A stretch of DNA of 41,379 bases from a virus, in the IMG/VR virus record IMGVR_UViG_3300047586_000019, positions 1 through 41,379 of that record. The stretch is one strand, 5' to 3'. The position numbers and the translations under genes were made by a program. Below, piece by piece: positions 1 through 41,379 of the stretch. Each line of letters begins with the position of its first letter. The first letter of the stretch is position 1. The notes below the pieces were generated by a model that worked only from the letters and a program-made list of their open reading frames with translations, had not been told where the DNA came from and ran no database searches.

Positions 1-834
1 GGTGGATTAACAGTACAACAACCAACTCCAACTCCAAAACCAGCTAATGGTATGCCAGGAAGCGGAACAAATGCCGCTGGAGTTCCTGATAATCAACCAT
101 CTGATCCCTATGCTTCAATCAAAGCAGGAATTTCATCAGCTTGGGATGATTTTATCAATCAATTAGGGGATATTCAAAATAATTATCTTCCTTCTCAGGC
201 TACAGCTCAACAGGGAATTGCCAATACTGCTCTTACTCAAGATCAACAGACAATTAATGCCCAGAAAGCTACTTCACTAAGAGATATAGCCAATACTACA
301 AGGAATGCTTTTCAAGCAGGGAATAATTATCTAGGAAGTATGGGAGCAGGAGATTCTTCAGCCTCTAATCAATATGGATTTGCTATTCAGCAACAGGCAG
401 CCAAACAGACGGGAGACCTTAATAACTTCGTCAGCACTCAACTTAATACTCTACAGAACGCCCATGATACTCAAATTAATGGAATTGCCCAATGGTTGGC
501 ACAACAACAGGAAACTATTAAATCTCAGATTGCACAGGGAGCAATCGGTAAAGGAAATGATATAGCAACGCTTTCTACTAATGCTTTAAATCAAGCTCTA
601 TCTGCTGCTAATGCAGTCAAACAAAATACCCAAAATCAATATAATGCCCTCTTACAATGGGCTGCTAATAATGCTTCAAATGTAGGACAATTACAACAGA
701 ATATCGCAGCTATTCCTCAATCAATGGGATCAATAGCTTTAACAGGAGGTAATGTAGGAGCTCAAGGTTCAGTATTTGCTCCACAAACTACATCAACAGT
801 TAAAAGAGATGCTAATGGAAATATAATCGGATAG
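1..834 (+). CDS. Q/N/A-rich virion protein, 3' part (5' end outside the contig start)
   Basis: The frame is open from base 1 with no start of its own. An internal ATG at 52 is in frame but lacks a ribosome binding site. Joined through the 127-base overlap to the segment starting at 40986, it gives a protein of about 340 residues. The N-terminal part is rich in Pro, Thr and Gly. The rest is dominated by Gln, Asn and Ala with heptad-like spacing, suggesting long helices or coiled coil. It sits directly upstream of the large ejection-type protein, with 10 bases between them, so a minor virion or ejection role is inferred. No enzymatic motif is seen. Confidence 0.75.
   Translation, partial: GGLTVQQPTPTPKPANGMPGSGTNAAGVPDNQPSDPYASIKAGISSAWDDFINQLGDIQNNYLPSQATAQQGIANTALTQDQQTINAQKATSLRDIANTTRNAFQAGNNYLGSMGAGDSSASNQYGFAIQQQAAKQTGDLNNFVSTQLNTLQNAHDTQINGIAQWLAQQQETIKSQIAQGAIGKGNDIATLSTNALNQALSAANAVKQNTQNQYNALLQWAANNASNVGQLQQNIAAIPQSMGSIALTGGNVGAQGSVFAPQTTSTVKRDANGNIIG
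79..205. repeat. 127-bp terminal overlap, left copy
   Basis: These 127 bases are identical to 41253-41379, the last bases of the window. An exact overlap of 127 is what a de Bruijn assembler run at k=127 leaves on a circular or circularly permuted genome. The copy starts at base 79 rather than base 1. The preceding 78 bases are an allele of 41175-41252, so the contig seems to begin in a strain-variant branch. Confidence 0.9.
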
Positions 835-844
835 AATATGAAAT

Positions 845-3800
845 ATGGCAACTTTACAAGACCTAGGAAACTTCGCTAACAGCCTCTTTCAACAGGCAGG
901 TAACGCTTTTCAGAATAATATAGTTAAACCTGTTCAACAGGATATTCAAAACTGGGGACAAGCAAATCCTCAAATGGCTCAACAGATAACTCAAGCACCT
1001 CAACAGATACAACAGGCGGCAAGTAATATAGGTAATTTTATAAGCAATCAACCTATCTTAAATAATCCCACTCCGTTTAAAATGCCTTCTCCTACGATCG
1101 GTCAAGCGGTTAATACTACTTTGCCTAATTTACAGTCCTCTCCTATTGCACAGATAGTGAAGGATAATTGGAATCAGATTATTCCTTCTTTAAATCAGAC
1201 ACTAGGACAAAGTTTTAGCCCAAAGACTATTCAGGTAGCAGGTAAACCTATGCAAATATTATCTCTTAATCAAAGTGGAGTATCTAATTTAACAGCAGGA
1301 ATGATAGGTGGACCTTCTAGTGGAAAGGTAAATGCTCAATTATTTGACAAAGCACTAACAGAATTTGATCAAAATTTATCTGCAAGTCCCTTGGTAAGAG
1401 ATATAACTAAAACTTTTTCTCCAGAAGAAAGAATGTTATGGGTAGATAAATTAAAAGGCCAAGATTTAAATAAAATAACTGATCCTTATGTTCAACAAGC
1501 TGTTAAATTAGCTAACTTTATTTCTGCTGCCAAAAGTAATGTATTGGCTAATGCTCCAACTTCAATAGGTTTAGGAGTTAATGATATACGAAAAGGTGAA
1601 AAGGTTAGTGTTCCAGATGCAGGAGTAAATAATTTAGCACCAACAGAAGCTAAACAAGTAGCAAAGAATCTTGGGATTAAAGGTAATCCAGCAACTATCC
1701 CACTAGGAAGTAAAGAACTAGGTTTAGTAAGTACGATTAAAGAATCTCCTAAAACGACACCAGAACTTAAAACTAGTATAGCAGGAGGCTATGATATTGC
1801 ACCTAATCAAGAATCAATAGCGGAAGCTCAAAAGATAATCAATACTGACCCTAATGCTTATGGAATTGCTATTTCTAAGCATGGCCCTGTGGAAAATACT
1901 GTTGCTGTACTTTTGGCTAATAAGTATGAATTAGCAGGACAACCAGAAATGGCAAGACAACTTATGGTTACAAAAGCTGTACAGGCTTTAAATGCAGGGC
2001 AAGGAAGTCAAATTTATAGTTTATGGAATAAATTATCTCCTGAGTTAGTAGGAAAGACAGCTATGGGTATTGTTGATGCTGCAAGAGCTAAGGGAGCAAA
2101 TATACCAGGCTTAACTACAGAACAATATCAATACTTCGTGGATAAAGCTAGAAGTATTCAATCCTTAACTGATCCTAAAGCTAAAGATATGGCTATGCAA
2201 GGTTTACAAAAAGAATTAGGGCAGTTAATTCCTTCTACTGTTTTAAATAAAGTTGTTAGCTTCTGGAGAGCTGGACTTTTAACTGGAGCGAAAACAGTAG
2301 GAAAAATAGTTACTTCTCATGCAGCTTTTGGTATGACAGGTTTAGAAGGAGTAAGTAAAATCCCAGCAACAGCAGTTGATATAGCAATTAAATATCTTTG
2401 GACTGGTAAAAGAGGCGTTAGCTTAACTGGAAGGGGTTCAATAGAAGGAGCAAGGAATGGAATAAGTGCGATGGTTGATAATCTGGTTCATGGATATAAT
2501 GCCCCTAATTCTGGTGGGTTTGCAAAAGACTTTACTCAGCAGGTTAATTATGGTAATTCATTCTTTGGTAAAGTAGCACAAGCTTATGTAGATGGAGTGC
2601 AGAGATTACATGGCTCGCTTTATAAACCTTTCTTTGGGTCAACTCATCTTAATTCATTATATGACCAAGCTTTAACCGAAGCAGGAAATCAAGGATTATC
2701 GGGTACAGCTAAAGAAGCCTTTGTTAAAGACTTTGTGGCTAATCCCCCTGCAAAAGCACAAGCAAGAGCTTTAGCTGAAGCCGAATATGCTACTTTCCAG
2801 AATAAAACTCAACTAGGTAGTATAGCTTCTAAACTTGCACAATCTGGTGGTGGAGCAGGTAGAATTATTGTTCCATTTACCCAAATCCCATCTTCGATAG
2901 CAATGAAAGTAGTTGATTATTCACCTATTGGAGCAGTTAAAACAGTTATAGATGCAATTAAAGCTATAAAAAGTAGTGAAGGATTTGATGTTCAAGCTCA
3001 AAGAGCTTTCTCTCAAGGTTTAGGTAGAGTAACAATAGGTACTGGAACTTATGCAATAGGAGCAGCTCTAGGAGCAGCAGGAATGATGCATTTAGATTAT
3101 CCTACAACACCTAGTGAACAAGCTATTTGGAAAGCAAACGGTTGGATTGAAAATTCAATAGACGTAGGAGGAAAATCGTATGCTTTATCTTCACTTGGCC
3201 CTATTGGAGATCAACTTGTTACTGGAGCACATTTATATGAAGGATTTAAGCAAAATGGAATTATAGGTGCAGTTCAAAGTGGAGCAGGAGGAGCTGTTAG
3301 CGTTTTAGCTAATACACCTTATGTTCAGGAGTTAAGTTCAATCGCAGCTATAATAACTAGTCCACAAGGTTCTAAGATTAGTAGTTTTACAAAGAGTATG
3401 GCTAGCTCAGTTGTTCCTACACTTATTGGACATATTGCTAGTGCTACTGACCCACTTCAAAGACAATCAAATAATGCTTTGGAGGCAATTACAAATAAAA
3501 TACCAGGTTTAAGAGAAAATAATCAAATTCAACAGGATATATTCGGAAATCCAGTACCAAGAGCTGAAGGAGTAATTGGTAGTCTTATTGACCCATTTTA
3601 CGGGTCTGTAGATAGATCAACTCCACTTACTAATGAGTTACAAAGGTTGACTGATAGTGGAAATCCTGTTTCTTTTGCTCCACTTGCAGCAAAAGGTGAA
3701 ACAATAAATGGTGTAAAACAGGATTTAACTCCTCAACAGTTAGCTACTTTAAATACTCAAAGTGGTGGAAGAATTAGTCAGAATCTAAATCAATTATTCC

Positions 3801-4501
3801 AAAATCCTGATTATAAAGCACTCTCAGATGAGGATAAATCCAACGCAGTTAGTTCAGTAATTACAGCAGATAGAAAACTTATCAAAGGAACTATTGATAT
3901 GAATAATCCTGCACCTACTGGAATAACTGGAAATCCTCCAACAATCTCCAGTGGTACTAAGATATTTACGATTATTAATCCAGATACGGGAGCTGTTAAG
4001 ACGATAGATTTAAGTAAGCCTATTGTTCAACCTGCTATGACAGGAAATACAGAATTAGATAAAAAACTGGTTACGGCTTACAACTCATCTCTTACTACTA
4101 GAGCAAATGATATAGTGGCTTTATTTAAAGCTCAAAAGATTGATGCTGCTACAGCAGAAGCAGAACTTGAGAAACTGGCTAAGATGACCACAGGAACAGG
4201 AAGTGCTAAGAAGGTTACTATTGCTTCTGCTCCAGTAGTAAAATCTACTACCAAAGCAATTAAGTTAAGTTCAGCTAAGATTAAAGCATTCAAAGTCTCT
4301 AAAGCAGCAAAAGCTCCTACTCTCAGAGTTGCTAAAGCAGCCACTATCAAAGGAAACCAAAGAATAGCCTCTAAGAACTTTAAAGTCTCTGCTCCTAGAG
4401 TATGGTTGGCAACGGCAGGAAGTTCTCAAAGAGCAATCAGAAAAGTAGCTGGAATAGGTATTCCAAGAAGAAAGAGAAAGACACCTATCTTGACGGTTTA
4501 A
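845..4501 (+). CDS. Large virion/ejection protein (LPD38-like polyvalent-protein region)
   Basis: A 1218-residue protein. The N-terminal 100 residues are Gln/Asn-rich and resemble the upstream gene. The middle (about 470-860) has hydrophobic Gly/Ala-rich helices and a VPFTQIPS...YSPIG stretch followed by Gly/Ala membrane-like segments. This is typical of the LPD38 region of large phage internal virion proteins, and I recognise it by pattern only. The C-terminus is strongly basic (many Lys/Arg from about 1140 to the end). Its length, position between head and tail genes, and membrane-active look suggest a protein ejected with DNA into the host. The next block's promoter begins inside its last codons. 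Confidence 0.7.
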   Translation: MATLQDLGNFANSLFQQAGNAFQNNIVKPVQQDIQNWGQANPQMAQQITQAPQQIQQAASNIGNFISNQPILNNPTPFKMPSPTIGQAVNTTLPNLQSSPIAQIVKDNWNQIIPSLNQTLGQSFSPKTIQVAGKPMQILSLNQSGVSNLTAGMIGGPSSGKVNAQLFDKALTEFDQNLSASPLVRDITKTFSPEERMLWVDKLKGQDLNKITDPYVQQAVKLANFISAAKSNVLANAPTSIGLGVNDIRKGEKVSVPDAGVNNLAPTEAKQVAKNLGIKGNPATIPLGSKELGLVSTIKESPKTTPELKTSIAGGYDIAPNQESIAEAQKIINTDPNAYGIAISKHGPVENTVAVLLANKYELAGQPEMARQLMVTKAVQALNAGQGSQIYSLWNKLSPELVGKTAMGIVDAARAKGANIPGLTTEQYQYFVDKARSIQSLTDPKAKDMAMQGLQKELGQLIPSTVLNKVVSFWRAGLLTGAKTVGKIVTSHAAFGMTGLEGVSKIPATAVDIAIKYLWTGKRGVSLTGRGSIEGARNGISAMVDNLVHGYNAPNSGGFAKDFTQQVNYGNSFFGKVAQAYVDGVQRLHGSLYKPFFGSTHLNSLYDQALTEAGNQGLSGTAKEAFVKDFVANPPAKAQARALAEAEYATFQNKTQLGSIASKLAQSGGGAGRIIVPFTQIPSSIAMKVVDYSPIGAVKTVIDAIKAIKSSEGFDVQAQRAFSQGLGRVTIGTGTYAIGAALGAAGMMHLDYPTTPSEQAIWKANGWIENSIDVGGKSYALSSLGPIGDQLVTGAHLYEGFKQNGIIGAVQSGAGGAVSVLANTPYVQELSSIAAIITSPQGSKISSFTKSMASSVVPTLIGHIASATDPLQRQSNNALEAITNKIPGLRENNQIQQDIFGNPVPRAEGVIGSLIDPFYGSVDRSTPLTNELQRLTDSGNPVSFAPLAAKGETINGVKQDLTPQQLATLNTQSGGRISQNLNQLFQNPDYKALSDEDKSNAVSSVITADRKLIKGTIDMNNPAPTGITGNPPTISSGTKIFTIINPDTGAVKTIDLSKPIVQPAMTGNTELDKKLVTAYNSSLTTRANDIVALFKAQKIDAATAEAELEKLAKMTTGTGSAKKVTIASAPVVKSTTKAIKLSSAKIKAFKVSKAAKAPTLRVAKAATIKGNQRIASKNFKVSAPRVWLATAGSSQRAIRKVAGIGIPRRKRKTPILTV

Positions 4502-4518
4502 TGAAAAAGGTGTAGAGT
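4490..4518 (+). promoter_or_regulatory. Late promoter, module A
   Basis: -35 TTGACG (4490-4495), 17-base spacer, -10 TAGAGT (4513-4518). It overlaps the 3' end of the preceding gene and lies just before a two-hairpin leader of about 50 nt. The same arrangement recurs at 7314, 25626 and 40303. Confidence 0.6.
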
Positions 4519-4529
4519 AAGAGTACCAA

Positions 4530-4573
4530 TATCTCCAAGTGGGAGAAGCGGACTCTGAAATGAGTCTATTTTT
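4530..4573 (+). terminator. Leader hairpin and terminator-like hairpin abutting an ATG
   Basis: A small hairpin (CTCC-AAGT-GGGAG, near 4530) is followed by GACTC (4551-4555), a 6-base loop, GAGTC (4562-4566) and TATTTTT. The ATG of the next gene starts at 4574 with no Shine-Dalgarno sequence. It is a weak intrinsic terminator or attenuator. The stem can gain one G-U pair. Confidence 0.55.
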
Positions 4574-5263
4574 ATGGCACAAGTTTGTAAGAATTTAACA
4601 GATTGCGTTAAACATCTAAATACACTCTATAATTCAAGTTCGACTCCTCCAAATGCAGGTGAGGAAGATTATCTTATCTGGACTGATCTTATAAATATCG
4701 CCGTGGACAACTGGGAAGGTGAAGAAGGAATGATGTGGAAAGAATTATTCAAAACCCTAGCTGCTGCATCAGATGGGGATAAAGTAACTACAACTACTAC
4801 TTCTTATGCTTTACCCACTAACTTTAATTTCCCTAATTCGGCTTATGTCTGGTTAGGAGACGGAACGAATAGAACTCCTTATAAAGTAATCAGAATTGAA
4901 GAAGTAGGACTTTATCCTAATGATATTGGTAAGTGGTGTTACTTTACTACTTCTACGCTTGAGTTTAATCCTAATTTAAGCATCTCCGCAGGACAGACTA
5001 TCTCCTATAACTATTATGCTCATGCAACAGCCGTTTCCGCAGGAGCAGATGTTCTTGAAATGTCTAGTCCAATGTATGCAGTTTATTATGCTCTCTCCGA
5101 ACTTAAGAAAGAGGAAGGTGATATTTCAGCAGCAGCCCTCGCAAACGGGAATATGGAAGCCATGAAGACACAGAACTTTATGACAGCCGATTTCCAGTCC
5201 AACGATACAAAAAACCCCATTGGCTCTGGCTTTGGCTTAAATGGAAATTATCCAACTGGCTAA
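4574..5263 (+). CDS. Probable head-tail adaptor / tail connector protein
   Basis: A 229-residue protein with no catalytic motif. The N-terminal half is helical and acidic (a DLINIAVDNWEGEEG stretch near 35-50). The middle has a beta-rich YALPTNF...VWLGDG segment and the C-terminal part is helical. Position between the ejection protein and the long nozzle-like protein matches podoviral adaptor genes, and I infer that role from context. The start directly follows the U-run of the upstream terminator-like hairpin and has no Shine-Dalgarno sequence. Confidence 0.55.
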   Translation: MAQVCKNLTDCVKHLNTLYNSSSTPPNAGEEDYLIWTDLINIAVDNWEGEEGMMWKELFKTLAAASDGDKVTTTTTSYALPTNFNFPNSAYVWLGDGTNRTPYKVIRIEEVGLYPNDIGKWCYFTTSTLEFNPNLSISAGQTISYNYYAHATAVSAGADVLEMSSPMYAVYYALSELKKEEGDISAAALANGNMEAMKTQNFMTADFQSNDTKNPIGSGFGLNGNYPTG

Positions 5264-5271
5264 AGTTAATT

Positions 5272-7317
5272 ATGGCTCGTATACCCACAGGTAGAGTAAA
5301 TACAGCAAAAAGTGTTAATATCACTATCAACGACTTCGCAGGAGGTAGTAATAACCTTATAGATGAAGCCAGAATGCCTTCTAAGTTTGCAGTTCAATCC
5401 AATAATCTAATGCAAGTTCAGAATGGTCTATGGAAGACACGCTGGGGAACACAGAATTATGGTGTAGATTACGGTTATAATCCAAATGGGGCTTCAGAAT
5501 TTATTAAAGTAGATGGGACTTCCGAATTAATTACCATTGCTAATGGTATAGCTTATAAATCAACTGATGGTGGAGCTTTAACTGCACTTACTGGAGCTTC
5601 TTTTACGGCAGGAGTACAGTGTTATTTTATGCAGATGGGTGGTTATGATACCTCAAATACTTATCACAATTACCTTTATATTGCTAATGGTACAGACCCT
5701 CTTACCAGATACGACGGGACTTCTTTAACTCAATATGCCTCATTATCAGCTCCAGCAGGATTAAGTGCTTCTCTAGTTGCTTCAGGACTTAGTTCGGGAG
5801 TTTATACCTACTATGGACAGGTAACAGCTTTGAATCAAGTTGGTGAAACAGTAGGTTCTACTGAGGCTTCAATAACTACGAATAAATTAAGAGATGATTG
5901 GGATATAGCAGTTGATAAAGGAGTTACTTGGAGTTGGAGCACTGTTGCTGGTGCAACTCAATATCAGCTTTATATCTCAGATACTAAGGGATATGAAGCA
6001 CTTTTAACCTCGCTGACAGCTCTTTCATTTACCGACAATGGGAGTCTTGTAATTAATCCTTATGTACAAGTACCTTATGGAAATACCACAACTGCACCTT
6101 TATTTAAATCTATGTGTACTTCCAATAATCGTATCTGGGCTACTAATGATTCTACTGATATGTATAAGGTTTATTTTTCTGGTACGGGAAGACAGATTGG
6201 AGCTTTTAGTGATTTCTTCGGTGGAGGATGGATTAATCTTGAAAGAGGTGGAAAAGAAATTCCTATCTCAGTCAAACACTATCAAACAGGTACAGGTATG
6301 GGTAGAGCAACTGTACTCTGCAAGACTTCTAATGGTCAGGGTTCAGTTTGGCAGATAGACATTATAAGTGCTACTGTAGGAAGTGCTACCTTTTCAATTC
6401 CTTCAGCTTCTAAAGTAGTCGGTTCATTCGGAGCAGAATCACTTTCGGGTGTAGTTCAGTCTACAAATAATCTTTGTTATCCGAATCGTAAGGGTTGGTT
6501 CTCGCTTGGTTCACAGGCTAATTATTATGGTATTCTTAGAACTAATGAATTGTCCAGTAACATCAGGCCTTATTGGAGAAGTTTTGTTGGAAGTAAAATA
6601 GCAGGAATCTGCTCATACTTCTATGATGCTAAAATCTTCATCTCAGTACCTACGGGTTCAAGTGGAAACGACAGAATGATTGTTTTTAATGAAGAATTGG
6701 GAAATTGGGCAGTTGATTGGTCAATCGGAGCTAAACAGTTTTTTGAATATACTGATTCAACAGGAGTAACACATCTTTTATATATTCCGACATCTGGAAC
6801 TAAATTGGTGGAACTTTCCCAAAGTTATCTCAATGATAGTGGCGTAGCTTTTAATCAGTCTTATGTTTCTCCACTTCTTCCAGTTTCAGCAGATAAAACT
6901 GATATTCTTTCCCATATAGCTTCAATCGTAGAGCTTGGTAGGCCACAAGGAGTAATTAATTTCCAAGTTTTAGGAATTGGAAAGGATAGTAATTTTGCGA
7001 CTATTGCCACTAAGACGATTACTAATTTTGGTTCAAATACGGGTATTGGAAGTGATTTGGTTGGAGATTTCTTTGCGACCTCAACAAACGATAATACTAA
7101 AAAGATAACAAGTGTTTGGACAGTTTATTTTACGGCAACACCTAAGACCTTCACTCAATCTATTACTAAGAAAGCTATCAGGAGAAAAACTAAGCTATAT
7201 GCAATACAATATAAAGTTTATTCAACTGCGGCTGATACTTCATGGACATTGAATACTATACAGACTAAAGGTAGAATAATTCCGAGAAGGATTCCGAGTA
7301 ATTGGATTTCAGGTTGA
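5272..7317 (+). CDS. Tail nozzle / tail stabilisation-like protein
   Basis: A 681-residue, beta-rich protein. The opening segment (INDFAGGSNNLIDEARMP near 18-35) and the following repeated pattern (ITIANGIAYKS, YLYIANGTDPLTRYDG) are typical of beta-propeller-like phage tail hub or nozzle proteins of podoviruses, including P22 gp10-like stabilisation proteins. A fibronectin-like stretch lies near 160-260. It follows the adaptor gene by 8 bases. The final codons overlap the next promoter. Exact family assignment needs a profile search. Confidence 0.6.
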   Translation: MARIPTGRVNTAKSVNITINDFAGGSNNLIDEARMPSKFAVQSNNLMQVQNGLWKTRWGTQNYGVDYGYNPNGASEFIKVDGTSELITIANGIAYKSTDGGALTALTGASFTAGVQCYFMQMGGYDTSNTYHNYLYIANGTDPLTRYDGTSLTQYASLSAPAGLSASLVASGLSSGVYTYYGQVTALNQVGETVGSTEASITTNKLRDDWDIAVDKGVTWSWSTVAGATQYQLYISDTKGYEALLTSLTALSFTDNGSLVINPYVQVPYGNTTTAPLFKSMCTSNNRIWATNDSTDMYKVYFSGTGRQIGAFSDFFGGGWINLERGGKEIPISVKHYQTGTGMGRATVLCKTSNGQGSVWQIDIISATVGSATFSIPSASKVVGSFGAESLSGVVQSTNNLCYPNRKGWFSLGSQANYYGILRTNELSSNIRPYWRSFVGSKIAGICSYFYDAKIFISVPTGSSGNDRMIVFNEELGNWAVDWSIGAKQFFEYTDSTGVTHLLYIPTSGTKLVELSQSYLNDSGVAFNQSYVSPLLPVSADKTDILSHIASIVELGRPQGVINFQVLGIGKDSNFATIATKTITNFGSNTGIGSDLVGDFFATSTNDNTKKITSVWTVYFTATPKTFTQSITKKAIRRKTKLYAIQYKVYSTAADTSWTLNTIQTKGRIIPRRIPSNWISG

Positions 7318-7342
7318 CATTTATGTTTGAAAGAGATATTAT
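7314..7342 (+). promoter_or_regulatory. Late promoter, module B
   Basis: -35 TTGACA (7314-7319), 17-base spacer, -10 TATTAT (7337-7342). This is a near-consensus sigma70-type promoter. It shares the same boxes, the same spacing and an AAAGAG motif just before the -10 with the promoter at 40303. Confidence 0.75.
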
Positions 7343-7354
7343 TATTAAGTCTTT

Positions 7355-7403
7355 ACTCGTAAGAGTGACGAGCCAGACGGCCTAGTTTAAGGTCGTCTTT
7401 TTT
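7355..7403 (+). terminator. GNRA hairpin plus intrinsic terminator directly before ATG
   Basis: First an ACTC-GTAA-GAGT hairpin (7355-7366) with a GNRA loop. The 13-base string ACTCGTAAGAGTG also occurs at 25695-25707. Then comes a strong 8-bp stem, GACGGCCT...AGGTCGTC (one G-U pair), followed by a T run that ends at the ATG at 7405. A transcript from the promoter at 7314 would be about 55 nt long if it stopped here. Confidence 0.75.
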
Positions 7404-7404
7404 T

Positions 7405-8145
7405 ATGCCAGCTTTATATACAGATCAACTACGCAAGGTAGCAAAAAGATGGGTAGGACAAATCGGAGCAGGTGGAGTTAATGATGGAACAACTCAAACT
7501 ATTCCTCTAGCGTCTGTTACTAATCTTCCAACAGATACAGCAGTTACAATAGTTATTGATAGAGTTGATGCTAATGGAACAGCAACCCCGAATCTTGAAG
7601 AAACAACTACTGGAGTTGTGTCTGGAACAAGTTTAGTTAATTGTCTTAGAGGTCAGGAAGGTACAGCTCAAGCTCATAATGCTGGAGCAGTAGTCGAAGT
7701 TCTATGGTCAGCTAAAATTTGGGCAGACGCAGTAACTTGGGGACTTGTAGAACATGGACAGGATGGAACTCATGCAGCAACTATCGTTAAAACCACAGCA
7801 ACTCAAACCCTTACTAACAAACGAGTAACCCCCCGTATTGTCTCTGCAACTTCTTATACAACCAATACAGGAACTTCATTAAACTGTGACACTACTGATA
7901 GATTTATTGTCACAGCTCAGGCGGGAGATTTAAAGTTCAACAATCCTTCAGGAACTCCAACTGACGGACAAACTCTTTGGCTAATGGTAACAGGAACAGG
8001 AGCAAGAGCTTTGACTTATGATACTCAATTTGAAGCCTCTGCTGGAGTAGCTCTACCTACTACCACAGTTACCACCGCTAGACTTGATATTGGCTTCGTA
8101 TGGCGTTCTGATAATTCTAAGTGGAGGTGTGTTGCATCTGCTTAG
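7405..8145 (+). CDS. Tail fibre / receptor-binding-type protein
   Basis: A 246-residue beta-rich protein. The N-terminal part resembles phage fibre attachment domains (QIGAGGVNDGTTQTIPLASV near 20-38). The second half has the pattern TLTNKR...P, an ITAQAGDL-like strand, SGTPTDGQTLW, GARALTY, LPTTTV and a final SKWRCVASA. This is a common C-terminal domain of phage fibres and adhesins. Its last 12 codons are duplicated in a synonymously diverged form at 8609-8644, beyond the HNH gene. The ATG follows a terminator U-run and lacks a Shine-Dalgarno sequence. Confidence 0.7.
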   Translation: MPALYTDQLRKVAKRWVGQIGAGGVNDGTTQTIPLASVTNLPTDTAVTIVIDRVDANGTATPNLEETTTGVVSGTSLVNCLRGQEGTAQAHNAGAVVEVLWSAKIWADAVTWGLVEHGQDGTHAATIVKTTATQTLTNKRVTPRIVSATSYTTNTGTSLNCDTTDRFIVTAQAGDLKFNNPSGTPTDGQTLWLMVTGTGARALTYDTQFEASAGVALPTTTVTTARLDIGFVWRSDNSKWRCVASA

Positions 8146-8584
8146 GTCTATTACCGAATGTAGGAGTTTTCAAATGACAACTATGACAAAGAGTTCTACC
8201 ATTATGAATATCAAAACGCAATTCGGGATAATCGGATTGTCTTTTGATATGGTCTGCATTAAGTTCACCACCTCTCTTAAAACACATCTGACAAGTATAA
8301 TTATCTCTTTCAAAAACCGCTGTTCTCCATGTTTTATATTCAATAGAATTTTTAATAATTTCGTAAGCAGAACATTTAGTACCAAGTCCCTTATTCCAAG
8401 GAGTCATTCCTTTTTCAAATCTTTTTCCCGCATTCCAAGTCATAGGTTTTCCCTTATTCCACGCTTTCATAATACCCTTTGTTCCTTTATTCCAAGGGAT
8501 ATTACCCATGCGAGCAAGAGAAACAGCTTTTTTCCATTCGTCAGGAACGGCATGGCCTTTCTTAAAAGAAGTTTGATTAGACAT
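8117..8584 (-). CDS. HNH homing endonuclease with NUMOD3-like repeats
   Basis: 155 residues from an ATG at 8584. The first 75 residues hold repeated WNKG/WNAGK motifs typical of NUMOD3 DNA-binding modules of free-standing homing enzymes. The last 60 residues form an HNH nuclease with CQMC, an ADHIKR core, NGRTLCHSCH and Cys pairs for zinc. It is antisense inside the plus-strand fibre block and overlaps the preceding fibre gene tail by 29 bases. An extra copy of that gene's 3' end follows it, so it looks like a recent homing insertion that brought a replacement gene end. Confidence 0.85.
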   Translation of the reverse strand: MSNQTSFKKGHAVPDEWKKAVSLARMGNIPWNKGTKGIMKAWNKGKPMTWNAGKRFEKGMTPWNKGLGTKCSAYEIIKNSIEYKTWRTAVFERDNYTCQMCFKRGGELNADHIKRQSDYPELRFDIHNGRTLCHSCHLKTPTFGNRPKQMQHTST

Positions 8585-8608
8585 GAAGCTATTATAGCAG
8601 AAAGGGCG

Positions 8609-8644
8609 GATACTAGCAAGTGGAGATGTGTTGCTAGTGCATAA
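8609..8644 (+). pseudogene. Displaced duplicate 3' end of the fibre gene
   Basis: Twelve codons, D-T-S-K-W-R-C-V-A-S-A-stop, match the end of the gene at 7405-8145 (D-N-S-K-W-R-C-V-A-S-A-stop). Ten of 36 bases differ. Both Ser positions switched between TCN and AGY codons while the peptide stayed the same apart from Asn to Thr. It lies just beyond the HNH start codon. It is either the original fibre end cut off by the insertion or the remnant brought by the mobile gene. Confidence 0.7.
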
Positions 8645-8647
8645 ATT

Positions 8648-9475
8648 ATGGCAAGAGCAGCAGGGGGAAATAATACATATACAGATGGAGACTATACAAT
8701 CCACAAGTTTACTGCAAGTGGAACTTTTACTCCTGATGCAACTTTAAGTTCGGTTCAAATTTTAGTGGTGGGTGGTGGAGGACTAGGGGGAAATAATATC
8801 GGTGGAGGCGGAGGAGCAGCAGCTGTTGTTTATGATGCCACTAAAGCCGTTACTCCTTCAACTGGAGTTACTGTTACTATCGGAGGTTCTACTCAGGCTT
8901 CGGCTTTTGGAACTACTACTGCTGCTACTGGCGGAACTGGAGGAGGAGCTAATAACAAGGGAGGAGATGGTGCATCTGGAGGAGGAGCAGGAAGATTTGC
9001 AACAGGTCAGGGAGCAGGAGGTTCTGCCACTGCTGGATTTAGGGGAGGGAACACCACTACAGGTGGGTCAACTGGAGCAGCTGGGGGTGGAGGTTCTGCT
9101 CAACAGGGAACTGATTGGACTTCAGGAGCTACGGGAACTAAAGGAGGAGACGGTGTAAGCACATACTCAGCTTTACTTGCCGCTGCTAGTGCGGGTGTTA
9201 ATGTAAGTGGGACTTATTATATAGCCGCTGGTGGTGGAGGAGGAGGATATAGCGAACTACCTGCAAACGGAGGAGCGGGGGGAAATGGTGGAGGCGGAAC
9301 AGGTGGAGGGCCAGGTGGGGGAGCGGGGGGAACAGCTGGGTCAGCAAATACTGGTAGCGGGGGGGGAGGAGGAGGTTCTGCGGGGGGAGCGGGGGGAGCG
9401 GGGGGAACAGGGTTAGTTTTAGTTAGATATTTAACAGTAGCTCCTAGCGGAAGTTTTTTCCCATTTTTTATGTAG
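8648..9475 (+). CDS. Glycine-rich tail fibre tip / adhesin
   Basis: 275 residues. The start segment (YTIHKFTASGTFTP...VQILVVGGGG) is the hallmark of the glycine-rich domain of phage fibre tips and adhesins. It is followed by about 180 residues of GG repeats, expected to form a polyglycine-II-like bundle with variable loops. The C-terminus reads TGLVLVRYL. It starts three bases after the displaced fibre end. G runs of seven occur in the sequence, so length errors or natural slippage are possible. It probably recognises the host surface. Confidence 0.75.
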   Translation: MARAAGGNNTYTDGDYTIHKFTASGTFTPDATLSSVQILVVGGGGLGGNNIGGGGGAAAVVYDATKAVTPSTGVTVTIGGSTQASAFGTTTAATGGTGGGANNKGGDGASGGGAGRFATGQGAGGSATAGFRGGNTTTGGSTGAAGGGGSAQQGTDWTSGATGTKGGDGVSTYSALLAAASAGVNVSGTYYIAAGGGGGGYSELPANGGAGGNGGGGTGGGPGGGAGGTAGSANTGSGGGGGGSAGGAGGAGGTGLVLVRYLTVAPSGSFFPFFM

Positions 9476-9484
9476 ATATGTACA

Positions 9485-9586
9485 ATGACAAAGAAAAATT
9501 CAGACGAAATAAACATAGCGATTATCAACACAAAGTTAGACAATCTAACTGATGCCGTTAATGATATTAAAAAAAAACTAGAGTAA
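9485..9586 (+). CDS. Small coiled-coil protein, 33 residues
   Basis: A short frame with the pattern INIAIINTKLDNLTDAV..IKKKL, a clean amphipathic heptad helix with no membrane segment. It fits tightly between the adhesin (ends 9475) and the coiled-coil membrane protein (starts 9591), with 4 bases before the latter. No function is recognisable. It may pair with the neighbouring coiled-coil protein. Confidence 0.55.
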   Translation: MTKKNSDEINIAIINTKLDNLTDAVNDIKKKLE

Positions 9587-9590
9587 AACT

Positions 9591-10067
9591 ATGAGCAACG
9601 GAACAAACGGAGATACAAATTTTGGTCATCAAGACGGAACAGATTTAAGAGACCTTTTTAATGCTCAATTTAAGGTTCTCCAAACCCTAATTGATGCTAA
9701 TGATAAAAATTATAATCAGAGATTTGATAATGTAAGTCAGGCTACCTCAGCAGCTTTAGCCTCAGCCGATAGAGCAAATACTAAAGCAGAAACAGCAACG
9801 GAGAAAAGATTTGACTCAGTTAATGAATTTAGAGCTACCTTGCAAGACCAACAAAGAACCTTTATTCCTAGAGCAGAAATGGAAATTACGCTAAAAGGAA
9901 TAAACGATAAAATAGATATAAATTCAAATGGATTAGAGGCTTTAAGACTTGTTCAATCAATTAATCAAGGAACTAAATTAGGTATAACTCAAGGATGGGG
10001 ATATGCTTTTGGAATAGTTATGACGATAATTGCAATATTAACAATAATGTTTAAGTTATTCGGGTAA
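9591..10067 (+). CDS. Coiled-coil protein with C-terminal membrane segment (holin-region type)
   Basis: 158 residues. Residues 20-125 are predicted helical coiled coil with a KAETATEKRFDSVNEFRATL pattern and IPRAEME. The last 25 residues form one membrane segment after a GWGYAFG turn. This build is common in phage proteins next to lysins and is often called holin-associated. It stands two genes before the CHAP lysin. A role in lysis timing or membrane anchoring is inferred. Confidence 0.6.
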   Translation: MSNGTNGDTNFGHQDGTDLRDLFNAQFKVLQTLIDANDKNYNQRFDNVSQATSAALASADRANTKAETATEKRFDSVNEFRATLQDQQRTFIPRAEMEITLKGINDKIDINSNGLEALRLVQSINQGTKLGITQGWGYAFGIVMTIIAILTIMFKLFG

Positions 10068-10094
10068 AGGTGTATAGTATAGAAAGGAGTAAAT

Positions 10095-10157
10095 ATGGGA
10101 ATTGTAGGAGTTATAGTCATAGTTTTAGTAGTACTTTTAATTTTAAGGCTAGTTTAA
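10095..10157 (+). CDS. 20-residue single-membrane-segment peptide
   Basis: MGIVGVIVIVLVVLLILRLV is almost entirely hydrophobic and ends with one Arg. A good ribosome binding site (GAAAGGAG) lies 5 bases before the ATG, which is rare in this arm and supports translation. It ends one base before the lysin start. A tiny holin or lysis-helper role is plausible but unproven. Confidence 0.6.
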   Translation: MGIVGVIVIVLVVLLILRLV

Positions 10158-10158
10158 T

Positions 10159-10926
10159 ATGACATTTGCTGAATTTCAAGCAAAATGGACGGGTCAACCT
10201 GTAGACTTCGATGGTGTATATCCAAATCAATGTATGGATTTGATGCACCAATATATCTATGAAGTCTTGGGAATTACCGATGCTAAAGTTTTAGCCGCTC
10301 CCGCAGCTTATCAAGCCTATACAAATAACTTCCCACAATATTTTACTAAAATTGATAATACTCCTGATAATATACCTCAAAATGGTGATATTATATTCTT
10401 CGGTACTTTAATCGGAGCTTATGGACACGTTTGTATATTTGTAGATGGGGATACTAATAGATTTAATTCATTTGATGCAAACTGGCCTACGGGTTCACTT
10501 CCGCATATTCAAAACCATTCATATAACGGAGTATTAGGCTGGTTGAGATTTAAACAACCCGAGCCTCCTAAACCAGAACCCCTAACAGGCTTAGATTTAG
10601 AAGTAGGCTACAAACCTAACGTAGTCAATCAGGATGTAATGGTAAACGGAGTTCATTATAAAAGCGTAGACGGAAAGACTTGGGAAATAGTTCCAACTCC
10701 TCCGTCTGTGCCTCAAAACCCTCCCAGCGTAACTACAGCGTCTACAGTACCTATCGTAGTGCCAGTTCAGACGGCTTCTACGACTTCTTCCACACCTTCT
10801 GTAACGGGTTCAACAACTTCCGTTCCAACCCCGACAACCCCTCCGATAGTTATTCCTCCTAAATTAAGTTGGTTAGATAGATTAATCAATTTCTTAAAAT
10901 TATGGATGAAGAACAAACACAAATAA
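10159..10926 (+). CDS. CHAP-domain endolysin
   Basis: 255 residues. An N-terminal CHAP amidase/peptidase fold (about 1-135) has the catalytic Cys in NQCMDLMHQY (Cys near 25), GDIIFFG, the catalytic His in YGHVCIFV near 94, and a FDANWP motif. A short segment with KSVDGKTWEIV follows. A long Thr/Ser/Pro linker (about 178-235) and a basic C-terminal end come last. It cuts host peptidoglycan, either for release or as a virion enzyme. There is no signal peptide, so it would need a holin, and candidates flank it on both sides. Confidence 0.8.
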   Translation: MTFAEFQAKWTGQPVDFDGVYPNQCMDLMHQYIYEVLGITDAKVLAAPAAYQAYTNNFPQYFTKIDNTPDNIPQNGDIIFFGTLIGAYGHVCIFVDGDTNRFNSFDANWPTGSLPHIQNHSYNGVLGWLRFKQPEPPKPEPLTGLDLEVGYKPNVVNQDVMVNGVHYKSVDGKTWEIVPTPPSVPQNPPSVTTASTVPIVVPVQTASTTSSTPSVTGSTTSVPTPTTPPIVIPPKLSWLDRLINFLKLWMKNKHK

Positions 10927-11204
10927 CTACTGCTCAATACAACAATATCATTAAACGTTTAGATACCATGCAGATTAGTATGGACAGACGGTTTGAGGAA
11001 TGGTCTGAAGACAGAAGAACAATTAACAATGTAGATGAAAGATTAAAAACAGTCGAGGCAAAAATAGAAGGTGCTAGGGACGAAATAGCCGACAGTCAAA
11101 AGAAAGTAATGAATAAAGTTGATGAACATTTAAGTCCTATGCCCGACTTGGTTTCGGAGGCTGTATCAGAAGCCGTTAAAAAAAAGAAAGGACTATTTAA
11201 GTAA
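10902..11204 (+). CDS. Coiled-coil accessory protein of the lysis region
   Basis: 100 residues. It overlaps the lysin end by 25 bases in another frame. Long charged helices with heptads (NVDERLKTVEAKIEGARDEI) suggest a dimeric coiled coil. There is no membrane segment. Its stop overlaps the next ATG (TAATG). Function unknown. Context suggests lysis or virion structure. Confidence 0.65.
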   Translation: MDEEQTQITTAQYNNIIKRLDTMQISMDRRFEEWSEDRRTINNVDERLKTVEAKIEGARDEIADSQKKVMNKVDEHLSPMPDLVSEAVSEAVKKKKGLFK

Positions 11205-11317
11205 TGGATAGCTCGATTACAAAATCATTAATGAGGCATCAAAAAAGATTAATGAAGTTTGCTCGTAAGCATCATAAGACTTTTATGGAAAAAGTCAGAG
11301 AGTGGGTGAAAAAATGA
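11204..11317 (+). CDS. Small basic protein, 37 residues
   Basis: It starts at the ATG in TAATG shared with the upstream stop, and its TGA overlaps the next ATG by 4 bases. That chain of overlaps supports translation by coupling. The peptide is strongly basic and helical (MRHQKRLMKFARKHHK). A membrane- or nucleic-acid-binding role is possible. No family is recognised. Confidence 0.55.
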   Translation: MDSSITKSLMRHQKRLMKFARKHHKTFMEKVREWVKK

Positions 11318-11484
11318 AAATTATTCAATTACTTTCAGGCAAGAAAACCTATATCATGGCAGGATTGACGGTAGTTTGGGCTTTAGTAGGTCTATTCTTA
11401 GGTAAGATTGACCCGAATACATTCATAAATTATCTCTTGGCAGCAGGGACAGTCGTAGGATTTAGGTCAGCTTTAAATAAATAA
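11314..11484 (+). CDS. Holin-like small membrane protein
   Basis: 56 residues from the ATG at 11314, chosen because it overlaps the preceding TGA in ATGA. The sequence begins with a short amphipathic MKIIQLLSGKKTYI. One or two membrane segments follow (AGLTVVWALVGLFLG and NYLLAAGTVVGF), ending in RSALNK. This SGKKTYI...GLRSAL pattern is common in small phage membrane proteins next to lysins that are annotated as holins. Confidence 0.6.
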   Translation: MKIIQLLSGKKTYIMAGLTVVWALVGLFLGKIDPNTFINYLLAAGTVVGFRSALNK

Positions 11485-11678
11485 TGGGAGTAGAAAAATT
11501 CATCATACCTAAACACGATACTAGTAAGCATCCTTCGATGCGGTGTCATCAAAGAAGGTTTGAAGCTGCCATTTCCGAACAGCAAACTGGACTTAGTAGA
11601 TATTCAGGTTTAGATTTTGTTCACGATGTCTATGTAGCACCCAAAAAACATGAGCAAAGAAACGCCAATTTACGATGA
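11484..11678 (+). CDS. Hypothetical protein, 64 residues
   Basis: It starts at TAATG shared with the holin-like gene's stop and ends 28 bases inside the phosphoesterase frame. It contains several His and one Cys (PKHDTSKHPSMRCHQRRF), so metal binding is possible. No family is recognised. Tight coupling on both sides supports a real gene. Confidence 0.55.
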   Translation: MGVEKFIIPKHDTSKHPSMRCHQRRFEAAISEQQTGLSRYSGLDFVHDVYVAPKKHEQRNANLR

Positions 11679-12555
11679 AGCCACAGAATTATTGAGGCGT
11701 GCACAACGCTTCAATCGGGAAACTCTTGTCGGTGTTGATAAAGCAGATTGGCGACCTAAACTTGAATATCCTAACCTCCCATTTGCGGTAGGACTTTTTA
11801 CAGATATCCACTACGGTTCAATTTATACCAATTACGATTTATTAGACCAACATTTAGGAATTGTTGAAGATACTCCCAACTTCGGAATGGTCACTAATGG
11901 AGATGATGTAGATAATTTTATTGTAGCGGGTAAGGCGGCTACTGGAACTTATGAAGACCCTTTACCTCCTCAACTGCAAACAGTTGCTTTAATAGATAAA
12001 TTAGGACATTTGGCCAAAATAGGTAAATTGGGAGCGATGAGTTACGGCAACCACAATAACTTCACTTTTATAACTGGTTATGATTGGCTGGAAACTTGGT
12101 CTAGGCAGTTAGGTAAGAAGATACCAATTTTCACTGCTGGCGGAGAACTGATAGTTCATGTGGGTAAAGAGAAATACGACCTTGCAATGTCCCATAAATA
12201 TTGGGGGGTAAGCAAACTCAATCCCACTAATGCTAACAAACGCTTTTTAGAATATGAGTATCCAGATGCGGATATTTCGTTTCTAGCCCATACCCACCAA
12301 AGCGAGATGAATATCTTTGAAAGAGGTGGCAAGGAAAGAATAGCCGCAATCGGCGGAACATATAAAGAGGGAGAACCATGGCCTAGACAGCAAGGAATTG
12401 GCAGAAGGGCAGGACAGCCAGGTCTAACTGTTCTCTTATGGCCCAATGAACATAAAATGATGGGATTTAAGCATTCGGTTGATGCGCAGCAATTTATGTT
12501 AGCCTTGATTTATCGTGAAGAAACAACAAAATCAGGAATTATATTTGAAAGATGA
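11650..12555 (+). CDS. Calcineurin-like metallophosphoesterase
   Basis: 301 residues with the family's metal motifs in order: TDIHYGS (D-x-H), NGDDVD (GD), SYGNHNNF (GNH), a lone His in AMSHKY, and AHTHQ in place of GHTH. The fold hydrolyses phosphoester bonds in nucleotides, nucleic acids or proteins, and the substrate cannot be read from sequence. It is the last enzyme of the left arm, 28 bases overlapped with the preceding small gene. Related enzymes are common in phages. GHTH to AHTH keeps both metal-binding His residues. Confidence 0.75.
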   Translation: MSKETPIYDEATELLRRAQRFNRETLVGVDKADWRPKLEYPNLPFAVGLFTDIHYGSIYTNYDLLDQHLGIVEDTPNFGMVTNGDDVDNFIVAGKAATGTYEDPLPPQLQTVALIDKLGHLAKIGKLGAMSYGNHNNFTFITGYDWLETWSRQLGKKIPIFTAGGELIVHVGKEKYDLAMSHKYWGVSKLNPTNANKRFLEYEYPDADISFLAHTHQSEMNIFERGGKERIAAIGGTYKEGEPWPRQQGIGRRAGQPGLTVLLWPNEHKMMGFKHSVDAQQFMLALIYREETTKSGIIFER

Positions 12556-12559
12556 CCTG

Positions 12560-12655
12560 TACCCTTGAGTTGCACAGGGGGTATCTTGTTTCCCATTTTA
12601 CCCTATGGCAACAACACTCGCTAATGACCGCAGGTCGGGCTGAAATGAAAGGGTA
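12560..12655 (+). ncRNA. Possible structured leader with competing TACCC/GGGTA stems
   Basis: The gap between the phosphoesterase and the next gene has four matched segments in order: TACCC 12560-12564, GGGTA 12579-12583, TACCC 12599-12603, GGGTA 12651-12655. Between the last two is GACC-GCA-GGTC (12626-12636). Each TACCC could pair with either GGGTA, so alternative folds are possible. The second stem extends with TTTT/AAAA and a 2-base bulge. It may be a cis-acting RNA for the 73-residue gene downstream. Confidence 0.35.
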
Positions 12656-12666
12656 GAAAATAAGCT

Positions 12667-12888
12667 ATGAATAAACTAGAAAGAGCCAAATTTGATTTAG
12701 AAATGATTTTACCCTATGTAGAATGGTTAAAAAAACCTACTTTCGGAAAACATGAACCCGACAAGCCTGAATTGTGTTATCCTGGAGAACCCGACGGACA
12801 CGATATAGCTTTCGGAGAACAATTAGACAGGGAGTATAAAGAATATAAGGAAGAAAGAAAAGGACTTGACAAACCTGTAGAAAAGTAG
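12667..12888 (+). CDS. Hypothetical acidic protein, 73 residues
   Basis: The last plus-strand gene of the left arm. It is charged, with PDKPELCYPGEPDG in the middle and a Lys/Glu-rich helical end. It is preceded by the structured gap and converges on the minus-strand arm, whose last gene ends 20 bases away. No family is recognised. Confidence 0.5.
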   Translation: MNKLERAKFDLEMILPYVEWLKKPTFGKHEPDKPELCYPGEPDGHDIAFGEQLDREYKEYKEERKGLDKPVEK

Positions 12889-12908
12889 TAGATTTTAATT
12901 ACGCCCAC

Positions 12909-13166
12909 CTATAAGGTGGCACTCCTGCGACAAGTTGCTTTATCGGGCTTATCTTCCTCTCCCCAGTCGTGATGCTTTTCTATTCCTTTAAGATTGACTA
13001 TTAATGGTCTTCCTGCATACTTTTTAATCAGTTTCTTTTGAAAAGGTAATATCTTCCTTGCTCTCTTAGGCACAACTATTCTATTTCTGTGTGGAAAAGG
13101 ACAGTTAAGTCTTCGGACAATTATTGTTCTTCCAAATTTTTCACAAATACATTTCTTTTTTAACAT
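12909..13166 (-). CDS. Hypothetical basic protein, 85 residues
   Basis: Very basic, with Cys near the start (KKKCICEKFGR) and FPHRNRIVVPKRARKILPFQ. The last gene of the minus-strand arm. A CCACCT-ATA-AGGTGG hairpin (12905-12919) covers its stop codon and lies between the convergent arms, so it may stop transcription weakly. A nucleic-acid-binding role is possible but not shown. Confidence 0.5.
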   Translation of the reverse strand: MLKKKCICEKFGRTIIVRRLNCPFPHRNRIVVPKRARKILPFQKKLIKKYAGRPLIVNLKGIEKHHDWGEEDKPDKATCRRSATL

Positions 13167-13172
13167 ATTAGT

Positions 13173-13343
13173 TTAGGTTATAGGGTTAACAAAACTCTTA
13201 TTATATTTTTTATTATATTCTAAATATTTTTTATAGTTACTTTTTCTCCATTTCATTTGCCGACTGATTGGTTCTTTTGCTCTATTTTTATTAGAAGCAA
13301 ACCACGCTTCACTATGTCTTTTATTATCTCCGAACCAACTCAT
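13173..13343 (-). CDS. Small WF/RHS-type phage protein, 56 residues
   Basis: It starts at ATGA overlapping the stop of the gene above, with AAGGGGAAAG just before it as ribosome binding site. The opening MSWFGDNKRHSEAW is a pattern common in short phage and bacterial proteins of unknown role. The rest is basic and aromatic (KSNYKKYLEYNKKYNK). No function is known. Confidence 0.6.
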   Translation of the reverse strand: MSWFGDNKRHSEAWFASNKNRAKEPISRQMKWRKSNYKKYLEYNKKYNKSFVNPIT

Positions 13344-13651
13344 TCTTTCCCCTTAATCTTTTGTAGTTTGGATAAGACACTTTTGATATTCGTTCTAAAA
13401 TGATAAAAACATATTTCAGCTATTCTTTCTTCTTTCGTAAGTTTTGCTCCTTTTTTAAAAGTTGGTATGTATTCTTCTAACTCTTTTGCAAACTCTAACA
13501 ATACCTCTCTTCTTGTGTCTGAGATGGTTTGGGAGAGAAGGGCAGTTAGTTCACTTACAATAAGTTCAAAGTCATTATATTGAAACTTCTCATTAACAAC
13601 TGCATTATAAATTATTTCTCTTATCTTTTTATTGGTAGTTTCAGTTTTCAT
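13340..13651 (-). CDS. Hypothetical helical protein, 103 residues
   Basis: Mostly helical and charged, with no motif recognised. The order of a short N-terminal helix, a variable loop and an EFAKELEEY helix loosely resembles the gene at 18443-18685. Both ends share 4-base ATGA overlaps with neighbours, showing translational coupling in the operon. Confidence 0.6.
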   Translation of the reverse strand: MKTETTNKKIREIIYNAVVNEKFQYNDFELIVSELTALLSQTISDTRREVLLEFAKELEEYIPTFKKGAKLTKEERIAEICFYHFRTNIKSVLSKLQKIKGKE

Positions 13652-13875
13652 TTTGTTTTTTGTCTAAATATAGCCAAATCTAACGCACCATTCCAAGCTT
13701 TATCTTCTTCGTCATCTTCATTGTGATGTAAGCTCCAAAGTAATTCTATTATCCCTTCCCTCTGCTCCTTTAAGTTAGAGTTGAATAAATCAGATAATTC
13801 ATAAAAACCTGCTGTATCTTTTCTATCCCAAATATCTTCTAGTTTAAGCATCCAATCTGGTTGCGTTGTTGTCAT
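13648..13875 (-). CDS. Hypothetical protein carrying an internal boundary repeat, 75 residues
   Basis: Residues 25-35 read DLFNSNLKEQR. The same DNA (core CTTTAAGTTAGAGTTGAA on the plus strand, 13765-13787) ends two other genes, where it also supplies the next ribosome binding site. Here it lies in mid-gene, so this looks like a fusion of a small gene's end with a following acidic segment (LHHNEDDEEDKAWNGALDL). No function is known. Confidence 0.55.
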   Translation of the reverse strand: MTTTQPDWMLKLEDIWDRKDTAGFYELSDLFNSNLKEQREGIIELLWSLHHNEDDEEDKAWNGALDLAIFRQKTK

Positions 13876-14018
13876 TTATACCCCACCACCAATCCCCCAA
13901 AGCCTATACTAAACAATACATAATCAAATTCCTTTGCTTTAACAAATTCTATTCCGAATAATACTCGGTTAAAATCCTCTATCAAAACTAATTGAAAATT
14001 AAATCTACCTATTATCAT
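13872..14018 (-). CDS. Hypothetical protein, 48 residues
   Basis: I chose the ATG at 14018 because it sits in ATGA with the stop of a mini-frame (14015-14050), which in turn overlaps the stop of the 128-residue gene. A longer frame to 14093 exists but would overlap that gene by 47 bases without a ribosome binding site. The protein is hydrophobic and beta-like (FNFQLVLIEDF, VLFSIGFGGLVVGY). Confidence 0.5.
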   Translation of the reverse strand: MIIGRFNFQLVLIEDFNRVLFGIEFVKAKEFDYVLFSIGFGGLVVGYK

Positions 14019-14050
14019 ATTTCTTCTTTTATTAGTATTTCGTCTGTCAT
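14015..14050 (-). CDS. Mini-frame MTDEILIKEEI, remnant of a gene start
   Basis: Eleven codons linked by ATGA overlaps on both sides. A 22-base stretch (14026-14047) is identical to 16762-16783, which encodes the start of the gene at 16792 (KTDEILIK). It appears to be a leftover 5' end that now couples translation between neighbours. A functional peptide is unlikely. Confidence 0.4.
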   Translation of the reverse strand: MTDEILIKEEI

Positions 14051-14433
14051 AATGGTTTCTCCATTTTTCTAATACTTTTAATACATTCATCAAACATTTT
14101 TACTGCCTGTTTTTCGGTTATGGGCTTATTTATACTCATTCCCCTACCTAAATATTTATACCAAGATATTTCTATATCCTTATATTTAAAATTGTAAGGC
14201 TGTTCTTCTTCGTCATTCCAAGAATAAGCATTAACTTCAAAAGTATCATTCTTAAATTGTTCTCCTGTGTTATCCATAGGACTATTGTATTGTTTTTTAT
14301 TATTCCACATTACCCGTTCTAGCTCGCTGGATATACCTCTTAATAGACTTTCAATATATTCTGGGCAATCATAAACTTGCGTTGGTTGTCCAAATATCAT
14401 TTGTCCTAATTCTGGTTCGTATTGTTTTTTCAT
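14047..14433 (-). CDS. Hypothetical acidic protein, 128 residues
   Basis: Contains CPEYIESLLRGISSELERVMWNNKKQ and a Trp/Tyr-rich middle (YSWNDEEEQPYNF). No conserved family is recognised. Its start shares ATGA with the 47-residue gene above and its stop shares ATGA with the mini-frame below. Confidence 0.6.
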   Translation of the reverse strand: MKKQYEPELGQMIFGQPTQVYDCPEYIESLLRGISSELERVMWNNKKQYNSPMDNTGEQFKNDTFEVNAYSWNDEEEQPYNFKYKDIEISWYKYLGRGMSINKPITEKQAVKMFDECIKSIRKMEKPL

Positions 14434-14573
14434 ACCCTCTCCTCCTTTAAGTTAGAGTTGAATAGAGCTTCAAGGTCTTTAATTAAATTTAAGGGTTTTG
14501 CTCCTTTTCTAAATTGCCAATGTCCATCTGATTGGTTTTTAAAACAGTAATTTTTAACAATATCTCTTAACAT
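14430..14573 (-). CDS. Small protein ending in the boundary repeat, 47 residues
   Basis: Begins MLRDIVKNYCFKNQSDGHWQ and ends LFNSNLKEERV. The last ten codons match the ends of the gene at 15328-15453 and the middle of the gene at 13648-13875. The repeat includes AAAGGAGGAG, the ribosome binding site of the next gene. The start is one base after the methyltransferase stop, with GGAGAAAT before it. Confidence 0.55.
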   Translation of the reverse strand: MLRDIVKNYCFKNQSDGHWQFRKGAKPLNLIKDLEALFNSNLKEERV

Positions 14574-14574
14574 A

Positions 14575-15331
14575 TTATTTCTCCAGAGTTCTGGCTACCT
14601 CCATTACTACATTTACTGTTACTGCATTTCCCAACATTTTATTCCTTTGGCTTTCACTAACGCCATTTGTCCATCCTTTTGGAAAACCTTGTAATATCTC
14701 TTTTTCTTCATTCGTAAGTTTTCTTTTAATTCCATTTACTAAAACTCCCCCCGTATTCCCTACATCAATCGTAAAGGCGTAATCTCCCACTATGTTCTTT
14801 TGATTTCTCTTTAAGTAGCGGAGTGGGGTTCTTGTTGCTCCCGATATAAGTTCCGATAATGAAGACTCTTTCACGGTTTTGAGGTAGCCCGAAGAAGCGA
14901 GAGTTAAGCACTTTCCATTCCACGAGATACCCCAAGTCGGTAAGAATTTTAAGTATTGTTTGGAAAGTCCGTCCATTGTCATCAGTAAGTAACCCTTTAA
15001 CATTTTCAAGTAAAAGATATTTGGGTTTTTTGTAGTTGATAATTCTAGCGACTTCAAAGAATAATGTCCCACGGGTGTCCCTAATACCCATTCTTTTACC
15101 AGCATAGCTAAAGGATTGGCAAGGAAAGCCTCCAACAAGTAAATCACAGCTTGGGATTTCTTTTTCTTTAACTTCTTGGATTGGTCTGCAATCAAGTTTG
15201 TTTTTAAAATGTTTGTCATATATTATTTTGCAATACTTATCAAAATCGTTTGCGTAAACGCACTTGTGTCCGAGCCTATTAAGAGCTAAGTCAAAGCCTC
15301 CAATTCCTGCAAATAGACTAACATATCTCAC
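14575..15331 (-). pseudogene. C5-cytosine DNA methyltransferase, frameshifted
   Basis: From a GTG at 15331 the first frame holds motif I FAGIGG (7-12), motif IV GGFPCQS (catalytic Cys 71), motif VI ENV (109-111) and motif VIII QNRERVF (151-157), then stops at 14765. The remaining target-recognition region and motifs IX/X (RKLTNEEKEILQGFP, LGNAVTVNVV) continue in the +1 frame to 14575. One extra C in the CCCC run at 14825-14828 would explain the break. It could be a dead gene, a sequencing error, or programmed slippage. An intact enzyme would protect phage DNA from host restriction or mark it. GTGA couples it to the gene above. Confidence 0.8.
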
Positions 15332-15453
15332 TTCTCCTCCTTTAAGTTAGAGTTGAATAGGGCTCGTAAATCAGGAACAGGGTCGCTTTTTAACTCTGCG
15401 TATTCTGAATGGTTATCTAGTATTTTTGTAATTTCTTCTCTTAAATCTTTCAT
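15328..15453 (-). CDS. Small protein ending in the boundary repeat, 41 residues
   Basis: MKDLREEITKILDNHSEYAE...RALFNSNLKEEK. The ATG at 15453 lies 8 bases after AGGGGG. Another ATG at 15459 is too close. The AGGGGGTAATGTTTATG string is repeated before the gene at 15624. Its 3' end is the repeated segment also found at 14442 and 13765 and overlaps the methyltransferase GTG. No function is recognised. Confidence 0.55.
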   Translation of the reverse strand: MKDLREEITKILDNHSEYAELKSDPVPDLRALFNSNLKEEK

Positions 15454-15465
15454 AAACATTACCCC

Positions 15466-15624
15466 CTAAAAACTATTTAAATTAACTTTATCGTGATTTT
15501 TTCTTTCTTTTCCGCAAATAATACATCTATCGGGATTAACTGAATATTGAGTAACCATTTCTCTACCTACCATTTTTAGCTTTATCACATTTTCAAAGTT
15601 ATGTTTAACTTTTGCGTATGCCAT
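15466..15624 (-). CDS. Small zinc-finger-like protein, 52 residues
   Basis: MAYAKVKHNFENV... with a C-terminal CIICGKERKNHD, a CxxC plus His knuckle likely to bind one zinc. The start follows the repeated AGGGGGTAATGTTT segment (plus-strand copies 15451-15467 and 15622-15638). It ends 12 bases above the next start. Role unknown. Confidence 0.55.
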   Translation of the reverse strand: MAYAKVKHNFENVIKLKMVGREMVTQYSVNPDRCIICGKERKNHDKVNLNSF

Positions 15625-15643
15625 AAACATTACCCCCTTGAGT

Positions 15644-15967
15644 CTAAAACTCTACTTTATCGTCATAATTATTATTTAGAACACTCTTTAATTTTCTTTT
15701 TGCTTTAGGTTTAATAGGTATACTTTTAAACTCCCACCATTCAGAACCATCGTATTCGTGTCTTTCTAACCAAAAATCTTTACCAACTATCCATAAATCC
15801 ATAGCAATTTCATTTCCCCCATATCCATTATCGTATTCAATGTTAGCAACTTTTTCAAAATCATCCCAAGTAGAATACCCATTCTTACTTCCTACCCACA
15901 AAACATCTTTATAGGTTTTTCCATTATTTTTTAATTCTTCTATTGTTTCTTTTAATAAGTTTTTCAT
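15644..15967 (-). CDS. Hypothetical protein, 107 residues
   Basis: Rich in Trp, Gly and Asp with a beta-sheet look (VLWVGSKNGYSTWDDF, WIVGKDFWLERHEYDGSEWWEF) and a basic tail. The pattern is reminiscent of DUF7675-like immunity or phage small proteins, but I do not assign it. The start is one base from the stop of the gene above. No membrane segment. Confidence 0.55.
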   Translation of the reverse strand: MKNLLKETIEELKNNGKTYKDVLWVGSKNGYSTWDDFEKVANIEYDNGYGGNEIAMDLWIVGKDFWLERHEYDGSEWWEFKSIPIKPKAKRKLKSVLNNNYDDKVEF

Positions 15968-15968
15968 A

Positions 15969-16118
15969 TTAGCTTTTACCCTCCTCTTTAACCTCTAAAG
16001 TGTTGGTAGCTAACTTAGGTCTGCCACCTTTTTTACCATTCTCCCTAACGGCTTTTATTTTGGCTTCTGACTTTACCTTACCACCTAGTCTTCCTAATGC
16101 TTGTGCGTGTTTATTCAT
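15969..16118 (-). CDS. Small basic GRLGG/KGGRPK protein, 49 residues
   Basis: AQALGRLGGKVKSEAKIKAVRENGKKGGRPK is a Lys/Gly/Arg pattern frequent in tiny phage and plasmid proteins and tails of DNA-binding proteins. It resembles the gene at 21022-21216 (ARMGGKARDKALSPERK). DNA or RNA binding is inferred. Its ATG overlaps the TGA of the gene above. Confidence 0.6.
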   Translation of the reverse strand: MNKHAQALGRLGGKVKSEAKIKAVRENGKKGGRPKLATNTLEVKEEGKS

Positions 16119-16276
16119 ATTGGTAAAACTATCTTAATACCATTACCTAACATTGGTTCACATCTATGTGTATCTCCCTCATAAAGTAATTTATAACTTC
16201 CGTCTTTTTGTCTTTCTTTAGCAATCGCCTTAAGGCTTATTTTCTTTTTACAATCTTTACAAATAAATGTTTTCAT
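16115..16276 (-). CDS. Zinc-ribbon protein, 53 residues, predicted leaderless mRNA
   Basis: MKTFICKDCKKKIS with CxxC, and THRCEPM further on, suggest one zinc site. The ATG lies only six bases after a TATAAT box that belongs to a perfect TTGACA-17-TATAAT promoter, so transcription should begin at or within a base of the ATG. No ribosome binding site can exist. First gene of the 16276-12909 transcript. Confidence 0.65.
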   Translation of the reverse strand: MKTFICKDCKKKISLKAIAKERQKDGSYKLLYEGDTHRCEPMLGNGIKIVLPI

Positions 16277-16282
16277 ATTTAT

Positions 16283-16311
16283 ATTATATCCTAATCGCTT
16301 TGGTTTGTCAA
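16283..16311 (-). promoter_or_regulatory. Consensus early promoter for the distal minus arm
   Basis: On the minus strand, TTGACA (16311-16306), 17-base spacer, TATAAT (16288-16283). Both boxes and the spacing are exact consensus. The next gene's ATG is at 16276. Confidence 0.85.
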
Positions 16312-16366
16312 ATTATTATCTATATCAAACTAGACCAATATCTGATGTGCTTTATAACAAACTGTA

Positions 16367-16792
16367 TCATTTTGTTTCCGTTATTATGGTTTCAGCTATG
16401 CTAAAATAATATTCTCCATCAGGTTCTAATTTCTTCCATTTTTTAATTTCCTTTATCAATTTACCTCTATAGACATCAAGGGCTTCCTGTCTTTCCTCAA
16501 GCCTTGCTTCCTTTTTAATTCTATTCATAGCCTTCTTCCAATCTTTAACACTTGCTAAATCTCCTTCAAAGACTACTCCTAATTCAAATAAAATATCTGA
16601 TATTTGTCTAGCAATATCAAGCCTTGCTTTAGTAATAAGAGCTACTAATCGTTCCGTAAATATTTTCCTCTCTGTTTTCCAAGCTAAGGAGTGTTTTTTA
16701 TAATATTCAACTCCGATTATGCTTCCAGTTGTCATTATTCTATCTGTTATTTCCTCTATTGCTTTTATTAGTATTTCGTCTGTTTTATTCAT
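16367..16792 (-). CDS. Hypothetical helical protein, 141 residues
   Basis: Starts at MNKTDEILIKAIEEITDRI, the ATG overlapping the stop of the gene above by a few bases. A longer in-frame GTG at 16819 is less likely. It is fully helical and charged, with a probable coiled coil. The first codons are repeated at 14026-14047. It is the last gene before the promoter at 16311. No family is recognised. Confidence 0.6.
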   Translation of the reverse strand: MNKTDEILIKAIEEITDRIMTTGSIIGVEYYKKHSLAWKTERKIFTERLVALITKARLDIARQISDILFELGVVFEGDLASVKDWKKAMNRIKKEARLEERQEALDVYRGKLIKEIKKWKKLEPDGEYYFSIAETIITETK

Positions 16793-17081
16793 AACAATTT
16801 TCGTGTAAATCATCTCCACCTATAAATTCAGCTAATCCTATTCTTATCTTTTTAATAAAGTTTTTAATTTTTTCCTTTAAGTAATACCATCTATCCCATT
16901 TAACACGCATTTCTCCTCTGCCATACATTAAAGCATTTTTATTCCAGCCAAAGATTGCATTATCCATTCTGTTTGCCATATCTTCATAGGCATTATTCAT
17001 ATACTTTTTTATTAAGTATTCGGTTGTGTGTTGATATTTGCATTTCTTCCTCTTTGTATTCCTTTGTTGTGAGTGGTTCAT
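16785..17081 (-). CDS. Hypothetical basic protein, 98 residues
   Basis: MNHSQQRNTKRKKCKYQHTT... is highly basic at the start, then an aromatic middle (DNAIFGWNKNALMYGRGEMRVKWDRWYYLKEK) and a helical end with Cys. GAGGAG is present before the ATG. The WNKNALMYG...KWDRWY pattern suggests a defined fold but no known family. Confidence 0.55.
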   Translation of the reverse strand: MNHSQQRNTKRKKCKYQHTTEYLIKKYMNNAYEDMANRMDNAIFGWNKNALMYGRGEMRVKWDRWYYLKEKIKNFIKKIRIGLAEFIGGDDLHENCYE

Positions 17082-17093
17082 AGGCTAACTCCT

Positions 17094-17189
17094 CTAAAGT
17101 TTATGTTTAATTATTTTATGTTCTTTTTTAGTTAATGAACCATTTCGTACTAATAACCAAAGTAATAATCTAATCAGTAATTTGTTCAT
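17094..17189 (-). CDS. Small amphipathic peptide, 31 residues
   Basis: MNKLLIRLLLWLLVRNGSLTKKEHKIIKHKL: a short hydrophobic helix followed by a basic tail, able to bind or cross a membrane. It begins one base after the stop of the gene above. No Shine-Dalgarno sequence is clear, so coupling is likely. Confidence 0.45.
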   Translation of the reverse strand: MNKLLIRLLLWLLVRNGSLTKKEHKIIKHKL

Positions 17190-17190
17190 T

Positions 17191-17361
17191 TTAAAATATA
17201 CTATTTTTAACATTTACTTCTACACCTTTTGCACTCATTGGCTTTCTTCCGCTTTCAAAAACATAAGTCTTTTCCTTAAAACAAATCTTACAATGGTAGA
17301 TTGCTACCCACATTGTTCTTTCTTCGTATCCTGTTAAATTATATTCGTGTTTATGTGTCAT
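17191..17361 (-). CDS. Small zinc-knuckle protein, 56 residues
   Basis: MTHKHEYNLTGYEERTMWVAIYHCKICFKEK holds HxC/CxxC residues for one zinc and a beta-hairpin-like middle. Its ATG shares ATGA with the stop of the 102-residue gene above. It resembles other single-CxxC proteins of this arm in size and style. Confidence 0.55.
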   Translation of the reverse strand: MTHKHEYNLTGYEERTMWVAIYHCKICFKEKTYVFESGRKPMSAKGVEVNVKNSIF

Positions 17362-17666
17362 GTTTCGTTGTACGCTAGATTGCGTAAGGCTTTAGAGACT
17401 TCCCTGAGTGTTTCTAAACGTGTTCCAGCTAGTCTTGCATTAAGCTTTGCTTCCCAATAGTCTGCATAAAGCGGTTCTTGCATAAGAATTGACCTTGATT
17501 CTGCTTCTCGTTGGAATTGATTTGCTCGTTGAGATGATAATTGAAGTTCATCAAGCCTTAATTGATATTTCATTTCTAAGGGAAACAGTTTAGTTTGAGC
17601 TACTGCATAATTTTCATCCGCTTTCATTAATTCTTCAATTACATTTTTAAGTGTTACTTCTTTCAT
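17358..17666 (-). CDS. Paralogue family A, copy 1, helical protein of 102 residues
   Basis: It shares a clear pattern with the gene at 19567-19878: KADENYA, LFPLEMKYQLR against LMPLEIKYQLR, QREAESRS..MQEPLY against QREADTRA..MQEPIY, then ALRNLAYNE against NIRNLSFYE. The family looks all-helical with a central proline-rich turn and is common in phages next to recombination genes. Function unknown. Its start is overlapped by a tiny membrane peptide gene through ATGA. Confidence 0.7.
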   Translation of the reverse strand: MKEVTLKNVIEELMKADENYAVAQTKLFPLEMKYQLRLDELQLSSQRANQFQREAESRSILMQEPLYADYWEAKLNARLAGTRLETLREVSKALRNLAYNET

Positions 17667-17749
17667 ATTTTTAATGTTGCCGAATGTTGCCAGATAATTA
17701 CTGACATACTAGCTAGTTTTAAAGAAAAGATAAAAAATAAGTATTTCAT
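17663..17749 (-). CDS. Tiny membrane peptide MKYL family, copy 1, 28 residues
   Basis: MKYLFFIFSLKLASMSVII then WQHSATLKI. A single membrane helix. GGAGTG lies seven bases before the ATG and the stop shares ATGA with the next gene. A homologue at 20407-20487 has the same start (MKYL) and end (HSATLKI). Role unknown. Confidence 0.6.
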   Translation of the reverse strand: MKYLFFIFSLKLASMSVIIWQHSATLKI

Positions 17750-17750
17750 A

Positions 17751-17969
17751 TTATTCACTCCAAGTTGCTTCGCATTTACCGCATGTCCATTCCTTCCAGT
17801 ATCCCCATTGATTAGAAACATAAGACTCTTTTAATATTCCTCCACATATTCCGTCTCCGTCTTTTTCCGTACAATAGTCTCCTGTGTCTCCGTAGATTTC
17901 TCCGTATGGCTCAAAGTCTCTGTAATCTGTGTTTTTATTTGTGTCCATATGGAAAGCCCAAGTAATCAT
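17751..17969 (-). CDS. Small zinc-ribbon protein, up to 72 residues
   Basis: Contains C-x8-C near the middle and CGKC near the end (WTCGKCEATWSE), with many Tyr/Asp. Start uncertain: ATG at 17969 or 17948 (MDTNKNTDYRD), neither with a ribosome binding site. A further short frame (18006-17935) overlaps out of frame and may couple to it. Function unknown. Confidence 0.5.
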   Translation of the reverse strand: MITWAFHMDTNKNTDYRDFEPYGEIYGDTGDYCTEKDGDGICGGILKESYVSNQWGYWKEWTCGKCEATWSE

Positions 17970-18032
17970 TGAAATTATGTTTATGCTTTTTTTCTTCTTT
18001 CTTCATAGTTATTTACTCTCTATCAGTTAACC

Positions 18033-18161
18033 TCAGACCTGCTTTAGACAGTCATTGTCTAGGTCATTTAGTTTTTCTATAACTTCGTTTAGTTTTTCAA
18101 TTATTTGTGAGATTGCGTAGACTTCTTGACCACCTGCAAGATTTTCTACACTTTTCCACAT
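18033..18161 (-). CDS. Small acidic coiled-coil protein, 42 residues, or 3' part of a shifted gene
   Basis: MWKSVENLAGGQEVYAISQI then IEKLNEVIEKLNDLDND. A typical amphipathic helix, much more protein-like than the overlapping frame at this place. It could start upstream at a TTG. It may be the true C-terminal part of the gene at 18285 after a frameshift. Confidence 0.45.
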   Translation of the reverse strand: MWKSVENLAGGQEVYAISQIIEKLNEVIEKLNDLDNDCLKQV

Positions 18162-18285
18162 TTTTTGTTCGTCTAGTATTTTCAACCTTACTATTTATTT
18201 CGTGCATTACTTCAGTTGCTGTTTTATTATGTGGACTAAATGCTATCCACATTCCAATTTTTAGTTTAATTAAATCTATTTTCAC
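18097..18285 (-). CDS. Hypothetical protein, 62 residues, tail possibly frameshifted
   Basis: Starts with GTG in a GTGA overlap with the gene above (MKIDLIKLKIGMWIAFSPHN). The first 35 residues look normal. The last 25 (RRTKNVEKCRKSCRWSRSL) are basic and Cys-rich, unlike the neighbours, while the frame next to it reads as a good helix at the same place. A one-base shift near 18180 is suspected. Confidence 0.4.
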   Translation of the reverse strand: MKIDLIKLKIGMWIAFSPHNKTATEVMHEINSKVENTRRTKNVEKCRKSCRWSRSLRNLTNN

Positions 18286-18437
18286 TTTCCCCCTCCTTCT
18301 ACTAGGTCAGGGGTAGGCTTCTTTAATTGACTAAAATAGTTTTTCTCCTGCCACGTTTCTATTGACTTAATCCTGAAAAATACACCATCTCCTAAGTCTC
18401 TGATTATGTTTAATCCTGTAATCTTTTTGTGTGTCAT
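18282..18437 (-). CDS. Hypothetical protein, 51 residues
   Basis: MTHKKITGLNIIRDLGDGVFFRIKSIETWQEKN then a Pro-rich end and VEGGGK. The end codes GAAGGAGGGGGAAAG, a strong ribosome binding site for the following GTG. Small beta-type fold likely. No family is recognised. Confidence 0.55.
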   Translation of the reverse strand: MTHKKITGLNIIRDLGDGVFFRIKSIETWQEKNYFSQLKKPTPDLVEGGGK

Positions 18438-18442
18438 AATAG

Positions 18443-18685
18443 TTAGGGCTTCCTTTTAGATTCACTAATTATAATTTTTTGTAATAACCTTGTTTCTTTT
18501 CTTGCGTCTTCAAAACCCTTTTCATAAGCCTCTGATAAAGCAGTAGAGAATAACTTAAATAACTTTTCAAACTGTTCTTCGCTTAAAGAATAACCTGCTG
18601 TTCCCTCTCCAAGTTCGGAATAGTAAGTGCAAATCTGTCTTACTTTTTCCTCAAATTCTTTAATTTTTTCGTTAATGTAAGTCAT
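18443..18685 (-). CDS. Hypothetical helical protein, 80 residues
   Basis: Begins MTYINEKIKEFEEKVRQICT and later has SLSEEQFEKLFKLFSTALSEAYEKGF. It is all-helical and similar in style to the gene at 13340. AAGGAGAAATAAA precedes the ATG. No motif. Confidence 0.6.
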   Translation of the reverse strand: MTYINEKIKEFEEKVRQICTYYSELGEGTAGYSLSEEQFEKLFKLFSTALSEAYEKGFEDARKETRLLQKIIISESKRKP

Positions 18686-18696
18686 TTTATTTCTCC

Positions 18697-18855
18697 TTAT
18701 GGGTTAATTGCTTTAGGGATTAAACCCTTCATTTTATCTACTTTACAATCAATACAATATTTACTTTTTCCTAAAGCACTATTTCCACAAATTTTACAAG
18801 GATGTGCTTTCATATAAAAGACTGGTCCTACCTTAGTTCCTTTTTTCAATCCCAT
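18697..18855 (-). CDS. Zinc-ribbon protein, 52 residues
   Basis: CKICGN...KYCIDC gives two CxxC pairs 14 residues apart, a classical small zinc ribbon, flanked by basic residues. The start overlaps the NinG stop by 10 bases, with AAAGGA before it. It may bind DNA or RNA, but no target can be inferred. Confidence 0.6.
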   Translation of the reverse strand: MGLKKGTKVGPVFYMKAHPCKICGNSALGKSKYCIDCKVDKMKGLIPKAINP

Positions 18856-19244
18856 ATAAGTCCTTTCAACTTATTTAAATATATACGTTCTAGTTCAAGA
18901 TAATCTGGTACTGTTAAAATAAGAACATCTTTACTATGCTGTCTTAAATACATAAACCTTTCTGTTCCTATTTCTTTTTCTATCTTTTCCCAAAATAATC
19001 CTTGTTCTCCATTACGAACAATGTTACAAGTTGAGCATTGAGGTCGTACATATTCAATATTTATATAATTAGTTGCTGTATGTCCTGTCATCCAATGTCC
19101 TACTTGTATATTCTCATAATCTGTAGGTTTTCCGCAGGTATAACATTTAACCCAACCTTTTTTATAAGTAGCTTTCCTTCTATACCATTTCTGAAATGCT
19201 TCATAAGCTCTTTTCTTTGCTCTTTTTAATGTAACAGTTTTCAT
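18846..19244 (-). CDS. ninG: NinG-like recombination nuclease (Rap family)
   Basis: 132 residues. A basic N-terminus, then CYTCGKPT (near 36), a central QVGHW, an N-terminal-Asn YVRPQCSTCN pair, and a GLFWEKIEKEIGTERFMYL helix. The order Cys pair, GH, N, CxxC is that of lambda NinG (Rap), which contains an HNH-like zinc fold and resolves or cuts branched DNA during phage recombination. It is the only clear DNA-processing gene of the early arm apart from the methyltransferase. ATGA links it to the gene above. Confidence 0.7.
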   Translation of the reverse strand: MKTVTLKRAKKRAYEAFQKWYRRKATYKKGWVKCYTCGKPTDYENIQVGHWMTGHTATNYINIEYVRPQCSTCNIVRNGEQGLFWEKIEKEIGTERFMYLRQHSKDVLILTVPDYLELERIYLNKLKGLIWD

Positions 19245-19570
19245 ATCATTATAGCTTTGCCGTCTTTAAATTCCCATTTTTTGTCTACTAATACTTCACT
19301 TTCTATTTTCCCTTTAGATTTCCAAACAAAACGATAAATTAAGTAATTCTTATAAGGATAGAATTTACTTACTTGGGTATTTAATACAATTCCCTTAGAG
19401 TGTTTAGACAAGGGTAAAATCATGTAATCTTCTCCTATGTGATCGTGATGATTATAATCTTTATCTTTACAATAGATTAATCTTAGGTCTTTTTTATTTA
19501 ACTGATACGACCTAACTTCTACGTGTTTATCATTATCCAGTAATTTGGTTTTAATAATTGTTTGGTTCAT
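19241..19570 (-). CDS. Hypothetical protein, 109 residues
   Basis: A beta-rich, Lys/Tyr/His-rich sequence (KDYNHHDHIGEDYM, KNYLIYRFVWKSKG). It shares ATGA overlaps with both neighbours. No family is recognised. The HHDH cluster could bind metal. Confidence 0.55.
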   Translation of the reverse strand: MNQTIIKTKLLDNDKHVEVRSYQLNKKDLRLIYCKDKDYNHHDHIGEDYMILPLSKHSKGIVLNTQVSKFYPYKNYLIYRFVWKSKGKIESEVLVDKKWEFKDGKAIMI

Positions 19571-19878
19571 TTTTCGTAAAAACTTAAGTTGCGTATATTT
19601 GCACAGATCACTTTACAAGTGTCAAGTCTTTGATATGCTATTTTAGCTTCTAGTTTAGCTGTCTGATACTCTAAATAAATAGGTTCTTGCATTATTGTAG
19701 CTCTGGTATCTGCTTCTCTTTGTGGTTGTGATCCAAATCCCGAACCTAATAGTATTTGGTCTTCTCTTAATTGATATTTAATCTCTAAAGGCATTAACTT
19801 AGTTAGAGCTGAAGCATAATTCTCATCAGCCTTTATTAATTTAACATTCATTTTCTCTAGGGTTAATTCAAATGCCAT
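19567..19878 (-). CDS. Paralogue family A, copy 2, helical protein of 103 residues
   Basis: Homologue of the gene at 17358-17666 (see the shared KADENYA, PLEIKYQLR and MQEP motifs). The middle differs: GSGFGSQPQREADTRA here against SSQRANQFQREAESRS. Two diverged copies 1.9 kb apart in the same operon imply an old duplication or a module gained twice. Probably helical, without a known activity. Confidence 0.7.
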   Translation of the reverse strand: MAFELTLEKMNVKLIKADENYASALTKLMPLEIKYQLREDQILLGSGFGSQPQREADTRATIMQEPIYLEYQTAKLEAKIAYQRLDTCKVICANIRNLSFYEK

Positions 19879-19889
19879 TAAAAGTCCGC

Positions 19890-20264
19890 CTAATCTTTCT
19901 CAAAACTTTTTTCTACTTCTTTTAATAACTCATCTGAATAACCTTTACCACTACACCAAACTAAATCTGGATATATTCCCTTAGCATGAGACCAATAATT
20001 CGGTTTACCATCCTTACCTTGCCTTTCTTTCATCGGAGCTTCTGGATGGACTGGACATGGTTTTGTCGGAACGTCTGGTTTAGGTGGAAACTTAGAGAAA
20101 CTGGATTTAGCAACGGGAGTACCACCTTTTTCCTTAATGGCTTCTATTGCTTTGTTTAAATCACTAATTACATCTGAAATTACATCTCCTCTAATTGTAA
20201 GTGAAACTTCAAACCAATCTATTCTTTTATATGCTGTAAAAACTATTACTTTCTTTTCTTCCAT
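19890..20264 (-). CDS. Hypothetical phage protein with Cys/His-rich C-terminal half, 124 residues
   Basis: An N-terminal half with beta and helix segments (VIVFTAYKRIDWFEVSLTI, DLNKAIEAIKEKGG), a Pro-rich linker, then CPVHPEAPMKERQGKDGK...SHA...WCSGKGY, likely a zinc site. This C-terminal pattern occurs in phage proteins of unknown role near recombination genes. It might bind single-stranded DNA, which is only a guess. AAAGGTGGTG precedes the ATG inside the preceding gene. Confidence 0.6.
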   Translation of the reverse strand: MEEKKVIVFTAYKRIDWFEVSLTIRGDVISDVISDLNKAIEAIKEKGGTPVAKSSFSKFPPKPDVPTKPCPVHPEAPMKERQGKDGKPNYWSHAKGIYPDLVWCSGKGYSDELLKEVEKSFEKD

Positions 20265-20410
20265 TTTACACCACCTTTCTGGGCTATTCTGATTATAAAT
20301 CTTGCGAGAGAAAACATCTCTGTTCTTCGTAAGTTGTGATTGCTAATATAAAGCTCCCTCTTTTCAGGTTCGTAGATAAAATAAACATATTTTAATTCTT
20401 TTCTAATCAT
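20246..20410 (-). CDS. Small basic protein, 54 residues
   Basis: MIRKELKYVYFIYEPEKREL...FSLARFIIRIAQKGGVKWKKRK. ATGA overlap with the tiny membrane peptide above and 19-base overlap with the gene below, for which it carries the ribosome binding site. Function unknown. Confidence 0.55.
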   Translation of the reverse strand: MIRKELKYVYFIYEPEKRELYISNHNLRRTEMFSLARFIIRIAQKGGVKWKKRK

Positions 20411-20487
20411 ATTTTAAGTGTTGCTGAGTGCATACTAATAATTGTTAGCATAGCTGATAATTTTAAGAATAATATTAAGTATTTCAT
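20407..20487 (-). CDS. Tiny membrane peptide MKYL family, copy 2, 26 residues
   Basis: MKYLILFLKLSAMLTIISM then HSATLKI. A single membrane helix. Start and stop both sit in ATGA overlaps. It matches the peptide at 17663-17749 at both ends, including the DNA of the last codons that supplies the next gene's ATG. Confidence 0.6.
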   Translation of the reverse strand: MKYLILFLKLSAMLTIISMHSATLKI

Positions 20488-20999
20488 TGATAATTTATTG
20501 CATAACTGCAATTCTGTGTATCTATTCCCATATTATATTTACAAAGTGCCTGTTCGATATTACCATTCTTAATGTTTTGGGTTAGCCAATCAATAACGTG
20601 CTGTCTTGCTTCCTCGTGTGAGTTATAGCAAATCCATTCAAAACTGTTTTGTCTGTATCCATAACCATTATATAAACCTAAATCCCTGCAACTGTCATTC
20701 TTCCCGCTTGAGCTTTCTTTCATATAGATATAATCCGCTATTTTTCCTACATCAAATACTGCTGACGTTTTTTTAGTCTTATTTAATGGAGAGATGATAA
20801 TACTCGGATTTAGTCTGTAAATGGGGTTCTGGATGATTACAGGGCTTCTAAAGCCATACGTAGTAAAGAATTGAAACACTCCATAAAGAAAGAAAGCTAA
20901 TATAAAGGTTACAAGGAATGTTAGCATTGATTTAATAACCCAATGATGGTTTTTCTTTGGAGTTAGTTTTTTAATTTCCGTTTGTTTTCTAAATGTCAT
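20484..20999 (-). CDS. Membrane-anchored lysozyme/transglycosylase-like protein
   Basis: 171 residues from the ATG at 20999. Residues 1-20 are basic and 24-50 form one membrane helix. After a linker, an outward domain reads IADYIYMKESSSGKND, then NGYGYRQNSFEWICYNSHEEARQHVIDWL, then ALCKYNMG. The E-S-S-S-G motif, NGYGYR and the Cys pairs fit small SLT/lysozyme-like folds with the Glu as catalyst. It may cut peptidoglycan at entry or block later phages, though early placement is odd for lysis. A consensus promoter lies directly upstream with ATG seven bases after the -10 box. Confidence 0.6.
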   Translation of the reverse strand: MTFRKQTEIKKLTPKKNHHWVIKSMLTFLVTFILAFFLYGVFQFFTTYGFRSPVIIQNPIYRLNPSIIISPLNKTKKTSAVFDVGKIADYIYMKESSSGKNDSCRDLGLYNGYGYRQNSFEWICYNSHEEARQHVIDWLTQNIKNGNIEQALCKYNMGIDTQNCSYAINYQ

Positions 21000-21006
21000 A
21001 CCAAGT

Positions 21007-21035
21007 AGTATATCATACTTGCTAACTGTTGTCAA
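21007..21035 (-). promoter_or_regulatory. Early promoter, predicted leaderless
   Basis: Minus strand TTGACA (21035-21030), 17-base spacer, TATACT (21012-21007). The ATG at 20999 is seven bases past the -10 box, so the start of transcription falls on or next to it. The -35 overlaps the end of the upstream gene. Confidence 0.75.
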
Positions 21036-21216
21036 TAGGGAACTCTGATACTTTTAAACCTTTGCGGATATTCTTGAAGTAATCTTTACCGTATTTAATT
21101 AAGTTAGCATTTCCAGCGTTTACTGCTATTTCGTGCTTGCGTTCTGGAGAAAGTGCCTTATCACGAGCTTTTCCACCCATTCTTGCGAAGCTAGATACTG
21201 TCATTCTGTTGCTCAT
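21022..21216 (-). CDS. Small basic protein (GGKARDKALSPERK type), 64 residues
   Basis: FARMGGKARDKALSPERKHEI...NANLIKYGKDYFKNIRKG, a Gly/Lys-rich pattern of small phage proteins likely to bind nucleic acid. First gene of the minus transcript from 21253. The ATG is 7 bases after TATAAT, so a leaderless mRNA is predicted. It faces a plus-strand promoter only 50 bases away, so a regulatory role at this divergent site is possible. Confidence 0.6.
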   Translation of the reverse strand: MSNRMTVSSFARMGGKARDKALSPERKHEIAVNAGNANLIKYGKDYFKNIRKGLKVSEFPIDNS

Positions 21217-21223
21217 ATTTTTT

Positions 21224-21253
21224 ATTATACACTATACAAGCATCTTTTGTCAA
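21224..21253 (-). promoter_or_regulatory. Divergent early promoter, minus direction
   Basis: TTGACA (21253-21248), 18-base spacer, TATAAT (21229-21224). The gene starts at 21216. Back to back with the plus promoter at 21264-21291. Confidence 0.75.
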
Positions 21254-21263
21254 ATACTAATAC

Positions 21264-21291
21264 TTGCATTACTTGACAAATATGCTATAAT
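21264..21291 (+). promoter_or_regulatory. Divergent promoter, plus direction, extended -10
   Basis: TATAAT at 21286-21291 preceded by TGC (extended -10), with a weak TTGCAT -35 at 16-base spacing. It drives the structured RNA at 21298-21421. Confidence 0.65.
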
Positions 21292-21297
21292 AACAAT

Positions 21298-21421
21298 ACG
21301 TCTGGCTAGTCCAGCATCCCTACGCAAGGGGGATAGATTAAACTTTTAACAGTTTTTAGGTCTGCAAGGTAATACTTGCGAAAAGGTTTAATCGCCTTGC
21401 AGATTTAGAAACTGTTTTTTT
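21298..21421 (+). ncRNA. Structured RNA with 22-bp terminator stem and possible pseudoknot
   Basis: From the predicted start: CTGG-loop-CCAG (21302-21314), a TCCC...GGGGGA stem (21317-21333), then arms 21348-21369 and 21395-21416. These pair over all 22 positions with three G-U pairs, and a T run to 21421 follows. In the 25-base loop GTTTAATC (21386-21393) can pair with GATTAAAC (21336-21343) outside the stem, extended by AAAAG/TTTT with a bulge. This would form a pseudoknot or a competing stem. It is either a small RNA or an attenuator of the 45-residue gene that starts right after the T run. Confidence 0.6.
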
Positions 21422-21559
21422 ATGAAAAAATCTAACGAAAATAAGCAAATAATAATAGAGCTTCTTAACCAAGTAATACTTCTAAATGAGAAAGTGAATA
21501 AAATCATTGTTTATCTTAAATCACTAGACTACACTTCTTCTAATAAAAGGAGTGGTTAG
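21422..21559 (+). CDS. Small helical protein behind an attenuator, 45 residues
   Basis: MKKSNENKQIIIELLNQVIL then EKVNKIIVYLKSL, an amphipathic coiled-coil-like helix ending in basic residues. It is the only plus-strand gene inside the minus arm. The ATG directly follows the terminator T run. Expression would require read-through of the hairpin. Function unknown. Confidence 0.5.
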   Translation: MKKSNENKQIIIELLNQVILLNEKVNKIIVYLKSLDYTSSNKRSG

Positions 21560-21689
21560 CCTAAGCAACTATTAAGATACTTCACCCGCAGGCGGGTAAG
21601 CAAAGCTAGGAAAGTCCCCAGTCCTTAGAAGGGGGTTATAAGGGGGAAGAAGGCGTTGCGAAATTCGGCATTCGGGAATTACTCGGGAA
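21560..21689. other. Convergent intergenic segment with GC-rich hairpin and short repeats
   Basis: Between the plus gene ending at 21559 and the minus gene ending at 21690. Contains ACCCGCAGGCGGGT (21584-21597), a compact GC hairpin without a T run, then G-rich strings and two TCGGGAATTA copies (21672-21692). It may separate converging transcripts. Confidence 0.4.
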
Positions 21690-21842
21690 TTATTCTGACT
21701 CAGTTAACCCACATTTAACACAAGTATATGTTTTAGAGTAGTTTGTTTCTTCTCCTGTATAACTTACTAACATTACACCACCACATTCAGGGCATTTATC
21801 TCCCTCGTTGACATTAAATTCGTTTTCTTTTAAGTCTTTCAT
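21690..21842 (-). CDS. Zinc-ribbon protein, 50 residues
   Basis: CPECGGVM...TCVKCGLTE has two CxxC pairs 24 residues apart, with acidic flanks. TAATG overlap with the gene above. Resembles TFIIS-type or transposon-type small ribbons. Target unknown. Confidence 0.65.
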   Translation of the reverse strand: MKDLKENEFNVNEGDKCPECGGVMLVSYTGEETNYSKTYTCVKCGLTESE

Positions 21843-22048
21843 TAAAAAGGTATCTCAATACTTTTGCTTGCTTGATTTATATAGTCCTTTATAAATAAAT
21901 CCGCTTCCTGATTTTCTTTTCTGGCGGTTTTCATATCTTTGCGTATTCGTTTCCAAACCTTAACTTTTTCATATCTATAATGCATGATAAACAAAAGGCT
22001 TAATCTTTTAAATGCTGTCCAGCGTAAAAATTCTATATCATTTCTCAT
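21842..22048 (-). CDS. Hypothetical basic helical protein, 68 residues
   Basis: I start it at ATG 22048 (MRNDIEFLRWTAFKRLSLLF). An upstream in-frame TTG at 22075 falls inside the leader hairpins. Charged helices follow (RYEKVKVWKRIRKDMKTARKE). It is served by the promoter at 22215 and a 130-base leader. Confidence 0.5.
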   Translation of the reverse strand: MRNDIEFLRWTAFKRLSLLFIMHYRYEKVKVWKRIRKDMKTARKENQEADLFIKDYINQASKSIEIPF

Positions 22049-22180
22049 AATTATTTTGGTAGCTTTTTGGTTCAACTACCGAACCTTGTATTGCGTATGC
22101 TTTAGGCGTAGCTTTAAAGTATTCTCAAAGTTGAAGAAATTATTTTATTATCGGTCAACTTGATTTTATATCTTTAAAGT
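22049..22180 (-). promoter_or_regulatory. Leader with two mutually exclusive hairpins
   Basis: On the minus strand near 22090-22055, GGTTC-GGTAGTT-GAACC overlaps GGTAG-...-CTACC, so only one can form at a time. The second ends about 12 bases before the ATG at 22048. This geometry fits a switch acting on translation start, but no ligand class is recognised. Confidence 0.4.
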
Positions 22181-22186
22181 AAATAT

Positions 22187-22215
22187 ATTCTATCATACTG
22201 CTTGTATATTGTCAA
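22187..22215 (-). promoter_or_regulatory. Early promoter
   Basis: Minus strand TTGACA (22215-22210), 17-base spacer, TAGAAT (22192-22187). The -35 overlaps the end of the tiny peptide gene at 22212-22292. Confidence 0.7.
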
Positions 22216-22292
22216 TAGGTATTTATAATCCATTGTATTATAGCTCCTATGCTTAATAATAGTGCCCAATTCCTTATGTAATATATTTTCAT
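22212..22292 (-). CDS. Tiny membrane peptide, 26 residues
   Basis: MKIYYIRNWALLLSIGAIIQ then WIINTY. One membrane helix, with AAAAGGAT just before the ATG. Not clearly related to the MKYL peptides. Function unknown. Confidence 0.5.
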   Translation of the reverse strand: MKIYYIRNWALLLSIGAIIQWIINTY

Positions 22293-22340
22293 ATCCTTTT
22301 TAGTATCTATCTTACAAGTCAATTAAGACTTGTATGGTTT

Positions 22341-22484
22341 TTAGGCTTTTTGATACCCGTCAAACCATTTTCCTTCTTTTCTTGTTCTTGGGTCATTACA
22401 ATGTAATTGGGCTATTTCAAGGCTTGATACTCTTCTTATGAGTTTCTTGCCTCCCTTAAAGTAAAATCTATATATTTTATACAT
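22341..22484 (-). CDS. Small phage protein of the YRFYF..GGKKLIRR..AQLHCNDP..WFDGY family, 47 residues
   Basis: MYKIYRFYFKGGKKLIRRVS, then LEIAQLHCNDPRT and KWFDGY. This order (Tyr-rich strand, IRR, LEEAQ.HC.DP, WFDGY) is a very widespread tiny phage protein family of unknown function. An excellent ribosome binding site, AAAAGGAGGTG, lies before the ATG. Confidence 0.75.
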   Translation of the reverse strand: MYKIYRFYFKGGKKLIRRVSSLEIAQLHCNDPRTRKEGKWFDGYQKA

Positions 22485-22566
22485 AATTTAACACCTCCTT
22501 TTATAATTGACTTATAAGATAATACTAAATTGATAACCTATACAAGCTATAAAGCTTGTAGTAGCG

Positions 22567-22827
22567 TTAAGCTACATATTCAAAAGTGCTTTCAACTTTT
22601 GTGGTCTTTCGCAAGTGTCTTTTAGCGTTTGCTAGAGTTTGTAATTCACTTTTACCTGTTTTTATTGTAAAAAAGTGATTTGCTTCCCAACTTCCAATTC
22701 TTGAGTATTCTTTGTTAAGATATCCCAAAGTTGTAGGAAGTGTATCAATAGACCAGTCAAAAACTCTTTTTTCTCCTCCGTCCCAATAACCATTTATTGG
22801 TTGAGTAAATGTTTGTCTAAGTATCAT
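22567..22827 (-). CDS. Hypothetical protein, 86 residues
   Basis: MILRQTFTQPINGYWDGGEK then ...SWEANHFFTIKTGKSELQTLANAKRHLRK. A mixed alpha/beta look, no family recognised. GGGGGTGA lies 8 bases before the ATG. The first gene of the whole minus arm, behind a 125-base structured leader and a strong promoter. Confidence 0.6.
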   Translation of the reverse strand: MILRQTFTQPINGYWDGGEKRVFDWSIDTLPTTLGYLNKEYSRIGSWEANHFFTIKTGKSELQTLANAKRHLRKTTKVESTFEYVA

Positions 22828-22953
22828 AATTATTCACCCCCAATCCCTAGTTTATAGCTAGTATAGGGTTATCAATCTATTAAAGTCTTTTATTTATTCG
22901 CAACCGTTGTGCAGTTGTTAGTCGAATAAGTAATTGATTTATTGTTAAGGTAC
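22828..22953 (-). promoter_or_regulatory. Structured 5' leader of the early arm
   Basis: On the minus strand a stem TTATTCG...CGAATAA encloses CAAC...GTTG, and further down CCCTA...TAGGG closes just before the GGGGGTGA ribosome binding site. Such a leader could tune expression of the first early gene. No riboswitch class is recognised. Confidence 0.45.
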
Positions 22954-22959
22954 AACAAC

Positions 22960-22988
22960 ATAATATCACCATATAAGCAAGATGTCAA
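22960..22988 (-). promoter_or_regulatory. Main early promoter
   Basis: Minus strand TTGACA (22988-22983), 17-base spacer ending TGGTGA, TATTAT (22965-22960). It starts the minus arm and lies about 75 bases from the start of the plus-strand terminase gene. Confidence 0.8.
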
Positions 22989-23048
22989 TAGGCAATATGA
23001 TACCAATATGAGCCTAAAAAATTGTGCGACATAAGAATTTGCTTAATG

Positions 23049-23057
23049 TGATATAAT
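23049..23057 (+). promoter_or_regulatory. Extended -10 promoter for the terminase gene
   Basis: TGATATAAT (23049-23057) is TGN plus a perfect -10. No clear -35 is seen. The GTG start of the small terminase gene at 23064 is six bases further, so a leaderless mRNA is predicted. TGTGCGACA (23023-23031) upstream recurs inverted at 23596-23604. Confidence 0.5.
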
Positions 23058-23063
23058 TATTAT

Positions 23064-23465
23064 GTGACTAAGAGAAAAGAACCTAATCAACTATTAAAAG
23101 AAGGACCTAAGACAAAATACTTACCAGAAGTTATAAATCCTAAAATAGAAGAATATCTTAAAACTTGCGGACAGGAACAAATGAAGTTACCTAGTGTTGC
23201 AGGACTTAGTAATTATTTAAACATATCAAGGGAAACTATTTATCAATGGGTTAAGATTTATCCAGAGTTATCTGACACTATAAAAAAGATAGCAGATAGA
23301 CAACAGGAGGATTTAATGAACGCTGGACTTTATGGAGGAAGAGAAGTTAATGCAGGAATGGCAGTATTTTTACTTAAAGCTTTACACGGAATGAAAGAAA
23401 ACGAACCATCTACTTTAATCCAAGTTAATATAAAACCAATACTTGGACAGCTAGACCCTGAATAA
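23064..23465 (+). CDS. Terminase small subunit
   Basis: 133 residues from a GTG. A helix-turn-helix region (about 55-80: VAGLSNYLNISRETIYQWVKIYPEL) and the downstream IKKIADRQQEDLMNAGLYGGREVNAGMAVFLLKALHGM are typical of phage small terminases. It binds the packaging site and recruits the large subunit. It opens the plus-strand late arm. TGATACGCTA repeats between it and the large subunit gene could be its DNA site. Confidence 0.75.
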   Translation: MTKRKEPNQLLKEGPKTKYLPEVINPKIEEYLKTCGQEQMKLPSVAGLSNYLNISRETIYQWVKIYPELSDTIKKIADRQQEDLMNAGLYGGREVNAGMAVFLLKALHGMKENEPSTLIQVNIKPILGQLDPE

Positions 23466-23848
23466 AAGAATGGTAATACTTCAAGTTAGTACCATATATA
23501 GAGTTAAACAACGTAAGAATATAAAATAAAAACACTTAATCTACGTTTGTCATTGTTCTCTAGGCCATATGGCGTAGGCATGATTAAGCGTACTGTGTCG
23601 CACATCTTTTATTATACGACATAGAATAGGCACATACTCTATATTCAAAGCTACAATAAGACCTATAATACAACAAAACAGCTCAAAAGAGGTTTCAGAG
23701 GTTGGCTTAAAATATACATGGGGGGAACAAGCCACCATGCAACTATCGCCCTCTTTGTCAGCCTAAAGTCAGAAGTCAAATTTTAAAAAAGTAGCTACAG
23801 GCCTTTTGATACGCTATTGACTTTGATACGCTAACATGATACGCTAAA
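23466..23848. other. 383-base gap between small and large terminase genes
   Basis: No convincing gene. It contains a minus-direction TATAAT (23616-23611) flanked by TGTCG and TGTGCGACA, an imperfect hairpin pairing GGTTGGCTT (about 23699-23707) with AAGCCACC (23730-23737), and the three TGATACGCTA repeats at its right end. A regulatory or packaging region is likely. Confidence 0.5.
23807..23846. repeat. Three direct TGATACGCTA repeats (iteron-like)
   Basis: Exact 10-base copies at 23807-23816, 23824-23833 and 23837-23846, with 17- and 13-base periods. They end six bases before the GTG of the next gene. I saw no further copies elsewhere in the window. Candidate packaging, operator or origin site. 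Confidence 0.75.
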
Positions 23849-23851
23849 TTG

Positions 23852-24103
23852 GTGATATGTATTAACTGCGGGAAAGACTTTCAAGGAATAAGAGCTACAG
23901 CAAAATATTGTAGCGGAGCTTGCAAATTAAAATATAATCGTAGAAGTGGTCCACTCAATCCTCAAGTAGAAGAAGTTATCTTAGAAAAGACATGGCAAGA
24001 CCTTTATGCTAAGTGTGATGGTTGTGACGGTAAGAACTGTCCTAGTGGATTTAAACCAAACTCTCCTAACGCCAAAGAGTTTCTAAAAGCCCATAAAGTA
24101 TGA
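23852..24103 (+). CDS. Zinc-finger protein upstream of the large terminase, 83 residues
   Basis: CINCGKDFQ...AKYCSGACKLKYNRR gives a treble-clef-like zinc site, followed by CDGCDGKNCPSGF with four more Cys. GTG start preferred (23852). A TTG three bases upstream is also possible. Its stop shares ATGA with the terminase start. A DNA-binding helper for packaging is inferred from position. Confidence 0.6.
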   Translation: MICINCGKDFQGIRATAKYCSGACKLKYNRRSGPLNPQVEEVILEKTWQDLYAKCDGCDGKNCPSGFKPNSPNAKEFLKAHKV

Positions 24104-25287
24104 GTTTCATTAAGACTACAGCAACTGATAAAATCTTTCAATTAAAGAAACGTGTTAGATGTGTAGGAGGAGGAACAGGAGCAAGTAAGACTATCTCAAT
24201 TCTTCTCTGGATAATTCAAAGAGCATTACTTCCCAAGTATGCAGGAGAAGTTATCTCTTGTGTAAGTGAATCTTTTCCTCATTTAAAAAGAGGAGTAATC
24301 AGAGACTTTCAGAACATAATGGAGGAACATGGTTACTGGCAGGAAGAAAACTATAACCGTACCGATTGTATTTATTCTTTTCCTACAGGAACCAAAGTAG
24401 AGTTCTTTTCCGTAGATCAGCCAGGTAAGGTTAGAGGACCACGTAGAGACATCTTATTTATAAACGAAGCCAATAATATTACCTATGAAATCTTTACTCA
24501 ACTTGAAGTCCGTACTAAGAAGATAATCTGGATGGACTGGAACCCAGTCAGTGAGTATTGGTTCTATGAACAAGTCAAAGGTAAACCAGATACTGACTTC
24601 ATCACTCTCACCTACAAGGACAATGAAGCTCTTGATAAAGGAATTGTCCAAGCCATTGAATCAAGGATGCACAATAAGAACTGGTGGAAAGTTTATGGAT
24701 TAGGAGAACTTGGTGATTCGGAAGGAAAGGTTTATAAGGACTGGCAATTCATTGATGAGATTCCCCATGAAGCCCGATTGGAAAGAAGGGGATTGGACTT
24801 CGGTTATAGCAATGATCCATCGGCATTGGTAGATATTTATTATTATAATGGAGGATATATCTTGGAGGAAAGACTTTATCAGAAAGGAATGAGTAACAAA
24901 CAGATAGCAGATTTCATCACGAATTTAGATTATCCTTCGGTAATGGTTATTGCCGATAGTGCAGAACCAAAGAGCATAGATGAGATACGGGGTTATGGAG
25001 TGAATGTAATGCCAGTTACTAAAGGAAAGGATTCAATTACCCAAGGGATTCAATTTGTCCAAGACCAAAGAATCTCAGTTACTAAACGTAGTACAAACCT
25101 AATCAAAGAATACAGAAACTATTTATGGGAGACCGATAGAGATGGAAAGATAACCAATGAACCTTCGCCTATTTTTAATCATTCAATGGATGCCATCCGT
25201 TATGGATTTGAAGCATTACGGAGAACTGATGATTCGGAATTAGATTTACCCGATGACCAAGCGATGTTTAAAGGAGGTTTCTATTAA
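24100..25287 (+). CDS. Terminase large subunit
   Basis: 395 residues. Walker A GGGTGASKT (23-31), Walker B DILFINEAN near 117-125, then the RNase-H-like nuclease with LDFGYSNDPSA (near 232), VIADSAEPKSIDEI (near 284) and NHSMDAIRYG (near 361), each contributing a metal-binding Asp. It drives DNA into the capsid by ATP hydrolysis and cuts concatemers. At 395 residues it is a compact version of the family. ATGA couples it to the zinc-finger gene. Confidence 0.95.
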   Translation: MSFIKTTATDKIFQLKKRVRCVGGGTGASKTISILLWIIQRALLPKYAGEVISCVSESFPHLKRGVIRDFQNIMEEHGYWQEENYNRTDCIYSFPTGTKVEFFSVDQPGKVRGPRRDILFINEANNITYEIFTQLEVRTKKIIWMDWNPVSEYWFYEQVKGKPDTDFITLTYKDNEALDKGIVQAIESRMHNKNWWKVYGLGELGDSEGKVYKDWQFIDEIPHEARLERRGLDFGYSNDPSALVDIYYYNGGYILEERLYQKGMSNKQIADFITNLDYPSVMVIADSAEPKSIDEIRGYGVNVMPVTKGKDSITQGIQFVQDQRISVTKRSTNLIKEYRNYLWETDRDGKITNEPSPIFNHSMDAIRYGFEALRRTDDSELDLPDDQAMFKGGFY

Positions 25288-25560
25288 GTGCAATATGCTT
25301 TGGAGATTTCTGAACACAATGCACAAGCACATTTGGATATTGAAGAAGCAATCCAAAAACAAAAGAATGGATTGTTTACTTTCATCCTAAGAATTAATAA
25401 TGGGAATATAGTAGATTTTAATTTAGTATATGTCACAGACGCAAGAGACTATCTCAAACTTACGGAAGTTGTTGTTGAAGAACTTACTCTTGCACGTTCT
25501 GTTGACATCGGAAATAAACAAAACACCATTCGGTCAGATAACAGTGAACGTAATGATTAA
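25288..25560 (+). CDS. Hypothetical small protein, 90 residues
   Basis: It starts with GTG right after the terminase stop. The first part (QYALEISEHNAQAHLDIEEAI) and LRINNGNIVDFNLVYVTD.RDYLKLTEVVVEELT look like a small beta-sheet fold. The last 20 residues are polar. It is overlapped by the next small gene. Function unknown. Confidence 0.5.
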   Translation: MQYALEISEHNAQAHLDIEEAIQKQKNGLFTFILRINNGNIVDFNLVYVTDARDYLKLTEVVVEELTLARSVDIGNKQNTIRSDNSERND

Positions 25561-25642
25561 AGATGGAGTTGTTCAAATAGAAACAATTAATATCGTCAAA
25601 AATATTCGTAAGAAGTATCAACTAGTTGACAAAGAGGATTAG
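25502..25642 (+). CDS. Small beta-strand protein, about 46 residues
   Basis: TSEINKTPFGQITVNVMIKD then GVVQIETINIVKNIRKKY. A clean beta-hairpin-like sequence with a basic end. The start is uncertain (TTG at 25502, or ATG 25430 in the same frame). The last codons carry the -35 box of the portal promoter. No family is recognised. Confidence 0.45.
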   Translation: MTSEINKTPFGQITVNVMIKDGVVQIETINIVKNIRKKYQLVDKED

Positions 25643-25655
25643 CAAGTGATAGTAT
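25626..25655 (+). promoter_or_regulatory. Late promoter, module C
   Basis: TTGACA (25626-25631), 18-base spacer ending in TGA, -10 TAGTAT (25650-25655). It precedes a 53-base leader and the portal gene. Confidence 0.7.
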
Positions 25656-25669
25656 TGGATTGCTAAATA

Positions 25670-25715
25670 TCCACCAGACGAAGTGGAACGAAGCACTCGT
25701 AAGAGTGTTTTTTTT
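25670..25715 (+). terminator. Two-hairpin leader and intrinsic terminator before the portal ATG
   Basis: CCAC-...-GTGG hairpin, then GCACTC-GTAA-GAGTGT (25693-25708) and a run of T up to the ATG at 25716. The ACTCGTAAGAGTG string is the same as in the leader at 7355. Strong intrinsic terminator pattern with a GNRA loop. Confidence 0.75.
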
Positions 25716-27599
25716 ATGATTAAGTCAGTAGAGTCCGCCAAAGAAATTAAAGGCTTCAGACAAACATCCGAAGATTATCTTCGTACTAAAAGACTTACTT
25801 GGGATAGAGCAGAACAGTTGGCGTTCAATCAATTAAATGATTCCATATCTACGGAAACTAAATCTCAAGTCTTTGATCCTAAACTATCTACCCTAGCGAT
25901 TGAGAGAAGTTATAGAGTTATGGCACAACTTCAATCGGGTAAAGTGCGAGGAATGAGTAAGAACGATATGGGAGATGCACTTCTAAAGAATCTTATCTTA
26001 GAGAAATATGTTATTCCTAATTCCACCGCTCAATTTGATTTCCTTACTAAGATGCGAATGATGGATTTATATTCCAATATTTATGGGAATATGTTTTCAC
26101 TTATTGATTGGGATATTAAACCGAGTGGATATGTCGGGCCAGACATTTGGCTTCTTAATATAAGAGATGTCTTTCCTCAAGTTGGTGCAGTTAGTTTAGA
26201 TGATAGTGACAAAGTAGTTATCAGGTCATGGAGACCTATTTCATTCTTTGAACAACGGGCAAAGGAAAAAGATTATATTAATATGGATGCTTTAATTACC
26301 AAACTAAAAACTTTACCAGGTAGTAAGCAATCAAGAAATCCATCAACCGCTAAAACACAAAGAGAATTTCAACAATATCCCACAACTGAACCCGCTAAAG
26401 GTGCAGGATACTACGAAGTCCTTTCAATGTATGAAAGAGATGAATGGACTGATTATTGTACCGATGCGGACATGACTTTCAGGGAAAGAGATAACCCTCA
26501 AGATGACGGAGACCTTCCAGTCAAATGTAAATATGCCATTCCCTTACTTGATGACATTATGGGAATGAGTGATTTTGAAAGAGGAGCATCAATGCAGATG
26601 GCGATTAACTCCGCATGGAATCTTTACTTGGACGCAGTTAAGATGTCTATCTTCCCGCCTATTCTTATCAATAAAGATAATATTGCTTCAATGAGTTCTA
26701 TTACTCAGACAGCAGCAGCTAAATGGTTGGTTAGAAATCAAATCTCTAATGCGGCAATGCCACTTAATCTTTCTCCACAGGGAATCAATACTTTTAATAA
26801 TGTCTATCAGGTTGCAACCGCTTCAATTATGAATTTGTTTGGAACAACTGAAACTCAAACTACTGTTGCTACTGACCCAGGTTTCGGAAAGACACCAGAG
26901 GCAATTAAAGCACAAGCCCAACGTGAAAACACCAGGGACAACGCAGACCGATTTTATATGGAACAATATATTACTTCAGTTATGAAAAAGTTCTGTAATC
27001 TAATCGCCAAAAAGCAAACAGCAGCAATTACCCTTAGATTATTTCAAGATGAGATAGATGATTTAGCAAAATCTTATCCAGACATTAAAGATATGTATAA
27101 TGCAAGTACGGGAAAACTTGCTATTAAAAAAACTTCTGGAGATATGCTTTATGATTATGAAATTATTCCTGGTTCAACTTATATGGTTGACCAACAGCAA
27201 CAGCAACAGAATATGGGAAATCTTTTGACTCTATTCCAACAAGCTCAGACTCCGAATGGAAATATGTTAGTTGAACAATTAAAACAAGACGGTTATCAGT
27301 TTAATTTCGGAGAACTTCTAAAAAGAATAATCTCTAATTCAGGAATACAGGATTGGGATAAAATTCTAACAGAGATTGGCCCACAAGAACAGGCTAAACA
27401 GATACTTGCTCAACACGCTGCTCAATTTCAATCAGCAATCTCAGCAATGAATGCTAACCCAAATCAAACCCCACCAATGCCAAATGGTACACAACCAGGA
27501 GGAATGGCTGCTCCAGGTGGACAACCGCCTCCGTCTCAACCACCAGAACAAAATCCAATGGGACAATCACCAATAGGTAATAATGGATTTGTACAATGA
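25716..27599 (+). CDS. Portal protein
   Basis: 627 residues. I start at the ATG after the T run, because the in-frame extension upstream crosses the terminator. Helical N-terminus, a wing/stem region with WRPISFFEQRAKEKDYINMD and YEVLSMYERDEW, then DDIMGMSDFERGASMQMAINSAWN (near 285), a long C-terminal helical barrel and a Gln/Pro/Gly-rich tail. This is a podovirus/siphovirus portal pattern. It forms the dodecameric channel for packaging. Next to terminase, as usual. Confidence 0.85.
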   Translation: MIKSVESAKEIKGFRQTSEDYLRTKRLTWDRAEQLAFNQLNDSISTETKSQVFDPKLSTLAIERSYRVMAQLQSGKVRGMSKNDMGDALLKNLILEKYVIPNSTAQFDFLTKMRMMDLYSNIYGNMFSLIDWDIKPSGYVGPDIWLLNIRDVFPQVGAVSLDDSDKVVIRSWRPISFFEQRAKEKDYINMDALITKLKTLPGSKQSRNPSTAKTQREFQQYPTTEPAKGAGYYEVLSMYERDEWTDYCTDADMTFRERDNPQDDGDLPVKCKYAIPLLDDIMGMSDFERGASMQMAINSAWNLYLDAVKMSIFPPILINKDNIASMSSITQTAAAKWLVRNQISNAAMPLNLSPQGINTFNNVYQVATASIMNLFGTTETQTTVATDPGFGKTPEAIKAQAQRENTRDNADRFYMEQYITSVMKKFCNLIAKKQTAAITLRLFQDEIDDLAKSYPDIKDMYNASTGKLAIKKTSGDMLYDYEIIPGSTYMVDQQQQQQNMGNLLTLFQQAQTPNGNMLVEQLKQDGYQFNFGELLKRIISNSGIQDWDKILTEIGPQEQAKQILAQHAAQFQSAISAMNANPNQTPPMPNGTQPGGMAAPGGQPPPSQPPEQNPMGQSPIGNNGFVQ

Positions 27600-27916
27600 A
27601 AGACGAAGCACTAAGACCATCATTTATTAAACCAACACCGCCTGTAAAGGTTGAAGATGTTGCTACTATTACTGAGGATGAAAAGATATTAGCGACTGGT
27701 TCAAGTAATAAATTCTGGCAAGTTTTAAAAGGTTATCTCTTGGATTCGATTACTCAACTAGAACAGACAAATGAACAGGCGATGTCTGCCTTGTCAATGG
27801 AAGAAATAGGAAAGAATACAGTTGTCTTGAGTTTAGTTAAGGCGACACTAAAAGGAATTATAAATCATGTAGAAGATAGTAAGGAGGCCATGGAAAATGG
27901 AGGAGAAACAAAATGA
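27596..27916 (+). CDS. Hypothetical protein between portal and scaffold, 106 residues
   Basis: ATGA overlap with the portal. Pro-rich N-terminus, then a helical region (KFWQVLKGYLLDSITQLEQTNEQAMSAL). Similar small helical proteins occur between portal and scaffold in many phages. Role unknown, possibly in head assembly. Confidence 0.6.
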   Translation: MKDEALRPSFIKPTPPVKVEDVATITEDEKILATGSSNKFWQVLKGYLLDSITQLEQTNEQAMSALSMEEIGKNTVVLSLVKATLKGIINHVEDSKEAMENGGETK

Positions 27917-28133
27917 AAACGATAGTCCGAATGACAAACCAGCCGAAGAAATCTTGGACTTTAACAAGCCAGACTTCCAGTTTGTCCCGAAGGGTTCGCA
28001 CCAGTGGAGACAACAAGGTCCGTATATCATCTGTAAAAGTTGTGAACTCGAACATGCAACCTATATCGGTATGGATTACCTTATGACAGGAATTGGGGAA
28101 GACGGATTCCCTTTATTAAAGGTTAGGACTTGA
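27897..28133 (+). CDS. Small zinc-knuckle head-region protein, 78 residues
   Basis: Acidic start, then SHQWRQQGPYIICKSCELEH and IGMDYLM. The QGPY.ICKSCELEHA.YIGMD pattern is a recurrent small phage protein near capsid genes. One CxxC plus His could bind zinc. It overlaps the preceding gene by 20 bases. Confidence 0.65.
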   Translation: MEEKQNENDSPNDKPAEEILDFNKPDFQFVPKGSHQWRQQGPYIICKSCELEHATYIGMDYLMTGIGEDGFPLLKVRT

Positions 28134-28223
28134 CCTAAGTCAGTTCCTAGCCCTTAAGGCTAGGGTGGAAGCTCGTTAAACCACCTTAAATAAAATTAAT
28201 GATTCACAGGAAGGAGGTGAAAT
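28134..28223 (+). promoter_or_regulatory. Structured leader of the scaffold gene
   Basis: CTAGCC-CTTAA-GGCTAG (about 28148-28164) and GGTGG-...-CCACC follow each other, then an ideal AGGAAGGAGGTG ribosome binding site. It may protect or process mRNA for the highly made scaffold and capsid proteins. Confidence 0.5.
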
Positions 28224-29015
28224 ATGAAAGATGATAATTTGGCGGCTGAGGAGCAACAAATAAACTCTAAAGCTGAAGAAGCGAGTGAAGAAAACACTCC
28301 GACAGAATCGCCTACTGTTGAACAAACAACTGAGGAGGTTCCAGAGGTTAAGGAAGAAGCGGCAGCAGAAACCAAACCTGATGAAACCGAAACAGCAGAG
28401 AGCAAGAAAGGTGCAAGTTCAAGGATTAAGGAACTGAATACCAAAGCCAAAGCGGCAGAGGAAAGAGCAGTTCAAGCGGAAGAAAAAGCGAAATCTTTAT
28501 CCGATAGATTAGCGGAAATCACAGATCCGATAGGCTTACCGACTCAGCAAGAGTCAACACAGTTTCCGTATCAGGAAGGACAACAGATTACGCCTGAGAG
28601 TTATGCAGCAGATGTGACGAAGGTTGCAAATGCCGCAGTAGACATAAAGATTGCTCAGAATAATGCCTCTAATAGAATCAGGAATGAATCTTTAGATGCA
28701 GTCAGAAAATATCCGCAACTTGATCCAGAAAAACCTGAATCTTTCAATCAAGAGCTTTCTGATTCGATTACTGAAGCTACGGAACATTACATTCGTGTAA
28801 ATCCGTATAAAGCTAATGTCACTCAGTTTGTTGATAAGCTGATGAAACCCTATTTAGGGGCAGTAACCCAAGAGGTTGGCAAGACTACCGAGAATATTGC
28901 TAAGCAAGTATCGGAAACTGCTCTCAGACCAACTTCTGTACGTCAACCAGAGAAACCTGCTTCTGAATTAACAGTAGCAGAGCTTGAACAGAAATTAGGT
29001 GTTGTTCAAACTTAA
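28224..29015 (+). CDS. Capsid scaffolding protein
   Basis: 263 residues. Very acidic Glu/Ala/Thr-rich N-terminus, then a long coiled coil (RIKELNTKAKAAEERAVQAE), a middle linker and a helical C-terminus. Composition and position directly before the major capsid gene are those of phage scaffolds. Strong Shine-Dalgarno sequence present. Confidence 0.8.
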   Translation: MKDDNLAAEEQQINSKAEEASEENTPTESPTVEQTTEEVPEVKEEAAAETKPDETETAESKKGASSRIKELNTKAKAAEERAVQAEEKAKSLSDRLAEITDPIGLPTQQESTQFPYQEGQQITPESYAADVTKVANAAVDIKIAQNNASNRIRNESLDAVRKYPQLDPEKPESFNQELSDSITEATEHYIRVNPYKANVTQFVDKLMKPYLGAVTQEVGKTTENIAKQVSETALRPTSVRQPEKPASELTVAELEQKLGVVQT

Positions 29016-29042
29016 TCTTGGCAGAAAGGCGGGTGATTTATA

Positions 29043-29996
29043 ATGGCAGTAGTAGGTGCAAATATTGACAGCGTTACAAATGTCAATACAACTGGCTCAC
29101 TTCCACAAGAAGTAGCAACATATTATGAGAAAGTCTTTTTAACAAGGGCTACTTATGAATTGGTGCTAAAGGAAGGGGGTCAAAATAGAACGACACCAAT
29201 GAATCAAGGTAGATCGGTCAACTTTACAAGGTATGACCCGCTTACGGTTATTACTTCACCCATCGGTGAGGCTTCTAACCCAGCGACCTGTGCAATTAAT
29301 CCATCAACAGTTACTATGACTCTTTCTGAGTACGGTTTAACGACCACTCACGGAAAACTTTTGACTTTAACGTCAATCGATTCTGGAATGAAAGAAAAAG
29401 CAGCTCTTGTAGGACAAAACATGGGAGAAACCTTGAATAGATTGGTTAGACTTGAGTTGGATAATGGAACTTCGTACTATGGAAATTCTCATACCACAGC
29501 AACTTTCACAGCAGGTGATACAATGGATGCTTGTGATATTAGAATCATGGTACAAGCTCTTGAATACAACAAAGCACATCCATTCCAAGATGGATTCTAT
29601 TTAGGAAAGGTTGATTCCTATTCTAAATATAACCTCTTGGGAGATTCAACTTGGGTTAATGCAAAGACGTATTCTGATGTACAGAAATTGTACGCAGGAG
29701 AAATCGGAGAATTATACCAAGTCAGATGGCTTTTGAACTTAGATGATAACTGTGGCATTGAAGCGACTTCAACAGCGTCTTCAGGTGTTACACGTCATTT
29801 CACTTATGTTCACGGTCAAGATGCCTTCGGAGTCTATGACTTGGAGGGCGACCAACCAAAATTAACGATTATTCCAAATGCAGTTGACTCATCGTCTCCA
29901 GCAGGAAGAATCTCGTTTATTTCATGGTCAGGTTCTTACGCTACAAAGTTGCTTAACCCGAAATGGGTTATCGCAGCTAGGTTCGCAGTAGTGTAG
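29043..29996 (+). CDS. Major capsid protein, N4-gp56-like
   Basis: 317 residues. VATYYEKVFLTRATYELVLKE (near 24-44), then IPMN-like TTPMNQGRSVNFTRYDPL, IGEASNPAT, and VTMTLSEYGLTTTHGKLL. This sequence order matches the N4-gp56 family of HK97-fold capsid proteins. Strong ribosome binding site. Followed by a stable hairpin that may define the mRNA end. Confidence 0.9.
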   Translation: MAVVGANIDSVTNVNTTGSLPQEVATYYEKVFLTRATYELVLKEGGQNRTTPMNQGRSVNFTRYDPLTVITSPIGEASNPATCAINPSTVTMTLSEYGLTTTHGKLLTLTSIDSGMKEKAALVGQNMGETLNRLVRLELDNGTSYYGNSHTTATFTAGDTMDACDIRIMVQALEYNKAHPFQDGFYLGKVDSYSKYNLLGDSTWVNAKTYSDVQKLYAGEIGELYQVRWLLNLDDNCGIEATSTASSGVTRHFTYVHGQDAFGVYDLEGDQPKLTIIPNAVDSSSPAGRISFISWSGSYATKLLNPKWVIAARFAVV

Positions 29997-30002
29997 TAGA
30001 GT

Positions 30003-30038
30003 GTTAATTCCCGCTTGACCTAATCAGGCGGGATTAAC
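30003..30038 (+). terminator. Stable hairpin after the capsid gene
   Basis: GTTAATTCCCGC (30003-30014) pairs with GCGGGATTAAC (30028-30038) with one bulged T. No T run follows, so it is more likely an mRNA 3' stabiliser or partial stop than a full terminator. Confidence 0.5.
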
Positions 30039-30051
30039 AAGAAAGGAAATT

Positions 30052-30294
30052 ATGGATAGAGGAAGACAATCTGACTTAGAAGAATTAGAAGAATTAAAAA
30101 AGGGTGCTAATTATGTTCGTAGAGAACGATTGAACGATCTTGAAAACAAAATTAGAGGAGAATCTGAACAGGTTAGACAGGCCAGAGAAGAAATGATTCA
30201 GGCAATCCGAAATGGCGATAGAGATCATGTGAATTATGTAGGAGAAAGAATTAGAAGAATTAGAAAAGATGAAACGGGAGGAAGGGGTATATGA
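30052..30294 (+). CDS. Hypothetical charged helical protein, 80 residues
   Basis: Almost purely Arg/Glu/Leu/Asn helices (LEELEELKKGANYVRRERL, RQAREEMIQAIRNGD). AAAGGAAA lies before the ATG. Possibly a minor head protein. Its stop overlaps the next ATG (ATGA). Confidence 0.55.
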   Translation: MDRGRQSDLEELEELKKGANYVRRERLNDLENKIRGESEQVRQAREEMIQAIRNGDRDHVNYVGERIRRIRKDETGGRGI

Positions 30295-30716
30295 GTAGAA
30301 TACCAGTCGCACCAAGTGAAGAACCAATAGAAAATAATGGAAAGATTGAAACTCCGTCAAGAGGTAATGAGGTTTCTGTTGATGCAGTTGAAGTTCCCTA
30401 TACAGATTATAAAAATCAATATAATCACCCTTATACCGTAGATTACTTTAAATTAGGAGATAGGTGGCAAGACCCTGTTGGTGGATTTGAAAAAGAAGTG
30501 TTTTTAATTGAAAATTACATTGATAACAAGATTCAAGGTGGAGAAATAGCAAATTCGGTTCAGGCGATTAAGGACATGATAAAAAAAATGGAGAAATTTA
30601 ATAATATTGATAAAGAAGAAAGAGTAATTATTAAAATAGAAACTTTAGCTCATTATGTAGAGTTTTTGATGAAAAATGAACAAACTAGACGAAATTTAAG
30701 GAGGTATCATGGCTAA
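30291..30716 (+). CDS. Hypothetical head-region protein, 141 residues
   Basis: Pro/Ser/Asn N-terminus, YTDYKNQYNHPYTVDYFKLGDRW, then helical C-terminal half (VQAIKDMIKKMEKFNNIDKEERVIIKIETLAHYVEFL). No family recognised. ATGA-coupled to the gene above. The end carries the ribosome binding site TAAGGAGG for the next short frame. Confidence 0.55.
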   Translation: MSRIPVAPSEEPIENNGKIETPSRGNEVSVDAVEVPYTDYKNQYNHPYTVDYFKLGDRWQDPVGGFEKEVFLIENYIDNKIQGGEIANSVQAIKDMIKKMEKFNNIDKEERVIIKIETLAHYVEFLMKNEQTRRNLRRYHG

Positions 30717-30762
30717 AGATACAAAATGGTTCTACTCTGCAAGACATAATGAACAAGAATAA
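30709..30762 (+). CDS. 17-codon frame with strong ribosome binding site
   Basis: MAKDTKWFYSARHNEQE. AAGGAGG lies six bases before the ATG, the best signal in the area, yet the frame closes after 17 codons and overlaps the next start. It may be the leftover start of a larger gene, now coupled to the LamG gene, or a leader peptide. Confidence 0.4.
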   Translation: MAKDTKWFYSARHNEQE

Positions 30763-31396
30763 CGGCTCAGGATATGTCACTGCTGCTAATACTGGTTGGG
30801 ATTTACTTTACAGAGGCGACCACGCAGGACATCCTCTTAATTTTAGGATAAGTAATGGAACATCTACAACTGCAAGTTTTGACTCTACCCCTACGGTGAA
30901 TAAGTATAAATTAGATAATGGTCAATGGCATCATATAGGTATAAGTGGCAAAAGAGGAGGAGCAGGGTTAGTTCATTTATACATAGATGGTAATGATTTG
31001 GGAAGTGAAACCTTTGCTTCTATATCGGGTTCTATATCCTCAACTGGAGTTTTTAGAATAGGTGCAAGAAATGACGGAACGGTAAAGACACTAGGTAATA
31101 TAAAAGATGTAGCAATCTATGACTTCGGAGTAGGAGGAATGCCAGGAGATAATGGTTTGTCAATTATTCAAAACATTTATTATCAAGGTATTTACTCCGC
31201 CACAGGTCTAGTTAGTAAATGGACTTTTAATAACACTCCTAACGATAGTGTAGGTTCTAACAATTTAACCTTAACAGGAAGTCCTAGTTACTCAAGTAAT
31301 GTCCCCTCTCAATTCACAGCCCGTACCCTAGCAGGAGTTAGGACACTTATACCAATAGCACGAACACTTGCAGGAACTAGAATTAAAGTCACTTAA
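30749..31396 (+). CDS. LamG/concanavalin-like virion protein, apparently lacking its N-terminus
   Basis: 215 residues. Starts in what is normally the middle of a LamG beta-sandwich (GWDLLYRGD...LNFRISNGT, then LDNGQWHHIGISG, GLVHLYIDGNDLG, FRIGARNDG, IKDVAIYDF). These folds bind sugars and decorate phage heads or fibres. The ends carry three R-T-L-A-G type repeats. The first strands seem missing, which fits deletion or frameshift with the 17-codon frame above. Just upstream of the sugar island. Confidence 0.7.
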   Translation: MNKNNGSGYVTAANTGWDLLYRGDHAGHPLNFRISNGTSTTASFDSTPTVNKYKLDNGQWHHIGISGKRGGAGLVHLYIDGNDLGSETFASISGSISSTGVFRIGARNDGTVKTLGNIKDVAIYDFGVGGMPGDNGLSIIQNIYYQGIYSATGLVSKWTFNNTPNDSVGSNNLTLTGSPSYSSNVPSQFTARTLAGVRTLIPIARTLAGTRIKVT

Positions 31397-31423
31397 TCTT
31401 CTTAGCTTACAGACAGATGTAGT

Positions 31424-31452
31424 TTGACAAGAATAAATAAATCCTTTATACT
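31424..31452 (+). promoter_or_regulatory. Promoter of the carbohydrate island
   Basis: TTGACA (31424-31429), 17-base spacer, TATACT (31447-31452). The first island gene starts at 31470, 17 bases past the -10 box. Unlike the late modules it has no terminator in between. Confidence 0.8.
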
Positions 31453-31469
31453 TTTATTAGGTTACTAGG

Positions 31470-32225
31470 ATGATTTACGTTACTGGGAGCAAAGGATTTT
31501 TAGGAACGCATTTAACTTCTAAATTAGAGGATTTTATTTCTATCCCCCACGATAAAATACAAACTACTAAATTAAAACCTTTTGACAGATTTTTCTTCTG
31601 TAGTAGCTATGGAAACCTAAACTCTCAACAAGAAGAAGACTTAATCTATAAAGCTAATATAGAAGACCTCTTATCAATCTTAAAGCAAATCAAACACTTC
31701 AAATTCAAATCTTTTGTCTTTATCTCAACTTCCTCAGTAGGACTTCGTACTCAAACAACTTATTCAAGGTGTAAGAGAGCCGCAGAGGAAATCCTATTGG
31801 CTTTTATGGAAAAGAATGACTTACCAGTTTGCATAGTTAGACCTTTTACAATCTACGGTCCTGGAGATAATCCTGCCCATCTTATTCCAACGATACTTCG
31901 GTCTTTAGATGGAGAACAAATGAATTTTGTGCCATCTCCTAGCCACGATTACATTTTTATAGATGATGTTGTAGATGGTATTCTTTCACTTAGTGAACAC
32001 GGTGCAAGAGGGATTTATCAACTCGGATATGGCAAGAGTTACTCTAATCAAGAAGTATTAGATTTAATTGAAGATATTACTGGAAAGAAAGCAAAAATTA
32101 ATCTGGTTGATTCAATGAGAGTTTATGATACTCAAGATTGGTTCTCAAACAACTATAAAGCAAGAGGATATGGTTGGATGCCTAAGTATAATTTAAGACA
32201 AGGATTGGAGGAAATTGTTAAATAA
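31470..32225 (+). CDS. NAD-dependent sugar epimerase/dehydratase (extended SDR)
   Basis: 251 residues. Nucleotide-binding TGSKGFLGTH (5-14), STSSVG with the catalytic Ser region, YSRCK as the YxxxK pair near 97-101, VRPFTIYGPGD, and DYIFIDDVVDGI. Extended SDR enzymes of this size change or dehydrate the sugar of an NDP-sugar. Short for the family (often 300-340), with a compact C-terminal substrate domain. First gene of the island. Confidence 0.85.
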   Translation: MIYVTGSKGFLGTHLTSKLEDFISIPHDKIQTTKLKPFDRFFFCSSYGNLNSQQEEDLIYKANIEDLLSILKQIKHFKFKSFVFISTSSVGLRTQTTYSRCKRAAEEILLAFMEKNDLPVCIVRPFTIYGPGDNPAHLIPTILRSLDGEQMNFVPSPSHDYIFIDDVVDGILSLSEHGARGIYQLGYGKSYSNQEVLDLIEDITGKKAKINLVDSMRVYDTQDWFSNNYKARGYGWMPKYNLRQGLEEIVK

Positions 32226-32832
32226 GCTTGAACAGAGAATTATTCAGTTAAGTTATAAACACGGACTTTCACATCTATCCAGTTGTTTAACAGCTATAGG
32301 AATAATTGATAAGACCTACAAAATTAAAAAGGAGAACGAACCCTTTATTTTAGATAATGGTCATGCTGGATTAGCTTTATATGTTGTTCTTGAGAAACTC
32401 TACTTCAAAGATGCAGAGAAGTTATTTCAAAAGCATGGAGTACATCCTAATAGAGATTTAGAAGATGGAATCTATGCTTCAGCAGGTTCTTTAGGTCATG
32501 GAATAGGTATTGGAGTTGGAATGGCACTTGCAAATAGAAAAAGAAATGTATTTGTATTAACAAGTGATGGAGCAATGGCAGAAGGAAGTAATTGGGAAGC
32601 ACTTCGTATTGCAGGAGACCAAAGACTTGAAAATTTAAGAGTAGCTATTAATGCTAATGGTTATAGTGCCTATGATAAAACAGAAGTTGATTTGTTGGAG
32701 TTAAGATTAAGATTATTTTATCCCTGTTTATTCATAAGAACTAATATGTTTGCTTATCCTGATTTTTTACAAGGTTTAGAAGCTCATTATAAAGTATTAA
32801 ATGCAAAAGAGTTTGAGGAGTTAATGAAATGA
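32215..32832 (+). CDS. Transketolase N-terminal subunit, minimal form
   Basis: 205 residues from a TTG with GGAGG before it. FILDNGHAGLALY, GSLGHGIGIGVGMA, and SDGAMAEGSNWEALRIAG...LRVAINANG make up the thiamine-diphosphate-binding half of transketolase (GDG...N motif). Split transketolases usually have about 270 residues here, so this is a trimmed version. With the next gene it should move a two-carbon ketol unit between sugar phosphates. Confidence 0.85.
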   Translation: MLNKLEQRIIQLSYKHGLSHLSSCLTAIGIIDKTYKIKKENEPFILDNGHAGLALYVVLEKLYFKDAEKLFQKHGVHPNRDLEDGIYASAGSLGHGIGIGVGMALANRKRNVFVLTSDGAMAEGSNWEALRIAGDQRLENLRVAINANGYSAYDKTEVDLLELRLRLFYPCLFIRTNMFAYPDFLQGLEAHYKVLNAKEFEELMK

Positions 32833-33293
32833 GAAAAGAATTTTTTAAACAACTTTACGAAGTAATGAAGAATAATTCTAATGTTTGGGCATTGACAGGA
32901 GACTTAGGATATGGTGGATTTGATAAGATAAGAAAAGATTTTCCAAATAGATTTTTAAATTGTGGTGCTTCGGAGCAGACAATGTTAGATTTAGCAGTAG
33001 GTCTGTCTTATGCAGAACAAATTCCTTTTGTATATACAATAACCCCATTCTTTTTAAGAGGATTTGAAACATTACGAACATATATTTCTCATGAGAATTT
33101 ACCAATTAAACTTTGTGGTAGTGGTAGAGATAATGATTATGAAGTAGATGGATTTTCTCACGATGCTACAGATTTTCAACGAATACTATCTACTTTAGAT
33201 ATTATTCAAGATTATCCAGAAGAATTAAGTAAAGATTATGTTGCAAAGATGGTTAAAAGGAAATTCCCAGAATTTGTTTCACTTAAAAGATGA
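32829..33293 (+). CDS. Transketolase C-terminal subunit, pyrimidine domain only
   Basis: 154 residues. WALTGDLGYGGFDKIR, NCGASEQTMLDLAVGLSYA with the catalytic Glu of the pyrimidine-binding domain, and FLRGFETLR. The family's usual third (C-terminal) domain is missing; typical subunits have about 310 residues. ATGA overlap with the N-subunit gene ensures equal amounts. It pairs with that subunit. Confidence 0.85.
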   Translation: MRKEFFKQLYEVMKNNSNVWALTGDLGYGGFDKIRKDFPNRFLNCGASEQTMLDLAVGLSYAEQIPFVYTITPFFLRGFETLRTYISHENLPIKLCGSGRDNDYEVDGFSHDATDFQRILSTLDIIQDYPEELSKDYVAKMVKRKFPEFVSLKR

Positions 33294-34036
33294 CTTGTTT
33301 TTACACAGCATATAGTCCGACATTTGAAGAGGTAGGTAAGGGATTAGTAAATTCTATTAAAAAATTCTACCCTGATATTCCTGTACTTGAGTTTAAATGG
33401 GAACTTTCTAAAGAACCTTCTCCTCATGCTTATCATGGAGATACTTTTGATTTACAAGCTTTTAATCAATTCGTAGTAAATAAAGGTAAAGAATTACTTG
33501 AAAAATATGACAGGATAATCTGGATTGATGCAGATTCAATTATGTGTGCTCCCTGCCCAGATTTATTTGGAGATTTTGATATGGGAGTTCCTCATAACAA
33601 CTGGCCTTATCTTGAAATAGCAAATAAAGACTTACACTATGCAAACGCAGGAATGGTAGTTGGAGTCAATAAAGATACATGGCAGGAATGGATTGATGAA
33701 TTAAAAAGATTTGATGATAGATTTCATGGTGCTGCTTGGGATGTTTTAAATTTCAATAACTCTTTAAATAAAGTTTATCATGATTCTAAAGCAAACATAA
33801 AGTTGTTAGAATTTGAAGACAGGGTTTATGGAATATCTAAAATGGACACTTATAAAGAAATGTCTTTAAAAGACGAAGAATTATGGATTAATGAAAAGAA
33901 ACTTTGTATCTTCCATGCAGCAGGAGATGAATGGAAAGATTGTCTAGGAAAGATTAGATTTGATAGAATTACAGATAAAGAAGCAGCTAAATATCTTGAA
34001 AGTTTACAAGGAAAGGAGGCAAATGAACAAAACTAA
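33290..34036 (+). CDS. Glycosyltransferase-like protein (DAD motif)
   Basis: 248 residues. N-terminal nucleotide-sugar fold (YTAYSPTFEEVGKGLVNSIK), IIWIDADSIM with DxD (80-82), ANAGMVVGV, and a late FHAAG. This order fits GT-A transferases related to GT8-like groups. Similar in plan to the gene at 37577. Coupled by ATGA to the transketolase. It likely adds a sugar made by the island. Confidence 0.7.
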   Translation: MTCFYTAYSPTFEEVGKGLVNSIKKFYPDIPVLEFKWELSKEPSPHAYHGDTFDLQAFNQFVVNKGKELLEKYDRIIWIDADSIMCAPCPDLFGDFDMGVPHNNWPYLEIANKDLHYANAGMVVGVNKDTWQEWIDELKRFDDRFHGAAWDVLNFNNSLNKVYHDSKANIKLLEFEDRVYGISKMDTYKEMSLKDEELWINEKKLCIFHAAGDEWKDCLGKIRFDRITDKEAAKYLESLQGKEANEQN

Positions 34037-34712
34037 ATTAGGAGGTATTTTTTATCCAACAGTTGACCAAAGTGGAAATGAAATTCCATTTGATTCTCTA
34101 TATATTCCAGCAATTTACAATGAGATTTGGAATGAAGGAGTTTACTTGGATATTTTGAATCAAAAGAAAGATATGACTATTATTGATGTTGGAAGCAATA
34201 TCGGTATCACAGTACATCATTTCTTGCCATATGCTAAGAAGATTTATGCTATTGAACCAAGTCCAGAACACTTTGCAGCTTTAAGTAAGAACAAAGAGTT
34301 TAATAATTGGGATAAAGTTGAAGTATTTAATCTAGCATTAGCAGATAAAGATGGAGAAATGGAATTTCATCAAAGTCCAAAAAATAGGACTACCAATCAG
34401 TTAATTCAAGGACAACAAGTGTCTCAGGGTTGGTATAATGAAGAAGTACTTAAAGTTAAAACACAATCAATAGACCATTTCTTTGAAGAAAACAAGATAA
34501 AACATGTTGATTTTATGAAGTTTGACCCAGAAGGTGCAGAAGACCTTATTCTTAGAAGTGATGGATTCAAAAAGATTGCAGATAAGGTAGATGCTTTAGA
34601 AGTTGAATTTCACTATCCGACATGGAGAGAATTAGTAGATTATTTAATCTTGATGGGTTATAAGGCAAGACAATACGATTCAAGTGCGAAAATAGTACTT
34701 TTCTTTCGTTAA
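34023..34712 (+). CDS. FkbM-family methyltransferase
   Basis: 229 residues from ATG 34023, after GGAGGC. SAM-binding IIDVGSNIG (53-61), YAIEPSPEHFAAL, NLALADKDGEMEFH, SIDHFFEE and HVDFMKFDPEGAEDLIL are the FkbM pattern. These enzymes O-methylate sugars and other hydroxyls. It would cap or decorate the glycan. Confidence 0.9.
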   Translation: MNKTKLGGIFYPTVDQSGNEIPFDSLYIPAIYNEIWNEGVYLDILNQKKDMTIIDVGSNIGITVHHFLPYAKKIYAIEPSPEHFAALSKNKEFNNWDKVEVFNLALADKDGEMEFHQSPKNRTTNQLIQGQQVSQGWYNEEVLKVKTQSIDHFFEENKIKHVDFMKFDPEGAEDLILRSDGFKKIADKVDALEVEFHYPTWRELVDYLILMGYKARQYDSSAKIVLFFR

Positions 34713-34713
34713 T

Positions 34714-35211
34714 ATGAGAGTTAAACAAATTCTTAAAGAGATAAATCAGGTCTTTAAAACGGCTGATAAATATCAATGGTTAGCTTTTATGAATGAGATT
34801 ATAAGAGCAGATAACATCGTTGTTGTTGGTGCTGGCAGGATGGGACTTACCTGTAAGGGATTTTCTATGCGACTTAATCATCTCGGTCTTAATGCTTCTT
34901 TCTTAGGAGATTCAAATGTAAGTAAAGCAGATTTAATGATTATTGCTTCAGGTTCAGGAGAGACTCAGACTATCTATGATTTAGCTAAAAAAGCTAAGAA
35001 ACTTTGTCTTATCACAACTAATCCTAACTCAAGAATAGGGAAGTTAGCTAAAGTAATCGTAGAATTAAACGTAGAGGATTCAAAACAGCCTATGAAAACT
35101 CTTATGGAACAATCCACTCAGATTTTCTTTGATGCTATGGTTTTGGAGTTGATGGATTTATTAAGTGAAACAAACGACAGTATGTCAGAAAGGCACACAG
35201 ATTTAGAATGA
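34714..35211 (+). CDS. SIS-domain sugar-phosphate isomerase, 6-phospho-3-hexuloisomerase-like
   Basis: 165 residues. VVVGAGRMGLTCKGFSMRLNHLG (36-58), IIASGSGET (76-84), LITTNPNSRIGKLA, a TLMEQSTQIFFDAMVLELM helix and a final MSERHTDLE. This order, and the RH.DLE ending, fit PHI (HxlB) better than GmhA. PHI converts a 3-hexulose 6-phosphate and fructose 6-phosphate. A heptose isomerase cannot be excluded. Confidence 0.8.
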   Translation: MRVKQILKEINQVFKTADKYQWLAFMNEIIRADNIVVVGAGRMGLTCKGFSMRLNHLGLNASFLGDSNVSKADLMIIASGSGETQTIYDLAKKAKKLCLITTNPNSRIGKLAKVIVELNVEDSKQPMKTLMEQSTQIFFDAMVLELMDLLSETNDSMSERHTDLE

Positions 35212-35675
35212 AACTTTACGCATCTTTAATCGCTGGAGATTTAGGTAACATTAGGCAACAAATAAAGGATTTGGAAGAAGCAGGGATAGACGGGATTCAC
35301 TTTGACGTAATGGATGGGGTAGCTGTACCTCGTTTTGGTTTACCACCAGAGATTCTAAAGATAGTCAAAGAAACAACCGAGTTACCTGTATTTGTTCACC
35401 TAATGGTAAGCAAACATCAAGAGATATTCCAACAAGATGACAGTATAGAACTAATTATGGGAATAGTACCTGGAACTTCAGGTCAACCTATTCTACCAGA
35501 CACTTACCAGAGAATAAGAGATTATAAGGGAGATAAACCGATTATGGTTGACGGTGGAGTAACTTTAGAAACAGCCCCTTTATTAAAAGAAGCAGGAGCA
35601 AGTATTTTAGTAGTTGGTAGAGTTATCTTTGAGGGTGATTTAAAAGAAAATATAAGGAGATTCCATGAAATTTAA
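35208..35675 (+). CDS. Ribulose-phosphate 3-epimerase-like, internally shortened
   Basis: 155 residues. SLIAGDLGNIRQQIKDLEEAG, IHFDVMDG (30-37), VHLMV (63-67), then MGIVPGTSGQ, MVDGGV and ILVVGRVIF. Motifs of the epimerase are in order, but normal enzymes have about 220 residues. About 60 residues between HLMV and the GTSGQ loop (two barrel strands) are missing. His31, Asp33 and His64 are kept. It may still interconvert ribulose- and xylulose-5-phosphate, or have a new role. ATGA to the gene above. Confidence 0.75.
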   Translation: MKLYASLIAGDLGNIRQQIKDLEEAGIDGIHFDVMDGVAVPRFGLPPEILKIVKETTELPVFVHLMVSKHQEIFQQDDSIELIMGIVPGTSGQPILPDTYQRIRDYKGDKPIMVDGGVTLETAPLLKEAGASILVVGRVIFEGDLKENIRRFHEI

Positions 35676-37149
35676 AGTTTTAATAACAACTTCAGGTTTA
35701 GGATCACGTTTGGGTGAGTTCACTAAGTTTACGAATAAGGCTCTTATCAGAATCAAAGATAAGCCAGTCATCTCTTATATCGTTGAGAGTTATCCTAAAA
35801 CGACAGAGTTTGTGGTTACTTTAGGGTATTTTGGGGATCACGTCAGACAATTCTTAGAGATAGCTTATCCTGATAGAAAGTTTACTTTTGTTAATATAGA
35901 CAATTATGAGGGTAAAGGTAGTAGTTTACTTCATTCGATGTTAAAAGCCAAGAGATATCTTCAATGTCCGTTTATTTTCCATGCTTCAGATACTTTAGTC
36001 TATGAAAAGATACCTTGTCCTTCAGTTAATTGGAATGGTGGGTTCAAAGGTACTAATGGAGCTTTATATCGTTCTTTTGACGTAATGGATAGGGAGATTG
36101 TTAAATTCTACGATAAAGGAATGATTAAACCCGACTTTTTACATATTGGACTTGTAGGAGTTCACGATTACAAGACTTTCTGGAAAGAAGCTAAAAAAGG
36201 TGGAGAAACGGATGTATCGGTAATTGAGAAGATGAACTTTAAAGTAGTTGAATTTAAAGAATGGAGTGATACGGGTAATGTTCAATCCCTTTATGAGACT
36301 TGGGAGAAGTTCAACGATTTGAATAGAGTTATGGATAAGACAGGTGAGTCTACGTTCTTTATTAATGGTTATGTTATTAAGTTCTTTTCTGATGAAAGAA
36401 CAGTATGGGAAAAAGTAGTAAGAGCAAATTACTTAAAAGGTTTTGTTCCTGAAGTAATTGCTAGTTCCAATAATTTCTTTAAGTATAAGTATGTTAAAGG
36501 AGAACTCTTAGCAGATATTTGTACTCCTAAAGAGTTTAAGAAGTTCCTTGATTGGTTAGAAACCAAATTTTGGACTGTTGATAATAAACCCATATGGGAA
36601 GAATGTCAAAAATTCTATTTAGATAAAACTCTTGAAAGAGTAATTACATTCCTTAATTCTCACAACCTTATAGATAAAGAAGACGTTATTAATGGAATTA
36701 AAGTTCCAACGATTTCTTTTATGTTAAAAGATTTATGTGATGTTTACGATGGGTTTGCAAGTAGATTTCATGGAGATTTAATTTTAGATAATGTAATCAA
36801 AACAAAGAAGGGATATACACTTCTTGATTGGAGACAGAACTTCGCAGGTGATTTAGAGGTTGGAGATATGTATTATGATCTAGCAAAACTTAATCATAAT
36901 CTTACTATAAATCATAATGTTGTTAATAAAGGATTATTTACGGTTAAAATTAATAAGAATGAAGTCTTTGTAGATATTTTACGTTCTAATAGATTAGTTG
37001 AATGTCAGAATGTATTAAAACCTGATAGAGAATTAAATATTCTTACTGCACTCATTTGGTTGAATATGTCTCCTTTACACCAACATCCTTTTGACTTATT
37101 CCTTTATTATTTTGGTAAGTATAAATTATGGGAAGCTATAAGAATTTAA
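35665..37149 (+). CDS. Sugar nucleotidyltransferase fused to an aminoglycoside/choline-kinase-type kinase
   Basis: 494 residues. Residues 1-225: nucleotidyltransferase with SGLGSRLGEFTKFTNKALI (10-28), IHASDTLV-like DxD area and a DTGN near the end. Residues 240-494: kinase with FHGDLILDNVI (HxDxxxxN near 367) and LLDWRQNFAGDLEVGDMYYD, where DWR stands for the usual DxE. It would phosphorylate and then activate a sugar to an NDP-sugar, or join two such steps. The substrate is unknown. Confidence 0.8.
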   Translation: MKFKVLITTSGLGSRLGEFTKFTNKALIRIKDKPVISYIVESYPKTTEFVVTLGYFGDHVRQFLEIAYPDRKFTFVNIDNYEGKGSSLLHSMLKAKRYLQCPFIFHASDTLVYEKIPCPSVNWNGGFKGTNGALYRSFDVMDREIVKFYDKGMIKPDFLHIGLVGVHDYKTFWKEAKKGGETDVSVIEKMNFKVVEFKEWSDTGNVQSLYETWEKFNDLNRVMDKTGESTFFINGYVIKFFSDERTVWEKVVRANYLKGFVPEVIASSNNFFKYKYVKGELLADICTPKEFKKFLDWLETKFWTVDNKPIWEECQKFYLDKTLERVITFLNSHNLIDKEDVINGIKVPTISFMLKDLCDVYDGFASRFHGDLILDNVIKTKKGYTLLDWRQNFAGDLEVGDMYYDLAKLNHNLTINHNVVNKGLFTVKINKNEVFVDILRSNRLVECQNVLKPDRELNILTALIWLNMSPLHQHPFDLFLYYFGKYKLWEAIRI

Positions 37150-37580
37150 TTATTGATGTAGATGGAGTTTTAACAGATGGAGGAATGTACTATTCAACTG
37201 ATGGTAAGGTAATGAAGAAATTCGGTGCTGATGATGCAGATGCACTTAATTTAATCAAGGACAGAATAAATATCCTTATTATTACAGGAGATAAAAGAGG
37301 TTATAAAATTACCAAGAAAAGGATAGATGATATGGGATTAAAACTTGCTTTGGTTAGTACATCTAAGCGTCTACAATGGCTTGAGAAGCGTTTTAATCTA
37401 AAAGAGACAATCTATATCGGAGATGGAATCTTTGATTATTTAGTCTTTGAGAAAGTTGGTTACAGTATTGCACCTGCTAATGCTTTTAAGTTCACTAAAA
37501 ACAAAGCAGATTATGTAACTAAAAAGAAAGGTGGAGATGGTGCAGTTGCGGAAGCAGTTGTACATATTCTAAGTTTATGA
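37128..37580 (+). CDS. KdsC/YrbI-like HAD phosphatase
   Basis: 150 residues. IIDVDGVLTDGGMYYSTDG (8-26) with the catalytic Asp pair, ITGDKRG, and YIGDGIFDYLVFEKVGYSIAPANA. Length and motifs fit KDO-8-phosphate phosphatase-like enzymes, which remove phosphate from nine- or eight-carbon sugar phosphates. It overlaps the fusion gene end by 22 bases. Confidence 0.85.
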   Translation: MGSYKNLIIDVDGVLTDGGMYYSTDGKVMKKFGADDADALNLIKDRINILIITGDKRGYKITKKRIDDMGLKLALVSTSKRLQWLEKRFNLKETIYIGDGIFDYLVFEKVGYSIAPANAFKFTKNKADYVTKKKGGDGAVAEAVVHILSL

Positions 37581-38305
37581 AGAAGGTTTGTTTTACAGCC
37601 GTAGAAGATAGATTATATTATGGAGAAGGAACTCCCATAATGATTAACTCGTTTAAGAGATGGCATCCCGATATTGATTTAGTGGTCTTCAGACAGGATG
37701 TAGTAGACAAACTCTTTCCAGAAAAGAAAATTAACTGGTATATGGCGAAACCTTTCTTTGCAGAACTCTTAGAAGATAAGTACGATTTAATCGTAAACGC
37801 TGATGCTGACCACATCTTCCTAAGTAGAATGACAGAAGTTTTTGACAAGGTAGATTATGAAGTGGCTTGTCCTTGGAACCTTAATGATTATGAAAACGCT
37901 TCTTTTGCTAACATAACCGAAGAAATGTATTTACAAGGGGGAATGGTTGCTTCTACTTCCCATGATTTCTGGAAGAAGTGGAGAGAAGCCAATAAAGATG
38001 CTATGGATTATCTAAGAAAAGAGAATGATGTAATGAACTTAGTTATTTACAATAATAAATTCAAGTTAAAAATCCTAGATAAAGAAAAAGATTATTATGG
38101 TTGCAAGTCTTTGGGCAGAGAAGCAGAGTTCTATATTGAGGATGGTAAAACGATGTGTAGAAAAGAACAGGTAATTGCTTATCATTTCGCCAGAGGAAAT
38201 GTATTTCCGAAATTAGACATAGCAAACATGGCCTTGACTGATGAAGTAAAAGAAGAATGGTTCAAAAATCATTATGGACAATCAGTAAAGGTGGTAGGAC
38301 TATGA
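37577..38305 (+). CDS. Glycosyltransferase-like protein (DAD motif), second copy
   Basis: 242 residues. Starts MKKVCFTAVEDRLYYGEG. YDLIVNADADHIFL holds DxD at 76-78, and QGGMVASTSHDFWKKW follows the pattern of the gene at 33290 (AGMVVGVNKDTWQEW). HFARGN occurs late. A GT-A sugar transferase is likely. ATGA overlaps on both ends. Confidence 0.7.
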   Translation: MKKVCFTAVEDRLYYGEGTPIMINSFKRWHPDIDLVVFRQDVVDKLFPEKKINWYMAKPFFAELLEDKYDLIVNADADHIFLSRMTEVFDKVDYEVACPWNLNDYENASFANITEEMYLQGGMVASTSHDFWKKWREANKDAMDYLRKENDVMNLVIYNNKFKLKILDKEKDYYGCKSLGREAEFYIEDGKTMCRKEQVIAYHFARGNVFPKLDIANMALTDEVKEEWFKNHYGQSVKVVGL

Positions 38306-38481
38306 GTTTTAAACAAATAGGAGAACCTGAGTTTAAATGTATGGATTGCGGAAGAAACTATTCAATTAGTCAACCCGATGCTCAATTTGGTTTATGGAGA
38401 AACGGAGAGTTAATTAAATGTTCTAAATGTTTTGAAGAAATGAAACATCAGTTTTGGTTAGAAAGGATGGAACAAGAATGA
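38302..38481 (+). CDS. Zinc-ribbon protein inside the sugar operon, 59 residues
   Basis: FKCMDCGRNYS and IKCSKCFEEMK give two CxxC pairs about 30 residues apart. The start uses ATGA with the preceding stop. The stop overlaps the next start. Unusual company for glycan enzymes. Possibly a small regulator or chaperone. Confidence 0.6.
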   Translation: MSFKQIGEPEFKCMDCGRNYSISQPDAQFGLWRNGELIKCSKCFEEMKHQFWLERMEQE

Positions 38482-39242
38482 AGCCCTATCTTATTAGAAG
38501 TCCACAGTTTGATGTAACCAGTGGGGGAATTAGAGTTCTCTATGGACTTTATGGTCATTTATTGGCTAAAGGACAGGTAGCTTACCTTAATTCAGTTGTT
38601 GATATAGATGCAATAGCTATTTATCCTGAAATCTTTCATGGAAACGATATGATGGGTAAAAAAGTAGTCAGGTATGTCTTACAAGAGGCTGGAAGGGCTG
38701 GAACTGATACTCAGTTTGGTAAATTCACTCTTGGACCTAAAGAATTTGATAAAACAGATGAAATTTATTGCTTTTCTAAGATTTATGATAAGTGGGGACT
38801 TCCTGATGACCATATTCTATTCCTACCTATTATAAACATGATGGAATTTAGAGATTTTGGTAAAAAGAGAACTAAGACAGCCTTTTACGCCTTCAGAGAT
38901 ACAAACCTAAAGAAACACCCAGAAGATGCTATTGAGATTACCAGAGAGATGGCAAAAGACCAATCTAAATTAGCAGAGATACTTAACGAGTGCCAAACTT
39001 TGTATGTTTATGATGAAATTACAGCCATGCTTGAAGTAGCTCGTTTATGTGGAGTGAATATTGAATATTGGGGAAGAACACCTTTAGAAACATTTAAGAG
39101 TTATGAGCCTGGATTGAATGGAATAGGTTACCGTACTTCAGCAGAACTTGATACAAAAGGTTTCCGAAGACACTACGAAGACCTGAGACGCACTTTTGAC
39201 CTTAAGCTTGACCAATTTATAACCGATACACAACATGATTAA
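38478..39242 (+). CDS. Glycosyltransferase, capsule type
   Basis: 254 residues from ATG 38478. SGGIRVLYGLYGHLLAKG is the acceptor-side start of GT4-like transferases, AIYPEIFHGNDMMGKKVVRYVLQEAG their common YPE.....VVR segment, and TLYVYDEITAMLEVARLCG an E-x7-E-type region. The overall plan fits polysaccharide transferases found in capsule loci. Confidence 0.75.
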   Translation: MKPYLIRSPQFDVTSGGIRVLYGLYGHLLAKGQVAYLNSVVDIDAIAIYPEIFHGNDMMGKKVVRYVLQEAGRAGTDTQFGKFTLGPKEFDKTDEIYCFSKIYDKWGLPDDHILFLPIINMMEFRDFGKKRTKTAFYAFRDTNLKKHPEDAIEITREMAKDQSKLAEILNECQTLYVYDEITAMLEVARLCGVNIEYWGRTPLETFKSYEPGLNGIGYRTSAELDTKGFRRHYEDLRRTFDLKLDQFITDTQHD

Positions 39243-40314
39243 AATATTTTCGTTGCCTGCCCACCAAGAGAAAACCAGAACTCATGGAGCTGATATGGTT
39301 CGTATCATTCAGCCCATGAAATACTTAGGGAAGGAAAAAGGGTTCAAGACTACTATCTATGATATGGAAGAACAGACTACAGACGTTAAGTATCTTTTAG
39401 ATGTAGCTAGAAATAATGACATTATCTACTTTAATTATATGTCTGATCCGTGGGGATTTGCTCACATGGGAGCTTTTGCAAGAAAATTTGGTACTAAGCT
39501 AATTATGGATATAGATGATGATATTTGGGATACTCATACGGACAATCCAGCCCATCCTCAATGGGCAAAAGGCGGAGAAAAGATAAGAAACTTTACCCTT
39601 ATTTGTAACGAGGTAGATTATATTACCTGTACGAATGACTACTTAAAACACGTTATTATGAATCATACTAATAAAACAGCAGATAAGATTAAGGTTATTC
39701 CTAATTACATTGACCTTTCTCTTTATAAACATAGAAGTCCTTTTAAGAATGACGGAGAGATAGTGCTAACTTATTTTGGAAGTTCAACTCACTGGTTAGA
39801 TTTAAGTGAAACAGAATTTGTTAGGGGAATGGAAAGAATAATGAAAGAATATCCTAATGCTAAATTTAGAACAATCGGAGCTTGGAAACAGGATTTTAGA
39901 AAGAAATGGGGAGCAAGATACGAAAATTTATTTGGTCATCAAGACGTTTATCATTGGATAGCCGATAAGGATAAATTTCCTATGTATATGGACGAAACTG
40001 ATATTATGGTTGTTCCACTCGTTTCAGATATTTATAATCAATGCAAGAGTCAGATTAAATGGCTAGAAGCTTCTAGTGCTAAGAAACCAGGAGTTTGGAA
40101 AAGAATAAGACAATATGAGGAAGTGGTTGACGGAACTAATGGAATCCTCGCTTCTAAAGATACAGAATGGTACAGAGCAATTAAGTACCTAATTACGAAT
40201 CCCGATAAACGAAAAGCAATGGGAGAAAAGGCTTTTGAAGATGTGAACAAGTGGACAATTCAAAAGAATATAGATATATATAAAGACTTTTTCAAAGAGG
40301 TATTGACAAAGTAA
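39235..40314 (+). CDS. Glycosyltransferase family 4-like (GT-B)
   Basis: 359 residues. SLPAHQEKTRTHGADMVRII, an IDDDIWD motif near 87, KVIPNYIDLSLYKH (near 160), VLTYFGSSTHW, and a C-terminal E-rich EASSAKKPGVW...NGILA donor-binding area, the GT-B arrangement. Last gene of the island. Its 3' end contains the promoter of the next module. Confidence 0.8.
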   Translation: MIKIFSLPAHQEKTRTHGADMVRIIQPMKYLGKEKGFKTTIYDMEEQTTDVKYLLDVARNNDIIYFNYMSDPWGFAHMGAFARKFGTKLIMDIDDDIWDTHTDNPAHPQWAKGGEKIRNFTLICNEVDYITCTNDYLKHVIMNHTNKTADKIKVIPNYIDLSLYKHRSPFKNDGEIVLTYFGSSTHWLDLSETEFVRGMERIMKEYPNAKFRTIGAWKQDFRKKWGARYENLFGHQDVYHWIADKDKFPMYMDETDIMVVPLVSDIYNQCKSQIKWLEASSAKKPGVWKRIRQYEEVVDGTNGILASKDTEWYRAIKYLITNPDKRKAMGEKAFEDVNKWTIQKNIDIYKDFFKEVLTK

Positions 40315-40331
40315 TTTAAAGAGTATATTAT
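40303..40331 (+). promoter_or_regulatory. Late promoter, module D
   Basis: TTGACA (40303-40308), 17-base spacer with AAAGAG, TATTAT (40326-40331). Same boxes and spacing as the module at 7314. Confidence 0.8.
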
Positions 40332-40366
40332 TTAGTAGCTGATACTAACAATGTATTAGATAGGCA

Positions 40367-40389
40367 ACCTGTTAGGGTTGTCTTTTTTT
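40367..40389 (+). terminator. Intrinsic terminator 50 bases after promoter D
   Basis: GGCAACC-TGTTA-GGGTTGTC (one G-U pair) and seven T at 40383-40389. Ten bases later the ATG at 40400 starts the next gene. A small CTAA...TTAG hairpin precedes it. Confidence 0.75.
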
Positions 40390-40399
40390 GTAGAAATTT

Positions 40400-40633
40400 A
40401 TGAATCAAAACTCACAGAATCCACCGAGTAAATCTAAAAATAATGGTCGTGGTTGGTTTCAAATGCCACCTGAACCTAAAAATATTGCATCTACTCCACC
40501 ACTTCAAAAAACTCAACGCCCTATGTTACCTGTTTCTCCCGCAATGGTAAATGCAATTAAGCAATCCCGCAAAGGTAAGATTCCCCCAGGATTAGCTAAA
40601 TGGATTGCATCACACAAGAAAGGAGGCAAATAA
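40400..40633 (+). CDS. Small Pro/Lys-rich virion-region protein, 77 residues
   Basis: Disordered N-terminus rich in Asn, Pro and Lys, then a helical MVNAIKQSRKGKIPPGLAKW end with KKGGK, which also codes AGGAGGC, the next gene's ribosome binding site. Likely a small virion or head-tail protein. No family. Confidence 0.55.
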   Translation: MNQNSQNPPSKSKNNGRGWFQMPPEPKNIASTPPLQKTQRPMLPVSPAMVNAIKQSRKGKIPPGLAKWIASHKKGGK

Positions 40634-40634
40634 C

Positions 40635-40853
40635 ATGGCAAAATCAATGAAGTTAGGTGGAGGAGGTAGATTTGCTAAAGTTTCCGCAGCCGCAGGAGGC
40701 GGAGCAAAAGGAGCAGCTATCGCAGCCGCAGTAGGAAGAAAGAAATACGGAAAAGCTAAATTTCAAAAACTAGCTGTTAAAGGCAAGAAAAGAGCAAATA
40801 AAGGATACAACTTTCAAAAGGCAGAGAAACGACTTGGTGTCGTGAATAGTTAA
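40635..40853 (+). CDS. Small basic Gly/Ala/Lys virion-type protein, 72 residues
   Basis: MAKSMKLGGGGRFAKVSAAA, then an IGR/VGRKKYGKAKFQKLAVKGKKR basic part. The KLGGGGRFAK...GRKKYGKAK pattern is seen in small structural proteins of phages next to minor head genes. It could bind DNA inside the capsid. Start at ATG 40635 after AGGAGGC. Confidence 0.65.
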   Translation: MAKSMKLGGGGRFAKVSAAAGGGAKGAAIAAAVGRKKYGKAKFQKLAVKGKKRANKGYNFQKAEKRLGVVNS

Positions 40854-40969
40854 CGGTCTAAGGTTAGACCACCTGATTGTAAAGCTTTATGTAAATCTAA
40901 AGTAGTATAAGAAGGTTTTAAGCTAATAATAACTAGAATTAAAAGTAGAATTAAAAGTAAATATTTCAT
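40850..40969 (-). CDS. Lone antisense membrane peptide, MKYL type, 39 residues
   Basis: MKYLLLILLLILVIISLKPS then a polar tail ending LQSGGLTLDR. One strong membrane helix with the MKYL start of the peptides at 17749 and 20487. It is the only minus-strand gene in the right arm. TATAAT lies six bases before the ATG (minus strand), suggesting its own leaderless mRNA, although the -35 is weak. The stop overlaps the stop of the plus gene. Confidence 0.5.
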   Translation of the reverse strand: MKYLLLILLLILVIISLKPSYTTLDLHKALQSGGLTLDR

Positions 40970-40985
40970 AAGTATATTATAACAT

Positions 40986-41379
40986 ATGAGTCAACAAGCA
41001 AATACATTAAACTTACAACAAGCAGGACAATCTGGAGGATTAACATATCAAGCTCCTTCATTAAGTGGTCAAATTCAAAATCAACTATTTACAGGCTTTG
41101 GACTAATTAAACCAGCTTATGCAGATACTCCAACTCCTGATAATACATTAAACTTACAACAAGCAGGACAATCTGGAGGATTAACATATCAAGCTCCAAC
41201 ACCAGCTCCAACACCAGCCGCAGGTATGCCTGGAAGTGGAACAAACGCCGCAGGAGTTCCTGATAATCAACCATCTGATCCCTATGCTTCAATCAAAGCA
41301 GGAATTTCATCAGCTTGGGATGATTTTATCAATCAATTAGGGGATATTCAAAATAATTATCTTCCTTCTCAGGCTACAG
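40986..41379 (+). CDS. Q/N-rich virion protein, 5' part (continues at 79 through the overlap)
   Basis: Starts MSQQANTLNLQQAGQSGGLT. A 56-base perfect repeat (41001-41056 and 41142-41197) encodes NTLNLQQAGQSGGLTYQAP twice, with FTGFGLIKPAYADTPTPD between. Then a Pro/Thr-rich part leads into the segment shared with 79-205. No Shine-Dalgarno sequence is seen. The full protein would have about 340 residues. The repeat unit may vary in number between strains. Confidence 0.75.
   Translation, partial: MSQQANTLNLQQAGQSGGLTYQAPSLSGQIQNQLFTGFGLIKPAYADTPTPDNTLNLQQAGQSGGLTYQAPTPAPTPAAGMPGSGTNAAGVPDNQPSDPYASIKAGISSAWDDFINQLGDIQNNYLPSQAT
41001..41056 (+). repeat. 56-bp direct repeat inside the Q/N-rich gene, first copy
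   Basis: Identical to 41142-41197, in the same reading frame, 141 bases apart (47 codons). Perfect DNA identity over 56 bases points to recent duplication or ongoing exchange. Confidence 0.9.
41142..41197 (+). repeat. 56-bp direct repeat inside the Q/N-rich gene, second copy
   Basis: Second copy of the repeat at 41001-41056. Immediately after it the sequence diverges (APTPAPTPAAG here). The window start shows a related but different segment (QQPTPTPKPANG). Confidence 0.9.
41253..41379. repeat. 127-bp terminal overlap, right copy
   Basis: Identical to 79-205. Closing the map here gives 41,174 bp and joins the 40986 frame to the 834 stop without a shift. Confidence 0.9.

Follow-up and report, generated by a model that had tools for sequence, protein, structure and literature searches.

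Closest described systems

In the Streptomyces clusters for the antibiotics miharamycin and amipurimycin, a two-gene transketolase and an oxidoreductase have been proposed to place a hydroxyacetyl branch on a keto sugar (PMC12247030). The same 2025 review (PMC12247030) notes that ketone-acting transketolases, although proposed for antibiotic clusters, have never been demonstrated in vitro. In yersiniose synthesis, the thiamine enzyme YerE adds a two-carbon branch to CDP-4-keto-3,6-dideoxyglucose, and the split transketolase of Carboxydothermus hydrogenoformans (6yaj/6yak) consists of two chains. Among phages, RB69 (Mosigvirus) has an arabinosyl-hmC module with a SIS isomerase, a nucleotidyltransferase plus kinase-like protein and a small HAD-like protein; the module, whose role is in DNA modification, adjoins DNA polymerase as well as a dCMP hydroxymethylase-like gene. 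Large cyanophages such as P-SSM2 carry sugar biosynthesis and glycosyltransferase genes in LPS-type clusters, for which a role in phage exclusion has been suggested (PMC2984593; PMC9602691). Mycobacteriophage virions bear glycans on capsid and tail proteins, as summarised from Freeman 2023 in a citing article (PMC12619734).

The window analysed here, a viral stretch of 41,379 nucleotides, contains an island of sugar genes comprising a core and an inserted cassette. The core is like the miharamycin and amipurimycin genes, compared by description only, in pairing a split-gene transketolase with an oxidoreductase. YerE differs in being a single-chain decarboxylase-type enzyme that uses pyruvate, whereas the island has a transketolase-type pair. 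The C. hydrogenoformans enzyme has a C-terminal domain, one of its chains is 341 residues long compared with 154 for TKP, and it has no known link to an SDR. RB69 shares the cassette functions other than Rpe, which was absent from the RB69 stretch examined. The genomes of P-SSM2-type cyanophages are much larger, and the minimal split transketolase was not found in cultured phages; literature searches found no phage transketolase. The mycobacteriophage glycans resemble the target proposed below, and we know of no sugar biosynthesis module of the island's kind in that system. The earlier note's statement that no described phage system has this gene set holds for the complete set, but not for its parts.

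The island and its conserved core

The features are listed below by position, strand and assignment.

31424..31452, + strand: promoter-like site TTGACA-17-TATACT preceding SDR; 11/12 consensus matches
31470..32225, + strand: SDR, minimal NDP-sugar epimerase/reductase-type dehydrogenase, 251 aa; core (PF01370, 5.8e-23)
32215..32832, + strand: TKN, thiamine-diphosphate-binding half of a split transketolase, 205 aa; core (PF00456, Transketolase_N, 3e-11; matches transketolase structures)
32829..33293, + strand: TKP, pyrimidine-binding half of the split transketolase, 154 aa; core (PF02779, Transket_pyr, 3.1e-13)
33290..34036, + strand: GT1, glycosyltransferase-like relative of GT2; variable (33% identity to the L010 homologue, 24-29% to GT2 proteins)
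34023..34712, + strand: FkbM-type methyltransferase; core (PF05050, 6.8e-17; TIGR01444, 7.2e-27)
34714..35211, + strand: SIS sugar-phosphate isomerase, hexuloisomerase-like; cassette (TIGR03127, 3.5e-42)
35208..35675, + strand: Rpe-like ketose-phosphate 3-epimerase, internally deleted in frame; cassette (PF00834, 6.2e-26)
35665..37149, + strand: NTK, nucleotidyltransferase fused to an APH-type kinase; cassette (alignments, structure profile)
37128..37580, + strand: KdsC-like HAD phosphatase; cassette (TIGR01670, 1.9e-27)
37577..38305, + strand: GT2, glycosyltransferase-like; core (conserved in relatives, invariant DxD)
38302..38481, + strand: small CxxC (zinc-ribbon-like) protein, an ORF inside 38257-38481, between GT2 and GT3
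38478..39242, + strand: GT3, GT-B-like glycosyltransferase; core (23-sequence alignment, structure model)
39235..40314, + strand: GT4, GT-B glycosyltransferase; core (PF13692, 5e-9; phrog_7162, 3.9e-28)
40362..40383, + strand: terminator-like hairpin behind GT4, 9-pair stem and T run

The dense sugar and glycosylation island described in the earlier note is genuine, and profile searches backed nearly all of its gene assignments. The twelve consecutive genes were recovered as same-strand ORFs at 31470-40314, mostly with overlaps of 4-26 bases; the CxxC ORF, which matched zinc-finger families only weakly, had been missed, and counting it brings the total to 13 tightly packed sugar genes. Upstream, the island is flanked by the major capsid protein gene (phrog_1357), and on the other side by a gene for a large protein weakly resembling an internal virion protein, so the description of the island as lying between head and tail genes was loose.

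Among 32 relatives, 15 had a promoter-like match of at least 10/12 upstream of SDR, whereas such a match preceded 4 of the 239 starts of other island genes, which leave little upstream space. Because promoter counts over the whole region equalled chance (49 vs 49.0), the case for the island's own promoter relies on this comparison among relatives, which supports the earlier claim. Terminator-like sites were likewise not above chance over the region as a whole.

Eighteen related contigs were fetched by the capsid protein alone, each with at least 8 kb downstream. In 17 of the 18, the core (SDR, split transketolase, FkbM and three glycosyltransferase-like genes) followed the major capsid gene. 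At least 254 viral contigs carry TKN relatives, which also occur in Patescibacteria, and the SDR-TKN-TKP trio was kept in most of 82 TKN loci as well as in Patescibacteria, where it lies in apparent polysaccharide loci. These contigs bear on the possibility, named in the earlier note, of misassembly with a host capsule segment. The GC content of the island is slightly lower than that of the head genes (0.33 vs 0.39), which was counted in favour of such an origin, yet independent contigs share its flanking genes, their proteins being homologous, and the TKN family is widespread in viruses. Misassembly is already refuted for the core, and its overall probability is negligible.

SDR retains YxxxK and the glycine motif, lacks the TDE motif of dehydratases, and lies immediately upstream of TKN in most loci. 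The transketolase family assignment of the earlier note stood, with the qualification that the pair is minimal (205 + 154 aa): TKP, whose closest solved structure is the split transketolase 6yaj, matched the pyrimidine domain only, and the C-terminal Transketolase_C domain is missing, as it is throughout the phage and Patescibacterial relatives judged by length classes. The thiamine-diphosphate and metal motif, the catalytic glutamate and the substrate histidines are all present in the pair, and H20, H50, H77, D118, E123 and N148, together with E49 and H111, were invariant or nearly so (96/90 sequences); we take these residues as the counterparts of numbered residues in yeast transketolase. 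The retained catalytic residues suggest that TKN/TKP is a ketol-transferring transketolase. In the SDR tree, the transketolase-adjacent SDRs did not form one clade, an observation counted against the mechanism proposed below; most fell in a 42-row group (37 adjacent), and many of the remainder were RmlB-like dehydratases of large phages.

For the glycosyltransferase-like genes, GT4 was matched by several GT-B families, while GT1 and GT2 had no family-library match, and GT3 none by sequence search. The GT3 model (pLDDT 93.6) was nearest, weakly, to GT-B glycosyltransferases. GT1 is recognisable solely through its kinship with GT2 and is present in few relatives. Profiles from Pfam, PHROGs and PDB assigned no function to GT1-GT3, GT1 and GT3 having been run against some of these libraries.

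Separation of core and cassette

The island consists of two separable modules, the core and the inserted cassette, and is not one pathway. Of 81 viral records with TKN that were searched over their whole length, none contained Rpe; the stretches retrieved from viral TKN records yielded neither SIS nor KdsC-like genes, and the cassette was not seen in any other small phage with the core. Among large phages it occurs repeatedly, as SIS-Rpe-NTK (HAD) in loci L320, L306 and L307, and KdsC-like homologues adjoin NTK in L307, L309 and L318; the minimal transketolase was not found near the cassette in these phages. An alignment search gave 225 viral relatives of NTK, a protein that Pfam matched weakly but that profile comparison with solved structures identified clearly; viral scans with the single NTK or Rpe protein gave no matches, and a plasmid search with NTK gave partial NTase matches only.

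The SIS protein matched TIGR03127 (6-phospho-3-hexuloisomerase) as the earlier note had proposed, but its 144.3 bits lay below the curated cut-off of 160, which the L320 homologue passed (195.6). By structure profile it was nearest to 1m3s and also matched the A5P isomerase 2xhz. The Rpe-like protein passed the PF00834 cut-off (91.5 vs 21.1 bits), so the epimerase call was sound as to family, but the protein proved truncated by about 60-75 residues, or two of eight barrel units (alignment and model). Its model has six strands and resembles Rpe folds, short of a complete (beta/alpha)8 barrel, and His31, Asp33, His64 and Asp115 are still present. The two missing units of the window Rpe, and a SIS that is hexuloisomerase-like and not KdsD-like, were also counted against the mechanism.

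The ketose or heptose route of the earlier note gained partial support: the evidence backs its combination of sugar synthesis, activation, transfer and methylation, but not a single pentose-phosphate route to an activated ketose or heptose, because the transketolase travels with SDR and with 4,6-dehydratases or RfbH, and not with Rpe and SIS. In such a continuous route, the transketolase would yield either a pentulose phosphate or a heptulose phosphate for Rpe and SIS to reshape, and activation would follow through the kinase, phosphatase and nucleotidyltransferase. The window genes all lie in one operon, and the logic is similar to that of the known heptose pathway, which uses an isomerase, kinase, phosphatase and nucleotidyltransferase. 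However, Rpe was absent from every other viral TKN record searched, the cassette phages found lack a nearby minimal transketolase, and a sugar kinase or nucleotidyltransferase of the NTK type is missing from most trio loci, so we regard this route as unlikely. A transketolase mainly feeding Rpe was rejected, since the two gene sets separate.

As a separate cassette akin to the RB69 arabinose module, the Rpe, SIS, nucleotidyltransferase-kinase and HAD genes more likely make an NDP-aldose, and probably an NDP-pentose. The NTK profile matched RB69 052c (41 bits) and 053c (23 bits) and the SIS profile matched 055c (20 bits), pointing to a remote but detectable homology. This relationship, together with a thymidylate-synthase-family gene next to the L309 cassette, would suit a role in DNA hypermodification, with sugars placed on phage DNA like the arabinose of RB69. 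That role is improbable for the window, which had no match in a search for thymidylate-synthase-family genes (PF00303, control genomes positive) and whose island adjoins capsid genes and not replication genes.

Proposed products and target

We tentatively consider the island a late-operon glycan factory of two modules, in which the core would make a branched sugar, the cassette an NDP-pentose, and the virion would be the target. The observations cover gene content, conservation, the separability of the two modules, the retained catalytic residues and the gene neighbourhoods; every substrate and product, the ketone acceptor and the target are what we infer. The core would yield a nucleotide sugar that bears a branch of two carbons. 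SDR may either generate a keto nucleotide sugar or act later by reducing the branched product. The transketolase, which has two subunits and lacks the C-domain, would take a ketol unit of two carbons from a ketose phosphate of the host and place it on the ketone of the nucleotide sugar. FkbM would then methylate, and GT2-GT4 would attach the product. The cassette would provide another activated sugar, for which the likeliest candidate is an NDP-pentose, for example that of D-arabinose, made by way of Rpe, SIS, the HAD phosphatase, an anomeric kinase and the nucleotidyltransferase.

Gene neighbourhoods bear on the acceptor. Bacterial split transketolases adjoin glucose-1-phosphate cytidylyltransferase, CDP-glucose 4,6-dehydratase and RfbH, and large-phage trios adjoin RmlB-like (dTDP-glucose 4,6-) dehydratases and true RfbH. 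From these relatives beside CDP- and dTDP-glucose 4,6-dehydratases and RfbH, we infer a two-carbon transfer onto a 4-keto nucleotide sugar, for which the proposals on miharamycin and YerE serve as precedents. The 4,6-dehydratase and 3-dehydratase (RfbH) of a YerE-like pathway, which relatives have, were not found in the fetched stretches of the small-phage family, including the window, so the keto sugar would need to be supplied by the host; this too was counted against the mechanism. The transketolases of bacterial RfbF/G/H clusters carry the C-domain, unlike the phage form; the absence of the minimal form from these clusters was counted against the mechanism.

Among virion, cell surface and DNA, the virion is the favoured target. 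The glycan would most likely be put on a virion protein, and a late virion role fits the location beside the capsid gene. Remodelling of the host envelope, for example for excluding other phages, is rather unlikely: such a role has been proposed for the cyanophage LPS-type clusters (PMC2984593; PMC9602691) and the Patescibacterial trios lie in apparent polysaccharide loci, but the island lies among the virion genes of its small phage, and neither a flippase gene nor one for a membrane polymerase was recognised.

Should the product be placed on virions, about a fifth of a phage genome of some 41 kb would go to making and attaching the phage's surface sugar, and this would be a core trait maintained across an entire phage lineage. 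It is possible, though doubtful, that a family of split two-domain transketolases, widespread in uncultured phages and Patescibacteria and working with a dedicated SDR, transfers ketol units to nucleotide-sugar ketones and builds branched sugars with which small phages glycosylate their own particles. The TKN/TKP enzymes are small, consist of two subunits, exist in hundreds of natural variants and are regularly partnered by an SDR, so the question of transketolases acting on ketones is directly testable.

Organisation and conservation of the island

Twelve genes, most of them overlapping, and one small ORF occupy the plus strand from 31470 to 40314. To the left lie the major capsid protein gene and a few small genes, and to the right a gene block with a 1218-aa protein weakly resembling an internal virion protein.

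29043-29996: major capsid protein (assigned from phrog_1357)

Family searches and profiles against solved structures backed the SDR, both halves of a split transketolase (TKN, thiamine-diphosphate-binding; TKP, pyrimidine-binding), FkbM, SIS, an Rpe-like protein, a nucleotidyltransferase-kinase fusion (NTK), a KdsC-like phosphatase and one clear GT-B glycosyltransferase. Mutual relatedness, and a conserved DxD in GT2, make GT1 and GT2 putative glycosyltransferases; GT3 is a predicted one from a confident model for which the nearest solved structures, at weak E-values, are glycosyltransferases. The sugar-making and glycosylation island described in an earlier note was confirmed, and the reading given there is supported in part.

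The terminal 127 bases of the complete viral record (41253-41379) duplicate positions 79-205. An ORF left open at the right edge runs on, in relatives, into ORF 52-834; because of these two features, the genome is probably near complete with joining ends. At 14575-15219 (minus strand), an ORF matches C5-cytosine DNA methylases at their C-terminal end alone (PF00145 positions 269-323 of 324), and is possibly a fragment or a split gene.

A search with the TKN protein found seven contigs (47-78% identity). Within the reach of each fragment, six of these carry the capsid protein, variable genes, SDR, TKN, TKP, FkbM, GT2, GT3, GT4 and the next virion gene, the exception among the six being contig L006, without SDR at the expected place. 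TKN was also present in 17 of 18 contigs fetched by the capsid protein alone (at least 8 kb downstream of the capsid gene; some nearly duplicate one another). An alignment used as bait found at least 254 viral stretches encoding TKN relatives, the best 80 of the 254 being retained. SDR, TKN and TKP were contiguous, counting recognised genes, in 63 of 82 TKN loci, and FkbM was immediately upstream of TKN in 9 of the 82. A collection of 50,697 phage records gave nothing beyond remote matches. The whole gene set is new within what was searched, and its component parts have known relatives. The conserved family of SDR and two-domain split transketolase is the most valuable outcome.

A minimal split transketolase and its probable link to keto nucleotide sugars

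Residues for thiamine, metal and substrate show no variation, or almost none, among 96 TKN and 90 TKP sequences, and the transketolase, though minimal, looks active. Phage TKP measures about 140-199 aa (one fragment excepted), that of Patescibacteria and one Omnitrophota locus 158-175 aa (one cut copy excepted), and that of the remaining bacteria 291-364 aa (with one shorter TKP in L158). It follows that the whole branch of phages and Patescibacteria lacks the C-terminal domain. The closest solved relative of TKP is the Carboxydothermus split transketolase. A Patescibacteria contig (L087, 9983-20692) holds a 3569-aa ORF that starts with a TKN domain and is far longer than every other TKN.

In three bacterial loci (L116, L117, L162), split transketolases cluster with glucose-1-phosphate cytidylyltransferase (415 bits in L117), CDP-glucose 4,6-dehydratase (469 bits) and RfbH (689 bits), and RfbF-like genes lie near the trio of SDR, TKN and TKP in Patescibacterial loci L093, L097 and L098. 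Phage L080 encodes a dTDP-glucose 4,6-dehydratase-like SDR, as well as an RfbH that scores over the curated cut-off. An STDEVYG dehydratase adjoins the transketolase in several large-phage loci, and true RfbH motifs occur in four phage loci. These neighbourhoods point at keto nucleotide sugars. For miharamycin and amipurimycin, split-gene transketolases and an oxidoreductase are proposed to move a hydroxyacetyl group onto a keto sugar, with no in vitro proof, and YerE carries out an analogous step with pyruvate and CDP-4-keto-3,6-dideoxyglucose (2025 review, PMC12247030). By analogy, we infer that the trio performs chemistry of the same kind; in small phages the keto sugar would have to be supplied by the host. 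The window SDR has no TDE motif of dehydratases, which fits an epimerase, an oxidoreductase or a side-chain reductase.

The SIS, Rpe-like, NTK and phosphatase cassette

The cassette lies between FkbM and GT2. The earlier note had suggested one full route to an activated ketose or heptose; its sugar-making, activation and transfer enzymes held up, and the joining of transketolase to Rpe did not, since none of the 81 viral records with TKN that were searched in full contained Rpe (PF00834). That search matched a single full-length Rpe, in a bacterial MAG. NTK by itself recurs in two large phages with the trio (L080, L082). The order SIS-Rpe-NTK was found in a 75-kb phage contig (L320) and in L306, HAD-SIS-Rpe-NTK in a 184-kb contig (L307), and NTK-HAD in L318.

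Like the cassette, phage RB69 has a related SIS, NTase and kinase-like protein and a small HAD-like protein, near its own dCMP hydroxymethylase-like gene. RB69 DNA bears arabinosyl-hmC (PMC6024577). By this analogy the cassette product is probably an NDP-pentose; a hexose is also possible, since SIS is hexuloisomerase-like. The window Rpe has two of eight barrel units missing and its metal ligands kept. Reduction to a smaller enzyme is one possibility, and decay, with the host Rpe taking over, is another.

In the large phage L309, genes for a thymidylate-synthase-family protein, Rpe, NTK, a further protein and a KdsC-like phosphatase stand in a row at 6516-11521, a locus that is a candidate for DNA glycosylation. 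Within a nucleotide-metabolism block of the cultured Enterococcus phage 9183 (L003, 9645-11620), a HAD-family gene precedes a remote relative of NTK.

Expression and target of the glycan

A TTGACA-17-TATACT site lies upstream of SDR and a terminator-like hairpin downstream of GT4. In relatives, strong promoter matches preceded SDR in 15 of 32 cases versus 4 of 239 for other island genes (Fisher p about 1e-12), a comparison in which the other genes overlap their neighbours and the relatives are non-independent.

The slot before SDR is filled in relatives by differing, often much larger proteins, or by extra glycosyltransferases. We favour the virion as the target of the glycan, given that the island lies beside the capsid gene and that the protein preceding SDR is variable and often large; the host surface or DNA is a possible target. 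In the window this slot (30749-31396) encodes a LamG/concanavalin-like protein, a candidate receptor-binding or glycan-carrying protein.
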